DNA from: a virus
DNA length: 51,159 nucleotides
Direction: 5' to 3' (one strand)
Virus record (IMG/VR): IMGVR_UViG_3300035659_000023
Span: 1 to 51,159 of that record
Part shown: positions 1-51,159 of the stretch, in pieces
Numbering within the stretch: the first letter of the stretch is position 1
How the letters are laid out: each line of letters opens with the position of its first letter
Notes under the pieces: generated by a model
The model's database searches: none
The model's input: only the letters and a program-made list of their open reading frames with translations
Told to the model about the DNA's origin: nothing
Translations under genes and position numbers: made by a program

Positions 1-798
1 CATTTAGGCAAAAGAGGATGGATGCCGGAAACTGGAACGGAATACAACTTAGAAATAGCAAGGGAATTATTTTTAGTATGTTTAAAGGATTTAATAAATA
101 AAGGGCAATACTGGCATAGAGATCTTATTTTATTTCCTGTAGGCAACGATTTCTTTAATGCTGATAATCCCGAAAACGCTACTTCCAGCGGAAGACATAT
201 ACAAGATGAAGATGAAAGGTGGAGAAAAACCTTTTCTACCGGGTTGAATTTAATAAGAGAGGCTATTGATTTATTGCAAAATATAGCTCCCGTTGAAGTA
301 CCTATTATACCCGGTAATCACGATAGACAAAGGTCTCAATATTTAGGTTATGCTTTAGAGGGGTGGTATCATAATAATCCTAACGTAACTATAGATAATA
401 GCCCCAAATTAAGAAAATATAAACTATACGGAAATTGCCTAATAGGATATACCCATGGGCATGATGAGAAACTGGAAGATTTGCCTATTACTATGGCCAA
501 CGAAGTCCCAGAACTTTTTTCAAGAGCTAAATTTAAAGAATGGCATATTGGTGATAAGCACTTTAAAAAAGAAATTAAATGGTTGTCCACAGAAGAAATG
601 AAAGGAGTTACTGTAAGAAGATTACGAAGTCTTACAGGAACGGATGCTTGGCATTACTTGAAAGGGTATGTAGCCAACGTGAGAGCCGCGGAGTCTTTTA
701 TTTGGGATAAAACAAATGGTTTGGTATCTCAATTTTCAGTTAACTACCATGGTGAAACTGACGAGCGATTTAGGGATAGAAAAATACCTAAAAAATAA
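1..798 (+). CDS. Metallophosphoesterase (calcineurin-like), 5' truncated by window edge
   Basis: The reading frame is open from base 1, so the true start lies upstream; the first internal Met is at 22. Calcineurin-like phosphoesterase motifs appear in order: GNDFFNADN (from 142), PGNHD (about 310), THGHD (about 453) and WHIGDKH (about 541), matching the Asn, His and Asp metal ligands of the family. The C-terminal stretch GTDAWHYLKGY also fits the form of this enzyme carried by many phages. It would use a two-metal centre to hydrolyse phosphoester bonds, and its nucleic-acid or nucleotide substrate cannot be told. WHIGDKH has Asp where a WHxGHxH-type motif usually has His, which may alter metal binding. 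It ends just before a hairpin. Confidence 0.85.
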   Translation, partial: HLGKRGWMPETGTEYNLEIARELFLVCLKDLINKGQYWHRDLILFPVGNDFFNADNPENATSSGRHIQDEDERWRKTFSTGLNLIREAIDLLQNIAPVEVPIIPGNHDRQRSQYLGYALEGWYHNNPNVTIDNSPKLRKYKLYGNCLIGYTHGHDEKLEDLPITMANEVPELFSRAKFKEWHIGDKHFKKEIKWLSTEEMKGVTVRRLRSLTGTDAWHYLKGYVANVRAAESFIWDKTNGLVSQFSVNYHGETDERFRDRKIPKK

Positions 799-826
799 TA
801 CTAATTCCTTCAACTACCCCCTGCGA

Positions 827-861
827 GAACGGAAGTATCTTTTAATTAAGATCTTCCGTTC
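827..861 (+). terminator. Long hairpin, candidate terminator
   Basis: GAACGGAAG (827-835) pairs perfectly with CTTCCGTTC (853-861). An inner ATCTT/AAGAT pair extends the stem to 14 bp with one bulged T and a TTAATT loop. It lies 29 bases past the metallophosphoesterase stop and directly before a promoter-like box. No clear T-run follows, so it may be an RNA-processing or bidirectional element instead of a simple intrinsic terminator. Confidence 0.55.
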
Positions 862-863
862 TT

Positions 864-881
864 CGTGTATTATACTATATA
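864..881 (+). promoter_or_regulatory. Promoter-like box CGTGTATTATACTATATA
   Basis: This variant of the CGTGTATATTATA box is also seen at 37328, 38641 and 51045. It lies just after the hairpin and about 24 bases before the first Shine-Dalgarno-preceded start of the following operon. The TATTATACT core resembles a -10 element. No good -35 box is visible at normal spacing, so a phage-specific or activator-dependent promoter is possible. Confidence 0.45.
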
Positions 882-904
882 AACATAACAAAAGGAGAAG
901 CCAC

Positions 905-1105
905 TTGGGTATTAAAATGGGCGGTTATATTTGTGATTCATGCCGGAAAATAATTTTACTTCCTACTGACGAATTATACGGAGCTGTAATAAAACTTATT
1001 GATAAAGGTTTTACAGTAGCTATCTTTTGTGAAGAATGTAAAACCTTACCTATTGAACACTTACTGAAAATACAACGAAAGGAGAATATTAATGAAAATG
1101 CTTAA
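905..1105 (+). CDS. Small zinc-ribbon protein (66 aa)
   Basis: The protein has two Cys pairs, CDSC near the N-terminus and CEEC in the middle, as in a small treble-clef or zinc-ribbon fold. The open frame extends back to 716 inside the previous gene. However, AAAGGAG at 891-897 is well placed for a TTG start at 905 and poorly placed for the ATG at 917, so TTG is preferred. It is the first gene after the 864 promoter box and overlaps the next gene. Function unknown; zinc binding is inferred from the cysteines. Confidence 0.6.
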   Translation: MGIKMGGYICDSCRKIILLPTDELYGAVIKLIDKGFTVAIFCEECKTLPIEHLLKIQRKENINENA

Positions 1106-1217
1106 ATTTTTTCGTGACTTAGGCGCCGTCATTATTTCCGCGTTACTATGGATATGTATTATTTTATTTTATAAGATATGTGGAAAAGACGAGGAAGTGG
1201 GGTTATGGCTGGATTAA
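1092..1217 (+). CDS. Small single-pass membrane protein (41 aa)
   Basis: This is a 41-residue frame starting MKMLKFFRD, with a strong hydrophobic stretch at about residues 11-28 (AVIISALLWICIILFY) and a charged C-terminus (GKDEEVG). GGAG at 1081-1084 is correctly spaced from the ATG. It overlaps the preceding gene's stop and the following gene's start, as expected for a translationally coupled operon member. Function unknown; small phage membrane peptides can be holin-like or act on host envelope proteins, but nothing here decides. Confidence 0.5.
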   Translation: MKMLKFFRDLGAVIISALLWICIILFYKICGKDEEVGLWLD

Positions 1218-1411
1218 ATGAAACAATATTATATGCTGCTATGAAAATATTAACGGAAATAGAATATGTTGATGTTTTAAGTAAGCAGACGAAAATTATA
1301 AAACTTAGTGGTTGTGCAGGTTATATACCTGTATTTAAAACACTGAAAGAAGCTAAGAAATATACCTTAAAAGGTACATATAAAACTATGTTAGTAAGAG
1401 TCGGGGAATAA
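1205..1411 (+). CDS. Hypothetical protein (68 aa)
   Basis: The protein begins MAGLNETILY. The open frame reaches 1178, but GAGG at 1191-1194 lies about 10 bases before the ATG at 1205, favouring this start. The gene overlaps the membrane-peptide gene by 13 bases. It contains a helical N-terminus and a beta-rich, Lys-rich C-terminal half (KYTLKGTYKTMLVRVG). The family is not recognised. Confidence 0.55.
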   Translation: MAGLNETILYAAMKILTEIEYVDVLSKQTKIIKLSGCAGYIPVFKTLKEAKKYTLKGTYKTMLVRVGE

Positions 1412-1412
1412 A

Positions 1413-1688
1413 ATGAAAGATAGAATACATAAAGTATTAAAAGAGATAATATCAAAATATAGCCAAGAGGATGGTTATTTACTTAAGAGCTCCTATGATG
1501 AAGTTGTAAAGGATATTGAGATTTTTATAGCCTCCCTTGGAAAAACCCCTAGAAAGTTTTGGGTAGAGATACAATACATACCTGCTGAGAGCGAGCCCCC
1601 TGAATTTATAGAAGCCATTTTTATCCAAAGACATAGAGAAAATCTTGATAATGTGGGTGAAGTTTTTAGAGTAATAGAGGAATTATAA
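1413..1688 (+). CDS. Hypothetical protein (91 aa)
   Basis: The start follows the previous stop by a single base, and the final base is shared with the next ATG. The N-terminal half looks helical and charged (MKDRIHKVLKEIISKYSQED), followed by a mixed segment with FWVEIQYIPAESEPPEFIEA. No known motif, membrane segment or cysteine cluster. Operon position suggests early expression together with its neighbours. Confidence 0.6.
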   Translation: MKDRIHKVLKEIISKYSQEDGYLLKSSYDEVVKDIEIFIASLGKTPRKFWVEIQYIPAESEPPEFIEAIFIQRHRENLDNVGEVFRVIEEL

Positions 1689-1957
1689 TGAATAAAGCTA
1701 CTTGTCCTATACACGGTACTAAATTTATGATAAGAGAGGGTACTGCTAAATGTAGCCCCTATTATTGTAACTTTCCTACTCCAAATGAGAGATTCTCCAG
1801 GTGTTTTTATCATTCTTCAGGGAGATCAAAAGTTATAGTTAAAGAAGATACAGATCATAGTAAGCCTGATGTGATGAAGGCTATATTTACAAATAGTGAT
1901 AAGTTTTGGTTAAGGAAAGTACAGATAAAAAAAGCGCAAGGTTATGCTAAATTTTAA
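1688..1957 (+). CDS. Hypothetical protein with N-terminal zinc-finger-like Cys/His cluster (89 aa)
   Basis: The ATG overlaps the preceding stop (TAATG). The first 40 residues hold C6, H9, C22 and C27 in a pattern CPIHGTK...CSPYYC, compatible with one zinc site; the rest is basic and rich in Lys and Ser. Such small zinc proteins are common in phage early regions and can bind nucleic acid or protein. No family assigned. Confidence 0.55.
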   Translation: MNKATCPIHGTKFMIREGTAKCSPYYCNFPTPNERFSRCFYHSSGRSKVIVKEDTDHSKPDVMKAIFTNSDKFWLRKVQIKKAQGYAKF

Positions 1958-1973
1958 TAAAGGGAAATATAAA

Positions 1974-2036
1974 ATGAAGACAGTAAAAGAATATTTTAAT
2001 GCCAATACAACATTTGTAATGGAGCAACTATTTTGA
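1974..2036 (+). CDS. Possible 20-aa peptide ORF
   Basis: An ATG preceded by AAAGGGAAATATAAA opens a short frame (MKTVKEYFNANTTF...) whose TGA overlaps the next TTG start as TTGA. The good ribosome binding site and coupled stop/start suggest it is translated, possibly to couple the downstream TTG gene. It could be chance. Confidence 0.3.
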   Translation: MKTVKEYFNANTTFVMEQLF

Positions 2037-2329
2037 TAGATATAAAACCAAATCTTCAAGCAGCCATTCTTCAGATAGAAGAAGCTAAAAGGATAGGTAA
2101 ATGTCCTTGGTGTTGTTGTGCAATAACAGAACAGTATGTATATGATATAATGAACCCAAATGGACTTGTAAAAGATGGTATAGTATATAGAATCGTTCAC
2201 TTTCCACAAGAAACTTTCGCAGAATCTCAAAAAAGATGGCGAGAAGAGGGTGTGATTACAGAAAAACAATATAAACGAGCTGTGTCTATCAAAGTTAAAA
2301 CCCCGAAAATGAAGGGGGAAATAAAATGA
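2033..2329 (+). CDS. Hypothetical protein with CPWCCC motif (98 aa), TTG start
   Basis: TTG at 2033 is preceded by GGAG at 2021-2024 at proper spacing and overlaps the stop of the 20-aa frame, so TTG is the likely start. The protein has a Cys cluster CPWCCC at about residues 25-30, a zinc-knuckle or redox-like motif with no clear second cysteine pair. The C-terminal half is charged (FAESQKRWREEGV). Its last residues, KGEIK, are encoded by the ribosome binding site of the next gene, a pattern repeated through this operon. Confidence 0.55.
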   Translation: MIDIKPNLQAAILQIEEAKRIGKCPWCCCAITEQYVYDIMNPNGLVKDGIVYRIVHFPQETFAESQKRWREEGVITEKQYKRAVSIKVKTPKMKGEIK

Positions 2330-2382
2330 AAACAGAATCAAGAAAATGTAATGATAATGTCTTAGGGGACAGAGGAAACAAA

Positions 2383-2688
2383 ATGAACTGGAAATCAATC
2401 AAAAAAAAATATCCGAAGGCATTCAAATTACTGGACAAAACTGTTGATATATTTTGGGATTGTAGATTCCTCTATGACTTCTTTGATGAGCAGGGGATAA
2501 TAATACAGATTAAATTTTTCTGGAAAGCCGAGATACTAAAAAAGAAATGGTCTTATGAAATAAGTAACGATTTTGAGTATATCTATTCCTCCAACTTAAA
2601 TGATAGTATTACTTATTCTAACCGCATCGAAGCAGAAGAACAAGCCTTTCTTAAAGCATTCGAAATACTGGAGGAGAAAATAAAATGA
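2383..2688 (+). CDS. Hypothetical protein with LYDFFDEQGI motif (101 aa); intact paralogue of the 46307 pseudogene
   Basis: The core starts MNWKSIKKKYPKAF, carries LYDFFDEQGI in the middle and ends AEEQAFLKAFEILEEKIK. A second copy with the same MNW start, LYDFFDEQGI and an almost identical tail lies at 46307-46623 but is frameshifted. That alignment and AGAGGAA before 2383 favour this start; an in-frame ATG at 2326 with a weaker site would add 19 residues. No catalytic motif is seen. The small alpha/beta protein resembles a common phage hypothetical family. Confidence 0.65.
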   Translation: MNWKSIKKKYPKAFKLLDKTVDIFWDCRFLYDFFDEQGIIIQIKFFWKAEILKKKWSYEISNDFEYIYSSNLNDSITYSNRIEAEEQAFLKAFEILEEKIK

Positions 2689-2826
2689 ATGATATTAAAA
2701 AAGATAGGCAAGGAAACAGAAATATATTTGCAGGGGATAAGGCAGTTTAAAGGTAAGACGGATTTGAAGTTAGTCAAAATATTTCTTGAACAAGAATTAT
2801 TAAAATATAAAGGAGAAACAAAATGA
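2689..2826 (+). CDS. Hypothetical small basic protein (45 aa)
   Basis: Two ATGs lie close together after GGAGGAGAAAA. The one at 2685 gives 21 residues, while 2689 opens a 45-residue frame (MILKKIGKETEIYLQGIR...) that ends YKGETK and overlaps the next ATG as ATGA. The longer frame fits the operon's coupling pattern and fills the gap between neighbours. Lys-rich, probably helical, no recognised family. Confidence 0.45.
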   Translation: MILKKIGKETEIYLQGIRQFKGKTDLKLVKIFLEQELLKYKGETK

Positions 2827-3065
2827 ATGATATTAAGAAAGAACTGGCGGGTGCTTTAGCAAGAGCATATACTACTGATAGAAATTCTCACAAAGAACTT
2901 GATTCGATTTTAATTGAAGATATGGTTACTGAGTTAATTCCTATTGTAGAACGAAAACTTAAAGAAGCAAGGATAGATGAGAATAAACAATGGTTAAAAG
3001 CAACAAAGTTAGATTATGTTACATCGTTTAATTTTAAGAATCGTATATCAGAACTGGAGAAATAA
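2823..3065 (+). CDS. Hypothetical protein (80 aa)
   Basis: The start overlaps the previous stop and is preceded by AAAGGAGAAACAAA. The sequence is mostly helical and charged (MNDIKKELAGALARAYTT..., ELIPIVERKLKEARIDE). Its first four residues, MNDI, are also encoded at the alternative 2685 start, because the bases around both starts are nearly identical; this suggests a locally duplicated expression signal. No known domain. Confidence 0.6.
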   Translation: MNDIKKELAGALARAYTTDRNSHKELDSILIEDMVTELIPIVERKLKEARIDENKQWLKATKLDYVTSFNFKNRISELEK

Positions 3066-3066
3066 A

Positions 3067-3384
3067 ATGAATGAGAAAACAACTTGGCAAGATAGATTAA
3101 AAGAGAAACTAAAGTTAGCCATTTTTAAAGATAGTTGGGGTTATGAAATAATTGAGACAGATGCCGATGGATTCTTCAAGGTTCTCAATGATGGCATCTC
3201 CGAACTTCTTAAAGAACAGAGAAAGATATGTGCTAAACAATATGAACTTTATAGTTGCCTCACTAAACAATATGACCTTTATAGTTGCCTCAAAGACTCA
3301 GAAAGATATATTAAAAACAGAATTGAAAACGCATCAGACCCTAAAGGACAACCACTATGGGCAGATACAGGAGAAATAAAATGA
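3067..3384 (+). CDS. Hypothetical protein with tandem-duplicated 10-aa segment (105 aa)
   Basis: The ATG follows GGAGAAATAAA at the end of the previous gene. The helical N-terminus (WQDRLKEKLKLAIFKD) is followed by an exact-frame duplication, KQYELYSCLT then KQYDLYSCLK, from a 30-bp tandem repeat at 3233-3292. The C-terminus ends DTGEIK, encoded over the next gene's ribosome binding site. Family unknown. The duplication looks recent because the copies differ at one base. Confidence 0.6.
   Translation: MNEKTTWQDRLKEKLKLAIFKDSWGYEIIETDADGFFKVLNDGISELLKEQRKICAKQYELYSCLTKQYDLYSCLKDSERYIKNRIENASDPKGQPLWADTGEIK
3233..3292 (+). repeat. 30-bp perfect-phase tandem repeat (two units)
   Basis: CTAAACAATATGAACTTTAT... 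at 3233-3262 is repeated at 3263-3292 with a single A-to-C change. The 30-bp length preserves the frame and duplicates ten residues. Confidence 0.9.
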
Positions 3385-3602
3385 AGCTATACAAAGTTAA
3401 TATTGCATATCGTTATGACCATCGAAGTTCATCTACATTCTTTGTGGTTGCAAAAGACGTAGCCAGTGCCGAAAAAATAGCAAGTGATACATTCAAAAAA
3501 TATGATTATGGAGATTTTCATATTCATAGTTTAGAGATAATCGCAGAAGAAGGACAATATTCAAAACCAGATATTTTAGTTATCGAAGGAGAAATAAAAT
3601 GA
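3381..3602 (+). CDS. Hypothetical protein (73 aa)
   Basis: The start MKLYKVNIAYRY at 3381 overlaps the preceding stop and follows AGGAGAAATAAA; the upstream in-frame ATG at 3357 lacks a site. Alternating hydrophobic residues (KVNIAYRY, TFFVVAKDVASAEKIA) suggest a small alpha/beta fold in which strands flank a helix. This layout is common in phage proteins that begin MKLY. Ends EGEIK over the next ribosome binding site. Function not assigned. Confidence 0.6.
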   Translation: MKLYKVNIAYRYDHRSSSTFFVVAKDVASAEKIASDTFKKYDYGDFHIHSLEIIAEEGQYSKPDILVIEGEIK

Positions 3603-3787
3603 ATTGGCGAGGTCGAATAAAAGACATACCGTTTTATAGAGAACCGCAAGACAAAGACATTGTTTACCTACAAGAGACTAAATTGATGCAAGTCGTCTCT
3701 CAACTTCTTAAAGAAGTAAGAGATGAAGAGAAGAAAAAATGGACTAAATTATTAAAACAATCTACCCCTTATAAAAAGGAGAAGTAA
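3599..3787 (+). CDS. Hypothetical protein (62 aa)
   Basis: Starts MNWRGRIKDIPFYREP, overlapping the previous stop as ATGA after GGAGAAATAAA. The N-terminal NWR recalls the NWRxIL leader of the LSWQ proteins further on, but the rest of that leader is absent, so no link is claimed. The C-terminal two thirds is a charged helix (LKEVRDEEKKKWTKLLKQ). Unknown function. Confidence 0.55.
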   Translation: MNWRGRIKDIPFYREPQDKDIVYLQETKLMQVVSQLLKEVRDEEKKKWTKLLKQSTPYKKEK

Positions 3788-3788
3788 A

Positions 3789-4139
3789 ATGAAGAGTAAC
3801 ATTATCCATATGCACAAATATAAAAAAATGTTATATCAACTAGGTGAAAATTTTAAATTGGCCCGATTAAGAAGAAAACTTACAAAAGAACAAGTGTGTG
3901 AAAGAGCCAATATAACATTGGGAACATTAAACTTGATTGAATCAGGTTATGAAAATGTAAATTTTATAGATTATTTTAGAGTTTTGATTGTATTTGATTT
4001 AGCTGAAGATATAACAAAATTAGCAAGTGATGATGTTTTGGGAAGAAAATTACAAGATATAGAAACCTTGCAAAATGAGGTTAATGCGAAGACCATGAAG
4101 AGTTTTATAAAAACTATATTCTATCAATATATCCAGTAG
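3789..4139 (+). CDS. Xre-type helix-turn-helix DNA-binding protein (116 aa)
   Basis: Residues about 15-75 form a Cro/CI (Xre) domain: LGENFKLARLRRKLTKEQVC, then ERANITLGTLNLIESGYENV, with the usual Arg-rich helix 1, turn and recognition helix. A C-terminal helix (LGRKLQDIETLQNEVNAK) could dimerise. It is the last gene before a 224-bp non-coding gap rich in direct and inverted repeats, which are candidate operators for it. It could repress its own operon or the large gene at 4364. No integrase is seen here, so a lysogeny repressor role is not supported. Confidence 0.8.
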   Translation: MKSNIIHMHKYKKMLYQLGENFKLARLRRKLTKEQVCERANITLGTLNLIESGYENVNFIDYFRVLIVFDLAEDITKLASDDVLGRKLQDIETLQNEVNAKTMKSFIKTIFYQYIQ

Positions 4140-4363
4140 GACCTGTTACTATTGAATTTGCTCCAGTATAACCAGTATAACCAGTTCTGAATTTAGAACT
4201 ACTTACTGGAAACAATATTTCTCAACTCTAGAAAAAGTAACTAAGTAACATTTATACTTTTTTCGAACCTGCCTTTGAGTGACCTTTGAGTGTGAAATTT
4301 TCAAGATTCTACCTATATCTGATGTAGTTAAAAAATTGTAATAGATAAAGGTAGAGGAAGAAT
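4140..4363 (+). promoter_or_regulatory. Non-coding gap with operator-like repeats before the 1594-aa gene
   Basis: No convincing ORF. The CCAGT motif occurs at 4133, 4163, 4172 and 4181, the middle copies forming a 9-bp tandem CCAGTATAA. GTTCT (4184-4188) and AGAAC (4195-4199) form a small hairpin nested between CCAGTA and TACTGG. Further on, CCTTTGAGTG is repeated at 4272-4281 and 4283-4292. AAAGGTAGAGGAAG precedes the ATG at 4364. Together these look like binding sites and a leader, possibly recognised by the adjacent Xre protein. Confidence 0.5.
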
Positions 4364-7300
4364 ATGATACCTTCACGAAGTTTTTATAGTATTTCCCACA
4401 GAACGAGAGAGATACTAAATTCTATCAATTCTGTATTGAAAAACAATGAACCATTACCTATTTTATCTACCATAAAAAGCGAACCTCCGATTGTTAAATC
4501 CTCCCCTGATAAGATTAATTTTAAAGATGCTATAGAGAGTAAGCGATTTTCCTATATAGGAATGTCTCTATACAAGGGAGCAAGCGAAGATGGTAATATA
4601 GGTAGAATATGGGTTAAGAAAGAGATTATAGACCCTAAGACGGGTGAGAAGCAGGAATGGTTAGTAACGTATACTACAGACGAAGATGACTTAGTTTATT
4701 CATTGGCAAGCAAGAGAATGAAGAAAATTGCTGACTACGGCCCTTTCGGAGTAGACGAACTTAAACATACTCAAGAAGGTATTGATAAAGCCGTTCAAGG
4801 TTTAGATATGCCTGAACTCGAAGATACTGTTAACCCTCTCAAAGTACCTACTACTGACGCAGAAGCGAGAGATAGTACGGGGCATCAAGTACAGATGGGA
4901 AATGTAGTAGAGAATGAATTTAATAAGCAAGGCGAAGTAGTTGATATATTAGGGCCTGACAAATTAGTTGTTAAATGGATGGATAAACCTTATAGTGAAG
5001 GCGAGATGGGAGATACTATAGCATCAAGTGATATAGTAGTGGTTGGCTCTCAGAAGACAGCTTTTGATTACCGTGAAAATCTAATGAAAGGCTATAAGAA
5101 GCCATTGCCCGAATTGCAACCTGGTGATAGGGTAGAAGATACAAGAACAAAGAATATTGGTCTGGTAAAGGATATACAAGGAGATCTTGTAGAAGTAGAT
5201 ATGGGCACACATTCAATGAAAGTGCCTATAAGCGCAATAAACAAGCTGAGTGCTTTAAACAAACATAGTGTGAATATACAGATTATACCTGTTACTAGCT
5301 GGCAAAGAGGTAAGGTTGATCCTACCGAATATGATGCCACTACTGATACTATAAGGGTTAGAGGGGATTATGATGTAAATAATGATCCTGCCGGATGGAT
5401 GGTACACGAAAAGGTACACGCAACATTAGCTGCAGCCGGTCAACAAAACAACTCAGGGAATTACCCCGATAATCCTATAGAGGAAAGAGCTTATAAAACA
5501 CAATTTAATTATTTGAAATCTTTAGGACATACTTTTGATGATATATTTCAAATACCTACTATGGAACATAAAGCGCCTTATAGAAATATATTTGCAAAAT
5601 GGTGGAACGCATCTTCTCCTCAACAGCTTCCTACTTTAAGAACAGCCGGACAACCTAAACCGCAGGATATACCTATTGCGCCCGGTATCAAATCCAAGAA
5701 TATTACAATGGATGAATCAGGTGGTGGAGGAACAGCGAAGGTTACAGTAGAGTTCAGTGACGTGAATAAAGGTTTGCAATTTTATCAAGAAGAAGTAGGA
5801 CAACCACAAGCTCCACCTAAACCTCCTGAACAACCTAAAGAAGAAGAGAAACCCGAAGCCTCCGCGGAACAAGGACCCCCTCCCGTGCAAGGTCCTCAGT
5901 TACCTAATTTACCTACAGCGCGTTTGAAGTTTAATTTACAAGTTATCAGTAAAGTAGTCCACAGAAAAGACGGTTGGCATGTAGTTAGCGAAGAAGGAAA
6001 GAACTTAGGAGGCCCTTACCCTGAGAAAAAGAAGGCTATTAAAAGACTAAAACAAGTAGAATACTTTAAACATCATGGAAGCGCTGATGTAGTTAAAATG
6101 GATGTTCCATTTTTAATTAGGGAAATGGAATACTCTAAAGAAGATGCTAAAACTGATCAAGACTTACATAAAGCTACGGAGAATATGATTGATGAAGGCG
6201 ATAAAGTATTAGAAATGAGTGATTACGATAAGATATTTGATAAACCTAAGAAAGGTTCATTAAAGTTATCTTGGCAAGAACAAGGGCCAGGTGAAGATTT
6301 TCATCAAAACTTAGTGGATGAAGCCTATGATTTATGGCAGAAACCAGAGAATAATTGGAATAAAGACCAGTTTCTCCAGAACCTTCCTTCTCAAGCACAC
6401 AGAGACGCTGTAATATTAGGTAATCTTAACTATCAAGTAGGTAATGGGGGTTTTGAGCAATGGTTTGGTAATGATTATGGAGATAGAGATGCTGAATATT
6501 TAATAGGTACTTTACTTCCTGCTATCGGTACCCCATCCGCTAAGAGAGTCATGTACTTAGTAGAGGAAGCTTACGACCTACGTGAAGAATATGATCCTTA
6601 CGAAGGAGAACCTAACGAAGACGCCTCGAACGATTTAGACAATCTAGATAGCGAATATTATGCTATAGATGATGAGTTTATGAAAGATGTCAACCAATAT
6701 TTATATAAACTAAAGATTCAAGGTTCATTAATATTCTCCTCTTCTGTAAAACAAGCAGCGTCCGATATTCATGATTATTTAGCAGAGAATGTAAGAGATA
6801 CTGAAGATTTAGATGAAAGAGATGTACAAAGAATAACAGAAAGAATATTATCACAACCATGGTGTAACTCTTCAAAGGAAAAAGTATTAAAACAAGTAAG
6901 AGATTGGATAGGATTAGAAAAAGAATCCTCAGCTGACGAAATACATACGTGGATAAGAGTTAAAAGAGTATTAGATGAAATGGGCGTAGACGAAACTACA
7001 GCAGCCAAATTCGTTGAAGATGTCAAAAAGTACTGGCAGGAATATATAGAATTACCTGATGAACAGATATATGATGCTTATAAAGCTTGGAAAGATGAAG
7101 AAGGCCCCAGAAAAATGACTGATGAAGATTGGGACCAAAGATTCGAAAATGATGCTTTCAACAGAGAACAATTTGGTAGCAAAAAAGCTTCCTTAAAATT
7201 CTCACAAACAGAAGAAGATTATGATTTTTATAATGATAATTATAGATTCAATTCTGGAGAAGAGCACGAGTGTGAAGACTGTGGAGCACCAGGAGCTAAA

Positions 7301-9148
7301 TTATATAACACCTTCGGCCAAAAACTTCAAATAGGAGGTTTTAGTAGTGATTTAGAGTTATGCGATAATTGTCATAAAGAGAGGTTTCCAGAACACTGGC
7401 GTTACAAGAAAAAAGCATCTTACATATATAAGCCCGGTGAGCAGATAGGTTATCATGGTAGGGAAGGCCGTATAGTTCGAGAAGATAATGGTGGTTACAT
7501 TGTTTACTTTACGGATACCAACGAAGAACAATGGTTAGATAAAGAGGAATTACTCGAGCAGGAAGGATTAAAAGAACCAGAAAATGAATTTGATAAAGTA
7601 CTCAAACTAAGAGATAGAGCAAGAGAAAGGAGAGACACAGATATGTCTAAAGAAACAAATTTTACCTTATGGTTTAACAAAAATAAAAATGAAACTTCCT
7701 ATTGGGAAGGTTATTCTAATTTTATTAAAACAGCTGCTCAACATAAACAGTTCAAAGATTGGATGAAAGAGAAGTTCGCAGATGTAGTAATAGAGGACGA
7801 ACCCGAAACTAAGGATGGGGCTGCCTATGAATTACCTGATGGAAGTGGTTTTATGACTGGTACCGTTGGAAGTAAACAAGCTTCAGGAGTAGCCCTTAAT
7901 ATATTACCAGACCTCTTTGAAGATAAGTTCGCGATGAGTAAGATACCTCCAGAATTAAGATTACTTCGCTCCAATGCTAAGCAAGCTCTTAGTAAAGTAG
8001 TAGAGCATATGCAAGTATTAGGACGAGAGAGTACCCCAGCCGACTTCCCAATGGAATGGTTTTATAAGGATCAAGGTTATGTAGTTCCAGATAGTATAGG
8101 AGAGGTAAGAGCCCAATTACAAGAGATTATAGATTACGCCAACCGCGCAACTGGTAATAATTTCTATGGTAATATGAAGTCTTCTTTTAAAGTAATATCA
8201 AAGAGTGGGTTGCAAGGAGTTGAAATTATAAGAGAACTAATAGATGGAAAGATAAATAAATATGGTTACATCAATGAAAAGAACCAGTTTGTGGTGCTAC
8301 CTAATTATAGAGAACTCCGTATAAACAGTCAATTAAATAGGCCTGATACAGGTGAAACAGTAAAAGTGATCAAATACGTTGATGTTTCGTTAGGTAGCAC
8401 TGCTAATATGGTAGAGACTCTTATGAAGAAGAAAGCAGGCGATGAAGCAGATGATTTAGCCGAAAAAGAGTGGTCTGATAAAGGGGAAGAAGATTGGAGT
8501 AGAAAACCCTCAGAAGGATTCATACCTACAAATAGAGGAATGCAGACACCCGACGATATAGTAAGTGATTTAACCTTTTTGAATTATGCTTATAATAGAG
8601 ATAGATCTCCAGAAATAACTCCAGAGCGTTGGGCTAAGGTATATGGTCCCAACACAGAAACTATGGAAATGCGTTATCAAAGAGAAAAAGCTTCTGGCAA
8701 AACATTTACTAAAAAGGATATAAATAAGGCTTTTATAAAATACGCTATTGATGTTAGCGATGAAATACCTCCAATGGGATGGGATGCTAGTACTCCTGGA
8801 AAACCAGCTGGGGCAGGAGCACCCAAGGAACCTATGCAGGGATTACAGGATAAGGATAAAGAACAAGAAGAAAAGAAGAATGTAATTTATGATAGTTCTA
8901 GTGATACAGGACCTCAATTCCAAACTACTATTAATCCAGCTACAAAAGAGGTTACAGTGAAGTTTATGGATTCCCCTCAAAAGGAAGCTCTTGATGATGC
9001 AATGAAGACTCAAATGCAAAGCCCTCAGCTTCCTACGTTAAATACTACTCCACAGAATAATCAAGGAACACCAGGTACTCCAGGTGGACCGGGAGCAAAC
9101 GAGGAACCGAATCAGTTTAAGAATCAACAAGTACCAGTAAGTTTTTAA
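4364..9148 (+). CDS. Giant modular protein with HExxH, SH3-like, DMP19/DUF4375-like and zinc-finger segments (1594 aa)
   Basis: Many small modules are strung together. Two KOW/SH3-like segments lie at about 180-300 (QPGDRVEDTRTKNIG). A zincin-like segment has H348-E-K-V-H352 and a possible third ligand at E373/E374. A Pro/Gln/Glu linker spans about 475-525. About 546-574 is a GKNLGGPY...KRLKQVEYFKHH segment of a kind seen in phage proteins. LSWQ sits at 635-638, directly followed by a DMP19/DUF4375-like domain (NYQVGNGGFEQWF). A Cys4 finger (CEDC, CDNC) is near 970-1003, and the C-terminus is Gly/Pro/Gln-rich. Module boundaries repeatedly read K-x-(A/S)-S followed by a short basic-hydrophobic stretch. 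No portal or capsid fold is recognisable. A multidomain virion or pre-processed protein is an inference. Confidence 0.7.
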   Translation: MIPSRSFYSISHRTREILNSINSVLKNNEPLPILSTIKSEPPIVKSSPDKINFKDAIESKRFSYIGMSLYKGASEDGNIGRIWVKKEIIDPKTGEKQEWLVTYTTDEDDLVYSLASKRMKKIADYGPFGVDELKHTQEGIDKAVQGLDMPELEDTVNPLKVPTTDAEARDSTGHQVQMGNVVENEFNKQGEVVDILGPDKLVVKWMDKPYSEGEMGDTIASSDIVVVGSQKTAFDYRENLMKGYKKPLPELQPGDRVEDTRTKNIGLVKDIQGDLVEVDMGTHSMKVPISAINKLSALNKHSVNIQIIPVTSWQRGKVDPTEYDATTDTIRVRGDYDVNNDPAGWMVHEKVHATLAAAGQQNNSGNYPDNPIEERAYKTQFNYLKSLGHTFDDIFQIPTMEHKAPYRNIFAKWWNASSPQQLPTLRTAGQPKPQDIPIAPGIKSKNITMDESGGGGTAKVTVEFSDVNKGLQFYQEEVGQPQAPPKPPEQPKEEEKPEASAEQGPPPVQGPQLPNLPTARLKFNLQVISKVVHRKDGWHVVSEEGKNLGGPYPEKKKAIKRLKQVEYFKHHGSADVVKMDVPFLIREMEYSKEDAKTDQDLHKATENMIDEGDKVLEMSDYDKIFDKPKKGSLKLSWQEQGPGEDFHQNLVDEAYDLWQKPENNWNKDQFLQNLPSQAHRDAVILGNLNYQVGNGGFEQWFGNDYGDRDAEYLIGTLLPAIGTPSAKRVMYLVEEAYDLREEYDPYEGEPNEDASNDLDNLDSEYYAIDDEFMKDVNQYLYKLKIQGSLIFSSSVKQAASDIHDYLAENVRDTEDLDERDVQRITERILSQPWCNSSKEKVLKQVRDWIGLEKESSADEIHTWIRVKRVLDEMGVDETTAAKFVEDVKKYWQEYIELPDEQIYDAYKAWKDEEGPRKMTDEDWDQRFENDAFNREQFGSKKASLKFSQTEEDYDFYNDNYRFNSGEEHECEDCGAPGAKLYNTFGQKLQIGGFSSDLELCDNCHKERFPEHWRYKKKASYIYKPGEQIGYHGREGRIVREDNGGYIVYFTDTNEEQWLDKEELLEQEGLKEPENEFDKVLKLRDRARERRDTDMSKETNFTLWFNKNKNETSYWEGYSNFIKTAAQHKQFKDWMKEKFADVVIEDEPETKDGAAYELPDGSGFMTGTVGSKQASGVALNILPDLFEDKFAMSKIPPELRLLRSNAKQALSKVVEHMQVLGRESTPADFPMEWFYKDQGYVVPDSIGEVRAQLQEIIDYANRATGNNFYGNMKSSFKVISKSGLQGVEIIRELIDGKINKYGYINEKNQFVVLPNYRELRINSQLNRPDTGETVKVIKYVDVSLGSTANMVETLMKKKAGDEADDLAEKEWSDKGEEDWSRKPSEGFIPTNRGMQTPDDIVSDLTFLNYAYNRDRSPEITPERWAKVYGPNTETMEMRYQREKASGKTFTKKDINKAFIKYAIDVSDEIPPMGWDASTPGKPAGAGAPKEPMQGLQDKDKEQEEKKNVIYDSSSDTGPQFQTTINPATKEVTVKFMDSPQKEALDDAMKTQMQSPQLPTLNTTPQNNQGTPGTPGGPGANEEPNQFKNQQVPVSF

Positions 9149-9151
9149 GTT

Positions 9152-9505
9152 ATGAGTAATTGGCGAAAAGTATTAAGTTGGCAAGTACAACCCGAAGCTC
9201 CTAAAGATACTAGAGCTTTATTTAGAGATATATCAATGAGAAAACCAAGTAGCTGGGCGGAAGTAGGGACTTATGATTTTCATCAATTCGATACTTTACA
9301 TCAACAGGCTCTTTTGGGAAAGCGTGTAATAGAAGGATATGTAGCAACTCCCTATAGTACTATTACACCACTTTATGATATCTCCGGAAGAACATCTGAA
9401 TTTATATTACATAATCAAGCAGATGATTTTTATTATTATATAAATACCGAAGGTTTCTCTTATGCAAGATATACATTTAGAATATTAAATTTTCCAAACG
9501 CGTGA
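9152..9505 (+). CDS. LSWQ-leader protein (117 aa)
   Basis: Begins MSNWRKVLSWQVQPE, one of the cleanest copies of the NWRxILSWQ leader shared with the genes at 12519, 28643 and, partly, 34426. The body, rich in Tyr, Phe and His (TYDFHQFDTLHQ, DDFYYYINTEGF), matches no family I know. It lies 3 bases after the 1594-aa gene, so the two are probably co-expressed. The leader may be a targeting or packaging peptide (inference). Confidence 0.65.
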   Translation: MSNWRKVLSWQVQPEAPKDTRALFRDISMRKPSSWAEVGTYDFHQFDTLHQQALLGKRVIEGYVATPYSTITPLYDISGRTSEFILHNQADDFYYYINTEGFSYARYTFRILNFPNA

Positions 9506-9723
9506 AAAATTGGTTTACAGAAAATAGTAAATGGCTATATCCAACTATAACCTTTTTCGGGGGGGCGCTGATTGGATTCTATCTTTGTATTTTAAGATAT
9601 GAAAGCGAAATTGATGTTATGAAAGTAGAACTTAAATTGGAGATTTATAAGGTAGCTGACGCTATTTCGGATTTGAAAAATTTAATTCAAAATAGAGTAT
9701 TGACAAAAGTAAAAGAAAAATGA
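9502..9723 (+). CDS. Small membrane protein with C-terminal helix (73 aa), GTG start
   Basis: The GTG start overlaps the previous stop (GTGA). Residues about 10-28 (LYPTITFFGGALIGFYLC) form one membrane span, followed by an amphipathic or coiled-coil helix (EIDVMKVELKLEIYKVADAI). The topology, a short N-terminus, one span and a long helix, is seen in phage holin-like and inner-membrane spanin-like proteins. There is no lysis gene next to it, so function is open. Confidence 0.55.
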   Translation: MKNWFTENSKWLYPTITFFGGALIGFYLCILRYESEIDVMKVELKLEIYKVADAISDLKNLIQNRVLTKVKEK

Positions 9724-9851
9724 TAATTTATTATTGTACTGTTACAACTACTGATGGCCATACTTATATGTATGGTTATTATCCATATTCTTACTGGTTA
9801 AATACAACTGGTAATGTTATTGTAACTGAAATAAACAAGTTTGAAAGTTAA
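9720..9851 (+). CDS. Hypothetical Tyr/Thr-rich peptide (43 aa)
   Basis: The ATG overlaps the previous stop as ATGA. The frame reads MIIYYCTVTTTDGHTYMYGY and is rich in Tyr, Thr and Asn, looking like a small beta hairpin or sheet. It fills most of the space before the next Shine-Dalgarno (ACAGGAG). Coupled start supports it being real; function unknown. Confidence 0.4.
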   Translation: MIIYYCTVTTTDGHTYMYGYYPYSYWLNTTGNVIVTEINKFES

Positions 9852-9872
9852 TTAAACACAGGAGATAAAACA

Positions 9873-12365
9873 ATGGGAAGGATCATAATACCCGAATTCA
9901 ATAAACCAAAGAGTACAGCTCCCGCTTGGATTGATGCTGAAGCTCTTAAGGAAGCCAGTTCACAAGAAGCTGCGGAAAGAGAAGAGGTACTTTCCAAGAT
10001 CTCTTCCCAAAGCGAAGACCTTGTAATTTCCTATATTGCCCCATCTACGGGGAAGATATATTTTGCTGGCGAACCTAGATTAGTTGTTCAAGCAAGAATG
10101 GCTAAGGCTAGTAATCAACCCGTAGAATTCACAGACCCTGAAACAGGGGAGAAATTACATTCCTATAGAGTATCTAAAAAGATTAGCCATATTGATAGTC
10201 TTAAATATTCTAATGAAACGGAGGTAATGCCTCGAGTCGAAAAAACATCAGGGGTATATACTAATACCTTTGTGGATAGGCATGTAGTCTATAAAACATT
10301 GGATGCGTTACAGAGATATGCTTCACAGAATGGGTTATCTTTAGCAAGAGCCCGTTACCTGAAGGGGGAATACGGCCAGAAGAAACTAGGGTCTGAATTA
10401 ATAACTATAGCTAAGATACAAGCGGAACTAGAGTGGAGCTACGGTAGAAACCAAAAAGGTAGAATATTCGCTAATGCTGAAATAGATACTGCTGGTAAGA
10501 TACAAATGCCTAAAACTTTTAAGATAGCATCCGGCGAGGAATTTGAATTTAATAAGGATAATATTAGATTAATGGAGAAGGATTCAACATTTAGAGAGTT
10601 AATTGCTATTAAACCGAAAAAGAGTGACGTGCCTCAAATAAGGAGACCCGATATATCTAACTTTATGGCAACGTCTTCTATGAAGACTGGAGGTCCTGTT
10701 CCTACTAATGTACCTCCTCAGAATACTAATACTACTAATCCTCAGGAACAGTTCCAGCCTGGTAGCCAATATATTAACCCTGCTGATAATAAAACTTATA
10801 CTGTTAAGAATTATGATCCTCAGAAGGGAGCAACTGTTACATCACCAGAAGGCCAGGATATGTTAGTACCACAGGATCAAGTTCAGAATCTTAAACCAGT
10901 TATGAAAACATCCGCTTATGAATTTTCTGTAGAGACTATGGCGGACGACCTTTTACGAAAACTTTCTAAGAAGGATAAAAAAGAAGAAGATAAAGGTGAG
11001 AAGAAGGATAAAAAAGAAGATAAAGATGATGAAGATGATATGGTTGATAAACTGACGAAAAAGGATAAGAAAGAAGATAAGAAAGAAAAGGAAAAGGATA
11101 AAAAAGAAGAGAAGGGCGAAAAGGACGAAAAGGAAGATTGTTCAGACCATATGTCTTCTCTTAAAAAAAAAGATAACGCCGTCCTCGAAACAAAGTCTTC
11201 GAGAGTAGCCAATATGGGAAGAAGATGGTTAGAGATAAGAGATGAAATACGTAGTAAACAAGCTTCTCAACGAACCGCCACATCAAAACATACTTTTCAG
11301 GATGAAGTAGTTGAAGAACTAACTAAAAGAGGTTATAAAGCCTTAAAATCACTTGAGGTTAAACCCAACGAAGCCGGAAGAGACCCAAAGACCAATATAC
11401 CTACCAAGAGTTCCGGAGACGTGGAAATAGGAATGACTGACTTCCCTGACTTTACTAAACCTATACAAGAAGCACAAGCGGAAATAATTAAAGATAGAGA
11501 ACACTTCACTAATGAAGATAAACTGCCAGTATACAATATGAGAAGAAACGAATTGAAGAAGTATATGGATGATGAAAAAGGTGGAGAGAAGAATTACGGT
11601 TTAAGCGAAGAAGCAAGAGGTGATAAAGACTTTAAGAACCCAGATCCTTTTAGAAAGAAATCATCAACGGATGAGGATATAGCAAATGCACTTATCAATA
11701 AGACCGCAGCTGATGAAGAAGAAAAGGTAGATGTAAGACCTATTCAATATAAACCTCAAAAGAGAGCACCTGGGTTGGAGGAATTCAAAGAGCCTGAAGT
11801 TATACCAGAAGCTGAAGGTAAAGCAAAGGAAGCCATTACAAAGTTCCGGAAGGTACAAGCTGACATTGAACAAACTAGGAAGCAACTGCAGGAAGCTATA
11901 GCTCCAATTCAAAAACAACTAATGGATACTCAAAAACCTTTTCAGGAAGATTTAGTAAAGAAACAAGAATCCTTTTCTAGTTACTTGGAGATGATTTATA
12001 CCCAGTTAGGAGAAACCAAAGATAAGATCGCAGCCTATGGCGATAAGATACTAGCTATAGTGGAGAGAGGCAAACGAGAAACTAAATCTCCCACGATAGC
12101 CCAGTTGTTAAAGAGATTAGAAGAAGTAGAACCCGAAGTGTTTACAGCTGTTCAGAATGTAAAGGAAGCTATGGAAAATGAACATGTGAGTAATGTATTA
12201 GAAAGATACTTATATGATTATGATATAAGTAAAGAACATGAGAAGAAGAAAGTTATAAGAACAAGTGACGACGAAGGTTCCTTTAATGAAGCATTGAAAG
12301 TATTGAAAGTAGCTTTAATGGGATTACTTAACCTCAACGATAAATTGCGATTCGAGGAGGTATAA
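9873..12365 (+). CDS. Large structural-type protein with Lys/Glu-rich linker and coiled coil (830 aa)
   Basis: Preceded by CAGGAGATAAAACA. The N-terminal third is mixed alpha/beta (RIIIPEFNKPKSTAPAW, GSELITIAKIQAELEWSYG). A Pro/Asn/Gln-rich linker lies at about 270-305 and a small SH3-like segment (YINPADNKTYTVKNYDP) at about 300-345. A very charged K/E/D tract runs from about 363 to 425. The C-terminal region has a long coiled coil at about 646-730 (FRKVQADIEQTRKQLQEAIA). K-x-(S/A)-S junctions recur (EKTSG, MKTSA, SKQAS, KKSST, NKTAA). Large size and gene order suggest a virion, scaffold or internal protein, but no signature proves it. Confidence 0.6.
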   Translation: MGRIIIPEFNKPKSTAPAWIDAEALKEASSQEAAEREEVLSKISSQSEDLVISYIAPSTGKIYFAGEPRLVVQARMAKASNQPVEFTDPETGEKLHSYRVSKKISHIDSLKYSNETEVMPRVEKTSGVYTNTFVDRHVVYKTLDALQRYASQNGLSLARARYLKGEYGQKKLGSELITIAKIQAELEWSYGRNQKGRIFANAEIDTAGKIQMPKTFKIASGEEFEFNKDNIRLMEKDSTFRELIAIKPKKSDVPQIRRPDISNFMATSSMKTGGPVPTNVPPQNTNTTNPQEQFQPGSQYINPADNKTYTVKNYDPQKGATVTSPEGQDMLVPQDQVQNLKPVMKTSAYEFSVETMADDLLRKLSKKDKKEEDKGEKKDKKEDKDDEDDMVDKLTKKDKKEDKKEKEKDKKEEKGEKDEKEDCSDHMSSLKKKDNAVLETKSSRVANMGRRWLEIRDEIRSKQASQRTATSKHTFQDEVVEELTKRGYKALKSLEVKPNEAGRDPKTNIPTKSSGDVEIGMTDFPDFTKPIQEAQAEIIKDREHFTNEDKLPVYNMRRNELKKYMDDEKGGEKNYGLSEEARGDKDFKNPDPFRKKSSTDEDIANALINKTAADEEEKVDVRPIQYKPQKRAPGLEEFKEPEVIPEAEGKAKEAITKFRKVQADIEQTRKQLQEAIAPIQKQLMDTQKPFQEDLVKKQESFSSYLEMIYTQLGETKDKIAAYGDKILAIVERGKRETKSPTIAQLLKRLEEVEPEVFTAVQNVKEAMENEHVSNVLERYLYDYDISKEHEKKKVIRTSDDEGSFNEALKVLKVALMGLLNLNDKLRFEEV

Positions 12366-12370
12366 ATTGA

Positions 12371-12541
12371 ATGAAACTAGTAAATTTTTATTTCCGCTGT
12401 AAGTGCGGGAAATATTTAGCTTTTCATACTACTGAGGAGATTCAGGGATGCCCAAAATGTATGAGCATCCTTCGCTTACCTAAGGTGTTTATTAACTATC
12501 TATTGACACGTGAGAGAGATGGAAAAGAAGAACTGGCGTGA
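12371..12541 (+). CDS. Small zinc-ribbon protein (56 aa)
   Basis: GAGGAGGT, still inside the previous gene's end, is about 10 bases before this ATG. The frame reads MKLVNFYFRCKCGKYLAF and later GCPKCMSILRLPK, so CxC and CxxC pairs could bind one zinc, as in rubredoxin-like or zinc-ribbon folds. It overlaps the next gene's start by 23 bases. Function unknown. Confidence 0.55.
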   Translation: MKLVNFYFRCKCGKYLAFHTTEEIQGCPKCMSILRLPKVFINYLLTRERDGKEELA

Positions 12542-12791
12542 AATACTGAGTTGGCAGATACAACCCGAAGAATCCTCTCGGAATATTAATAAGATGATAG
12601 CTATGAAGGCTTCTCAAGAAATTATTGATGATTTGGCTATTATTATTCCCGATAAAGTTCAAAATCAAATAGATCCTTCTCTCGGAGACCAAATTGATAA
12701 TATAGATGAAAATGTTGTTACTAAATACATTAAATTATATTTAGGAGCCTACATAAGACATTTAACGCGCGAGGATATTTTTGCCGACTAA
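12519..12791 (+). CDS. LSWQ-leader protein (90 aa)
   Basis: MEKKNWREILSWQIQPEE opens the protein, closely matching MSNWRKVLSWQVQPE of the 9152 gene although the rest differs. The body is helical with KMIAMKASQEIIDDLAIIIP and ends in LYLGAYIRHLTREDIF. A GTG at 12510 is an alternative start adding three residues; neither has a strong ribosome binding site, so translation may be coupled to the overlapping zinc-ribbon gene. Confidence 0.6.
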   Translation: MEKKNWREILSWQIQPEESSRNINKMIAMKASQEIIDDLAIIIPDKVQNQIDPSLGDQIDNIDENVVTKYIKLYLGAYIRHLTREDIFAD

Positions 12792-13128
12792 CTGGAGACA
12801 AATATTAAAATTCGGTTGGTTGAACGAAGAAGAGATTCGTAAAAACCAAAAAGAAGAGTATGAGACTAAGACTTGGGAAGAACATGAGATTCCTTTCAGT
12901 AGAGAAAAAGGTGAAGAATTGCAACGGGCTTTGGCATATGCTACAGAAGGAGCTATTAATTACCTTTTTGAACCTAACGTATTTCACGATAGAGTGCGCA
13001 TTCTCGGGACATTACAGAATTATAAGGAATCTTATATAACAGCATATCAGCATAAAATGAAGCTATATGGTGAATTAGTCGAATTCTATACTAAACTAGT
13101 ACAAGATTACCCTGTAGAGGAATATTAA
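12781..13128 (+). CDS. Protein with degenerate NWRQIL leader (115 aa), TTG start
   Basis: TTG at 12781 overlaps the previous stop and has GAGG about 8 bases upstream. The start MPTNWRQILKFGWLNEEE keeps NWRQIL and the Trp but has KFGW in place of LSWQ. The body is helical and acidic, with NYKESYITAYQHKMKLYGEL near the end. It is the last gene before the signal-peptide gene cluster. Function unknown. Confidence 0.6.
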   Translation: MPTNWRQILKFGWLNEEEIRKNQKEEYETKTWEEHEIPFSREKGEELQRALAYATEGAINYLFEPNVFHDRVRILGTLQNYKESYITAYQHKMKLYGELVEFYTKLVQDYPVEEY

Positions 13129-13143
13129 ATAGACGAGAAAACT

Positions 13144-16100
13144 ATGAAAAAGTTTTTATATCCTTTATTACTTTGCATATTGTTTACGGTATCGCTCTTT
13201 GGGCAATACACTGATGAGAAATACGAAAAGTATGTAGGTTACGCCAGAGGTAAATATCCTTTAACGCTGAGCGGTTTACAGAGGGCGATAGCTGCAGTAG
13301 TAGCTGTAGATAGTGGAGTAGTAAATATTGCATATCCTGGAGTTGATACTACAGGTTTAGGAGTGCTTCCCCCAAGAATATACTTACGCGGTTGGATTAG
13401 TGGAGAGGAAATAGTAAGCGGGGTAGTAGCTGGAACTGGTACTTGGGGTTATATTACAGGTGATATAACTGAACAAACTGACCTCCAAGAGGCTTTATCT
13501 AATAAATTAGACCTATCCGATACCTCTCACAAAGTATTAACTTCTAATTTAATTTATAACAATAAATCTGGTATGAGGGATACCTTATTATACAGCGACT
13601 TATACGAGAAGTTCTTAGGTATTGAAGATGGTAAATACGATTTGAGCGTAGCTGGAGTACAATCTGCCATAGCTGATTTACCTAATGATAGTGGAACTGT
13701 ATATATTTCTTACCCCGGTATAGATACTACAGGTTTAGGAACGCTACCAAACGACATAATATTATGGGGGTGGATTCTTACTTATGTTAGTGGTAACAAT
13801 ACCGCGGAGGTACTTACTTTCCAAATAGAAACCTCGGCTTCCTCTACTGGAAACTTCTATACTACTATTGATGATAGTACCTATACTACTGTTATAGATA
13901 ATGGGGACGTTAATACTATAGTAGCTACTAAAATTTATAATACTTTATACGGAAATGTAACAGGATGGACAATTACTAAGAATTCTTTTAGAATAACTCT
14001 AACACATAATACTTATGGTGATATTACTGATCCTACTTATAATGCTTCTGCTATTGGGGCTACCGTTACTACTTATTCGCGCGCAAACGGTACTTTAAAA
14101 CTTTATAGTAGTTCTTATACTCAAGGGGCTGGTTATATAGTCGTCACCCCCGCGCAAAGTAAAGTAGTAGTAGCTAGTGATTCTATGAGAGTGCAAGGCA
14201 AATCAAAATTTGTAGGTAATGTAACATTACCTAATACGAGTATCTGGAATACCACTGGTGTTGGTATAGGAACAATCACTCCAAGAACAACACTTGAAGG
14301 AGTTGGTGCTTTATTATTTACGGGGACGGCAGGAGCTGGATGGACTGAACCGAATTTAGGTGCTGGTACAAGATTACTTTGGTATCCGAGAAAAGCAGCT
14401 TTTAGGGTCGGAACGGTTACGGGGACTCAGTGGAACGATGCTAATATTGGAGAAAATTCAGTGGCATTTAGTTATAACAATATTGCTTCTGGTAAGGGGA
14501 GTATAGCGATTGGCTCAAATAATTCTGTATCGGGAAGTTATAGTACAGTTATTGGTGATAATAATACTGCAACTTATCCTCAAGGTGTTGCACTAGGCAC
14601 GGGTAATACTATCGATGGTGATTATGGGGTAGCCATAGGAGTAAATAATAGTACTTATGGATCTAGTTCAAGGGCATTCGGAACAAGTTGTATCACTTAT
14701 GGAATTTATTCTACGGCATTTGGCTTTACTAACATAGCAAGAAGTTATTTGGAATTTGTTATCGGTAGAAATGCACTAGATGGTGGAAGTTCAGATACTT
14801 GGGTTGCAACAGACCCTTTATTTAGTGTTGGAATTGGTACAAGTACAAATAACAGATTAAATGGGTTCACAGTATTCAAAAATGGCAATGCAGAAGTGTA
14901 TGGGACATTAAAAGTTGGTCATATTTATACTTTCCCCGCTACTGACGGGACCAGTGGTTATGTGTTAAAAACTAATGGTGCTGGAATAGTAAGTTGGCAG
15001 GCTGACGCAAGTGGTATTGGGGGCGCCGCTTATGCTGATTCTTTATTACACGATGGAAGACATGTCCCTGGCGACAGTTTAATAACAGACGCTGAAGGCA
15101 ATTCTAGATTTCAAGCTAAAGGTACTTATCTTATTCCAAGTGATAGTACTTCAATGAGAAGTTATTCTAATGCTAAATACCAAGCCAAAGGTACTTATCT
15201 TATTCCAAGTGATAGTACTTCAATAAGAAATTATTCTAACGCTAAATACCAAGCCAAAGGTACTTATCTTATACCAAGTGATAGTACTTCTATGAGAAAT
15301 TATTCTAATGCTAAATACCAAGCTAAAGGTACTTATCTTATTCCAAGTGATAGTACTTCTATGAGAAGTTATTCTAATGCTAAGTATCAATATAAGTTTA
15401 GTAATATAGCGGAAACTTCCGCCGGGGATAGTATTAAGTTTTATAATAAATATACCTTTCCAAGAACAGATGGAAACTCTGGCCAGATACTTAAAACTAA
15501 TGGTAACGGGGAAGTAACCTGGCAAATAGACGCTAGTGGTTTAGGAGGCGCTTCCTTCGCGGATTCCGTCTCTCATGATGGAAGACATGTTGTAGGAGAT
15601 AGTTTAATAACTGATGCCGAAGGCACCGCAAGATTCGAACCTAAAGGAGTAACTATTAGTGATGTATCTCTCTTACAAGATTCTCTGACTGTAAAATTAA
15701 ATCGTAATGAAAGTATAAGATATACTAAAGTATTAGGTTTACCTGATACGACTGGAGTTACTACTGGTTATGTTATGAAGAAGCAAGCCGATGGTACTAT
15801 TCAATGGAATAACGACGCTACTGGAGGAGCTCCCGTTTGGGGTAATATATCTGGAACTTTAGCTAATCAAACGGATTTACAAGGGGCTCTTAATAGTAAA
15901 TCAGCTACTGGTCACTTACACGCCGCCAGCGATATTACTTCTGGTATTATAGATACAGCTCGATTCCATGCTTACGCTGATTTAGTGGTAGAGAATAAAG
16001 TAGGGACTGGTTCTGCACAAGTAGCTGCCGGTAATCATACTCATAGTGGAGTATATGAACCCGTTATTACTAAAAATACAGCATTCAATAAGAACTTTGG

Positions 16101-16848
16101 AACAGCTACTACTGATATTGCAGCGATAGGAGCCACTTTGGGTAATTCTCAAGTAGTAGAAACCGATGGCACTGGTAAATTGATAACAGCCGCGAAGGGA
16201 ACTGCTTATAATAAGGCCTTCGGTACTACCTCTGGTACTGTTTCCGAAGGTAATCATGCTCATACTGGAGTATATGAACCAGCTTCTTCTACAATAATGA
16301 AAGAAGGCGAGAATATATCTCTCTTGAATAATAACTCTGGTTACATTACGGGTAATCAAACTATTACCTTGAGCGGTGATGTTACTGGCAGTGGGGCCGT
16401 TTCTATTTCAGCCACTGTTAAGGATAGTTCTCATATACATTCTATAGCTAATGTTACTCATTTACAAGATACTTTAACTAACAAAGTTAACTTATCTACT
16501 TTTAATAGTTATATAATAGAAGAAACTAAACAGCCAGGTTTCGTACTAGGGTCTAACGGTACCTGGAATGAATATAGTAGAACTACTTTTAAGGATTCTT
16601 TAAATTTGTTTGTCTCTGGAACAGCTACTATTCCTGTAGGTGATGATTCAGTAATAGTAACCCATAATTATGGAAGTTCTCCTACTATAAGTGATATTAG
16701 TATAACCCCTCAAACGAATACCTTTGGGTATCCTTACTGGATTACAGCTGTAGGTTCCGCTACCTTTAAGGTTAAACTTGGTAATGTGGGTTTAGAAACA
16801 AGAAATGCCAGTGTTTTATTTAGTTGGCAAATATGGAAAAGAGATTAA
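13144..16848 (+). CDS. Signal-peptide-bearing tail-fibre/adhesin-like protein (1234 aa)
   Basis: Residues 1-21 form a Sec signal peptide (MKKFLYPLLLCILFTVSLFG, then Gln-Tyr). Two similar segments follow, with YPGVDTTGLGVLP and YPGIDTTGLGTLP. At about 432-552 lie YadA-head-like repeats (GSIAIGSNNSVSGSYSTVIG). Fibre-type segments TDGTSGYVLKTNGAGIVSW and TDGNSGQILKTNGNGEVTW flank four exact 23-aa repeats (657-748). The C-terminus resembles a phage fibre tip (SATFKVKLGNVG). Trimeric beta-rich fibre is the best guess, for host or surface binding. A signal peptide is unexpected for a fibre assembled in the cytoplasm. It starts the run of four secreted-type giants. Confidence 0.75.
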   Translation: MKKFLYPLLLCILFTVSLFGQYTDEKYEKYVGYARGKYPLTLSGLQRAIAAVVAVDSGVVNIAYPGVDTTGLGVLPPRIYLRGWISGEEIVSGVVAGTGTWGYITGDITEQTDLQEALSNKLDLSDTSHKVLTSNLIYNNKSGMRDTLLYSDLYEKFLGIEDGKYDLSVAGVQSAIADLPNDSGTVYISYPGIDTTGLGTLPNDIILWGWILTYVSGNNTAEVLTFQIETSASSTGNFYTTIDDSTYTTVIDNGDVNTIVATKIYNTLYGNVTGWTITKNSFRITLTHNTYGDITDPTYNASAIGATVTTYSRANGTLKLYSSSYTQGAGYIVVTPAQSKVVVASDSMRVQGKSKFVGNVTLPNTSIWNTTGVGIGTITPRTTLEGVGALLFTGTAGAGWTEPNLGAGTRLLWYPRKAAFRVGTVTGTQWNDANIGENSVAFSYNNIASGKGSIAIGSNNSVSGSYSTVIGDNNTATYPQGVALGTGNTIDGDYGVAIGVNNSTYGSSSRAFGTSCITYGIYSTAFGFTNIARSYLEFVIGRNALDGGSSDTWVATDPLFSVGIGTSTNNRLNGFTVFKNGNAEVYGTLKVGHIYTFPATDGTSGYVLKTNGAGIVSWQADASGIGGAAYADSLLHDGRHVPGDSLITDAEGNSRFQAKGTYLIPSDSTSMRSYSNAKYQAKGTYLIPSDSTSIRNYSNAKYQAKGTYLIPSDSTSMRNYSNAKYQAKGTYLIPSDSTSMRSYSNAKYQYKFSNIAETSAGDSIKFYNKYTFPRTDGNSGQILKTNGNGEVTWQIDASGLGGASFADSVSHDGRHVVGDSLITDAEGTARFEPKGVTISDVSLLQDSLTVKLNRNESIRYTKVLGLPDTTGVTTGYVMKKQADGTIQWNNDATGGAPVWGNISGTLANQTDLQGALNSKSATGHLHAASDITSGIIDTARFHAYADLVVENKVGTGSAQVAAGNHTHSGVYEPVITKNTAFNKNFGTATTDIAAIGATLGNSQVVETDGTGKLITAAKGTAYNKAFGTTSGTVSEGNHAHTGVYEPASSTIMKEGENISLLNNNSGYITGNQTITLSGDVTGSGAVSISATVKDSSHIHSIANVTHLQDTLTNKVNLSTFNSYIIEETKQPGFVLGSNGTWNEYSRTTFKDSLNLFVSGTATIPVGDDSVIVTHNYGSSPTISDISITPQTNTFGYPYWITAVGSATFKVKLGNVGLETRNASVLFSWQIWKRD
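15112..15387 (+). repeat. Four tandem 69-bp repeats in the fibre-like gene
   Basis: Units begin at 15112, 15181, 15250 and 15319, each 69 bp, with a partial fifth at 15388. Each encodes 23 residues of the form QAKGTYLIPSDSTSMRSYSN plus AKY. Units differ at only a few positions (for example SMRSY versus SIRNY), and the exact spacing keeps frame, so copy number could change without breaking the protein. Confidence 0.95.
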
Positions 16849-16862
16849 ATAAGGAAAGTAAT

Positions 16863-19800
16863 ATGAAAAAAATATTCTTAAGTTTACTTCTACTGATAGT
16901 TGTTTTATCGTCTGGAGCAATATATTCTCAAAGGTACGCAACTAAAGATACTACCGTAACCACAGCTTCTTTAGCGAGAGCTACAGCTATTTCTCTTGGG
17001 AGTATATCGACTCAGGTAAGTCATATTGCAGGAGACTATTACAGCCAAGCCTATTTAGACGGTGTCATAGGAACTATGAATGATTCTATTGCAGCATTAA
17101 ACCATGAAATAGATAACATTTGGGCGTACTTAGGAAGATATCACTATGATTTACCGTATGCGCCTTATAATTTTATAGCTGATGGTACTAGTGGTGATGT
17201 TGAAATAATATGGTCTGATTCTACAAATAGCCTTGATAGCAATGTAATTTATATGAAATTTACTAACCCCGAAATAAGCGAAGTTCCTTCTGGGGGTACT
17301 CGAATAGGAGCAACTACTGATACCGATACTACTTTTACATACAGCGGTACTAACCTCCCAAAAAATACTACTATGTGGTTTTGGGTAAAGAACTGGAAAG
17401 GGGGATTTTCTAACGTATCTTCTGTGGATACTACTTTTATTTATGAAGCTGGTGGGGGAGGAGGTACTATTACTTATACTCGTCAGTTAGCAGGTATTGA
17501 CTTTGAAGAAGGCAATCTAACTGATTTTACCAGCGTTGATTCTACGAATGGAAGCCTATGGACAGTATCTACCCCTGTGAACATAGGTACTAAAAGCTTG
17601 AGAGTAGGGATTGATCAAGGTACCGCTGGATATCCCGTAGATGGATTAAAGACTTTTACTTCAGCTACCTATGATACTGTGTCTGGAGGATTCTTTGTTT
17701 ATTTTCCTGCTATTATGAATACTGCTCAAACCGATGTAAGTTTTTGTGATCTTTTTATTCTTGGTTTATATGACGGGGGAAATGATTTATGTTACATAGG
17801 AATTAAATGGGATGCTTCTCACTTAGTATCTCGATGGGCTTTATATATGGCAGCTGGTTCCTCTTTAGATACTGCTACTACTGCTGAGAATACTAATAAT
17901 CCTACTACGGGGGCTTGGTATAAAGTAACATGGCAATACTTTGGAAATCAAGGTTCTAACGGCGGGGTTAAAGTATATGTTAATAATAATTTAGTTTTGC
18001 AGAAGATGGGGATAGTAACTACTGGTTTCTTTCCCGATCTTATTCACTACGGCGCCGTTGAAGGTTATAGTATGGTTTGGGCGGCAGCTGGTTATTTTTA
18101 TCTTGATGATGCTATAGTTTGTGATGGTATAATGACAGAAAACTTTGTAGGCTTTCCAACCGCGGGGGGAGCAGTCGAAGGTCCTTACGGGCACTTTGTG
18201 AATGCTTACGCGACTGGCGGGGGTACTAATACTTACGATGGGACTAGTTGGGATAAGGCTTTGAAGACTATGCAGGATGTTACATGGAATGCTATAGTAC
18301 CCGGCGATACTTTATATATTTCCGGAGGTAACGTAAATAGTTCTATTACTTATACTGGTTTAGTGAATATAGGTAGGAGCGGAACTCCAGGACATATAAT
18401 TACTATAAGACCTGGCATAAGTTTCGGGCACAACGGTGAAGTAATTTTCTACGGCACCTCTGTTTCTAATAAAGGTTTTGTTAAAATAGAAGATCAGAAA
18501 TATATAAGACTCGAGCATATAACTATTAACTTTGCCCCCGTTAATGTTTCTGAAGGATATGCTCTTTTAGTAAGGGGTAATAGCGTAGGAGCTACTAAAG
18601 GGATTTATCTAGATAGTTTGACCGTTACTTGTGCTTCCGGAGATAGATACGGAGGAGCGGATACTGATAACTTTTTAGTTAAAATAGATGGTTCTGGCGG
18701 GGGAGTAAGTACTTACGTAGATTCTGTTTACCTTATGTATAGTACCCTTGCAAATACGAGATATCCAGCGACTTGGGTGCAAGCCGACGGCATCGTGTTA
18801 CAATACGCTCAGAATATATGGATACTGAATAACCACGTAACTATAAATAACGACTGGCCTACAGCCGCTTATCCTACCGGTAATAATGCACACAATGATT
18901 GTATAGCAAGTAATGCTATTACTAAAAATCTTACTATAGCTAACAACTATATGATAAATCTTCAAACTGCGAATCATCAATCTCAAGGTGCTATCTTAGG
19001 TAACGGTAGTGGTTATATGCTTATTTATAATAATGTATTTGCTACTCCTAATTTTGTTAATGATGGTAATTGGATGCCTACTACTTTTGTAATATATCCA
19101 GGGTCTGCGTCTTGTGAATACTCTCTGTATCATAATACTATTGTAGCCGGCTCTAATTTTTATGGGGCTGATTTTCAAGATACTTCTGTCGTATATCACG
19201 TAAGATTAAAGAATAACATCTTCACCGCCGTAGGGCAAGGCTCGGCCGCTCCTAAGATACGATTTAGACAGTATTTAAGTTCCACTGGATTAAATCCTAT
19301 ATGGGCTAACATAAATGATAATATATATGGACAATACTGGGCTGGTAGCAGTAATCAATTGATGGTAACAGCTGATGGTTATTTAACTATGGCTAATTTG
19401 AACGCTTCTCCGAGATTCGCCGAGTTAGCTAATACACCCGCGAATAGATGGAATGTAGTGAATTCTAATTTATTTTCAGATGTTACTAACTATGATTATA
19501 CCTTAAAGACTGGAGCACCTGCCATTGGAGTAGGTTTAGATTTGGGTATTGATACTGATTTACTTGGCAATGCAAGAGACCCAAATACTCCTGATATAGG
19601 CGCTTATGAATACATGGGGGCAAGTACTCCTAATATTTACACTTCAGTAGCATCTCTTACTGATTTTGGTAATGTAGAAACAGGTACTAATTCCTCTCCT
19701 CAAAGTTATACAGTATCCGGAACAGATTTATTAGGTAACGTTACTATAGACGTTCCTACTGGATTCCAGATATCTTTAAGTAGTGGAAGCGGGTATGGTA

Positions 19801-20696
19801 CACAATTAGTATTACCTCCTACAGGACCTACTTTACCGGGTACTACAATTTATGCAAGATTTAGTCCCGTTAATTCCGTTCCTTATTCTGGTAATATTAG
19901 TCATACTAGTTCTGGAGCTACTACTAAGAATGTTTCTGTAAGTGGTACTGGAGTAACTACTCCACCTTCTGGATATCCAAGGTCACTATTATTAGCCGAC
20001 TTTGAAGAAAATAACTGGAGTGAGTTTAATAGAGCTTTTGCTTATTTCGCAGGGGCTTATGTGGGTAATCATGATATATCTACGGGACTTGCTTACAAAC
20101 ACAATGGTAATTACGGTATGAAACTTCATTTAGATACTCTCAGTCAGACAAGAATAGATACTACTGCTATTGAAAAAACCTTTTCAACAGGAACCGGACA
20201 AGATACTATTTCGGGATACTTTTACTTCTACGCCGATAATTCTATAAACACTTCTGTACCAACTAATTACTCTGATATAGAAATATTCGGACTTTATGAC
20301 GGGCCTTATCCCTCTGATTGGCAAATATTTTTAGGATTAAAAACCGATGGTAGTAATAACTTTACCCGATTTTTATTAGAACAAATGGATAGTTCCGATG
20401 TTTTTGCTGAGTTTTCCTATAACTGGGGGAGTAGTCTTACGGGAGCTTGGCATAGAATAAAATGGCAATATTTTGGGCATCAAACCTCTCCTAATGGAGG
20501 TATAAAGATCTGGTGTGATGCTACTCTTATATTTAATAGACAAACTCACGCTACTACAGGAATTTATCCGAAGAAAGTTCTCTGGGGGTTACCAGAGCTT
20601 AACGGTAGTCTCAGAATCAGCGATAGTAATTCCTTTATATACTTCGATGATATTATAATTAGTGCTGGATTAATGGGAGACTTTACGGGCTTTTAG
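16863..20696 (+). CDS. Secreted modular beta-helix / lectin-like protein (1277 aa)
   Basis: The start at 16863 (MKKIFLSLLLLIVVLSSG, cleavage near IYSQ) has AGGAAAG upstream and gives a clean signal peptide; the in-frame 16824 start is less likely. Module order: Fn3-like at about 95-195; a jelly-roll/LamG-like domain (206-430) with WYKVTWQYFGNQGSNGGVKV; a parallel beta-helix (about 443-916) ending in DIGAYE; an Ig-like domain (926-1036); and a second jelly-roll (1040-1276) with WHRIKWQYFGHQTSPNGGIK, a clear internal duplicate of the first. DIGAYE endings are typical of choice-of-anchor Q-type beta-helix proteins. It may bind or cleave polysaccharide at the cell surface; no catalytic residues can be named. 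Confidence 0.75.
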   Translation: MKKIFLSLLLLIVVLSSGAIYSQRYATKDTTVTTASLARATAISLGSISTQVSHIAGDYYSQAYLDGVIGTMNDSIAALNHEIDNIWAYLGRYHYDLPYAPYNFIADGTSGDVEIIWSDSTNSLDSNVIYMKFTNPEISEVPSGGTRIGATTDTDTTFTYSGTNLPKNTTMWFWVKNWKGGFSNVSSVDTTFIYEAGGGGGTITYTRQLAGIDFEEGNLTDFTSVDSTNGSLWTVSTPVNIGTKSLRVGIDQGTAGYPVDGLKTFTSATYDTVSGGFFVYFPAIMNTAQTDVSFCDLFILGLYDGGNDLCYIGIKWDASHLVSRWALYMAAGSSLDTATTAENTNNPTTGAWYKVTWQYFGNQGSNGGVKVYVNNNLVLQKMGIVTTGFFPDLIHYGAVEGYSMVWAAAGYFYLDDAIVCDGIMTENFVGFPTAGGAVEGPYGHFVNAYATGGGTNTYDGTSWDKALKTMQDVTWNAIVPGDTLYISGGNVNSSITYTGLVNIGRSGTPGHIITIRPGISFGHNGEVIFYGTSVSNKGFVKIEDQKYIRLEHITINFAPVNVSEGYALLVRGNSVGATKGIYLDSLTVTCASGDRYGGADTDNFLVKIDGSGGGVSTYVDSVYLMYSTLANTRYPATWVQADGIVLQYAQNIWILNNHVTINNDWPTAAYPTGNNAHNDCIASNAITKNLTIANNYMINLQTANHQSQGAILGNGSGYMLIYNNVFATPNFVNDGNWMPTTFVIYPGSASCEYSLYHNTIVAGSNFYGADFQDTSVVYHVRLKNNIFTAVGQGSAAPKIRFRQYLSSTGLNPIWANINDNIYGQYWAGSSNQLMVTADGYLTMANLNASPRFAELANTPANRWNVVNSNLFSDVTNYDYTLKTGAPAIGVGLDLGIDTDLLGNARDPNTPDIGAYEYMGASTPNIYTSVASLTDFGNVETGTNSSPQSYTVSGTDLLGNVTIDVPTGFQISLSSGSGYGTQLVLPPTGPTLPGTTIYARFSPVNSVPYSGNISHTSSGATTKNVSVSGTGVTTPPSGYPRSLLLADFEENNWSEFNRAFAYFAGAYVGNHDISTGLAYKHNGNYGMKLHLDTLSQTRIDTTAIEKTFSTGTGQDTISGYFYFYADNSINTSVPTNYSDIEIFGLYDGPYPSDWQIFLGLKTDGSNNFTRFLLEQMDSSDVFAEFSYNWGSSLTGAWHRIKWQYFGHQTSPNGGIKIWCDATLIFNRQTHATTGIYPKKVLWGLPELNGSLRISDSNSFIYFDDIIISAGLMGDFTGF

Positions 20697-20710
20697 AATT
20701 AATAGAGAAC

Positions 20711-20729
20711 GTGTATTCTACGAATACAC
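20711..20729 (+). repeat. Perfect inverted repeat GTGTATTC-TAC-GAATACAC
   Basis: Eight-base arms with a 3-base loop lie in the 66-bp gap between two giant genes, before AAAGGAGAAAAAAG and the 20763 ATG. It shares CGTGTATT with the promoter-like boxes but lacks the TATTATA core. Without a T-run it is more likely an operator or RNA structure than a terminator. Confidence 0.5.
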
Positions 20730-20762
20730 TTCATAATATTTAAATATAAAGGAGAAAAAAGA

Positions 20763-23700
20763 ATGAGACTACGAATAGTGTTAGCTACTATATTTATGTT
20801 ATTAAATATGGTTTATGCTCAGGAGGTTATTACTATAACCCTTCCGAGCGGGGATGAGGACACAACTTACACAGTTCCAGCTACTGTTCCAATTGTGATA
20901 CAAGCAACTATTAAGGGGATACCGAAACCACCTAAAGCACCCTCCGACTTAAGTGGGGAACCCGGGGAATTAGAGAATACTTTACATTGGAAAGATAACT
21001 CTAACAACGAAACTAATTTTACGGTATACGCAAACAACGTTAAGTTAGTTACGCTACCAGCGAATACTATATCTTATTTGGATAAACCCAGAGGTAATTT
21101 AGAGACTGTGAAGTATTGGGTAACAGCTCTTAATCAGAGAGGTGAAAGTCCAGCTAGTAATATTATTTACGTTACTACTTTAGATACTACTCCCCCTACC
21201 GTTGATATTGTTGGTAACATTTCTACATCAACTGGTTTACTAGTGGGCGGGGTTAATATAACCTTCAGCGGCTACAGTATCCCAGCTGTAAGTGACGGAA
21301 ATGGTAATTATTCTATGACCGTAGATTACAATTATACTGGAATTGCTATTCCTTCTGCTAATGGATACACCTTTAATCCAGTGAATCGTTCTTATACTAA
21401 TGTTACTACTAATCAAATTAGTCAGAATTATACAGCCATCAACAATCCTGTTAATATATCAGGTTATGTAAAAGATAATGTTGGTAATGGTTTAATCGGG
21501 GCTATTATAACTTTTAGTGGCGGTGGTGGTATAACAACTAATAGTATGGGATTTTATACAAAAGATGTTGTATATGGATTTTCGGGAACAACTACATTAA
21601 CTTTAACGGGATGGACATTTAGTCCGTCAAGTATTTCATATAATAATATTGTTGTTAATCAAGTTAATCAAAATTATATTGGAACACATATTCCAATAAC
21701 AATTTCTGGGTATATAAGAGATGGTGCGAATAATGGAGTCAGCGGAGTCGTTGCCATATTTAGTAATGCTGGAAATGCAACAACAGACATTTCAGGATTT
21801 TATACAAAAGACGTTGTATATGGATATACTGGTACTGTTACGCCCACTTTAGCGGGATGGACTTTTAATCCTTCAAGCATATCTTATAATAACGTTATAA
21901 TAAATCAATTGAATCAAAATTATATTGGTGTGTACAATAATAATATTTCGATTTGGTATATAGATCCAAATGGAACGGCCCTCGATCCTCATACTTGGTT
22001 AGGAGCTTGGAAAACATTTTCTGCTATTAATTGGACTTCGATTAAGCCGGGAGATATAATATATATTTCTGGAGGTGTAACATCTCAAATTTATTATGAA
22101 ACATTAATTATAAAAAAGAGTGGAACTCCTGGGCATATTATTACTATAACAAAAGGAATAGACACAGGTCATAATGGCGAAATAATTATAGACGGTAAAA
22201 ATACGCTTGTAAGAGGAATAGATAATACTGGAACTAACTGGGACGGCTATGATTATATTAAAGTATCGTATTTAACAATTCGAAGAATAGGCGGTAATGG
22301 AGATGGCGGAGGTGGAATACATTCTACTGGATTTAATGTAAATTATTTTGATCATATCAATATGCCAATGATGCATACGCGAGGCTTTCATTGTACTGGT
22401 ATATATCCAGGTACAATAACATCAGATTCGTTATTTATAACAAATTGCAAAATTATAAGCGACAGTATAAATAGTAATCAAACAGATGGAATGTATTTAA
22501 ATTGGTTATCTAATATTTTTATAGAAGATAGTTATATAGAAGCATACAATCAAAATAATTTACATTGTGATATAGTATCGACTGGTAATTGGATAGAAAA
22601 TATAAATATAACTCGTTCATTTTTAATAAATAAGTCATATAAAAATGGTTATCCCGATAATTATGATAATGGATTGTTACTTCAAGCAAGAGGAATTGTA
22701 AATATAAATAACAGTGTAATTTCTACACCTAATTTTGATAATAGTTTAGGTTGGTGTATTTCTTTTTCGGGAACTAGTCCTAATCCAGCTACTATATATT
22801 TTTATAATAATACTGTTTATACTAATAAAGCAAATAATGCCGTTGTGTTTCAATACGCGGCGATGAACTCTAATTCAATATTTAAGAATAATATATTCTA
22901 TGGTAATCAAGGAGTAGGAAACGGATTTGATTACGGTTCTGGGTTTACTGCATCTAATATAAACTATAACTTATACTATACTGGCGGTAGTACAATATGT
23001 GCCTATAATGGAGTAAAGACTTTAGCCCAAATGAAAACAGCGGGCGCTGAATTAAACGGATTAAACGCTTTACCATTATTTAAAAGTCCTTCAACTTTTG
23101 ACTATTCTTTGTTAAATAATTCTCCTGGTATTAATGTTGGTATTGATTTAGGTTCTCAATATTCAAAGGATATTACTGGAAAAATTAGAACTGGCATTTG
23201 GGATATGGGCGCTTATGAATCTAATGTATCAAGTTCTATTGTTTTAGAGGGTCCAAACAGTTGGAAAATTAATCCTAATGGAACGGGTTTAGCTCCGCAT
23301 ACTTGGGCAGGTGGATGGAAAACATTGTCTGCTATAAATTGGACATCAGTTCAACCTGGCGATACTATATTTGTTTTTGGAGGAGCTGATTCTGTTACTT
23401 ATAATGAAGCTTTAACTGTTGGTAAATCTGGTGCCCCTAATAAATTTATTACTATTATGCCAGGATTGAGTGCGAGTTATAATGGAAAGGTAATTATATC
23501 TGTCAGTTCCGGTAATGGTATAAACATTAATCAGCAAAATCCAATGGGAATAAAACAATATATTCGTATTAAAAATATTACGGTAAAAATGCAACAGATA
23601 ACAGCGGGAGGATATGGCATATATGTAAGTAGTAGAGTTGCGCAAGGTTGTAACGTTATTTATTTAGATAAAGTGCAAGTTATTTGGAATTTAAATGGAA

Positions 23701-24617
23701 CGGGAAGTAGTAGCACAGAGCAATTTGGTATAAAGGTAGATGGTTATGGTGGAGGTACAAGTTATGTTGATTCTGTTTTCATAATAAATTCATACGTACA
23801 AAATATAAGAACTGTTCCATCTATAAATGTTCAATGTGACGGAATAGTATTGCAGAATTTGTCAAACATTTTTGTTCTAAACAACAAAGTGGTAGTTAAT
23901 AATGATACTCCTGGTAGGAATGATACTCCGCATAATGACCCTATAGGCGTAAACGCTTCTATTTATAATCTTACGATAGCTAACAACATACTTATCAATT
24001 CTCAAGATGTCAACACTTGTTCTAATGGTATTATATTAGGAGCCTTATCTGGTAAGTTCGATATGTATAACAACGTATTAGCAACTCCATTCTTTGGCTG
24101 GACTAATGGCGAAGTACCGCAGTCCTTATCTATTTATAGTGTAACTACTGGTACTTATTTTTATATTTATAACAATACCTTCGAAGGTGGTTCAAGTCCT
24201 TATGTAGTCATGTCCAGGAATTCTAATAACCCTTATGTATACTTTAAGAATAATATAGTAGCCGCGCGAGAATCCGGAAGTTTTAGGGTAGCTTTTGAAA
24301 ACAGTACTCCTACTTGGAATCAGATTAATGGTAATCTTTATACTACTTACGCGAAGAGTAGTAGCAACGGTTTAATCAACGGATACTCTATGACTACATT
24401 AAGAACTACTTACGGAGCCGAAACAGTCGGTATAGGGTCTGATAGATGGAATATAGCGGAATCTAGTTTGTTTAATAACTACCTTAATTACGATTATTCA
24501 TTGAAGGATGGTTCCCCGGCTATCGACAAGGGAGTTTATCTTGGGCCTCCTTACGATAAAGATATAACTGGAAAGACTAGAAGTAATCCTCCCGATATTG
24601 GGGCCTATGAAAAATAA
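20763..24617 (+). CDS. Secreted protein: Fn3-like, three Ig/CarboxypepD_reg-like repeats and two beta-helix domains (1284 aa)
   Basis: The signal peptide MRLRIVLATIFMLLNMVYA precedes QEV. An Fn3-like domain (about 58-143; PPKAPSDLSGEPGELENTLH) is followed by three repeats of about 80 residues (149-389), each ending SYNNI/SYNNV...QNYIG or SYTNV...QNYTA. Two parallel beta-helix modules follow, at about 393-820 (ending DMGAYES) and 830-1284 (ending DIGAYEK), each opening WxxxPNGTxLxPHTWxGxWKT. Strong RBS AAAGGAG. Bases about 21450-23940 are visibly more AT-rich than both ends, suggesting mosaic origin. Likely secreted or surface carbohydrate-interacting protein; activity unknown. Confidence 0.75.
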   Translation: MRLRIVLATIFMLLNMVYAQEVITITLPSGDEDTTYTVPATVPIVIQATIKGIPKPPKAPSDLSGEPGELENTLHWKDNSNNETNFTVYANNVKLVTLPANTISYLDKPRGNLETVKYWVTALNQRGESPASNIIYVTTLDTTPPTVDIVGNISTSTGLLVGGVNITFSGYSIPAVSDGNGNYSMTVDYNYTGIAIPSANGYTFNPVNRSYTNVTTNQISQNYTAINNPVNISGYVKDNVGNGLIGAIITFSGGGGITTNSMGFYTKDVVYGFSGTTTLTLTGWTFSPSSISYNNIVVNQVNQNYIGTHIPITISGYIRDGANNGVSGVVAIFSNAGNATTDISGFYTKDVVYGYTGTVTPTLAGWTFNPSSISYNNVIINQLNQNYIGVYNNNISIWYIDPNGTALDPHTWLGAWKTFSAINWTSIKPGDIIYISGGVTSQIYYETLIIKKSGTPGHIITITKGIDTGHNGEIIIDGKNTLVRGIDNTGTNWDGYDYIKVSYLTIRRIGGNGDGGGGIHSTGFNVNYFDHINMPMMHTRGFHCTGIYPGTITSDSLFITNCKIISDSINSNQTDGMYLNWLSNIFIEDSYIEAYNQNNLHCDIVSTGNWIENINITRSFLINKSYKNGYPDNYDNGLLLQARGIVNINNSVISTPNFDNSLGWCISFSGTSPNPATIYFYNNTVYTNKANNAVVFQYAAMNSNSIFKNNIFYGNQGVGNGFDYGSGFTASNINYNLYYTGGSTICAYNGVKTLAQMKTAGAELNGLNALPLFKSPSTFDYSLLNNSPGINVGIDLGSQYSKDITGKIRTGIWDMGAYESNVSSSIVLEGPNSWKINPNGTGLAPHTWAGGWKTLSAINWTSVQPGDTIFVFGGADSVTYNEALTVGKSGAPNKFITIMPGLSASYNGKVIISVSSGNGININQQNPMGIKQYIRIKNITVKMQQITAGGYGIYVSSRVAQGCNVIYLDKVQVIWNLNGTGSSSTEQFGIKVDGYGGGTSYVDSVFIINSYVQNIRTVPSINVQCDGIVLQNLSNIFVLNNKVVVNNDTPGRNDTPHNDPIGVNASIYNLTIANNILINSQDVNTCSNGIILGALSGKFDMYNNVLATPFFGWTNGEVPQSLSIYSVTTGTYFYIYNNTFEGGSSPYVVMSRNSNNPYVYFKNNIVAARESGSFRVAFENSTPTWNQINGNLYTTYAKSSSNGLINGYSMTTLRTTYGAETVGIGSDRWNIAESSLFNNYLNYDYSLKDGSPAIDKGVYLGPPYDKDITGKTRSNPPDIGAYEK

Positions 24618-24635
24618 ACAAGATAAGGTTTAATT

Positions 24636-27600
24636 ATGTATAGAAAAGTAAATGCTTTTTTAAGAACATTATTATATATAGTAATATCTTTTATGATAAC
24701 TGGGGGAACTTTCCCCCAGGTTCATAAAATTATTATAGGTAATAAAATAAGTGGGCCCTCTCAAGTAGATTCTCTTCCCAGTACTTTTGTATTTAATGAT
24801 ATTACTGGAGCTGAACTATCTACTCTTTATACTTCCAATGGAGTAACTTTAACCAATTTTGATAGTGCTTACGCTTACGGAGGTGGAAAGGAATTTAGAG
24901 TAAACTTAGGAAGTTGGGGAAGTTCTTATAAGAGGGTTCACCGCGATGACGTAGTATACATTAGAAATACATCTTCCGGTTCTTATTTAACTACCGTGAA
25001 TGCTACGCTAACTGTTGGAGGAGTTAGCGATGTTTATTCTATTACTACTAAGGCTTCTATTATAGATACCATACCTGCCGATTTTCAATTCGCAGATCAA
25101 CTTAATGCGGAACTATCCACTTTGTATTCCTCAAATGGTATAACCTTAAATGCTTTTGATAGCTCCTACGCCTATGCAGCTGGTAAAGAATTTAAAGTAA
25201 ACTCCGGTAGTTTTAGTTCTACTATAAGAAGAGTTCATCGTAACGATATTGTATACATTAGAAATACTTCTTCAAGTTCTTATTCAACTATAGTTAATGC
25301 TACCTTAAACATAGGGGGGGTAACTGATGTTTATTCTATTACTACTAAGGCCCCACCAGATACAATACCGGCTAGTTTTGTATTTACTCCTGTTACTAAT
25401 GCTGCTTTATCTACTCTTTACACTTCTAATGGCGTAACTTTAACTAGTCTCGATAGTGCTTATGCTTATGCTACTGGTAAAGAATTTAAAGTAAATTCTG
25501 GTAGTTTTAGTTCTACTATAAGAAGAGTTCATGGTAATGATGTAGTATACATTAGAAATACTTCTTCAGGTTCTTATTCAACTACCGTTACAGCTACTCT
25601 AACCGTAGGTGGCGTGGGAGGAATTTATTCTATTACAACATCGACTGCTCCCGATACTGTCCCCGCGACTTTTGCATTTAATGATATTACTGGAGCTGAA
25701 CTATCTACCCTTTATACTTCTAATACTATAACTTTAACCAATTTTGATAGTGCTTACGCATACGCAGCGGGTAAATTATTTCAAGTAAATTCTGGAAGTT
25801 TCAGCGCTACTAGAAGAAAAGTTTATAATAATAATACCGTACGTATTCAAAATACTTCTTCTAGTTCTTACTTAACTACAGTAGATGCTACTTTAACAGT
25901 GGGGGGTATAAGTGATACTTATTCTATTACTACTAGATCTGCTACTCCTCCTCTTTATGTGGAAGGAGGGCATTTTATTTCCAAAAATGGTTCTAATACA
26001 GTTCCTTATAATACCTGGGCTAAAGCTTGTACCAACTGGACTGCTAGTAGCCCCCTTTGGCCATATTTAAATATCGGTGACACTATTTGGGTTGATGGTG
26101 GAGCCGATTCGACTAATTATACTGGCGTCGTACAAATCGATAATAAAACAGGGACCGCAGCTTTACCAATTGTGATTACTAAGGGTATATCTCCTGGGCA
26201 TAATGGAGAAGTATGGTTTGATGGACAAGATGCTACTAATAAGAATTTTATTCTCCACGGATGTAAGTATATGAAAGTACAAAGAATCAATACTTATCGC
26301 GGTGGTATATTAATTGACGAAAATGGTTCTTCTCTTGTAAATGTAATTTATCTCGATAGTATAAAAGTAAGAAATTCCTATACTCAAGGAATAGAAATAT
26401 CAGGATACCCAGCTACTTCCAATGTAGATTCTGTACTTGTAAGATGGTGCGATATACGTAATGATAGAGTAACCTCTACCGAAACCGATGGTATAGCTTT
26501 TTCATTCATGACTAATTTCTTCGCTCTAAATAATAATATCTATGTAAACAATCAAAATGCATCTCATGTTGATTGCATAATGGGTTATGCTTCTGTAAGC
26601 GGGCAGTCAATAACGAACGTTACTATAGCGAGAAATCATATGATAAATTACTCCCAGAAGACGGGGTATCCCAGTAACGCTGATAATGGCGTTATTATGT
26701 CTGAATTAGTAGGGACTATAAAGATTTATGATAATTTTCTTGCAGAACCGAGATTTGACTCTAATGCTGGTATAGGATTCTTTACTACAGGAACTAACTT
26801 CCTTTTATATTTTTATAATAATACTGTTGTAACCAATACTTCCAATAATGCTTTACAGATTGCTACTTATGCAGGTACTATAAATCCTGCATCAGAAATT
26901 AAGAATAATATTTTTTATTCAAAGGCAAGTAGTTCTGCTTATGAATTTAGTTCTAGTATAACAGCGGCTAATATAAACTATAATTGTTATTATTACACTA
27001 CTGGTAATACTTCTATTTGTAATTACGGAGGCACTAAAAATTTAGCTCAAATGAAAACTGCAGGAGCCGAGACTAATGGAATAAATACAAATCCATTACT
27101 TGCTAATCCTAATTATGCTAATATAGCTCATTTTGATGATAGACTACAGGCAGGTTCCCCTTGTATAAATATAGGACTTAATACTTTAGGCTCCGATTAC
27201 GCAAAGGATAGAGTAGACTATATCAGAACTGGTTCTTGGGATATGGGAGATTACGAATATGCTCCTCTTTATGTCGAACATGGACATTTTATTTCTCCTA
27301 ACGGAAGTAATACATCTCCATATGATACTTGGCAGAAAGCTCAAACTACTGTTTCTAGTTCTAGTATATGGAGTCAAGTTACAGCTGGTGATACTGTTTG
27401 GGTAGATGGTGGGGTAGGCTATGATTCTTTAGTATATAATACTAATATGGATATTCAAACGAGCGGAAATGCTAATGCTTTAGTAGTTGTGAGAGCTGGA
27501 AAAACACCCGGGCACTACGGTAAGGTTGTAATAGCAGGAAGTACTTCTGGTACTAATATTACTATTCAAGATAGAAAGTATCTTAAACTCGAGAAAATAA

Positions 27601-28643
27601 CAGTTAGAATGCAAAATGGAACTAATCAAGGTATTTATATAAGAGGTAACAATACTTCAGAAGGACTTAATGTTATATATATAGATAGTTGTACTGTTAC
27701 TTGTTATGATAAAAATTTCACAACTTGGTTAATGCGTATAGATGGTTACCCCGGCCCCGGTACAACTAGACTCGATTCTGTTTTTGTAAGATATGGATTT
27801 TATAGAAATTGGATGATAACTCCGCAGGACATTCAAAAGGACGCTATTATAGCACAGTATGCGCAAAATATATTTATTATAGGAAACGATGTTGCTGTTA
27901 TGAATGATTATAATGTTTTCGATACACAAGCTCATAATGATTGCTTTGCAACCGACAATATTTGCAAGAACGTTACTATAGCATTTAATAGATTATTTAA
28001 CTGGCAGGCGAACAACGGGAGATCCCAAGTTCTTATTTGTAGTGTTGATGGATTTTTTAAAATTTATGCAAATATAATAGCTTCACCTTATTTTAGAATA
28101 AATGGTCAGGCTTGGCCCTCTACTTTAAATATGGGAGGGTCCAGTAATTCTCCAACTTGTTACATTTTCAATAATACCTTTATAGGGGGTTCTAATCCTT
28201 ACGTAGTTCAGATAGACGGCGCTATAAATACCCCACAGACTCGTCTTAAGAATAATATTATTTATTCTATGTACCCGTGTGATTCTGGTACTAACCCCCG
28301 AGTTCATTTTAGAACAACTTCCCCGACTTGGAATTATATAGATGGTAACTTATATGCGGAATATTCCGATGGAAGTACTAATAATTTGATTAGTAGTTAT
28401 ACCATGACTCAATTAAGAGCCTCTCCAAGATTCGCTGAAAGTATAGGTATTGGTTCTGATAGATGGAATATATCAAACTCAACTATATTTACAAATATAG
28501 CTACTTGGGATTTAACATTAAAGGTAGGTTCCGCCGCTATTGATAAAGGAGTAGATTTAACTGGTGAGGGCGTAGAATATACAAAAGATATTACAGGAAA
28601 GACTAGAACAGGTTCTTGGGATATTGGAGCTTACGAAAAGTAA
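24636..28643 (+). CDS. Secreted protein: four ~98-aa beta repeats plus two beta-helix domains (1335 aa)
   Basis: A signal-like N-terminus (LLYIVISFMITGGTFPQ) is followed by four tandem repeats of about 98 residues, at about 45-437. Each has the pattern P-x-x-F-x-F, LSTLYTSN, DSAYAYA, VHxNDVVYIRNTSS and TLTVGG...YSITT, apparently an Ig-like or bacterial-adhesin fold. Two beta-helix modules come next, at about 442-877 and 878-1335, both starting GHFIS(K/P)NGSN. They end DMGDYEY and DITGKTRTGSWDIGAYEK. The gene closes the giant cluster and overlaps the next start (TAATG). Role as adhesin, depolymerase or surface coat is inference. Confidence 0.75.
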   Translation: MYRKVNAFLRTLLYIVISFMITGGTFPQVHKIIIGNKISGPSQVDSLPSTFVFNDITGAELSTLYTSNGVTLTNFDSAYAYGGGKEFRVNLGSWGSSYKRVHRDDVVYIRNTSSGSYLTTVNATLTVGGVSDVYSITTKASIIDTIPADFQFADQLNAELSTLYSSNGITLNAFDSSYAYAAGKEFKVNSGSFSSTIRRVHRNDIVYIRNTSSSSYSTIVNATLNIGGVTDVYSITTKAPPDTIPASFVFTPVTNAALSTLYTSNGVTLTSLDSAYAYATGKEFKVNSGSFSSTIRRVHGNDVVYIRNTSSGSYSTTVTATLTVGGVGGIYSITTSTAPDTVPATFAFNDITGAELSTLYTSNTITLTNFDSAYAYAAGKLFQVNSGSFSATRRKVYNNNTVRIQNTSSSSYLTTVDATLTVGGISDTYSITTRSATPPLYVEGGHFISKNGSNTVPYNTWAKACTNWTASSPLWPYLNIGDTIWVDGGADSTNYTGVVQIDNKTGTAALPIVITKGISPGHNGEVWFDGQDATNKNFILHGCKYMKVQRINTYRGGILIDENGSSLVNVIYLDSIKVRNSYTQGIEISGYPATSNVDSVLVRWCDIRNDRVTSTETDGIAFSFMTNFFALNNNIYVNNQNASHVDCIMGYASVSGQSITNVTIARNHMINYSQKTGYPSNADNGVIMSELVGTIKIYDNFLAEPRFDSNAGIGFFTTGTNFLLYFYNNTVVTNTSNNALQIATYAGTINPASEIKNNIFYSKASSSAYEFSSSITAANINYNCYYYTTGNTSICNYGGTKNLAQMKTAGAETNGINTNPLLANPNYANIAHFDDRLQAGSPCINIGLNTLGSDYAKDRVDYIRTGSWDMGDYEYAPLYVEHGHFISPNGSNTSPYDTWQKAQTTVSSSSIWSQVTAGDTVWVDGGVGYDSLVYNTNMDIQTSGNANALVVVRAGKTPGHYGKVVIAGSTSGTNITIQDRKYLKLEKITVRMQNGTNQGIYIRGNNTSEGLNVIYIDSCTVTCYDKNFTTWLMRIDGYPGPGTTRLDSVFVRYGFYRNWMITPQDIQKDAIIAQYAQNIFIIGNDVAVMNDYNVFDTQAHNDCFATDNICKNVTIAFNRLFNWQANNGRSQVLICSVDGFFKIYANIIASPYFRINGQAWPSTLNMGGSSNSPTCYIFNNTFIGGSNPYVVQIDGAINTPQTRLKNNIIYSMYPCDSGTNPRVHFRTTSPTWNYIDGNLYAEYSDGSTNNLISSYTMTQLRASPRFAESIGIGSDRWNISNSTIFTNIATWDLTLKVGSAAIDKGVDLTGEGVEYTKDITGKTRTGSWDIGAYEK
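24768..25950 (+). repeat. Four in-frame Ig-like coding repeats of ~294 bp
   Basis: Units start near 24768, 25065, 25359 and 25653, with DSLPSTF, DTIPADF, DTIPASF and DTVPATF at their heads. The DNA is also alike (for example GGTAGTTTTAGTTCTACTAT in units 2 and 3), so the duplications are fairly recent or maintained by conversion. Confidence 0.85.
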
Positions 28644-30136
28644 TGAAGAACTGGAGACAAATATTAGGTTGGCAAGTTCAGAATAGTTATACTGTTGAAG
28701 AAATGATAACGATGTTAGCTCCTCACCAAATATGGAAGGACGCTCGAGACTACTCTTATCTTTTTATGATAGGTGATGTAATTGAAGTTGTATGGAAAGA
28801 GAAGGATTCTGGCGGGGAACCGCGGTATGTTATACAAGAGGCCATATGGGCAAGTTCTCTTCACAGTAGAGTATCTCCTGGTTGTTTCGCTTATCTTTAT
28901 CTAGATGCCGGCCCTTTTGAATTATTGAGTGAAGAAGATATAAATAAACTCTCTTGGCAAGTATTCTTAGGAGATATAGACCCTATGGACAGAGGTATTA
29001 TGGCTAGTTTACTAACCGCTGACGATGATCATGTAGTAGCTTTATTATGCATACCTTCCGATACTACTATAGATGATATAGCTAAAGATATGATCGATTC
29101 GGGGTTTACTGAAGAAGCTTTTTTGTTTCAAGATATGGTAAAAAGAGCAAAAGGAGTAGCATGGGAGGCTACCGATGAATTCTCTAACGTAATGAGAATA
29201 GAGGAAATTAAAAGATATTATAAAGTACATTATCCCAACGACGAACTAAACTTTATTCCCGACTGGTTGAAGGTTAAAAAGGCTTTTAAGGAGATAGTAG
29301 ATAGTTATAACCTTCCTGATAAAGAATCCTCTAAACTATCATGGCAAGATTCGACTTATGGTGGTAAATATGATATTGGTGCTTTAGTATTTGACCCGCT
29401 ATCTAAAAGATTTGGTAAGGTTACTTTTGTAGGACCTTTAAGTAAAGTAGAAGGACTAGATAAGGGTAAACAAGTTTATTTAACAAAATATAAAATAAGA
29501 AACGAGAAAAAAGATATTCCTTCAGAAGATGACCCTACCGTAATGCTTTTGGACTTAAACGTAGGATTCGCCCACTATGAAGGAAATATACAATCTCCCA
29601 ACGAATTTATGACTATAGACCCTCCTAAGACTGTTATAAGAGGTTTAACAAGTGGTGTTAAGAAGGTAAAGAAACTGCCAGAGGAAGGGGATTCCCACGA
29701 AGATATATTCGAAACTTCTTCCCCCAATCATACTTACTTTAAAGACGCTAGACTTTCTTTAGAAGTAGTTGGACAAGGAATATTCAAACTATCATGGCAA
29801 ATACAAGAACCAGTTTTAAAAGTAGGGGATAAAGTAAAGATAATAGCATTTCTTAAAAAATTAAGAGATTTGGATATTGTTTTTTACGCTCGGAATACTG
29901 ACGAATTCGATCCAAATACTATTTATGAGGTAGCATCTATAGATACTAGCGAGGTTGGAACGATGGGTATTTATAGTGATAACATGTGGGTAAACATAAG
30001 AGAAAACTCAATGGGGGCTGGTTGGTGGATTCCTTATCATTATTGGCAGGAATTTTTAGAGATAGTAGAATCTAAAGAAGCATCTTTAACACCCGCTGAT
30101 AAAGAAGAATGGCTACAAATAATAGAAGGGGGATAA
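28643..30136 (+). CDS. Modular LSWQ protein with N-terminal leader and three internal KLSWQ sites (497 aa)
   Basis: The ATG at 28643 overlaps the preceding stop, giving the leader MKNWRQILGWQVQNS. KLSWQ recurs at residues 102-106, 231-235 and 382-386, cutting the protein into four modules of roughly 100-150 residues. The first module has a QIWKDA segment like QIWEAK in the 34426 protein. The module after 231 is SH3-like (YDIGALVFDPLSKRFGKVTF); the one after 382 again has LKVGDKVKIIAF and ends in an acidic segment. Each KLSWQ marks a domain start, as if a polyprotein or serial fusion of LSWQ-led proteins. No enzymatic motif. Confidence 0.65.
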   Translation: MKNWRQILGWQVQNSYTVEEMITMLAPHQIWKDARDYSYLFMIGDVIEVVWKEKDSGGEPRYVIQEAIWASSLHSRVSPGCFAYLYLDAGPFELLSEEDINKLSWQVFLGDIDPMDRGIMASLLTADDDHVVALLCIPSDTTIDDIAKDMIDSGFTEEAFLFQDMVKRAKGVAWEATDEFSNVMRIEEIKRYYKVHYPNDELNFIPDWLKVKKAFKEIVDSYNLPDKESSKLSWQDSTYGGKYDIGALVFDPLSKRFGKVTFVGPLSKVEGLDKGKQVYLTKYKIRNEKKDIPSEDDPTVMLLDLNVGFAHYEGNIQSPNEFMTIDPPKTVIRGLTSGVKKVKKLPEEGDSHEDIFETSSPNHTYFKDARLSLEVVGQGIFKLSWQIQEPVLKVGDKVKIIAFLKKLRDLDIVFYARNTDEFDPNTIYEVASIDTSEVGTMGIYSDNMWVNIRENSMGAGWWIPYHYWQEFLEIVESKEASLTPADKEEWLQIIEGG

Positions 30137-30138
30137 TA

Positions 30139-30915
30139 ATGGCTAAGCAAACGTCTAAAAAAACTATAACTTCTTCCCAGAAGTATACTTCTAAAGATTG
30201 TGAAGTTATAAAGAAATGTATCAATTCTGGGGTAAATGGTTTAAGGAAAGAAATACTACCCCGTATCGAAAATATCGATAAAAGATATAAAGATCAATAT
30301 GAAAGCACTAAAAGAATAATAGTGGATGTTGATTTAATGATGGTAAAGCGTCAAGAGCATACCGAAAAAATAGTGGGGTTAGTAGAAAAGGAGTTAAAGT
30401 GTGTGTCTGAGAAACAAGATAGCGTAGTGACCAGTATTAATACTTCCATGGGGTCTTTACATAAAAAGTTTGACGATCATATAGTTGATGAAAATCTAAC
30501 TTTTAAGGATATAAAAGTTACTTTAACTGATATACGCGATCACGGTACAAAACTTGCACGTGATATAGATGATAAACTTGACCATATTAATGTTAACGGT
30601 GGAGTATTTCCTTTGAATGAGGCCTTTCAATTTATATATACCCAAAGTACAGAAACCCATCAGAAGTTAGACGAAGTTTATGCTCTAGTAGCTCCTATGC
30701 AAGCTCGTAAGAAATGGTGGGAAGCTTCTAAGGAACTTATTAAGCGAAATGGTTTACTACATTTTGTGTTTAATACTAAAGTAGGCGCTATACTAGGAAT
30801 ATCCACTTTACTTTTAATAATAAATACTATTCTAGTAGATGTATTTAGGGTAAACTTTGATATTAAAAGTATATTTACTTGGATACTTAACCTTATTAAA
30901 GGAGTAACAAAATGA
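30139..30915 (+). CDS. Coiled-coil protein with C-terminal membrane anchor (258 aa)
   Basis: The start at 30139 (MAKQTSKKTITSS) follows AAGGGGGATAAT; an upstream in-frame ATG at 30109 lies inside the previous gene. Residues about 30-200 are heptad-like helices (RKEILPRIENIDKRYKDQYE, TLTDIRDHGTKLARDIDDKL). A hydrophobic span at about 222-242 (VGAILGISTLLLIINTILV) and a short tail follow. Tail-anchored coiled coil suggests oligomer formation on the inner membrane. It overlaps the next membrane-protein gene (ATGA), so the two may form a complex. Function unknown. Confidence 0.65.
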   Translation: MAKQTSKKTITSSQKYTSKDCEVIKKCINSGVNGLRKEILPRIENIDKRYKDQYESTKRIIVDVDLMMVKRQEHTEKIVGLVEKELKCVSEKQDSVVTSINTSMGSLHKKFDDHIVDENLTFKDIKVTLTDIRDHGTKLARDIDDKLDHINVNGGVFPLNEAFQFIYTQSTETHQKLDEVYALVAPMQARKKWWEASKELIKRNGLLHFVFNTKVGAILGISTLLLIINTILVDVFRVNFDIKSIFTWILNLIKGVTK

Positions 30916-31415
30916 TAACTTACTGGAATCAATTTATAGCTACATTCAAGGATATTTTATTAGCATCTTTGTTCTTTGCTATATGCGCATTTTTAAATGC
31001 TTCTATGGATGTAACTAAAGATAAATTTTCTTCTAGTGTTTACAGTAAAATCTCCGAACCCGGCACTGCCACTTATAAATACTTTGAAAGTGACTGGAGA
31101 AACAAATGGGAAACCTGGCCAGATGGGGGGTTAATATTGGATAAGGATGGTAATAAGATTCCAAAATGGTTTTTAGGAATACATATTGTACCTTTGAATC
31201 ACCCCATGTTTTTTGATAGTTGGCATCTGTTTAAATCTGCAATGGTATTTTTCTTTGGAGTAACATTAATTGTTCTTTATTTTAAAGCTGCTAAAATTAT
31301 ATTTAAATTTAATAAGTGGTATTACTGGGTCGTATTAGGAATAGTGTTAGTATGGTTCTTTCTCGACTGGAATATTGTGTTTAATCTATTTTATGATCAT
31401 TGGCTAATGGTATGA
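30912..31415 (+). CDS. Polytopic membrane protein (167 aa)
   Basis: Hydrophobic spans are visible near residues 13-30 (DILLASLFFAICAFL), 105-125 (SAMVFFFGVTLIVLYF) and 138-160 (YYWVVLGIVLVWFFLDW). A hydrophilic stretch of about 70 residues between the first two contains WETWPDGG and DSWHLF. The start overlaps the previous gene as ATGA. I see no known transporter or holin motif; the WHLF-containing layout resembles uncharacterised membrane proteins found in phages and Bacteroidota. Probably acts with the tail-anchored protein upstream. Confidence 0.6.
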   Translation: MITYWNQFIATFKDILLASLFFAICAFLNASMDVTKDKFSSSVYSKISEPGTATYKYFESDWRNKWETWPDGGLILDKDGNKIPKWFLGIHIVPLNHPMFFDSWHLFKSAMVFFFGVTLIVLYFKAAKIIFKFNKWYYWVVLGIVLVWFFLDWNIVFNLFYDHWLMV

Positions 31416-33604
31416 ATGAACCGGACTTAAAACTAAGTTGGAAAGTTGAGATACTTCCGGACTCTAAAGAAATTCTTAAGGATAAATCATGGAGCGATTC
31501 TAATTATGAAAAACAGACTCAATACTGGGTGGACGATGCTCGAGTGAAATCAGAAGCCTACCAAAAATATATTTTCTTTATAATAGATAACGGGCATATA
31601 ACACCAAGTTCTCATAGTATTTTTAATGCTTACATAAATGAGAATAAAGATAATTTAACTATAGAGGAGATAGCACAAGCTTTAAATGACTTATGGCCTA
31701 CCACCGACGAAGATTCTAAGGACTTTTTACTGTATAATGCTCGAAGATTAGGAATAAAAGAATCCTCCTCCAAATTAAGTTGGCAAGTACAAGAGCCTTC
31801 CTCCTTCGAGGAACTGGTTGGATATTTAATACATTATGGTAGTCCCCTTTCTCACAGTTACTACCGTAATGAATATGGCGTAATAACTAGTGTGGTAACA
31901 TCCGACGACCCCAAATATAAGGATACAATTTTACTCTGGGGGTTTTGGGCGGGTTCTGCTGAAGACGCTTTATATTATTACGAACACCCCCAGAAGCTAG
32001 TCGAATCTAGATTACCTTCTTTTTGGCCCGTGCCCCTTACCGATTTTGATAAAATAAAAGTTATTAAAGAAGTAACTATTTCTTCTCTTAAACTCTCCTG
32101 GCAGACCTTTAATATCTATGAAGGTAAATATAGAGAAGGACCTGGTTTCGATTATATAGTTACTAAGGATGGTAAACCTTTTTCTCACGTTACTTCTCTC
32201 GCTATAGAAAATCATTCTCCTACTGGATTCGCTTGGGGTTACGGTGGTTCTGGACCCTCTCAACTCGCACTCGCCATCCTTTATGATCATACTAATGATG
32301 CTGAATTTGCTAAAAAATGGAGATGGGCATTTAAGGATGATTATACTTCCAAATGGCCCTCTAATAGAGATTGGCAATTATCCGGAGATGAAATAGATAA
32401 TTGGATAAACGAAAAGACTATACAAAAGGAATCCTGGGTTATTAGAAGAACTCTCTCTAAAGGCGAAATAAGAGACTTGATAACTTCGGTAGGTTTAACT
32501 CCTATTAATTTCTACATGGGCAAACGAACTAGAAGAGTAGACGCTGGTTACTTAGTAAATGATAAATGGGAAAATATCCCTGGGGAAATGATTGAGAAAT
32601 TAAAAAGTGAACTGTCGGCTCTTACTCCGGAAGGGAGAATAGAGCAATCAAGGTATAAAGGAAAAAGTATAATAGTAAAAGTCCCTGTTTATAGAGATAC
32701 CCCTAACTTGCCTTGGAGGGAAGTTAAAAAACAATTAAAAGCTTTAGGGTTTGATAGAATAGATGTTATAACAGGAACCACCGAAATAAGAGTGGATGTT
32801 TGGGGAATAGACGACCTTCATCCTACTCATAGAAGGGAAATGGTTCGTGAAATTACTACTATATTAAGACAATTCAATCCTAATTTTAAAGCCTATGAAA
32901 CCAACTTACCAGGTTACTTTACCTTTACAGCACCAATAAAAATACAAGAATATCCAGATGAAGTTACTTCTAGTTTAGAAAAAGAATCTTGGGCTATGAC
33001 TAAGAATATGAGTAAGCAACGCTTAAGGGAAATAATAAATGAAGTAGGTTTAACTGCTTTAAACCTTTATATAGGACGCCGCCAAAGAAAAGCGTTTGTA
33101 GGTTATAGACCTAATAATAGATGGGAAAATATACCTCCGGAAACCGTACAGCTTTTGAAAGATAGACTAGAACAAGAAGCCCCCGATACGGAAGTACAAT
33201 TCCCCATTACCAGTCCTTATTTTCAATATTTAGGCCCCCGCGTAAGTGAAAAAGCCAAAAAGTTTCTAGTTATTTTCGTATCTATAAAAAGAGATAGACA
33301 ATTGCTTCCAGTAAAAGAAGTTAAGGATGCTATTAAAGAGAAATTTCCTCAGTATGAAGTTAGACTTTTTACTCGAACTAATGAAATAGAAATTTCTATT
33401 GATACTCCTTGGAATATAGAAGGTAGATCCGAAAATTTAAGAGGGCCGACTAAAGAAGCAAGATGCCAAGAATTACTAAATATATTAAAACAGTTTAATA
33501 CTAATACTATAATATCACCGTCTAATAATTGGCGGAGGAACGAATCTGGATATCATTTCCTTATTCCCTTTTCTCCTTATCAAGAATATGTTACTGGAGA
33601 ATGA
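31412..33604 (+). CDS. Modular LSWQ protein with duplicated KESW modules (730 aa)
   Basis: The ATG at 31412 overlaps the prior stop (ATGA); a TTG at 31400 is an alternative. LKLSWK sits at residues 6-11, SKLSWQVQEP at about 120-129 and LKLSWQTFN at about 226-234. Two large related modules begin KESWVIRRTLSKGEIRDLI (about 339) and KESWAMTKNMSKQRLREII (about 523). They share GLTxxNxYxGRRxRK, WENIPPE and a beta-rich half with PWREVKKQLK or PVKEVKDAIK, so one arose by duplication. No catalytic motif seen. Same architecture logic as the 28643 gene: each LSWQ or ESW peptide opens a module. Confidence 0.65.
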   Translation: MNEPDLKLSWKVEILPDSKEILKDKSWSDSNYEKQTQYWVDDARVKSEAYQKYIFFIIDNGHITPSSHSIFNAYINENKDNLTIEEIAQALNDLWPTTDEDSKDFLLYNARRLGIKESSSKLSWQVQEPSSFEELVGYLIHYGSPLSHSYYRNEYGVITSVVTSDDPKYKDTILLWGFWAGSAEDALYYYEHPQKLVESRLPSFWPVPLTDFDKIKVIKEVTISSLKLSWQTFNIYEGKYREGPGFDYIVTKDGKPFSHVTSLAIENHSPTGFAWGYGGSGPSQLALAILYDHTNDAEFAKKWRWAFKDDYTSKWPSNRDWQLSGDEIDNWINEKTIQKESWVIRRTLSKGEIRDLITSVGLTPINFYMGKRTRRVDAGYLVNDKWENIPGEMIEKLKSELSALTPEGRIEQSRYKGKSIIVKVPVYRDTPNLPWREVKKQLKALGFDRIDVITGTTEIRVDVWGIDDLHPTHRREMVREITTILRQFNPNFKAYETNLPGYFTFTAPIKIQEYPDEVTSSLEKESWAMTKNMSKQRLREIINEVGLTALNLYIGRRQRKAFVGYRPNNRWENIPPETVQLLKDRLEQEAPDTEVQFPITSPYFQYLGPRVSEKAKKFLVIFVSIKRDRQLLPVKEVKDAIKEKFPQYEVRLFTRTNEIEISIDTPWNIEGRSENLRGPTKEARCQELLNILKQFNTNTIISPSNNWRRNESGYHFLIPFSPYQEYVTGE

Positions 33605-33616
33605 ATGAATGAATGA
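33601..33616 (+). repeat. (ATGA)4 tetranucleotide repeat at a stop/start junction
   Basis: ATGA is repeated four times across the stop of the 31412 gene (TGA 33602-33604) and the start of the next. ATGs occur at 33601, 33605, 33609 and 33613, but only 33609 opens a long frame; the others stop within three codons. Such a repeat could aid termination-reinitiation or vary by slippage. Confidence 0.9.
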
Positions 33617-34436
33617 ATTAGTTGCTTTAAGTAAAAGACATCCCCTTTGTAAAATATGCACTGTATTCGAAGACGACCTCCTTAACGACATTACCCTTGA
33701 TATAGTATTACAAAGGAAAACGTATAAAGAAATATGTGAATGTTACTCTAAACTATTACCCCCTAACATCCCTGATATAAACGATATTAATGTTAGAAAT
33801 CACAAAAGACATTGCGATCCTGGCTTACTAGCTAAGGAATACTTACAACAACAGGGTATGGCTATTACTCCAGGTGAGATTGCTGTAAAGTTATACGCAG
33901 AAATTTATAAGGATGAGATTGATAAGAACAACACATTAAATGAATTGTATAGAGAAAGAATCAAAAATATGCAATCTCTTCAATTAGTGCTAGATGAAAA
34001 GCATTTAAGAGCCGATGAATTGGAAAGAACTTTACAAAAAGCAAAAGATGAAAGACAACCAGATTCTGTTATAAACGATATGGCTTACCGGTTAAAGGAA
34101 ATACAAGGTGATATAAGATCCTATATTAAGCAGATAGATTCCATGCAAGGGGAAGTTCAAGATGTAATATTAAAAGAGAAGCAGGCTGAAAAGACCCCGA
34201 TGGAAGGGACTATCTATGTTACTCAAAACTATGTAAATATATTTCAAGTTCATATGCAATCCTTTCTTGATGAATTAGTACCTTCAATGTTACAAGAGTT
34301 TAGAGATATTCCCGAAAGAGGAAAGAAAACCATACAACTAATTACATCTTGTATGGATAGACATATTGGCTCTGCTCTTGATGAAACTAAGTTATTAAAG
34401 TATACAAAAGGTAAAAAAATATTAAATGGAGACTAG
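33609..34436 (+). CDS. Candidate small terminase-like HTH/zinc protein (275 aa)
   Basis: The N-terminus has LCKIC, followed by TLDIVLQRKTYKEICECYSK and a later NHKRHC. This is a compact zinc/helix-turn-helix arrangement (C..C...H..HC) like DNA-binding domains in some small terminase subunits. The middle is coiled coil (LRADELERTLQKAKDERQ, RLKEIQGDIRSYIKQIDS), suited to ring assembly, and the C-terminus is helical. It sits one small gene upstream of the large terminase, where small terminases usually lie. The assignment rests on position and shape, not on a diagnostic motif; it could be another DNA-binding virion protein. Confidence 0.5.
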   Translation: MNELVALSKRHPLCKICTVFEDDLLNDITLDIVLQRKTYKEICECYSKLLPPNIPDINDINVRNHKRHCDPGLLAKEYLQQQGMAITPGEIAVKLYAEIYKDEIDKNNTLNELYRERIKNMQSLQLVLDEKHLRADELERTLQKAKDERQPDSVINDMAYRLKEIQGDIRSYIKQIDSMQGEVQDVILKEKQAEKTPMEGTIYVTQNYVNIFQVHMQSFLDELVPSMLQEFRDIPERGKKTIQLITSCMDRHIGSALDETKLLKYTKGKKILNGD

Positions 34437-34797
34437 ATATACCGATACTAAGAGTAGAGGGTTGAAGATTTTATCTTGGCAAGTACAACTGCTTACTTGG
34501 GGCGATTTTCTAAAAGAGGTAGGCCCCAATCAAATTTGGGAAGCCAAGAATGGTCCGGGACTCGCGGGGCATTATTTACATACTACTATAGAATCTAATA
34601 CGTATCCTCTTTGGATGACCCATATAGATATTACAAGGGCGCTATGGTTACCTCAAGTGGATTACTCTTTATCCGATGACGACCACCATGCTTATAGGTT
34701 AATACAACTATATTTTGTATTTATAGGTTATAAAACCTATATTCTTATTACCGCTTGCGTTGTCGAGTCCCGCGGACCTTTTATGAGGGTTAAATAA
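34426..34797 (+). CDS. LSWQ protein (123 aa)
   Basis: Near the N-terminus it reads GLKILSWQVQLLTWGDFL, with SWQVQ as in the 9152 and 28643 proteins. The next 50 residues (VGPNQIWEAKNGPG) resemble the first module of the 28643 protein (LAPHQIWKDARDYS), suggesting a shared small domain, possibly SH3-like. The ATG lies within the end of the previous gene with an 11-base overlap. Small and of unknown function, it directly precedes the terminase gene. Confidence 0.55.
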   Translation: METRYTDTKSRGLKILSWQVQLLTWGDFLKEVGPNQIWEAKNGPGLAGHYLHTTIESNTYPLWMTHIDITRALWLPQVDYSLSDDDHHAYRLIQLYFVFIGYKTYILITACVVESRGPFMRVK

Positions 34798-34812
34798 AAT
34801 TTTAGAGGGCAA

Positions 34813-37326
34813 TTGTCTAAAATTATAAGTTTCTCAGACTACGCTAACGATCTTATCGATAGTTCCATATCTTCTTACGGAGAAATAGAACCGTTAGATG
34901 CCTTTGCATTTATAACCTCTTCAGATTATTTAAACGAAGATCCTACCCCCTTTCAAAGTTTAGCTATTAAAACTCTTTACAATCTTTGGGGTATATATCC
35001 CCCTATCTTAGAGGAAGAAGAACTAATAAGAATTCTCTACAGAGATTGGAATATAAAAGTAGAATTAGATAGAGAAGACCCTGTTACTCATTTTATAATG
35101 GTTTTAGGTCGAAGGAGTACTAAATGCTTAACGGGAGATTCCGAAATAATAGATGCTAATATGGGGAAGATTTATAAGTTAGGAGATTTATATGAATATA
35201 ATTTACATCCCCCGATTTTTACATTAAAGAATGATTTTAAATTTACTAAAACTACTGATTACAGAGTACTTGATAATGGAATTAAACCCTGTTATAAAAT
35301 ATTAACTAAGACTGGGAGAACCTTAGAGTGTACTGATAACGAACCCTTTTTAACAATTGAGGGATGGAAAGAACTTAAAGATCTAAAAGAAAAAGATAGA
35401 ATAGCTGTACCTTCTGTTTTACCTATCTTTGTAACTGATAAAGTTATAACGAAGAACGCAGCTAAAATGGATAATGCTTTTATTACTTCTATCCCGAAAG
35501 AAATTTGGAATTATGTAGATAAGATAAGAATCGGAAAAGGATTAAAGAAACAGGATATACGAAAAGTGAAAAAGATTAGTGAATACTTAGACGATACCTA
35601 TCTTAAGAACTTAGTTAAAGCTGATGTAATTTGGGATCCTATTAAAAGTATCGAGTACGTTGGGAAGAAGCAAACTTACGATTTAAACGTGCCAGATACT
35701 CATAATTTTATAGCTAATAATATTGTAGTACATAATAGTACTTTAGCATCTTTCTTTGCTACTTATGCTCTTTACACCCTTATATGTAGAGGTAATCCCC
35801 AAAAATATTATGGAATAAGAGAAAGGCATCCTATTTATGTAACTCACGTGGCTGCTAAAGGAAAACAGGCAGAAAGCGTTTTTATACTAACTAAAGATAA
35901 TCTGAGAAAAGTTCCTTTCTTTGACCCTTACTTAGATTTTGATAAAGATAGTCTTACAGAACTCCGACTTTTTACTCCTTACGATAAATACCTTAACGAT
36001 CAGATTAAACAGATGAATATATTACTTCCAAGAGGAGAACTTAAAAAGCCGAAGAGGCCCGGTTCGTTATATGCGAAATCTATTACTACATCCGCAGCTA
36101 CTAATAGAGGCGATGCTACTTTTATGTTAATGCTTTCCGAGTTTGCGCACTTCTTAAGGGCTAGGATGGATCCTTCTAAAACAGCAGACCAGGTAGCGGA
36201 AGAAAACCCTCAGAGTGATTATGCTATTTATAAAGCTTTAGTACCCGCTGTTAAAGACTTTGGAGAAGATGGTAAGATTATATTGGAGTCATCCCCTGCA
36301 GAAAAAGGTGGGGAAATGTATAGACATTATGGTATTGCTGGAGGTTCCGAACAAGAAGGTGGGCAGACTATGGAGAGGGAAGTAGGTTATGCTTTATTAC
36401 AATTACCTACTTGGGCCGCGAGACCCAGTATATCAAGAGAATCATTAGCATCTGAATTTAGGAGCGATTCAGTGGGGGCCAACGCTGAATATGGGGCTCA
36501 TTTTCTTAATCCTTCTATGGCTTTTATATCTGAGAACGTTATAAATAGTATTCCTCAACCGGAAAGGGGTATAATACTTAGAAATCCAAGTAACTGGAGA
36601 TTCGTTATATGTTTAGATCCAGGGGGAAAGGCTAAAGTTAAAGTGGCCGATACTTACGCTTTAGGATGGGGGCACGCTGACGTTAAACCCGACGAAAGAG
36701 ATACCACTTATTGGATAGATGGATTTAAAGGATGGGATGCTATTCCAAAAGATATAGGTTTTGGGAAAATAGAAACAATACCTGTGGACCCCAACGAAGT
36801 TTTGAACTATTTAATAGAGTTAATAAAAGACTTAGGAGGGAGAAACTTTGTATTAGAAATATGTTATGATCAATGGCAAAACCAACAAGCTGTATCTTCT
36901 CTTCAAGCTATAGGATTACCGGCTATCGAGACTACTTTTACTAATCCTTACAAAGGTCAGATGTATGGAGATTTCCTTTCTAAAGCCGAACACGGTCAAG
37001 TAAAAATGTATGGTCAAGATACCGAAGGTTGGGTAGATAGATGGAAACTGGAAATGAAATACTTACAAAGAATAATATCTGGTAAGTATACTTATTTTAA
37101 ACATCCCGATTCTGGCCCCGTAAGGCACGATGACTTCGCCGATGTTGCGAGTAACATTGTTCACAGACTTTCTATTTGGAGTTATCCTACTAAAGAAACT
37201 ACCGAAAGAAACATATTAGACAAACAAGGTAGACCAGTACGAAAACGAACTACTGTATATCCAGTAAAAGGGCCTGGTTTATATAGAGGAAGTCCATTGG
37301 GCGGTAGAACTTCAGGAGGGCGTTAA
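34813..37326 (+). CDS. terL: Terminase large subunit interrupted by an intein (837 aa precursor)
   Basis: TTG at 34813, behind AGAGGG, is the likely start. The Walker A motif reads GRRSTK-STLAS once the intein (residues 105-308) is removed; Thr replaces the usual second Gly. A Walker B-like segment MLMLSEFAHF is at about 438-447. The nuclease domain shows CLDPGG (about 600), LEICYDQW and HDDFADVA (about 772), carrying its acidic metal ligands. The spliced protein would be about 633 aa, normal for a TerL. It translocates DNA into the prohead and cuts concatemers. The last 30 residues are basic, Gly/Arg-rich. Packaging needs splicing, because the ATP-binding loop is split. Confidence 0.92.
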   Translation: MSKIISFSDYANDLIDSSISSYGEIEPLDAFAFITSSDYLNEDPTPFQSLAIKTLYNLWGIYPPILEEEELIRILYRDWNIKVELDREDPVTHFIMVLGRRSTKCLTGDSEIIDANMGKIYKLGDLYEYNLHPPIFTLKNDFKFTKTTDYRVLDNGIKPCYKILTKTGRTLECTDNEPFLTIEGWKELKDLKEKDRIAVPSVLPIFVTDKVITKNAAKMDNAFITSIPKEIWNYVDKIRIGKGLKKQDIRKVKKISEYLDDTYLKNLVKADVIWDPIKSIEYVGKKQTYDLNVPDTHNFIANNIVVHNSTLASFFATYALYTLICRGNPQKYYGIRERHPIYVTHVAAKGKQAESVFILTKDNLRKVPFFDPYLDFDKDSLTELRLFTPYDKYLNDQIKQMNILLPRGELKKPKRPGSLYAKSITTSAATNRGDATFMLMLSEFAHFLRARMDPSKTADQVAEENPQSDYAIYKALVPAVKDFGEDGKIILESSPAEKGGEMYRHYGIAGGSEQEGGQTMEREVGYALLQLPTWAARPSISRESLASEFRSDSVGANAEYGAHFLNPSMAFISENVINSIPQPERGIILRNPSNWRFVICLDPGGKAKVKVADTYALGWGHADVKPDERDTTYWIDGFKGWDAIPKDIGFGKIETIPVDPNEVLNYLIELIKDLGGRNFVLEICYDQWQNQQAVSSLQAIGLPAIETTFTNPYKGQMYGDFLSKAEHGQVKMYGQDTEGWVDRWKLEMKYLQRIISGKYTYFKHPDSGPVRHDDFADVASNIVHRLSIWSYPTKETTERNILDKQGRPVRKRTTVYPVKGPGLYRGSPLGGRTSGGR
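35125..35736 (+). other. Intein (204 aa) in TerL Walker A, block B His replaced by Glu
   Basis: Block A is C105-LTGDSEI, block F is YDLNVPDTHNFIANN and block G is VVH307-N308, followed by Ser309 as the +1 nucleophile. Block B reads GRTLECTDNEPFL: the TxxH motif is T174-D-N-E177, so Glu replaces the catalytic His. Only about 85 residues separate the N- and C-terminal splicing blocks and no LAGLIDADG or HNH motif is visible, so it is a mini-intein or one with a decayed endonuclease. Confidence 0.9.
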
Positions 37327-37327
37327 T

Positions 37328-37340
37328 CGTGTATATTATA
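37328..37340 (+). promoter_or_regulatory. Promoter-like box CGTGTATATTATA
   Basis: Begins 2 bases after the terL stop and heads the next group of small genes. Identical 13-mers occur at 38641 and 51045, both between genes. Followed by TATAAACATTT. Confidence 0.5.
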
Positions 37341-37378
37341 TATAAACATTTATGTTTAACTATTTATAAGGTATTAAG

Positions 37379-37447
37379 TTGAAACTTTTTATTAGTGTTT
37401 TTATACTTATTGTTCTATGGATATTACTATTATGCATAGTAAACTAA
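37379..37447 (+). CDS. Possible 22-aa membrane peptide
   Basis: TTG at 37379 with AAGG 7 bases upstream opens MKLFISVFILIVLWILLLCI plus two residues, nearly all hydrophobic. It fits a single membrane span. It is the only plausible coding element between terL and 37492. Could be chance in AT-rich DNA. Confidence 0.3.
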   Translation: MKLFISVFILIVLWILLLCIVN

Positions 37448-37491
37448 TAGAATGATATTGAAGTCATTTACAACTTAGGAGAAAATAAATT

Positions 37492-37905
37492 ATGACAAAA
37501 AAATTAGAAGATAAGTTATTTGAAAAATACCCTAAAATCTTTCGTCAAAAAGATTTGGATATGAAACAAACCGCAATGTGTTGGGGAATCGAGTGCGGAG
37601 ATGGCTGGTATATGTTGCTTGATGTAATGTGCCATTTATTACAATGGGATACCGACCACAATAATTCCAAAAAAGGAAATAACGAAGGTAGAAACCCTCA
37701 AATTGAGGTAGTCCAAGTAAAAGAAAAGTGGGGTGAACTTAGATTTTATACTACTGGTTATAATGACCATCAAAGTGGAATAATAAGTTTCGCTGAAAGT
37801 ATGTCGCACCACATTTGTGAAAATTGCGGATCTACGGACGATGTGCAAGAAACAAAAACAAGTTGGATAAGAAATTTGTGTAAAAAATGTAGAGAGACAA
37901 AATAA
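37492..37905 (+). CDS. Phage hypothetical protein with C-terminal zinc ribbon (137 aa)
   Basis: AGGAGAAAATAAATT precedes the ATG. The sequence shows the hallmarks of a widespread uncharacterised phage family: FEKYPKIF, MCWGIECGDGWYMLLD, VKEKWGELRFY, then a Cys4 ribbon CENCGS...CKKC at the C-terminus. The ribbon suggests nucleic-acid or protein binding. It begins the gene group behind the 37328 promoter box and abuts the next ATG. Function unknown. Confidence 0.75.
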   Translation: MTKKLEDKLFEKYPKIFRQKDLDMKQTAMCWGIECGDGWYMLLDVMCHLLQWDTDHNNSKKGNNEGRNPQIEVVQVKEKWGELRFYTTGYNDHQSGIISFAESMSHHICENCGSTDDVQETKTSWIRNLCKKCRETK

Positions 37906-38217
37906 ATGATACCTGAAGATGATATTATAAAAGTTTTGATAAAAGATTACGGATGGAAAGTTGAAGAAGACTTCGGTTTTATGAGTAAAGAACTAATCAG
38001 AAACGTAGCGAAGATAGTAGAAGATAAGGTTAAGAGTGGTGTTGATAAAGATTTATTAAAGAAATTTTTAATATGGTGCTATAGAGTAGCTAAAATTGAT
38101 GTAGTAGACCCCGAAATAAACATTGAGGTTAAAGGCTATAGTAGTAAAGATTCCGTTCCTATTTGGGATTTAGAGAAATTAGTTTCGCAATTTTTGCTGG
38201 AAAATAAATATGGATAA
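37906..38217 (+). CDS. Hypothetical protein (103 aa)
   Basis: Starts directly after the previous stop (TAAATG). Acidic and helical: IPEDDIIKVLIKDYGWKVEE, VDKDLLKKFLIWCYRVAKID. No membrane span, Cys cluster or catalytic motif. It overlaps the next gene by 8 bases, consistent with one operon. Confidence 0.6.
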   Translation: MIPEDDIIKVLIKDYGWKVEEDFGFMSKELIRNVAKIVEDKVKSGVDKDLLKKFLIWCYRVAKIDVVDPEINIEVKGYSSKDSVPIWDLEKLVSQFLLENKYG

Positions 38218-38446
38218 GGAAAGGATAAAAGAATTAGCGGGATTAGCCGGATTTAAATACTCGCACGACGGGCCTGATTATGTTTGTTTTAAAAGTGAGA
38301 ATACTAATATAATTCTTGTTTATACTTCTACTGGGGAACTGAGCCTTTTACGAAGGTTATTTAAAGAATGTAGAATTGCTGGTCAAATAAAATTACGACT
38401 GGAATACGAGAAACTTATGAATCCTTTTAACTATCACCTACTCTAA
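38210..38446 (+). CDS. Hypothetical protein (78 aa)
   Basis: Starts inside the end of the previous gene (MDKERIKELAGLAGFKYSHD). The centre is beta-rich (YVCFKSENTNIILVYTSTGE) and the end is a basic helix (IAGQIKLRLEYEKLMN). The pattern resembles small phage proteins of unknown function. Lies one base before the start of the next small membrane-type gene. Confidence 0.55.
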   Translation: MDKERIKELAGLAGFKYSHDGPDYVCFKSENTNIILVYTSTGELSLLRRLFKECRIAGQIKLRLEYEKLMNPFNYHLL

Positions 38447-38447
38447 T

Positions 38448-38609
38448 ATGATTGAAAGTATCTTACATTTTATCGGTATATGTCCTGATAGCCTTTCACA
38501 CCCTAATCTTCTTAATCTTTTAACACTTGGTATCTTAGTCTCCATTGGAGCGAAACTTAAGTTTTTTTATTATAAATCACGAAAAATTGTTAAAAATCTT
38601 GGTTTTTAG
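38448..38609 (+). CDS. Small membrane-type phage protein (53 aa)
   Basis: Frame MIESILHFIGICPDSLSHPN followed by a hydrophobic segment (LLNLLTLGILVSIGAKLKFF) and a basic tail (YYKSRKIVKNLGF). The CPDSLSHPNLL segment with a following hydrophobic helix is a pattern I know from uncharacterised phage peptides. The start lies one base after the preceding stop. Topology: probably one span, basic C-terminus inside. Confidence 0.55.
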   Translation: MIESILHFIGICPDSLSHPNLLNLLTLGILVSIGAKLKFFYYKSRKIVKNLGF

Positions 38610-38640
38610 TCTAAAAACAACTTCCTTATTTGAGCGAATT

Positions 38641-38653
38641 CGTGTATATTATA
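38641..38653 (+). promoter_or_regulatory. Promoter-like box CGTGTATATTATA
   Basis: Lies in the 82-bp gap between the 53-aa membrane-protein gene and the next start. TTGAGC begins 9 bases upstream, too close for a standard -35. The exact 13-mer is shared with 37328 and 51045. Confidence 0.5.
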
Positions 38654-38691
38654 GATAGAAATAATAATAATTTATGCGAAAGGATGCAAAA

Positions 38692-39042
38692 ATGAATCAA
38701 GTTAAATTACCCCCTAGAAGGAATAATGAATTAAAAAAGGATTTAATTATCTGTCCTACTTGCAAAGGCGAAGGTACTAGAGCAGTAGTAGCTAAAATAT
38801 TGGACGAGAAGGGTTGGTATGATGCCCCCCCTGTTGTGATGAGTTGTAGTCTTTGTGAAGGAAAAAAAGTAGTGAGTAAAAAGTGGCTAGAAGCAAGAGA
38901 GGAAGCTTATAAAGATTTTTGGTGTGCCTGTAAAGGAGATGCTCTAAGAGATTCTATATACTATGCCGATGGAGAGCACCTGGGATGTTCAAAACATCAT
39001 TACAGATGCAGAACTTGTGGGAAGGTAACACAGGTAGGTTAA
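38692..39042 (+). CDS. DnaJ-type zinc-finger protein (116 aa)
   Basis: AAAGGATG lies 8 bases before the ATG at 38692; an in-frame ATG at 38674 has no site. Four Cys pairs occur: CPTCKGEG, CSLCEGKK, CACKGD and CRTCGK. The first two are CxxCxGx(G/K) repeats like the DnaJ Cys-rich domain; the last two, with His residues between, form a further ribbon. No J domain is present, so it is a stand-alone zinc protein and not a DnaJ. Possible chaperone-like or RNA-binding role. Confidence 0.65.
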   Translation: MNQVKLPPRRNNELKKDLIICPTCKGEGTRAVVAKILDEKGWYDAPPVVMSCSLCEGKKVVSKKWLEAREEAYKDFWCACKGDALRDSIYYADGEHLGCSKHHYRCRTCGKVTQVG

Positions 39043-39043
39043 A

Positions 39044-39598
39044 ATGACTATATCAGACCAATTAGAATATTCGTCCGCCATCGTTTTTGGGATTGACTTT
39101 GAGATAAATGTTATGCCAAAGAATATGTTACACGTAGTATTTGATAACCCTATACCATCCATAGCTGAAATGGAAAAGTATGGTCTTACTTCCAGCGATG
39201 CTCAAAATGAACATGACGTTTTAATACACCGTAAGAATCATAAATACGAATCAAAGCCAAGTAAAAAAGATAGGGAGAAGAAATTTACTTTTAGAACAGA
39301 ACACCCAACTGGACAATGGTGTTCCTTTTTCCCGGATAGCTATCATATCAAATTAAAAAGAAAAGAAGTTGGAAGTATTACTGATGGAGTTCCTTATAAA
39401 ATTAGTTTGCAGGTAATTAAAAAGGATATTAACGAAGATGGTAATCCTAATTGTCCTTGGAAATGGATTACTCTAAAGAAGGAATCTCAGACCTTACAAG
39501 AAGCGAAAGATTTTTTGAATAGGTATATTGATAAAATTTTAGCAAAGTATAAATTATATTTAGGCGATGAAATTGAAATTAATAATGGATATAAGTAG
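39044..39598 (+). CDS. Hypothetical protein (184 aa)
   Basis: Begins one base after the previous stop. The protein is soluble-looking, with a beta-rich N-terminus (AIVFGIDFEINVMPKNMLHV), a basic loop (RKNHKYESKPSKKDREKKFT) and a C-terminal helix (EAKDFLNRYIDKILAKYKLY). No family recognised. The next gene starts within its last 32 bases. Confidence 0.6.
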   Translation: MTISDQLEYSSAIVFGIDFEINVMPKNMLHVVFDNPIPSIAEMEKYGLTSSDAQNEHDVLIHRKNHKYESKPSKKDREKKFTFRTEHPTGQWCSFFPDSYHIKLKRKEVGSITDGVPYKISLQVIKKDINEDGNPNCPWKWITLKKESQTLQEAKDFLNRYIDKILAKYKLYLGDEIEINNGYK

Positions 39599-39845
39599 AG
39601 GTAACATATTTTACAATCAAGTAATTCCCGAAGACGAGCTTTGGGAAGATACTTTAAAAAGAAATGGCTTAAAGATAATTCAATTACATAAGCCTTCTCA
39701 AAGCATTTACGGAGAGAAGTTGAACGTGTGTATTATGGAAGTGAAGGAAGTGAAGGAAGGGGAACTAGTTATTGTTGAGAATGGTGATAAAACTATAGAT
39801 GAAATAAAAACTTTGTTAAAGGAGTCAAGTATATCAAAACAATAA
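39567..39845 (+). CDS. Hypothetical protein (92 aa)
   Basis: ATG at 39567 overlaps the previous gene by 32 bases; ATG at 39585 (MDISRGNIFY) is an alternative and neither has a strong ribosome binding site. Contains VKEVKEGELVIVENGDK, from a short repeat GTGAAGGAA/GTGAAGGAAG, and a C-terminal helix. Small alpha/beta protein of unknown function. Confidence 0.5.
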   Translation: MKLKLIMDISRGNIFYNQVIPEDELWEDTLKRNGLKIIQLHKPSQSIYGEKLNVCIMEVKEVKEGELVIVENGDKTIDEIKTLLKESSISKQ

Positions 39846-39881
39846 AAGTATTAACAAATCTTTTTTTTAGGGATACTACAG

Positions 39882-40028
39882 TTGCCGTTGGCAATAATAA
39901 TCCATTTTTTAATAGCGATAGTCGTGGCTATAATTATTACTGGTTATAATATCGAAAATAGAAAGCCGGGCAATTGGATATTAACTTGGGGGGCATATAC
40001 ACAAGCCAAAGGAAGAGATGCGAATTAA
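39882..40028 (+). CDS. Small membrane protein (48 aa), TTG start
   Basis: AGGGA at 39869-39873 is 8 bases before TTG at 39882. The frame reads MPLAIIIHFLIAIVVAIIIT, a single N-terminal span, then NRKPGNWILTWGAYTQAKG. It fills the gap before the denV-like gene and overlaps its start by 11 bases. Likely real but unassigned. Confidence 0.5.
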   Translation: MPLAIIIHFLIAIVVAIIITGYNIENRKPGNWILTWGAYTQAKGRDAN

Positions 40029-40452
40029 TTTAGTTCCCCCTTTTGAATTAACAGATCAGCACCTGGTAGCTGAATATTGTGAGATTTTAATGCTTTGCGG
40101 TATCTTGCAAAGAACTTTACATAGTAAAAAAGGATTTCAAGTAACTAAAGTGCCAAAGGAATTTACTTTAGGTAAGGGGCATGCGTATTTCTTCTATAAC
40201 AAAGGAGTATATTTACATAATAGATTTGTAACTCTCAAGACTGAAATGTTGAGAAGAGGAATTAATACGAATAAGAGTTTTCCAATCAATATGTGGCCGA
40301 AGGAATTGTTAAATAACTGGACTCCAACTTTCAAAGATTTAAGTATAATAAGGAAGCGAATTTCTGAAAGGCTTAAAGGAAAACCAGGGTGGTATAAAAA
40401 AAATAAACTCTTAATAGATAACTTTATAAATAGATTTGAGGATGTTGCTTGA
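40018..40452 (+). CDS. denV: Pyrimidine-dimer DNA glycosylase / endonuclease V-like (144 aa)
   Basis: The N-terminus MRINLVPPFELTDQHLVAEY aligns with T4 DenV (TRINL...ADQHLMAEY), and later GKGHAYFFY and PGWYKKNK match GAGHVTFFY and PTWYKYYG. DenV-type enzymes cut UV-induced dimers by glycosylase plus AP-lyase action, using the amine of Thr2 and Glu23. Here E22 matches Glu23, but Met1 takes the place of Thr2. In addition, Arg22 and Arg26 of T4, which contact DNA, are Cys21 and Met. Activity may be changed. AAAGGAAG precedes the ATG. Confidence 0.85.
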   Translation: MRINLVPPFELTDQHLVAEYCEILMLCGILQRTLHSKKGFQVTKVPKEFTLGKGHAYFFYNKGVYLHNRFVTLKTEMLRRGINTNKSFPINMWPKELLNNWTPTFKDLSIIRKRISERLKGKPGWYKKNKLLIDNFINRFEDVA

Positions 40453-40787
40453 GCGAATCTGGTTCTCTAACACACGAGGAGATAAAGCGGAAGACCTGGC
40501 CCGATGAGAATACTGAAATAGGATTTGGTAGAAGTTCTAAACAGTTATCAAGTATGTTACTACCCTTTATACTTGCAAGTGGGATGACCAGCGCCGGCCT
40601 TGCGGGACTTAAAGGTACTTCTAAATTTGACTACCCCCTCAAGAAAACGAGAAAATGCCTGCTACCAGAATGTAATGTTACTTATTCTGGTGGGGATAAT
40701 GTTTGTTGTTGTTCTAAAGAACACTTCCTTTTACTCCGCCAAAGACAAAAGGCGGCTCGTAAAGAAGAACAAAAGAAAAAAGGTTAA
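40449..40787 (+). CDS. Hypothetical Cys-rich protein (112 aa), TTG start
   Basis: TTG overlaps the denV stop (TTGA) with GAGG about 8 bases upstream. A hydrophobic Gly/Ala/Ser segment (LLPFILASGMTSAGLAGLKG) precedes a CLLPECNVTY...CCCSKEH cluster and a basic C-terminal helix (LLRQRQKAARKEEQKKKG). The cluster may hold one zinc. The hydrophobic stretch is short for a membrane span. Similar CLLPxC...C motifs occur in phage proteins of unknown role. Confidence 0.55.
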   Translation: MSESGSLTHEEIKRKTWPDENTEIGFGRSSKQLSSMLLPFILASGMTSAGLAGLKGTSKFDYPLKKTRKCLLPECNVTYSGGDNVCCCSKEHFLLLRQRQKAARKEEQKKKG

Positions 40788-41137
40788 TGATGTCTAAGAT
40801 AGACGAGCATACTTTAGAGAATGTTAAAATTATTAATAATAATTTTCACGAATTTTGTAAACAGAATAATATAGTCTGCGCTTTCACTTTATTTAATATG
40901 ACGGATAGTGGTTATATGGCTACTCTGGAAATGGTACCTGTTTTGAAGAATCCAGAAATACTTGATGATATGGTACCTCTTGAACGTCTTTTTTATAACG
41001 AACTTTTAGAGGTATGGGGACTAATGGAAACTTCTTTTAAGACAGGGGTTTACAATTTACAACGCCTTCTGGAAGAGCGCTATAGCGATGTTAAATTAGA
41101 TGTTTATTCTAGTGATAATGAGGAGATAACTACGTGA
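40787..41137 (+). CDS. Hypothetical protein (116 aa)
   Basis: Starts at the stop of the previous gene (TAATGATG gives two consecutive Met codons). Mixed alpha/beta: FCKQNNIVCAFTLFNMTDSG, then helical ERLFYNELLEVWGLMETSFK. Ends with GAGGAGATAACTACGTGA, which supplies the ribosome binding site and GTG start of the following gene. No recognised family. Confidence 0.55.
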   Translation: MMSKIDEHTLENVKIINNNFHEFCKQNNIVCAFTLFNMTDSGYMATLEMVPVLKNPEILDDMVPLERLFYNELLEVWGLMETSFKTGVYNLQRLLEERYSDVKLDVYSSDNEEITT

Positions 41138-41415
41138 AACTTTATAATTGCCCCAATCGTAAGTGGGTTATAGTTAAAGGGTCTGGTAGTATTGATACTG
41201 CTAATATAAAGATACTACCAGCGACTCTTCCAGTAGAAAAAGAAGAGGAGATATTTTTTGATCATGTTGATGGTATGTATTCTTTTTGTTTGAATAAAGA
41301 AGGACAAATATGTTATATAGCTGCTTGGACGGAAGTAGAAGTATGTAAAGAACAAAGGAAACTGCCAAAAGAAAAAGAGATAGTAGAAATCCAAAATAAG
41401 GATCGACGTGTTTAA
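41134..41415 (+). CDS. Hypothetical protein (93 aa), GTG start
   Basis: GTG overlaps the previous stop (GTGA) with AGGAG upstream. Probably a small beta barrel, from alternating hydrophobics: KWVIVKGSGSIDTANIKILP, EEIFFDHVDGMYSFCLNKEG, CYIAAWTEVEVC. The C-terminus is a charged helix. Unknown function; lies just before the GHKL ATPase gene. Confidence 0.55.
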   Translation: MKLYNCPNRKWVIVKGSGSIDTANIKILPATLPVEKEEEIFFDHVDGMYSFCLNKEGQICYIAAWTEVEVCKEQRKLPKEKEIVEIQNKDRRV

Positions 41416-41450
41416 TATTAATGAAACAAATAAAATGCAGGAATACTAAG

Positions 41451-42896
41451 ATGCGAAAAAATCAAATTTTTGAAGTAGACATCGAAGGTTTAAGACAACT
41501 TCAAGAAGGCAAACCTAAGTGGATTATCATCCGCGAACTCCTCCAAAACGCAATAGATGAAGATATTAACGAATGTATTATTTCTATGGAATACAAGAGG
41601 GGTAAATTACTTCTTACTGTAGAAGATGATTCCCCAACCGGCTTTCAAGACCTTACTGATATTTATACTCTTTTCAAAGATACCTATAAACGCTCTGACG
41701 TTACTAAAAGGGGTAGATTTAACTTTGGAGAAAAACAAGTATTATGCCTCGCTGACTTTGCAGAGATAATTACCACGACCGGCGGTTACCATTTCGATAT
41801 GATTAAAGGTATAAAAACTCCTTTACGAACACGAAGGCAAAAAGGCAGTTCCGTTTATATAGAGGCGAGAATGTCTAAGAACGAATACTTTTCATGTAAA
41901 GAATATTGTAATCAAATATTAATACCTCCCGGTATAAGCTTTTACCTTAATGAAACTAATGAGCCTATGTTACAATTTTCTTATCAGGCTCCAGATATGT
42001 CATTCCCCGCTAACCTTCCTACAGAAATAAAGATGGAAGGCAAGATGAAAAAGGTTACACAGGCTACCCTTATAAATCTTCATAAAAAGGAAGGAGTTGC
42101 TTATATTTATGAAATGGGGATTCCTATTTGTGAAATTGATTGTGCCTATTCTATTGACGTTCAGCAGAAGGTACCACTATCTTCCGATAGAGATACCGTC
42201 GACTCTAAATACTTAAAACTTCTTTACGGAGAAGTTCTTAACTATACTATAAAAGAAATTAAGTCTGAACAAAGTTCCAACCTTTGGGTAAGAGAAGGGT
42301 TCGTATCTTCCAGAACTAGTAAAGAAGTTAGAAAAGAAGTACTAGAAAAACGCTTCGGAGAAAAATCCTTAATAGCTAACCCTATGGATAAGCGAAGCAT
42401 GGATGAGGCTATTACTAATAACTATAATGTAGTATATGGTTCCGAGATGAGTAAGGAGGAGTGGGGTATTATAAGAGAAGAAGAATTAATGGAGAGTACT
42501 TCTTCTAAATTCAAAATGCGTTTGGTAGACAGCAAGTGTATAGAAGGCACTGAGGTTCAGAAAAAAGTAGGAGAGTTTTGCGTAAAAATAGCTTACGAGT
42601 TTCTTAGTACTTTACCACTTAAAGTATCCTTTTATGATGCACCCGAAGCTACAGTGATGGCCGACTTTGATAGAGACGCTTATCACTTAAGATTTAATGT
42701 AGCTAAAATACCAACGACTTACTGGCATATAGGTAGTGGTAAAATTGATAATTGGAAATTACTTGATTTGATTATTCATGAGTTGGGGCACTATCGTGGA
42801 ATGCATTACGAACAATCCTATCATGAATGTATTACGATGTTAGGTAGTAGGTTGGCCGTGAAAGCTTTGCGAGACCCAGCGTGGTTTAATATTTAA
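41451..42896 (+). CDS. GHKL-type ATPase fused to C-terminal HExxH domain (481 aa)
   Basis: The start at 41451 (MRKNQIFEVD) has AGGA 8 bases upstream; 41421 is an in-frame alternative. A GHKL (Hsp90/MutL/histidine-kinase) ATP site is clear: N box ELLQNAIDE (29-37), G1 box DDSPTGF (59-65) and a G2-like GRFNFGEKQ (88-96). The C-terminus carries H443-E-L-G-H447 with E454 and HE 458-459 as possible third ligands, a zincin-like site. Histidine kinase H and receiver parts are absent. This ATPase-plus-HExxH arrangement appears in uncharacterised phage and bacterial proteins. It could be an ATP-driven, clamp-like protease or an inactive relative. Confidence 0.8.
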   Translation: MRKNQIFEVDIEGLRQLQEGKPKWIIIRELLQNAIDEDINECIISMEYKRGKLLLTVEDDSPTGFQDLTDIYTLFKDTYKRSDVTKRGRFNFGEKQVLCLADFAEIITTTGGYHFDMIKGIKTPLRTRRQKGSSVYIEARMSKNEYFSCKEYCNQILIPPGISFYLNETNEPMLQFSYQAPDMSFPANLPTEIKMEGKMKKVTQATLINLHKKEGVAYIYEMGIPICEIDCAYSIDVQQKVPLSSDRDTVDSKYLKLLYGEVLNYTIKEIKSEQSSNLWVREGFVSSRTSKEVRKEVLEKRFGEKSLIANPMDKRSMDEAITNNYNVVYGSEMSKEEWGIIREEELMESTSSKFKMRLVDSKCIEGTEVQKKVGEFCVKIAYEFLSTLPLKVSFYDAPEATVMADFDRDAYHLRFNVAKIPTTYWHIGSGKIDNWKLLDLIIHELGHYRGMHYEQSYHECITMLGSRLAVKALRDPAWFNI

Positions 42897-42906
42897 GGAG
42901 TATGAA

Positions 42907-43083
42907 ATGAAAAAAGAAGTTAACGAAACTAAGGTAAAGTTTATTCTTCGCATACTAGCTGAGAACAACCTTCTTACCAGACAACTAATATATGCTATAA
43001 GCGCTATATATGATATTGACTCTATGGTAATAGTGAAAAGGGAAGAATACTCTTACAGTTATGAAACATCTAATAAAGGATGA
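42907..43083 (+). CDS. Hypothetical protein (58 aa)
   Basis: AAGGAGTATGAA precedes the ATG at 42907. The frame MKKEVNETKVKFILRILAEN is helical throughout, with QLIYAISAIYDID. Its TGA overlaps the next ATG (ATGA), fitting a coupled operon. Confidence 0.55.
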   Translation: MKKEVNETKVKFILRILAENNLLTRQLIYAISAIYDIDSMVIVKREEYSYSYETSNKG

Positions 43084-43313
43084 ACAATTTATATAAACAG
43101 TGTTTAATAAAGTATGAAAGTGGAGCTCTTTCTACTGTATGGATACCTTTAAAGTTCGCTGAAAAGGGAAAGGATATTATAGTAGGTAAGTATAATATAG
43201 ATGGAGTAAGCGTTAAAGTAGTCAGGGTATACAACGGGGTTAGTTTAGAGGAAGAACAAATAAACTTAAATAAAAAATCTAAATTTGATAGTATAAAGGA
43301 GATGCAAAAATGA
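43080..43313 (+). CDS. Hypothetical protein (77 aa)
   Basis: Coupled to the preceding gene by ATGA. Beta-rich with CLIKYESGALSTVWIPLKFA and DGVSVKVVRVYNG, a compact barrel-like pattern (SH3/OB size), ending in a Lys-rich helix. Similar small phage proteins with STVWIP-type strands exist, but no function is known. Overlaps the next ATG. Confidence 0.55.
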   Translation: MNNLYKQCLIKYESGALSTVWIPLKFAEKGKDIIVGKYNIDGVSVKVVRVYNGVSLEEEQINLNKKSKFDSIKEMQK

Positions 43314-43633
43314 ACCTAAATGAATGGATCAAAAATAAAGTAAAATCTGAGAACTCTTGTCTTGGATTTTCTATCAGATATAATGCTCATTATATTAACC
43401 TTTATCTTGAACCCCCTAAGAACTTTTACGCATTCAAAAAGTATTTTGATTCTAAGTTATCTACTAAAGAAGTAAACCTTGGAATAACTATAAAAGTCGA
43501 GCAGAAGGAGTTTCATAAGTTTATATTAGGAGGCGTGAAGTTGATAACTAAAGATGCGTTTGGTACTTTTAAAAGATCAAGAATGCAGTTAACCTTATGG
43601 ACATCTCCAAATTTCGTTTCTATTAGGCCTTAA
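43310..43633 (+). CDS. Hypothetical protein (107 aa)
   Basis: Overlaps the previous stop (ATGA) with GGAGATGCAAAA upstream. Mixed alpha/beta: LGFSIRYNAHYINLYLEPPK, then helix FYAFKKYFDSKL and strands GITIKVEQ. No known motif. Followed by a 124-bp gap without a plausible gene. Confidence 0.55.
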   Translation: MNLNEWIKNKVKSENSCLGFSIRYNAHYINLYLEPPKNFYAFKKYFDSKLSTKEVNLGITIKVEQKEFHKFILGGVKLITKDAFGTFKRSRMQLTLWTSPNFVSIRP

Positions 43634-43757
43634 AATACGTCTTATTTCAAGCATAAATGGTCTATAAACAACTTCTATAGTAAACATGGTATAAAGTATA
43701 GGTTTAACGAATAACAACTGAAAAACTAATTTATAAAGATTATGATTACAAATAACA

Positions 43758-44102
43758 ATGGTTAATATATCCCCTTCTCATTACAAACCTTTAAGCGCTA
43801 AAATACCCTTAGGTGACCTTTCCTTCAATTTAGATGGCGAAAAGAGTTTTGATAAAGTACCTTCTTTGAAAGATATTTTACTTTCTCAAGAAGTATTTTT
43901 GGATTTCGAAATAAAAATAAAAGATTGTAAGTATCAAATTAATACTTCTAAAGGGAAAATGCAAAAAGCGAAAGTAGTAAGTTTCGATGGCAAATACTTT
44001 TCCTTCGTTAGCTTTAACTACACGTGTTTTATAATAACGAAAGCTGTCAAAGCATCCGATTATTGTTTATTGGGAAATATTTTATATAAAGTTCGGAAAT
44101 AA
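43758..44102 (+). CDS. Hypothetical protein (114 aa)
   Basis: The ATG has no clear Shine-Dalgarno (upstream ATTACAAATAACA). The start may lie at the beginning of a transcript, because 43634-43757 is non-coding and AT-rich. Basic, beta-rich (FDGKYFSFVSFNYTCFIITK) with DCKYQ...DYC cysteines. Unknown function. Confidence 0.5.
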   Translation: MVNISPSHYKPLSAKIPLGDLSFNLDGEKSFDKVPSLKDILLSQEVFLDFEIKIKDCKYQINTSKGKMQKAKVVSFDGKYFSFVSFNYTCFIITKAVKASDYCLLGNILYKVRK

Positions 44103-44103
44103 A

Positions 44104-44328
44104 GTGACTTCTATAAGAGTATTAAAAACCCCTAAACGCGGGGAAAAATATTACTACATTGGATGTAGTTTAGGTTTATTCTCTGTAAAAGAAGAAATTT
44201 TTGCTGATGACACAACGGATCAACTGCGTTTGAAGCATTATAACATGTTTGAATTTTCTAGAGATGCTGAAAAAGTGCTTAAAGAAGTTACTAAGATTTT
44301 TGAGGATATAGGAGGTAATAAGTTTTGA
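44104..44328 (+). CDS. Hypothetical protein (74 aa), GTG start
   Basis: GTG lies one base after the preceding stop. Contains TPKRGEKYYYIGCSLGLFSV, then a C-terminal acidic helix (SRDAEKVLKEVTKIFEDIGG). Its 3' end (GGAGGTAATAAGTTTTGA) provides the ribosome binding site and TTG start of the glycosyltransferase, so the two are translationally coupled. Confidence 0.55.
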   Translation: MTSIRVLKTPKRGEKYYYIGCSLGLFSVKEEIFADDTTDQLRLKHYNMFEFSRDAEKVLKEVTKIFEDIGGNKF

Positions 44329-45728
44329 ATAAATATATTTCCTGGAAACTTTTAATAGTTATAGTAGGAGTTATTTGGGCGTACTCTTCTCATTGGCTTA
44401 CCGATGATATTTTTATTACCTTTAGATATATCGATAATTTATTAGCTGGTAATGGATTAGTTTACAACGTAGGAGAAAGAGTTGAAGGGTTTACACATCC
44501 ATTGTGGTTGACTATGTTAATTCCCTTTCATCCTAATCTTGAATTAGGCGCTCAATTACTCGGGCTATTCTCCTTTGCCGGAGTGATCTTTCTTCTGACT
44601 CGTTCCGGTTGGTTAGCTGCAGCTCTAGTTGTATGTAATATGGATATGCGAATATGGGCAACTGGCGGACTTGAAACGATGTTCTTTACGTTCCTGATAC
44701 TTTTATCTGTTTGGGCAGTTCGAGAAAAGAAGAATTGGGTAGGTTGGGTACTATTAGCTATAGTATTAACGAGACCCGATGGACTTCTAGTAGCAGGTAT
44801 AGTACTATTATTTACTGGATGGAAGACTGGGAAACCTTTATTACTACTGATTCCCTTTTTAGCCCTAAGATATTTTTACTATGGAGACTTATTACCTAAT
44901 ACTTATTACGCTAAATCTGGAGGTAATTTTTTATTTTCTACAGGACTTTATTACATCTGGATTTATATATCTGTCCATGTAAGTATCTTTTTAGTATTAG
45001 CGGGTTTCAAGTTTATTAAGAAAAAAGAAATAGCATTACCAATGGCCCTTATATTTGGCTATCTATTTTTATTTGTAGTAATGGTAGGCGGCGATTTTAT
45101 GTACGGGAGATTTATTACACCAGTAGTACCTTTGATTTATTTTGTTATAGAATACTTTCTACAAACATATAAGAACGTTTTTATACTTGCTACAGTATTA
45201 TTATTATCCTTTGTAATCGAAACCGGTCTTAGACAGAATTTGTTTTATGATAACAATCAACATAAACCAGCTTTTATATTACATGGTATTACCGATGAAA
45301 GTTGGTATTGGACCCACGATTTAGGTAATGGATTTAGTATTAGGGATATGGATAAGATGTCAGGAACAAGTATTAAAAATCTTTTCGGGGATACTAGATA
45401 TGTAGTGTTACTTAGAAGCCAATGCGCTTTTGCTTATTACTTGGGAGTAAAACAAACTTGTGTCATGAGTGAGGGTCTAACCGATAAATATATCGCTAGA
45501 TTACCTAGTAATGGCGAGGGTAGAGTAGGGCATGAACGAAAAGCACCCGTGGGATATATTCAAAGGCGCGGGGCCCAATTTTTATTTAGTAGGGCGCGTT
45601 TGAGCGATTACTACCCCGATAAACCCAACATAGGAGGCTTATTCGCCAACTTTCCAATCGGTAATGGATTTCAGATACATGGAGAAATTTTGAAATACGA
45701 TTCTTTAGTAGCTTTATTATTCAAATGA
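44325..45728 (+). CDS. Polytopic GT-C-type glycosyltransferase (467 aa)
   Basis: TTG at 44325 has GGAGG upstream and overlaps the previous stop. About ten hydrophobic spans fill residues 5-300. The first loop reads TDDIFITFRYIDNLLAGNG, with D27-D28 as the likely catalytic acid site, then VYNVGERVEGFTHPLW, PNTYYAK and GGDFMYGRFITPVVP. These hallmark arabinofuranosyltransferase-like / GT39-related enzymes that use polyprenyl-phosphate sugars. It would decorate an extracytoplasmic glycan or protein. The C-terminal 150 residues are a soluble domain. Rare in phage; suggests host surface modification, possibly blocking superinfection (inference). Confidence 0.8.
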   Translation: MNKYISWKLLIVIVGVIWAYSSHWLTDDIFITFRYIDNLLAGNGLVYNVGERVEGFTHPLWLTMLIPFHPNLELGAQLLGLFSFAGVIFLLTRSGWLAAALVVCNMDMRIWATGGLETMFFTFLILLSVWAVREKKNWVGWVLLAIVLTRPDGLLVAGIVLLFTGWKTGKPLLLLIPFLALRYFYYGDLLPNTYYAKSGGNFLFSTGLYYIWIYISVHVSIFLVLAGFKFIKKKEIALPMALIFGYLFLFVVMVGGDFMYGRFITPVVPLIYFVIEYFLQTYKNVFILATVLLLSFVIETGLRQNLFYDNNQHKPAFILHGITDESWYWTHDLGNGFSIRDMDKMSGTSIKNLFGDTRYVVLLRSQCAFAYYLGVKQTCVMSEGLTDKYIARLPSNGEGRVGHERKAPVGYIQRRGAQFLFSRARLSDYYPDKPNIGGLFANFPIGNGFQIHGEILKYDSLVALLFK

Positions 45729-45787
45729 ATAGGTTGTTTGGTTTTAAATCGGAGAAAAACGAAAATACTAGACGACTTAACTTATAA
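45725..45787 (+). CDS. Possible 20-aa peptide
   Basis: An ATG overlapping the glycosyltransferase stop (ATGA) opens MNRLFGFKSEKNENTRRLNL. Basic and short; it is supported only by coupling. Confidence 0.25.
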   Translation: MNRLFGFKSEKNENTRRLNL

Positions 45788-45799
45788 ATAGGAGGTAAT

Positions 45800-46114
45800 A
45801 TGAAAAATAGCATGAGGGACAGAATAATAAATTGTTTAAACTTATTAAAAGAAGAAACTAATAAAAGACTCACAATCTATAATCAAGGCATAGATTTAAT
45901 TAATTATGAAAATAATTATACAAAAGTTGCATTGGATTTGATTACATTTAATCTATTTTTAATGAATAAAAAAACTAAAAAAAGTGAAGAAGATATAAAA
46001 GAGGAAATCGGGTGGTGGTTATATGAAGATGTCGAAAAGAAATATTGGGTGGGTAAAAAAGAATATGATGTAAAGGATGCTAAAGATTTTATAAAATTCA
46101 TGTTGGAGAAATGA
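45800..46114 (+). CDS. Hypothetical protein (104 aa)
   Basis: AGGAGG at 45791-45796 precedes the ATG closely. Strongly Lys/Glu-rich and helical (MRDRIINCLNLLKEETNKRL, KKTKKSEEDIKEEIGWWLYE). It resembles small phage proteins of the type DVEKKYW...YDVKDAKDFI, no function known. Overlaps the next gene (ATGA). Locally very AT-rich. Confidence 0.6.
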   Translation: MKNSMRDRIINCLNLLKEETNKRLTIYNQGIDLINYENNYTKVALDLITFNLFLMNKKTKKSEEDIKEEIGWWLYEDVEKKYWVGKKEYDVKDAKDFIKFMLEK

Positions 46115-46281
46115 ATATGACACAATTACAAGTAAAAAGATTATTAAGACAAAATAAACTAAAATGGAGCGGTTTTTCTAAATGGATGAATGGTCAAACT
46201 GTTAAAATGAAATTTGGTAAAATTGATTACTATTCGGCCGATGTTCTTAGATATATAGATATGAAAATTAAAAAAAAATAA
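46111..46281 (+). CDS. Small basic protein (56 aa)
   Basis: The ATGA overlap with the previous gene, and TTGGAGAA upstream, support it. The sequence MNMTQLQVKRLLRQNKLKWS continues GFSKWMNGQTVKM and DYYSADVLRYIDMKIKKK. The layout, a helix followed by KWSGFSKWMxGQT, looks like a compact nucleic-acid-binding or helix-turn-helix-like phage protein. High Lys content. Family not named. Confidence 0.55.
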   Translation: MNMTQLQVKRLLRQNKLKWSGFSKWMNGQTVKMKFGKIDYYSADVLRYIDMKIKKK

Positions 46282-46306
46282 AATACAACTTAAAATATGG
46301 TATATT

Positions 46307-46623
46307 ATGAATTGGATGTTAATAAAAGAGAAATACAAAAAGGGATATAGATTGTGGATGCAAAACGAATTCCCTGATATTGAGGAAGATTCATTAACCC
46401 TTATGGGTTTACCAGAAAATTATAACAATAGAAATCTCTACGACTTCTTTGATGAGCAGGGGATATATATATAAACGTATATAAATACTCTGCCAAATGG
46501 TGGGCTTGTGATATTGCCTCAAAGAAAGTAGATGAATCAGAAATACAATTCCATTCTCACACACTCGCAGAAGAACAAGCATTTCTTAAAGCGTTTGAAA
46601 TATTAGAGGAGAAGCTAAAGTGA
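46307..46623 (+). pseudogene. Frameshifted paralogue of the 2383 LYDFFDEQGI protein
   Basis: Frame 1 from ATG 46307 reads MNWMLIKEKYKKGY...NLYDFFDEQGIYI and stops at 46472-46474. A second frame continues NVYKYSAKWWACD and ends LAEEQAFLKAFEILEEKLK, matching the tail of the intact gene at 2383-2688. The switch lies in an alternating AT run (46463-46473); one extra AT unit explains it. Either a dead copy or a slippage-controlled one. No good ribosome binding site precedes it. Confidence 0.75.
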
Positions 46624-46677
46624 AGCGAAACAGAAAAGTAACTATATTTAATAGATAACAAATTAGGAAGTTTAATT

Positions 46678-46971
46678 ATGATAGAAGATTTAACACCTTT
46701 GATAGAAGCCGCTACTAATGAATTTCAAATTACTTTGAATTACTTAAAAAAGACTACCGGAGAATTTGTAACTCACACTGGCGGTATTTATGAAATAGGC
46801 CCCGACAAGAACACAGGAGCAACTGTTATATGGTTATGGGATACTGCGCTAAATGATACTATAAGAAAATTTTTGCCAGAGAATGTTCAAAGTTTTCAAG
46901 TATTAGGTATCAAGTTTTTTAGACCACAACCATGGCCTATTAAAATTAATGGGGCTATAGTAGTACCTTAA
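46678..46971 (+). CDS. Hypothetical protein (97 aa)
   Basis: TTAGGAAG precedes the ATG. A helical N-terminus is followed by THTGGIYEIGPDKNTGATVI and WLWDTALNDTIRKFLPENV, a pattern shared by an uncharacterised phage protein family with a small beta-sheet and a conserved WDTxxND core. The last segment (FRPQPWPIKI) may be a strand. Function unknown. Ends directly against the next ATG. Confidence 0.6.
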   Translation: MIEDLTPLIEAATNEFQITLNYLKKTTGEFVTHTGGIYEIGPDKNTGATVIWLWDTALNDTIRKFLPENVQSFQVLGIKFFRPQPWPIKINGAIVVP

Positions 46972-47160
46972 ATGCCCTTACGTTTTATTTATCATATTTA
47001 CAAGACCTCTGAAAAGAGTTTATGCGGTAAACCTCATAAAGATATATTAGGGATAGATATGGATTACGATCAAATTCTAAAAGTGGTAGAAGAAGCTAAT
47101 GGATTTATTAGTTTATGCAAGATTTGTGAATCTATAAAAAAGAAGGAAGAAAAGAAATGA
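46972..47160 (+). CDS. Small protein with Cys/His cluster (62 aa)
   Basis: Starts immediately after the previous stop. One Cys/His site is possible: C18, H22 (CGKPH) and CKIC near residue 50. The arrangement C...H...CxxC is a zinc-binding pattern common in short phage proteins. The C-terminus is Lys/Glu-rich (SIKKKEEKK) and overlaps the next start. Confidence 0.55.
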   Translation: MPLRFIYHIYKTSEKSLCGKPHKDILGIDMDYDQILKVVEEANGFISLCKICESIKKKEEKK

Positions 47161-47702
47161 AATTATGTATTATAATTGATGGAGAAGAATTATTTTTCGA
47201 TGCTAAAACATTTGAAATAACTAACAACCGTTATGGAGACGTCGATGTAGCGATTGAGGTTTGTACCGAAGATTATATTAAAAGTCCCTTACTGCCCGCG
47301 GTTGATACAAATATTAAGTACAAAGTGCCTGGTTTAAGAAAACCCTCACGCGGGGGTATTTCTAGCGACACTACTGAAACTTTTCCTACCAAGTTTCCTT
47401 TAGTAGATGTTAAGGATAACTTATTATTTATTTTAAGAGCCGAACGTAACCTACATGTGGTAGGGGCATTGAACCCAGAAGAAGGTTACGAAGCCGTGGA
47501 GAAAGTTATAGTGACCCCTGCTATATCTTGGAATAATGATAACTATTATGAAACGATGGAGAATCTAATTAAAAACTTAGTAAAAACAGAAAAGGAAATT
47601 ATAGGGGAAGATTTCTTTCTTATATTAGAAGCACCTATGGTGTTAAATAATTTAAAAGAATGTTACGTTGAAGAAAAAGTTAAAATATTTAAGAAAAAAT
47701 AA
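47157..47702 (+). CDS. Hypothetical protein (181 aa)
   Basis: Overlaps the previous stop (ATGA). Alternating strands and turns (MKLCIIIDGEELFFDAKTFE, DVDVAIEVCTEDYIK), a Ser/Arg/Gly loop (KPSRGGISSDTTE) and a C-terminal helix (TMENLIKNLVKTEKEIIGED). No enzymatic motif or known family. Confidence 0.6.
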   Translation: MKLCIIIDGEELFFDAKTFEITNNRYGDVDVAIEVCTEDYIKSPLLPAVDTNIKYKVPGLRKPSRGGISSDTTETFPTKFPLVDVKDNLLFILRAERNLHVVGALNPEEGYEAVEKVIVTPAISWNNDNYYETMENLIKNLVKTEKEIIGEDFFLILEAPMVLNNLKECYVEEKVKIFKKK

Positions 47703-47724
47703 CGTAAGAGGTTCCCTTTGGAAA

Positions 47725-48054
47725 ATGGGACCTTTATCCCGACTTCGTTTCGATAAAATCTCTGAATTGTATCATAACGAGTTGTTTACTGTAGTTCCTC
47801 GAAGCGTTGATATAAGACAAGGTATATTTCCTGATGATCAAGGCATGAATAAAAAGAGTGTTATATTATGGGATAATGTTTTCAGTTTAATCACGTTTCC
47901 GGATGACAAATATAAAATTATTTCCGTTGAAATCCCCCACTATATTAAGTATTCTAGATTACACCGTTTAATAGGATCTACCTATACCCTCCCTTATATT
48001 TCCAACAAATGGAAATTAGAAGAAGTTACTTCTTTACCTTTGTATAGCACTTAA
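47725..48054 (+). CDS. Hypothetical protein (109 aa)
   Basis: The open frame extends to a TTG at 47668 inside the previous gene; ATG at 47725 (MGPLSRLRFDKISELYHNEL) is preferred, with AAGAGG 14 bases upstream, a long spacing. Contains LWDNVFSLITFPDD, resembling WDN/WDT cores of small phage beta proteins. Function unknown. Confidence 0.5.
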   Translation: MGPLSRLRFDKISELYHNELFTVVPRSVDIRQGIFPDDQGMNKKSVILWDNVFSLITFPDDKYKIISVEIPHYIKYSRLHRLIGSTYTLPYISNKWKLEEVTSLPLYST

Positions 48055-48061
48055 AAGTTCA

Positions 48062-48083
48062 CGTGTGTTTTAAAGTATATAAG
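48062..48083 (+). promoter_or_regulatory. Weak promoter-like stretch CGTGTGTTTTAAAGTATATA
   Basis: This starts like the CGTGTATATTATA box but diverges; TATATAA could be a -10. It lies between the 47725 gene and the membrane/lysis genes. The 48055-48304 stretch otherwise holds only one small frame. Confidence 0.25.
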
Positions 48084-48108
48084 TTTTAACTATTAAGATA
48101 GGAATTAT

Positions 48109-48243
48109 ATGTATGTATTTGTTATAGGAATACTTTGTTTTATAACGGGAATTTTTGTATCCCCTTTTGTTTCTATCAAATCAGCTTTTCTAATTGGAAG
48201 AGTAGCCGGTTTTTGCGAAGGTTTAATTAAAAAAGTTAAATAA
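48109..48243 (+). CDS. Small membrane protein (44 aa)
   Basis: GATAGGAATTAT precedes ATG 48109. The frame MYVFVIGILCFITGIFVSPF is one strong span, followed by a moderately hydrophobic GRVAGFCEGLIKKVK tail. It lies upstream of the lytic transglycosylase and is a possible holin-type peptide, on position only. Confidence 0.45.
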   Translation: MYVFVIGILCFITGIFVSPFVSIKSAFLIGRVAGFCEGLIKKVK

Positions 48244-48304
48244 AAAAGAGAAAAGTTATTCTGTTAAGGAGTAACGTTTTTATTTCACAAATAGAGGTAA
48301 TCTT

Positions 48305-49051
48305 ATGAAAGCGACTACTAAATTGCTTATTAAATCACTAACCTTCTGCTTCGCGGTAACTGCCTTGTTTTATGTAGCTTGTCTTAAAATCTTTATACCG
48401 AGTGTTCAGGGACTACCGACGAATCCTTATACTTCTAATTCTTATGAGTTATCTTTAGTTAATGCTGACTTGGGTATGTATGATTACATTTCTGATGTTA
48501 CTAAGTTAACTATATTAACTGCTATGGATTCCGCTCACAAAAAATTCCCCGATGTGCCTATTGGGTTAATGCACGCTATTACTAGAACCGAATCTGAGTA
48601 TCGTTTCTGGATTGATCATCCTATTGTTAAAGTTAGTGTAAAAGGGAAATTAGTAACTACTAACGCTATAGGTTTAGGTGGAGTTATATGGGACTTTTGG
48701 AGTGATTCTCTTATTGCTCACGGCATAGCTTATAACAGATCTGACCTTTATATTCCCAATGTTGGTATAATGGCGGAGGCGTGTATATTACATATTATAA
48801 TTAAAGATGTGATGAGCAATTTACCGAAAGAAACTAGTATTCTTTCACGAATACAATCTCAATATTATGGCGCCTATAGTAATATATATATGAGTAGGAT
48901 GCAACAAGTAACTTCCGACCTTTGGATGAAGCGAATGGCAAGAGAGATAAAGGACGTGTATTTAAACATTAATAAGTTGGTAGTACCACTAACGGATACT
49001 ATACCGAGTTGTTATAAAATTTCGGAAGGGCAAAAGGAGTTAAAGAAATGA
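48305..49051 (+). CDS. Membrane-anchored lytic transglycosylase-like protein (248 aa)
   Basis: AGAGGTAATCTT precedes the ATG. Residues about 7-30 (LLIKSLTFCFAVTALFYVAC) form a signal anchor. The catalytic region resembles SLT-type lysozyme-fold enzymes: GLMHAITRTESEYRF, with E96 as the likely acid, then TTNAIGLGGVIWDFW (the GLMQ-like segment) and PNVGIMAEACILHII. It would cleave peptidoglycan from the periplasmic side, for lysis or for entry. The anchor suggests a signal-arrest-release or membrane-held endolysin. Small membrane peptides lie immediately before and after. Confidence 0.7.
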   Translation: MKATTKLLIKSLTFCFAVTALFYVACLKIFIPSVQGLPTNPYTSNSYELSLVNADLGMYDYISDVTKLTILTAMDSAHKKFPDVPIGLMHAITRTESEYRFWIDHPIVKVSVKGKLVTTNAIGLGGVIWDFWSDSLIAHGIAYNRSDLYIPNVGIMAEACILHIIIKDVMSNLPKETSILSRIQSQYYGAYSNIYMSRMQQVTSDLWMKRMAREIKDVYLNINKLVVPLTDTIPSCYKISEGQKELKK

Positions 49052-49197
49052 TAATGTTTATATCGGGCTGGATAGTTGGTTATATAGTTATTATAGTAGC
49101 ACTTTGGATGGGTATTAGTTATATATTCAAAGAACAGGAAGAAATGAAAGATATACAAACCGAATCTGATTTATTTAATTTTAGGAAGAAGAAATGA
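49048..49197 (+). CDS. Small membrane protein (49 aa)
   Basis: Overlaps the transglycosylase stop (ATGA), with AAAGGAGTTAAAG upstream. MIMFISGWIVGYIVIIVALW makes one span; the tail EEMKDIQTESDLFNFRKKK is charged. Coupling to the lytic enzyme suggests a lysis-related partner such as a holin or regulator, but sequence alone cannot show this. Confidence 0.5.
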   Translation: MIMFISGWIVGYIVIIVALWMGISYIFKEQEEMKDIQTESDLFNFRKKK

Positions 49198-49244
49198 TTC
49201 GGGTAATAATAGCAGTTGTTATTATACTTTATTTATTTAACTAA
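49194..49244 (+). CDS. Possible 16-aa hydrophobic peptide
   Basis: MIRVIIAVVIILYLFN overlaps the previous stop as ATGA and follows AGGAAGAAG. Nearly all hydrophobic. It may be a genuine micro-peptide of the lysis group, or noise. Confidence 0.25.
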   Translation: MIRVIIAVVIILYLFN

Positions 49245-49248
49245 ATCT

Positions 49249-50007
49249 ATGAATAATGTACCTTTTGATCTTTTAGGTAAATCACCTTGTAAATATCATA
49301 TAGCCTTTACAGGTTCTTTAACTGCTGGTAAGAGTACTTCCGCCCAAGCTGCTCAATTTCTTTTATCCCCTTTTTATAAAGTACATGTGTGTCATTTTGC
49401 TTACGACTTAAAGAAAATAGCTACTGAACATTTTGGGTGGGACGGCAAGAAGGATGATAAAGGAAGGCGGTTATTACAAGCTATAGGTCAAGAAGTAGGA
49501 AGAGATTATGACCCTTGGATATGGGTAAGAAAGTCCTTAGAAAGAGAAAGAGAATTATTTGGGGCTAGAATAGGTCAGGAAGATTGTATTGCTATTTATG
49601 ATGATTTAAGGTATGATAATGAGGCAGCTTGGATTAAAGATGTTACAGCTGACTGCGCGGGTTTAATTATTTATGTAAGCGATAATATTGAGAAGGATGC
49701 ATCTGTTCTTAATCACGAGTCAGAGAGAGGACTTTCTTTTCATAAGGCTAACTACCGCATCCACAATAATTATAATGCAGTCGCTTTGGTAAACGCTATT
49801 TGGGCTATGCTAAATAGTTATGGATTTCATACTTTAAGAAGGGATATAGAAACTTCTCCTATTGAAAATGTCTTAAAAGATAAGTGCCCTTATCATTTTG
49901 TAGTGTACGGGAGGTTATATGCGTGGGTAACCTCCCCCCACTTTATGGCAGACGAAGTTACTATTTGTCCTCATTGTAAATTTATATTATCCAATAAAAA
50001 GGAGTAA
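49249..50007 (+). CDS. Deoxynucleoside monophosphate kinase-like protein with C-terminal zinc finger (252 aa)
   Basis: ATG 49249 gives MNNVPFDLLGK; the frame extends to 49216 without support. The P-loop G22SLTAGKST30 (HIAFTGSLTAGKSTSAQ) is followed by FAYDLKKIATEHFGWDGKKD and GRRLLQAIGQEVGRDYDPW, matching T4 gp1-type dNMP kinases. These phosphorylate dNMPs, including modified ones, to dNDPs for DNA synthesis. The C-terminal 40 residues contain CPYH and CPHC, an extra zinc finger not present in T4 gp1. No strong RBS. Confidence 0.75.
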   Translation: MNNVPFDLLGKSPCKYHIAFTGSLTAGKSTSAQAAQFLLSPFYKVHVCHFAYDLKKIATEHFGWDGKKDDKGRRLLQAIGQEVGRDYDPWIWVRKSLERERELFGARIGQEDCIAIYDDLRYDNEAAWIKDVTADCAGLIIYVSDNIEKDASVLNHESERGLSFHKANYRIHNNYNAVALVNAIWAMLNSYGFHTLRRDIETSPIENVLKDKCPYHFVVYGRLYAWVTSPHFMADEVTICPHCKFILSNKKE

Positions 50008-50010
50008 TAA

Positions 50011-50814
50011 ATGCCAGACGAATCGACAAAAAAATGTAATTGTATTTGGTGGGCTTTAGGTACCCTCGTAATAGCCTGTTTAGGGGTACTACTTTATATG
50101 CACGTTCTCACTCTTCAAAAGAATTTAGAAATAGCCCGTCAAAACCTTGCGGCAGCGAAGGATTCTGTACGTTATTATCAAACTCAGTATGGTATATTTA
50201 CTCAAAAATACGTGAGAGTAATTACAGATAAAGATAGTTTAGCTCAACTCTTAGAAAAACAAAATAGGGAATTAGTAGTATATCAGGAAATGAATACACG
50301 ATTACTTTTACAGTTAAAAGAAACTCAATCTCACGTAACACAAATAGATGAAAATACCTTAATGTCGCCTATTTATAACACTTACAGAGATCCGGGGTTA
50401 GTAGTTAATATTTATGATACCGTAACCTTTAGAAGAGCTAATTTAGAAGCGCCTTGGGTTTCTTATAGTAAACCTACCGTGGAAGCTTTAATGTATTACA
50501 GAATGGTAATCTTTAAAGACGAAAAGGGATTATTAACCGGTTCTGTTGAAACTTTCTCTCCTTATCTTAAAGCTACTAAACTCTCCACAAGTATAGTAGA
50601 TAACTATATTCCCCCTTCTTGCACCGACGAATTTCCCAAAGTATTTGGTTTTTCTATGGGGGGTAGTAGCCAATCTGTAGACCTTGGTATCTTTCTACGT
50701 GTTGGTTCTTGGGGTATTAACCCCGCTTATTCTTTTATGATGCGATCCTATGAGGGGTTCCATCCTAAAGCATATGATAAATTAAGATTAAACATTGTTA
50801 AATTTATATGGTGA
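50011..50814 (+). CDS. Spanin-like inner-membrane coiled-coil protein (267 aa)
   Basis: AAAGGAGTAATAA precedes the ATG. One N-terminal span (about 13-31, WWALGTLVIACLGVLLYM) leads into a coiled coil (residues about 33-110; LQKNLEIARQNLAAAKDSVR, LAQLLEKQNRELVVYQEMNT), then a beta-rich C-terminal domain (about 120-267). Topology matches i-spanin-type or fused spanin proteins that bridge inner and outer membranes during lysis of Gram-negative hosts. No lipobox is present. The lytic enzyme lies about 1 kb upstream. Alternative: a tail-tape or envelope-associated protein. Confidence 0.5.
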   Translation: MPDESTKKCNCIWWALGTLVIACLGVLLYMHVLTLQKNLEIARQNLAAAKDSVRYYQTQYGIFTQKYVRVITDKDSLAQLLEKQNRELVVYQEMNTRLLLQLKETQSHVTQIDENTLMSPIYNTYRDPGLVVNIYDTVTFRRANLEAPWVSYSKPTVEALMYYRMVIFKDEKGLLTGSVETFSPYLKATKLSTSIVDNYIPPSCTDEFPKVFGFSMGGSSQSVDLGIFLRVGSWGINPAYSFMMRSYEGFHPKAYDKLRLNIVKFIW

Positions 50815-50817
50815 CTT

Positions 50818-51039
50818 ATGCCAAAAGGTATTTTAAAATTTGATTTAAGCGATGCTTTTGAAGAAGAGCTGTTTAAATTGGCTGTAAAAAGCAAAGATTT
50901 TTATTTTGCTGTTCAAGAATTTGATCAATATCTTAGAACAGAAGCTAAATATATGAATGATAAAAAAGCCCGAGAAATGAGAGAGTTATTATATGCTTAC
51001 TTAGGGGATCATGGTGTAAATTTAGACATGCTATCATGA
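50818..51039 (+). CDS. Hypothetical protein (73 aa), EFDQYLR family
   Basis: Follows the previous stop by 3 bases. MPKGILKFDLSDAFEEELFK, then FAVQEFDQYLRTEAKY and a C-terminal helix (AREMRELLYAYLGDHGV). The pattern F-x-L-x-x-x-x-E, with a central (D/E)FDxYLR and terminal helix, belongs to a small family seen in many phages. No known function. Confidence 0.65.
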   Translation: MPKGILKFDLSDAFEEELFKLAVKSKDFYFAVQEFDQYLRTEAKYMNDKKAREMRELLYAYLGDHGVNLDMLS

Positions 51040-51044
51040 AATAA

Positions 51045-51057
51045 CGTGTATATTATA
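51045..51057 (+). promoter_or_regulatory. Promoter-like box CGTGTATATTATA
   Basis: Exact match to 37328 and 38641, 5 bases after the previous stop, followed by CTCATATG. The next ATG is only 5 bases beyond, so that transcript would be leaderless or start further down. Confidence 0.5.
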
Positions 51058-51062
51058 CTCAT

Positions 51063-51159
51063 ATGATAGAAGCATATACAAAAAAAGATAAAAAAGTCTA
51101 TTCTTTTAATACGAATAACGTTAACGGAGTACTTTATAAATTAAGCGCTTTGAAAATAA
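51063..51159 (+). CDS. Possible gene start, truncated by window end
   Basis: ATG 51063 opens MIEAYTKKDKKVYSFNTNNV and continues to the last base. No Shine-Dalgarno is seen. Frame remains open for 32 codons and lies after the promoter-like box. Confidence 0.3.
   Translation, partial: MIEAYTKKDKKVYSFNTNNVNGVLYKLSALKI

Follow-up and report, generated by a model that had tools for sequence, protein, structure and literature searches.

The window, that is, the whole stretch of 51,159 bases that was analysed, is a linear virus contig in which no end repeats were found, and the record is probably a fragment. An uninterrupted open reading frame of 467 codons, which begins with TTG and has no internal stop, occupies positions 44325 to 45728 of the plus strand, complete and where an earlier note on this DNA had placed it. 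It encodes an AftB-type GT-C glycosyltransferase. The features of the locus and the two domains of the protein are listed below.

44104-44328, plus strand: small upstream gene, 74 aa, an open reading frame with a 4-base overlap (TTGA) of its stop with the glycosyltransferase start
44310-44315, plus strand: ribosome-binding site AGGAGG, as seen in the sequence itself, with a spacing of 9 bases to the TTG start
44325-45728, plus strand: gene of the AftB-like GT-C glycosyltransferase, 467 aa (open reading frame, partial match to NF041481, AftB sequence and fold matches)
44325-45245, plus strand: membrane domain, residues 1-307 (hydropathy segments and model helices)
45246-45725, plus strand: extracytoplasmic C-terminal domain, residues 308-467, with a GLTDxxxAR...GHER motif (model secondary structure and family conservation)

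The overlap of the start with the upstream stop, together with the AGGAGG sequence, makes translational coupling of the glycosyltransferase gene to the small gene plausible, as had been suggested before. No Pfam or PHROG match was obtained for the 74-aa product. The GC content of the glycosyltransferase gene is the same as that of its phage surroundings, its GC3 (0.28) and codon use are like those of the other phage genes, and a dNMP kinase gene lies downstream on the same strand.

The record was identified as phage DNA by a terminase large subunit with an intein, the dNMP kinase, phage tail repeats and the location of nearly all genes on one strand. The terminase in the same record bears out the earlier statement that the enzyme is phage-encoded. 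The further description of the DNA as lytic-type could not be upheld for a linear 51-kb virus contig that is probably a fragment. Little is known of the phage itself. In the phage collection the closest sequences were terminases with 21-27% identity, and a comparison of synteny with 150 kb of the 485-kb phage LR745208 gave only two genes with weak similarity. Neither a tRNA nor an Rfam family was found in the window. The intein of the terminase gene (34813-37326) is inserted at Walker A (GRRSTK|C...HN|STLA; Pfam Intein_splicing, 1.2e-21). Four consecutive giant open reading frames of 1234-1335 aa occupy 13144-28643, each with a Sec-like signal peptide according to hydropathy and inspection by eye. 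Phage tail and YadA head repeats were recognised in the first and a weak polysaccharide-lyase match in the second, and the others appear beta-helix-like. Exported virion-type proteins would be odd in a phage.

NCBIfam gave one family for the glycosyltransferase, the model NF041481 of AftB (CAZy family GT89), with an E value of 5.2e-10 over residues 5-90 only. The score of 38 bits compares with a curated cut-off of 1050 bits for this equivalog, and the protein was therefore not filed as AftB itself. When it was searched against the whole PDB with phmmer, the sole sequence match was AftB (9dlf_C, E 1.3e-7). Bacterial relatives were collected by a genome scan; 360 were confirmed, 80 kept and 57 aligned with the phage protein to give a family of 58 members. 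The best bacterial relatives share 43-44% identity with the phage protein over about 415 residues. The family profile matched AftB residues 37-574 at 3.4e-77, spanning the membrane and extracytoplasmic domains alike, and again AftB was the only PDB sequence match. Together with the phmmer result this establishes full-length homology to AftB, and the AftB model was matched by all 58 family members. Membership of GT39 or PMT was rejected, the phage protein having no Pfam family at E 1; PMT_2 was matched in only 8 of the 58.

The earlier designation as arabinofuranosyltransferase/GT39-like was thus retained in part. A GT-C enzyme with an arabinofuranosyltransferase-type signature is present, and AftB is its closest solved homologue by sequence and by fold, but neither GT39, for want of a Pfam PMT match, nor arabinose, for want of a DprE1-type gene in the nearest relatives' genomes, could be kept. 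The motifs on which the designation was based are all present (TDDIFITFR, residues 26-34; ERVEGFTHPLW, 51-61; PNTYYAK, 191-197; GGDFMYGRF, 255-263). The alignment indicates that they are not there by chance, since D28, R34, G115, E117, P191, R262 and G402 are invariant across the 58 sequences.

An AlphaFold2 model of the phage protein (pLDDT 89.9, pTM 0.92) was compared with known structures. AftB ranked first both with Foldseek (E 3.7e-9) and with VIA-align (Z 24.9, rmsd 3.6, 408 residues), the next family reaching Z 19.9. The fold matches that followed AftB were Pmt4, ArnT and ALG12 (Z 19-20) and oligosaccharyltransferases. The predicted model, with AftB as its best match, has a GT-CA fold with an extracytoplasmic C-terminal domain. 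Hydropathy and the model gave about eleven membrane helices, an approximate count, plus juxtamembrane helices. In the C-terminal motif G402 is invariant and H403 is found in 54 of the 58 members; AftB has the same motif region. The phage protein has 467 residues compared with about 600-650 in its nearest relatives, and the acceptor-side domain is thus reduced.

AftB is a mycobacterial beta-(1->2)-arabinofuranosyltransferase (PDB 9dlf, 9dlh; PMC12041299), and its active site was used as the reference. D62 is essential, the D62A mutant being inactive; R221, R372 and T91 lie at the donor phosphate, and R221 and R372 mutants are inactive; T274 contacts the sugar ring and E172 the C5 hydroxyl (PMC12041299). 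The equivalent residues were counted along the phmmer and profile alignments to AftB, and the codons are as follows.

44406-44408, plus strand: D28, equivalent to catalytic AftB D62; invariant, 58 of 58
44493-44495, plus strand: T57, equivalent to AftB T91 (donor phosphate); 57 of 58
44673-44675, plus strand: E117, equivalent to AftB E172 (sugar C5 hydroxyl); 58 of 58
44772-44774, plus strand: R150, equivalent to AftB R221 (donor phosphate); 57 of 58
44901-44903, plus strand: T193, equivalent to AftB T274 (sugar ring); 49 of 58
45108-45110, plus strand: R262, equivalent to AftB R372 (donor phosphate); 58 of 58

All six donor and catalytic residues of AftB are kept in the phage protein. The possibility had been raised that the function of D27/D28 might be lost. 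This was not the case; position 27 varies (48 D and 10 E among the 58 sequences) and D28 is invariant, so that the residue that matters is the second aspartate of the pair, the family-invariant equivalent of AftB D62. Judged by alignment, the active site is intact, with every residue named as needed in place. Beside these likenesses, which extend to the profile match, the predicted fold (Z 24.9) and the common GLTD...GH motif region, the two proteins differ in that they are about 20% identical, the solved AftB chain has 669 aa against 467, and the phage gene is phage-borne with no decaprenyl-phospho-arabinose pathway nearby.

A maximum-likelihood tree grouped the phage protein with two Ignavibacteria, one Eisenbacteria and one further bacterium (5 rows, support 99/97). 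When relatives from the class of the genome of one of these bacterial enzymes (L016) were added, the phage protein fell in an 11-row set with Latescibacterota (97/90) in which its sister was not resolved. It therefore lies among GT-C enzymes and not, as the earlier note had wished to see checked, with non-glycosyltransferase membrane proteins. Its end branch is long, 1.2-1.4 changes per column. The nesting in a bacterial clade, the long branch, the best identity of 44% and the phage-like codon use indicate that the gene was acquired long ago from a bacterium, most probably one of the Ignavibacteria/Eisenbacteria/Latescibacteria neighbourhood, and this neighbourhood may also hint at the host. 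The phage terminase was not found in a sample of 197 genomes from the class to which the L016 genome belongs, which shows nothing on its own. The AftB-like enzymes of Ignavibacteria and Eisenbacteria (L013, L014, L016, L111-L114), within which the phage protein nests (identity of at most 43-44%, some 415 residues aligned), differ from it in being encoded by chromosomal single genes and in having longer C-terminal domains; two of the genes adjoin housekeeping genes (gltX and clpX, by eye). In one Latescibacterota genome (L038:5956-9324) two divergent AftB-like GT-C genes adjoin each other on opposite strands.

GT-CA enzymes, AftB and ArnT among them, transfer a sugar from an outer-leaflet polyprenyl phosphate to an acceptor outside the membrane. 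The furanose contacts E117 and T193 most likely point to a pentofuranose donor. Genes for making such a donor were sought in the window record, which may be a fragment, and in a 98.5%-identical twin contig, and no GT2 (PF00535), UbiA or GtrA (PF04138) was found, GT2 and GtrA being searched in six frames. The donor must therefore come from the host or from unseen phage genes. A phage Gtr serotype-conversion system was also considered and was rejected because neither GtrA nor GT2 was present in the six frames of this possibly fragmentary record or of its twin.

The capacity of the bacterial relatives to make a lipid-linked pentose was evaluated. A polyprenyl-phosphate phosphoribosyltransferase (NF008978) was matched in the genomes of five of the six nearest relatives, three of them over the curated cut-off, and none was found in the genome of L013, the top relative in the scan. 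In a phylum sample, NF008978 was matched in 19 of 19 genomes with an AftB-like enzyme and in 26 of 99 without (Fisher 6e-10), the genomes not being independent. In the class of the L016 genome it was present in 181 of 197 genomes, 56 of 56 with the glycosyltransferase compared with 125 of 141 without (p 0.004, with the same non-independence); the contrast is smaller here, as nearly every genome of the class carries the synthase. The co-occurrence, which class membership mostly accounts for, does not prove a partnership of the two genes; it supports donor availability, in that bacteria of this kind are probably able to synthesise the lipid donor. Corynebacterium glutamicum makes arabinan, and its genome was positive as a control for the DprE1-type ALO domain; this domain was found over cut-off in none of ten near relatives' genomes, which leaves arabinose unsupported. 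Given that NF008978 is usual among the relatives and the ALO domain is not found, arabinose is a less good guess than polyprenyl-phospho-ribose or an epimer produced by a different route.

The glycosyltransferase gene was found in one virus record only. No relative was detected by tblastn in 50,697 phage records with the phage protein and two bacterial relatives as queries, nor in IMG/VR by peptide-pattern scans, in which short patterns can miss distant copies. The twin contig (L002) stops at window position 40611, 3.7 kb before the gene. No related phage over the locus was revealed by scans that used the terminase, the HSP90-like gene, the transglycosylase-like gene and a structural gene as queries; their only yield was this near-identical contig, which stops short of the glycosyltransferase gene, and a single fragment of 4.8 kb. 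Weak GT-C likenesses at the level of fold were seen in a few other viruses (BFVD). A Nitrosopumilus spindle-shaped virus protein (A0A514K2W1) and one of an uncultured Caudovirales phage (A0A6J5M3A1) matched the phage model with a fold probability of 1.00 and a TM to target of 0.56-0.58, but with E values of 0.01-0.07 and 12-15% identity over 284-326 residues only, and no sequence relation was seen.

Alteration of the host surface by phages with lipid-linked sugars has been described chiefly for the gtr operons of enterobacterial temperate phages. The GtrC proteins of P22 and the Shigella phages (PMC3688519, PMC3636060) are, like the enzyme described here, phage-borne membrane transferases that use a lipid-linked sugar on the periplasmic side, and they alter the O antigen, a phage receptor. 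They differ in that they come with gtrA and gtrB, belong to other sequence families, transfer mostly glucose and are found in temperate phages. The earlier judgement that such a gene is unusual in a phage thus needs qualification: phage-borne periplasmic glycosyltransferases are classical, but those known occur in three-gene gtrABC sets and belong to other families. What is new is one of the AftB type, alone and without gtrA or gtrB. Bacterial enzymes offer a second comparison, made by description only. The GT136 three-component pentofuranose systems (PMC11127046) and TfpW (PMC11841053) are periplasmic GT-C enzymes using polyprenyl-phosphate pentofuranose, as is proposed for the phage enzyme. 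Both are bacterial, and the GT136 systems have a donor synthase, a flippase and epimerases.

It is slightly more probable than not, in our judgement, that the gene encodes a working GT-C enzyme of the AftB superfamily, captured long ago from a bacterium, that transfers a pentofuranose from host polyprenyl phosphate to a surface glycan or glycoprotein of the host and so changes a receptor. During infection, the enzyme would insert into the host inner membrane, draw a pentofuranose, either ribofuranose or one of its epimers, from the host polyprenyl-phosphate sugar and add it, on the periplasmic side, to the surface glycan or glycoprotein. With the receptor altered, competing phages or newly made particles would fail to adsorb to the dying cell. 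An anti-competitor role of this kind, which the earlier note also had in mind, is plausible by analogy. A host surface glycan or pilus would be the simplest acceptor because there are precedents for each: pilin is glycosylated by the GT-C D-Araf transferase TfpW, which allows pilus phages to be evaded (PMC11841053), and phage GtrC modifies the O antigen (PMC3688519).

The possibility was considered that the enzyme is active but draws on a hexosyl-phosphate-polyprenol, with mannose, glucose or a similar sugar. GT-C enzymes with other donors are close in structure (Pmt4, ArnT and ALG12, Z 19-20), the Pfam families PMT_2 and Glyco_transf_22 are matched by some of the 58 members, and DprE1-type genes were not found in the relatives' genomes; yet all six donor contacts of AftB are kept, including the glutamate that touches the furanose C5 hydroxyl, and AftB is the sole PDB sequence match, so that a hexose donor is possible but unlikely. 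The acceptor could instead be made by the phage, the enzyme decorating the products of the four giant genes at 13144-28643. Their signal-peptide-like N-termini may bring all four to the periplasm, where a GT-C enzyme works, and the first has the phage tail repeat and YadA head. Against this, the signal peptides were recognised solely from hydropathy and inspection by eye, the genes are 15-30 kb away from the glycosyltransferase gene and are linked to it by nothing seen, and no such partners accompany the bacterial relatives, which occur singly among housekeeping genes. This acceptor is regarded as quite improbable. A broader formulation, in which a large phage has a stand-alone periplasmic pentofuranosyltransferase that would use the host polyprenyl-phospho-ribose pool on either the host envelope or its own Sec-exported giant fibre-like proteins, is thought rather unlikely. 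If true, it would amount to virus-directed extracytoplasmic pentofuranosylation, of which no description was found.

It was also asked whether the gene has any present role. A neutral or inactive passenger (a moron) would fit its occurrence in one record, with no relative in the other phages searched, and its long branch. However, 467 codons have stayed open despite great divergence, none of the family-invariant residues has been lost, the ribosome site is strong and the codon use phage-like, and a passenger is therefore deemed improbable. An assembly chimera, in which a bacterial gene was joined to a phage contig, would be in keeping with the end of the only near-identical contig at 40611, before the gene. 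But the start overlaps a phage-type small gene, phage genes lie on both sides on the same strand, including the dNMP kinase downstream, GC and GC3 are the same, and the closest bacterial homologues are only 44% identical; a chimera is scarcely credible.

If the favoured reading, host surface modification by a pentofuranosyltransferase, is correct, the use of lipid-linked sugars by phages to change a surface would, with this AftB-type enzyme, reach another enzyme superfamily, probably another sugar class, the pentofuranoses, and phages of little-studied bacteria. As a short and divergent AftB homologue, the protein also allows a minimal set of active-site residues to be read.

Several other genes of the phage were noted. 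Downstream of the glycosyltransferase gene, 48305-49051 encodes a membrane-anchored transglycosylase-like protein and 50011-50814 a membrane-anchored, spanin-like coiled coil, both by eye. The product of 41421-42896 begins like an HSP90/GHKL-type ATPase and has a HELGHY metalloprotease-like motif in its C-terminal part; its sole phage relative was found in a 485-kb uncultured phage (32% identity over 97%). A Pyrimidine dimer DNA glycosylase is encoded at 40018-40452 (7.4e-12), and the 1594-aa protein of 4364-9148 has an internal DMP19 domain (5.5e-11). The phage proteins contain the tetrapeptide LSWQ 9 times, compared with 0.04 expected in shuffles; the copies are in the products of 4364-9148, 9152-9505, 12510-12791, 28616-30136, 31400-33604 and 34426-34797. 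It is often found as NWRxILSWQVQ, at the N-terminus or between repeated domains, and is possibly a processing or assembly signal.
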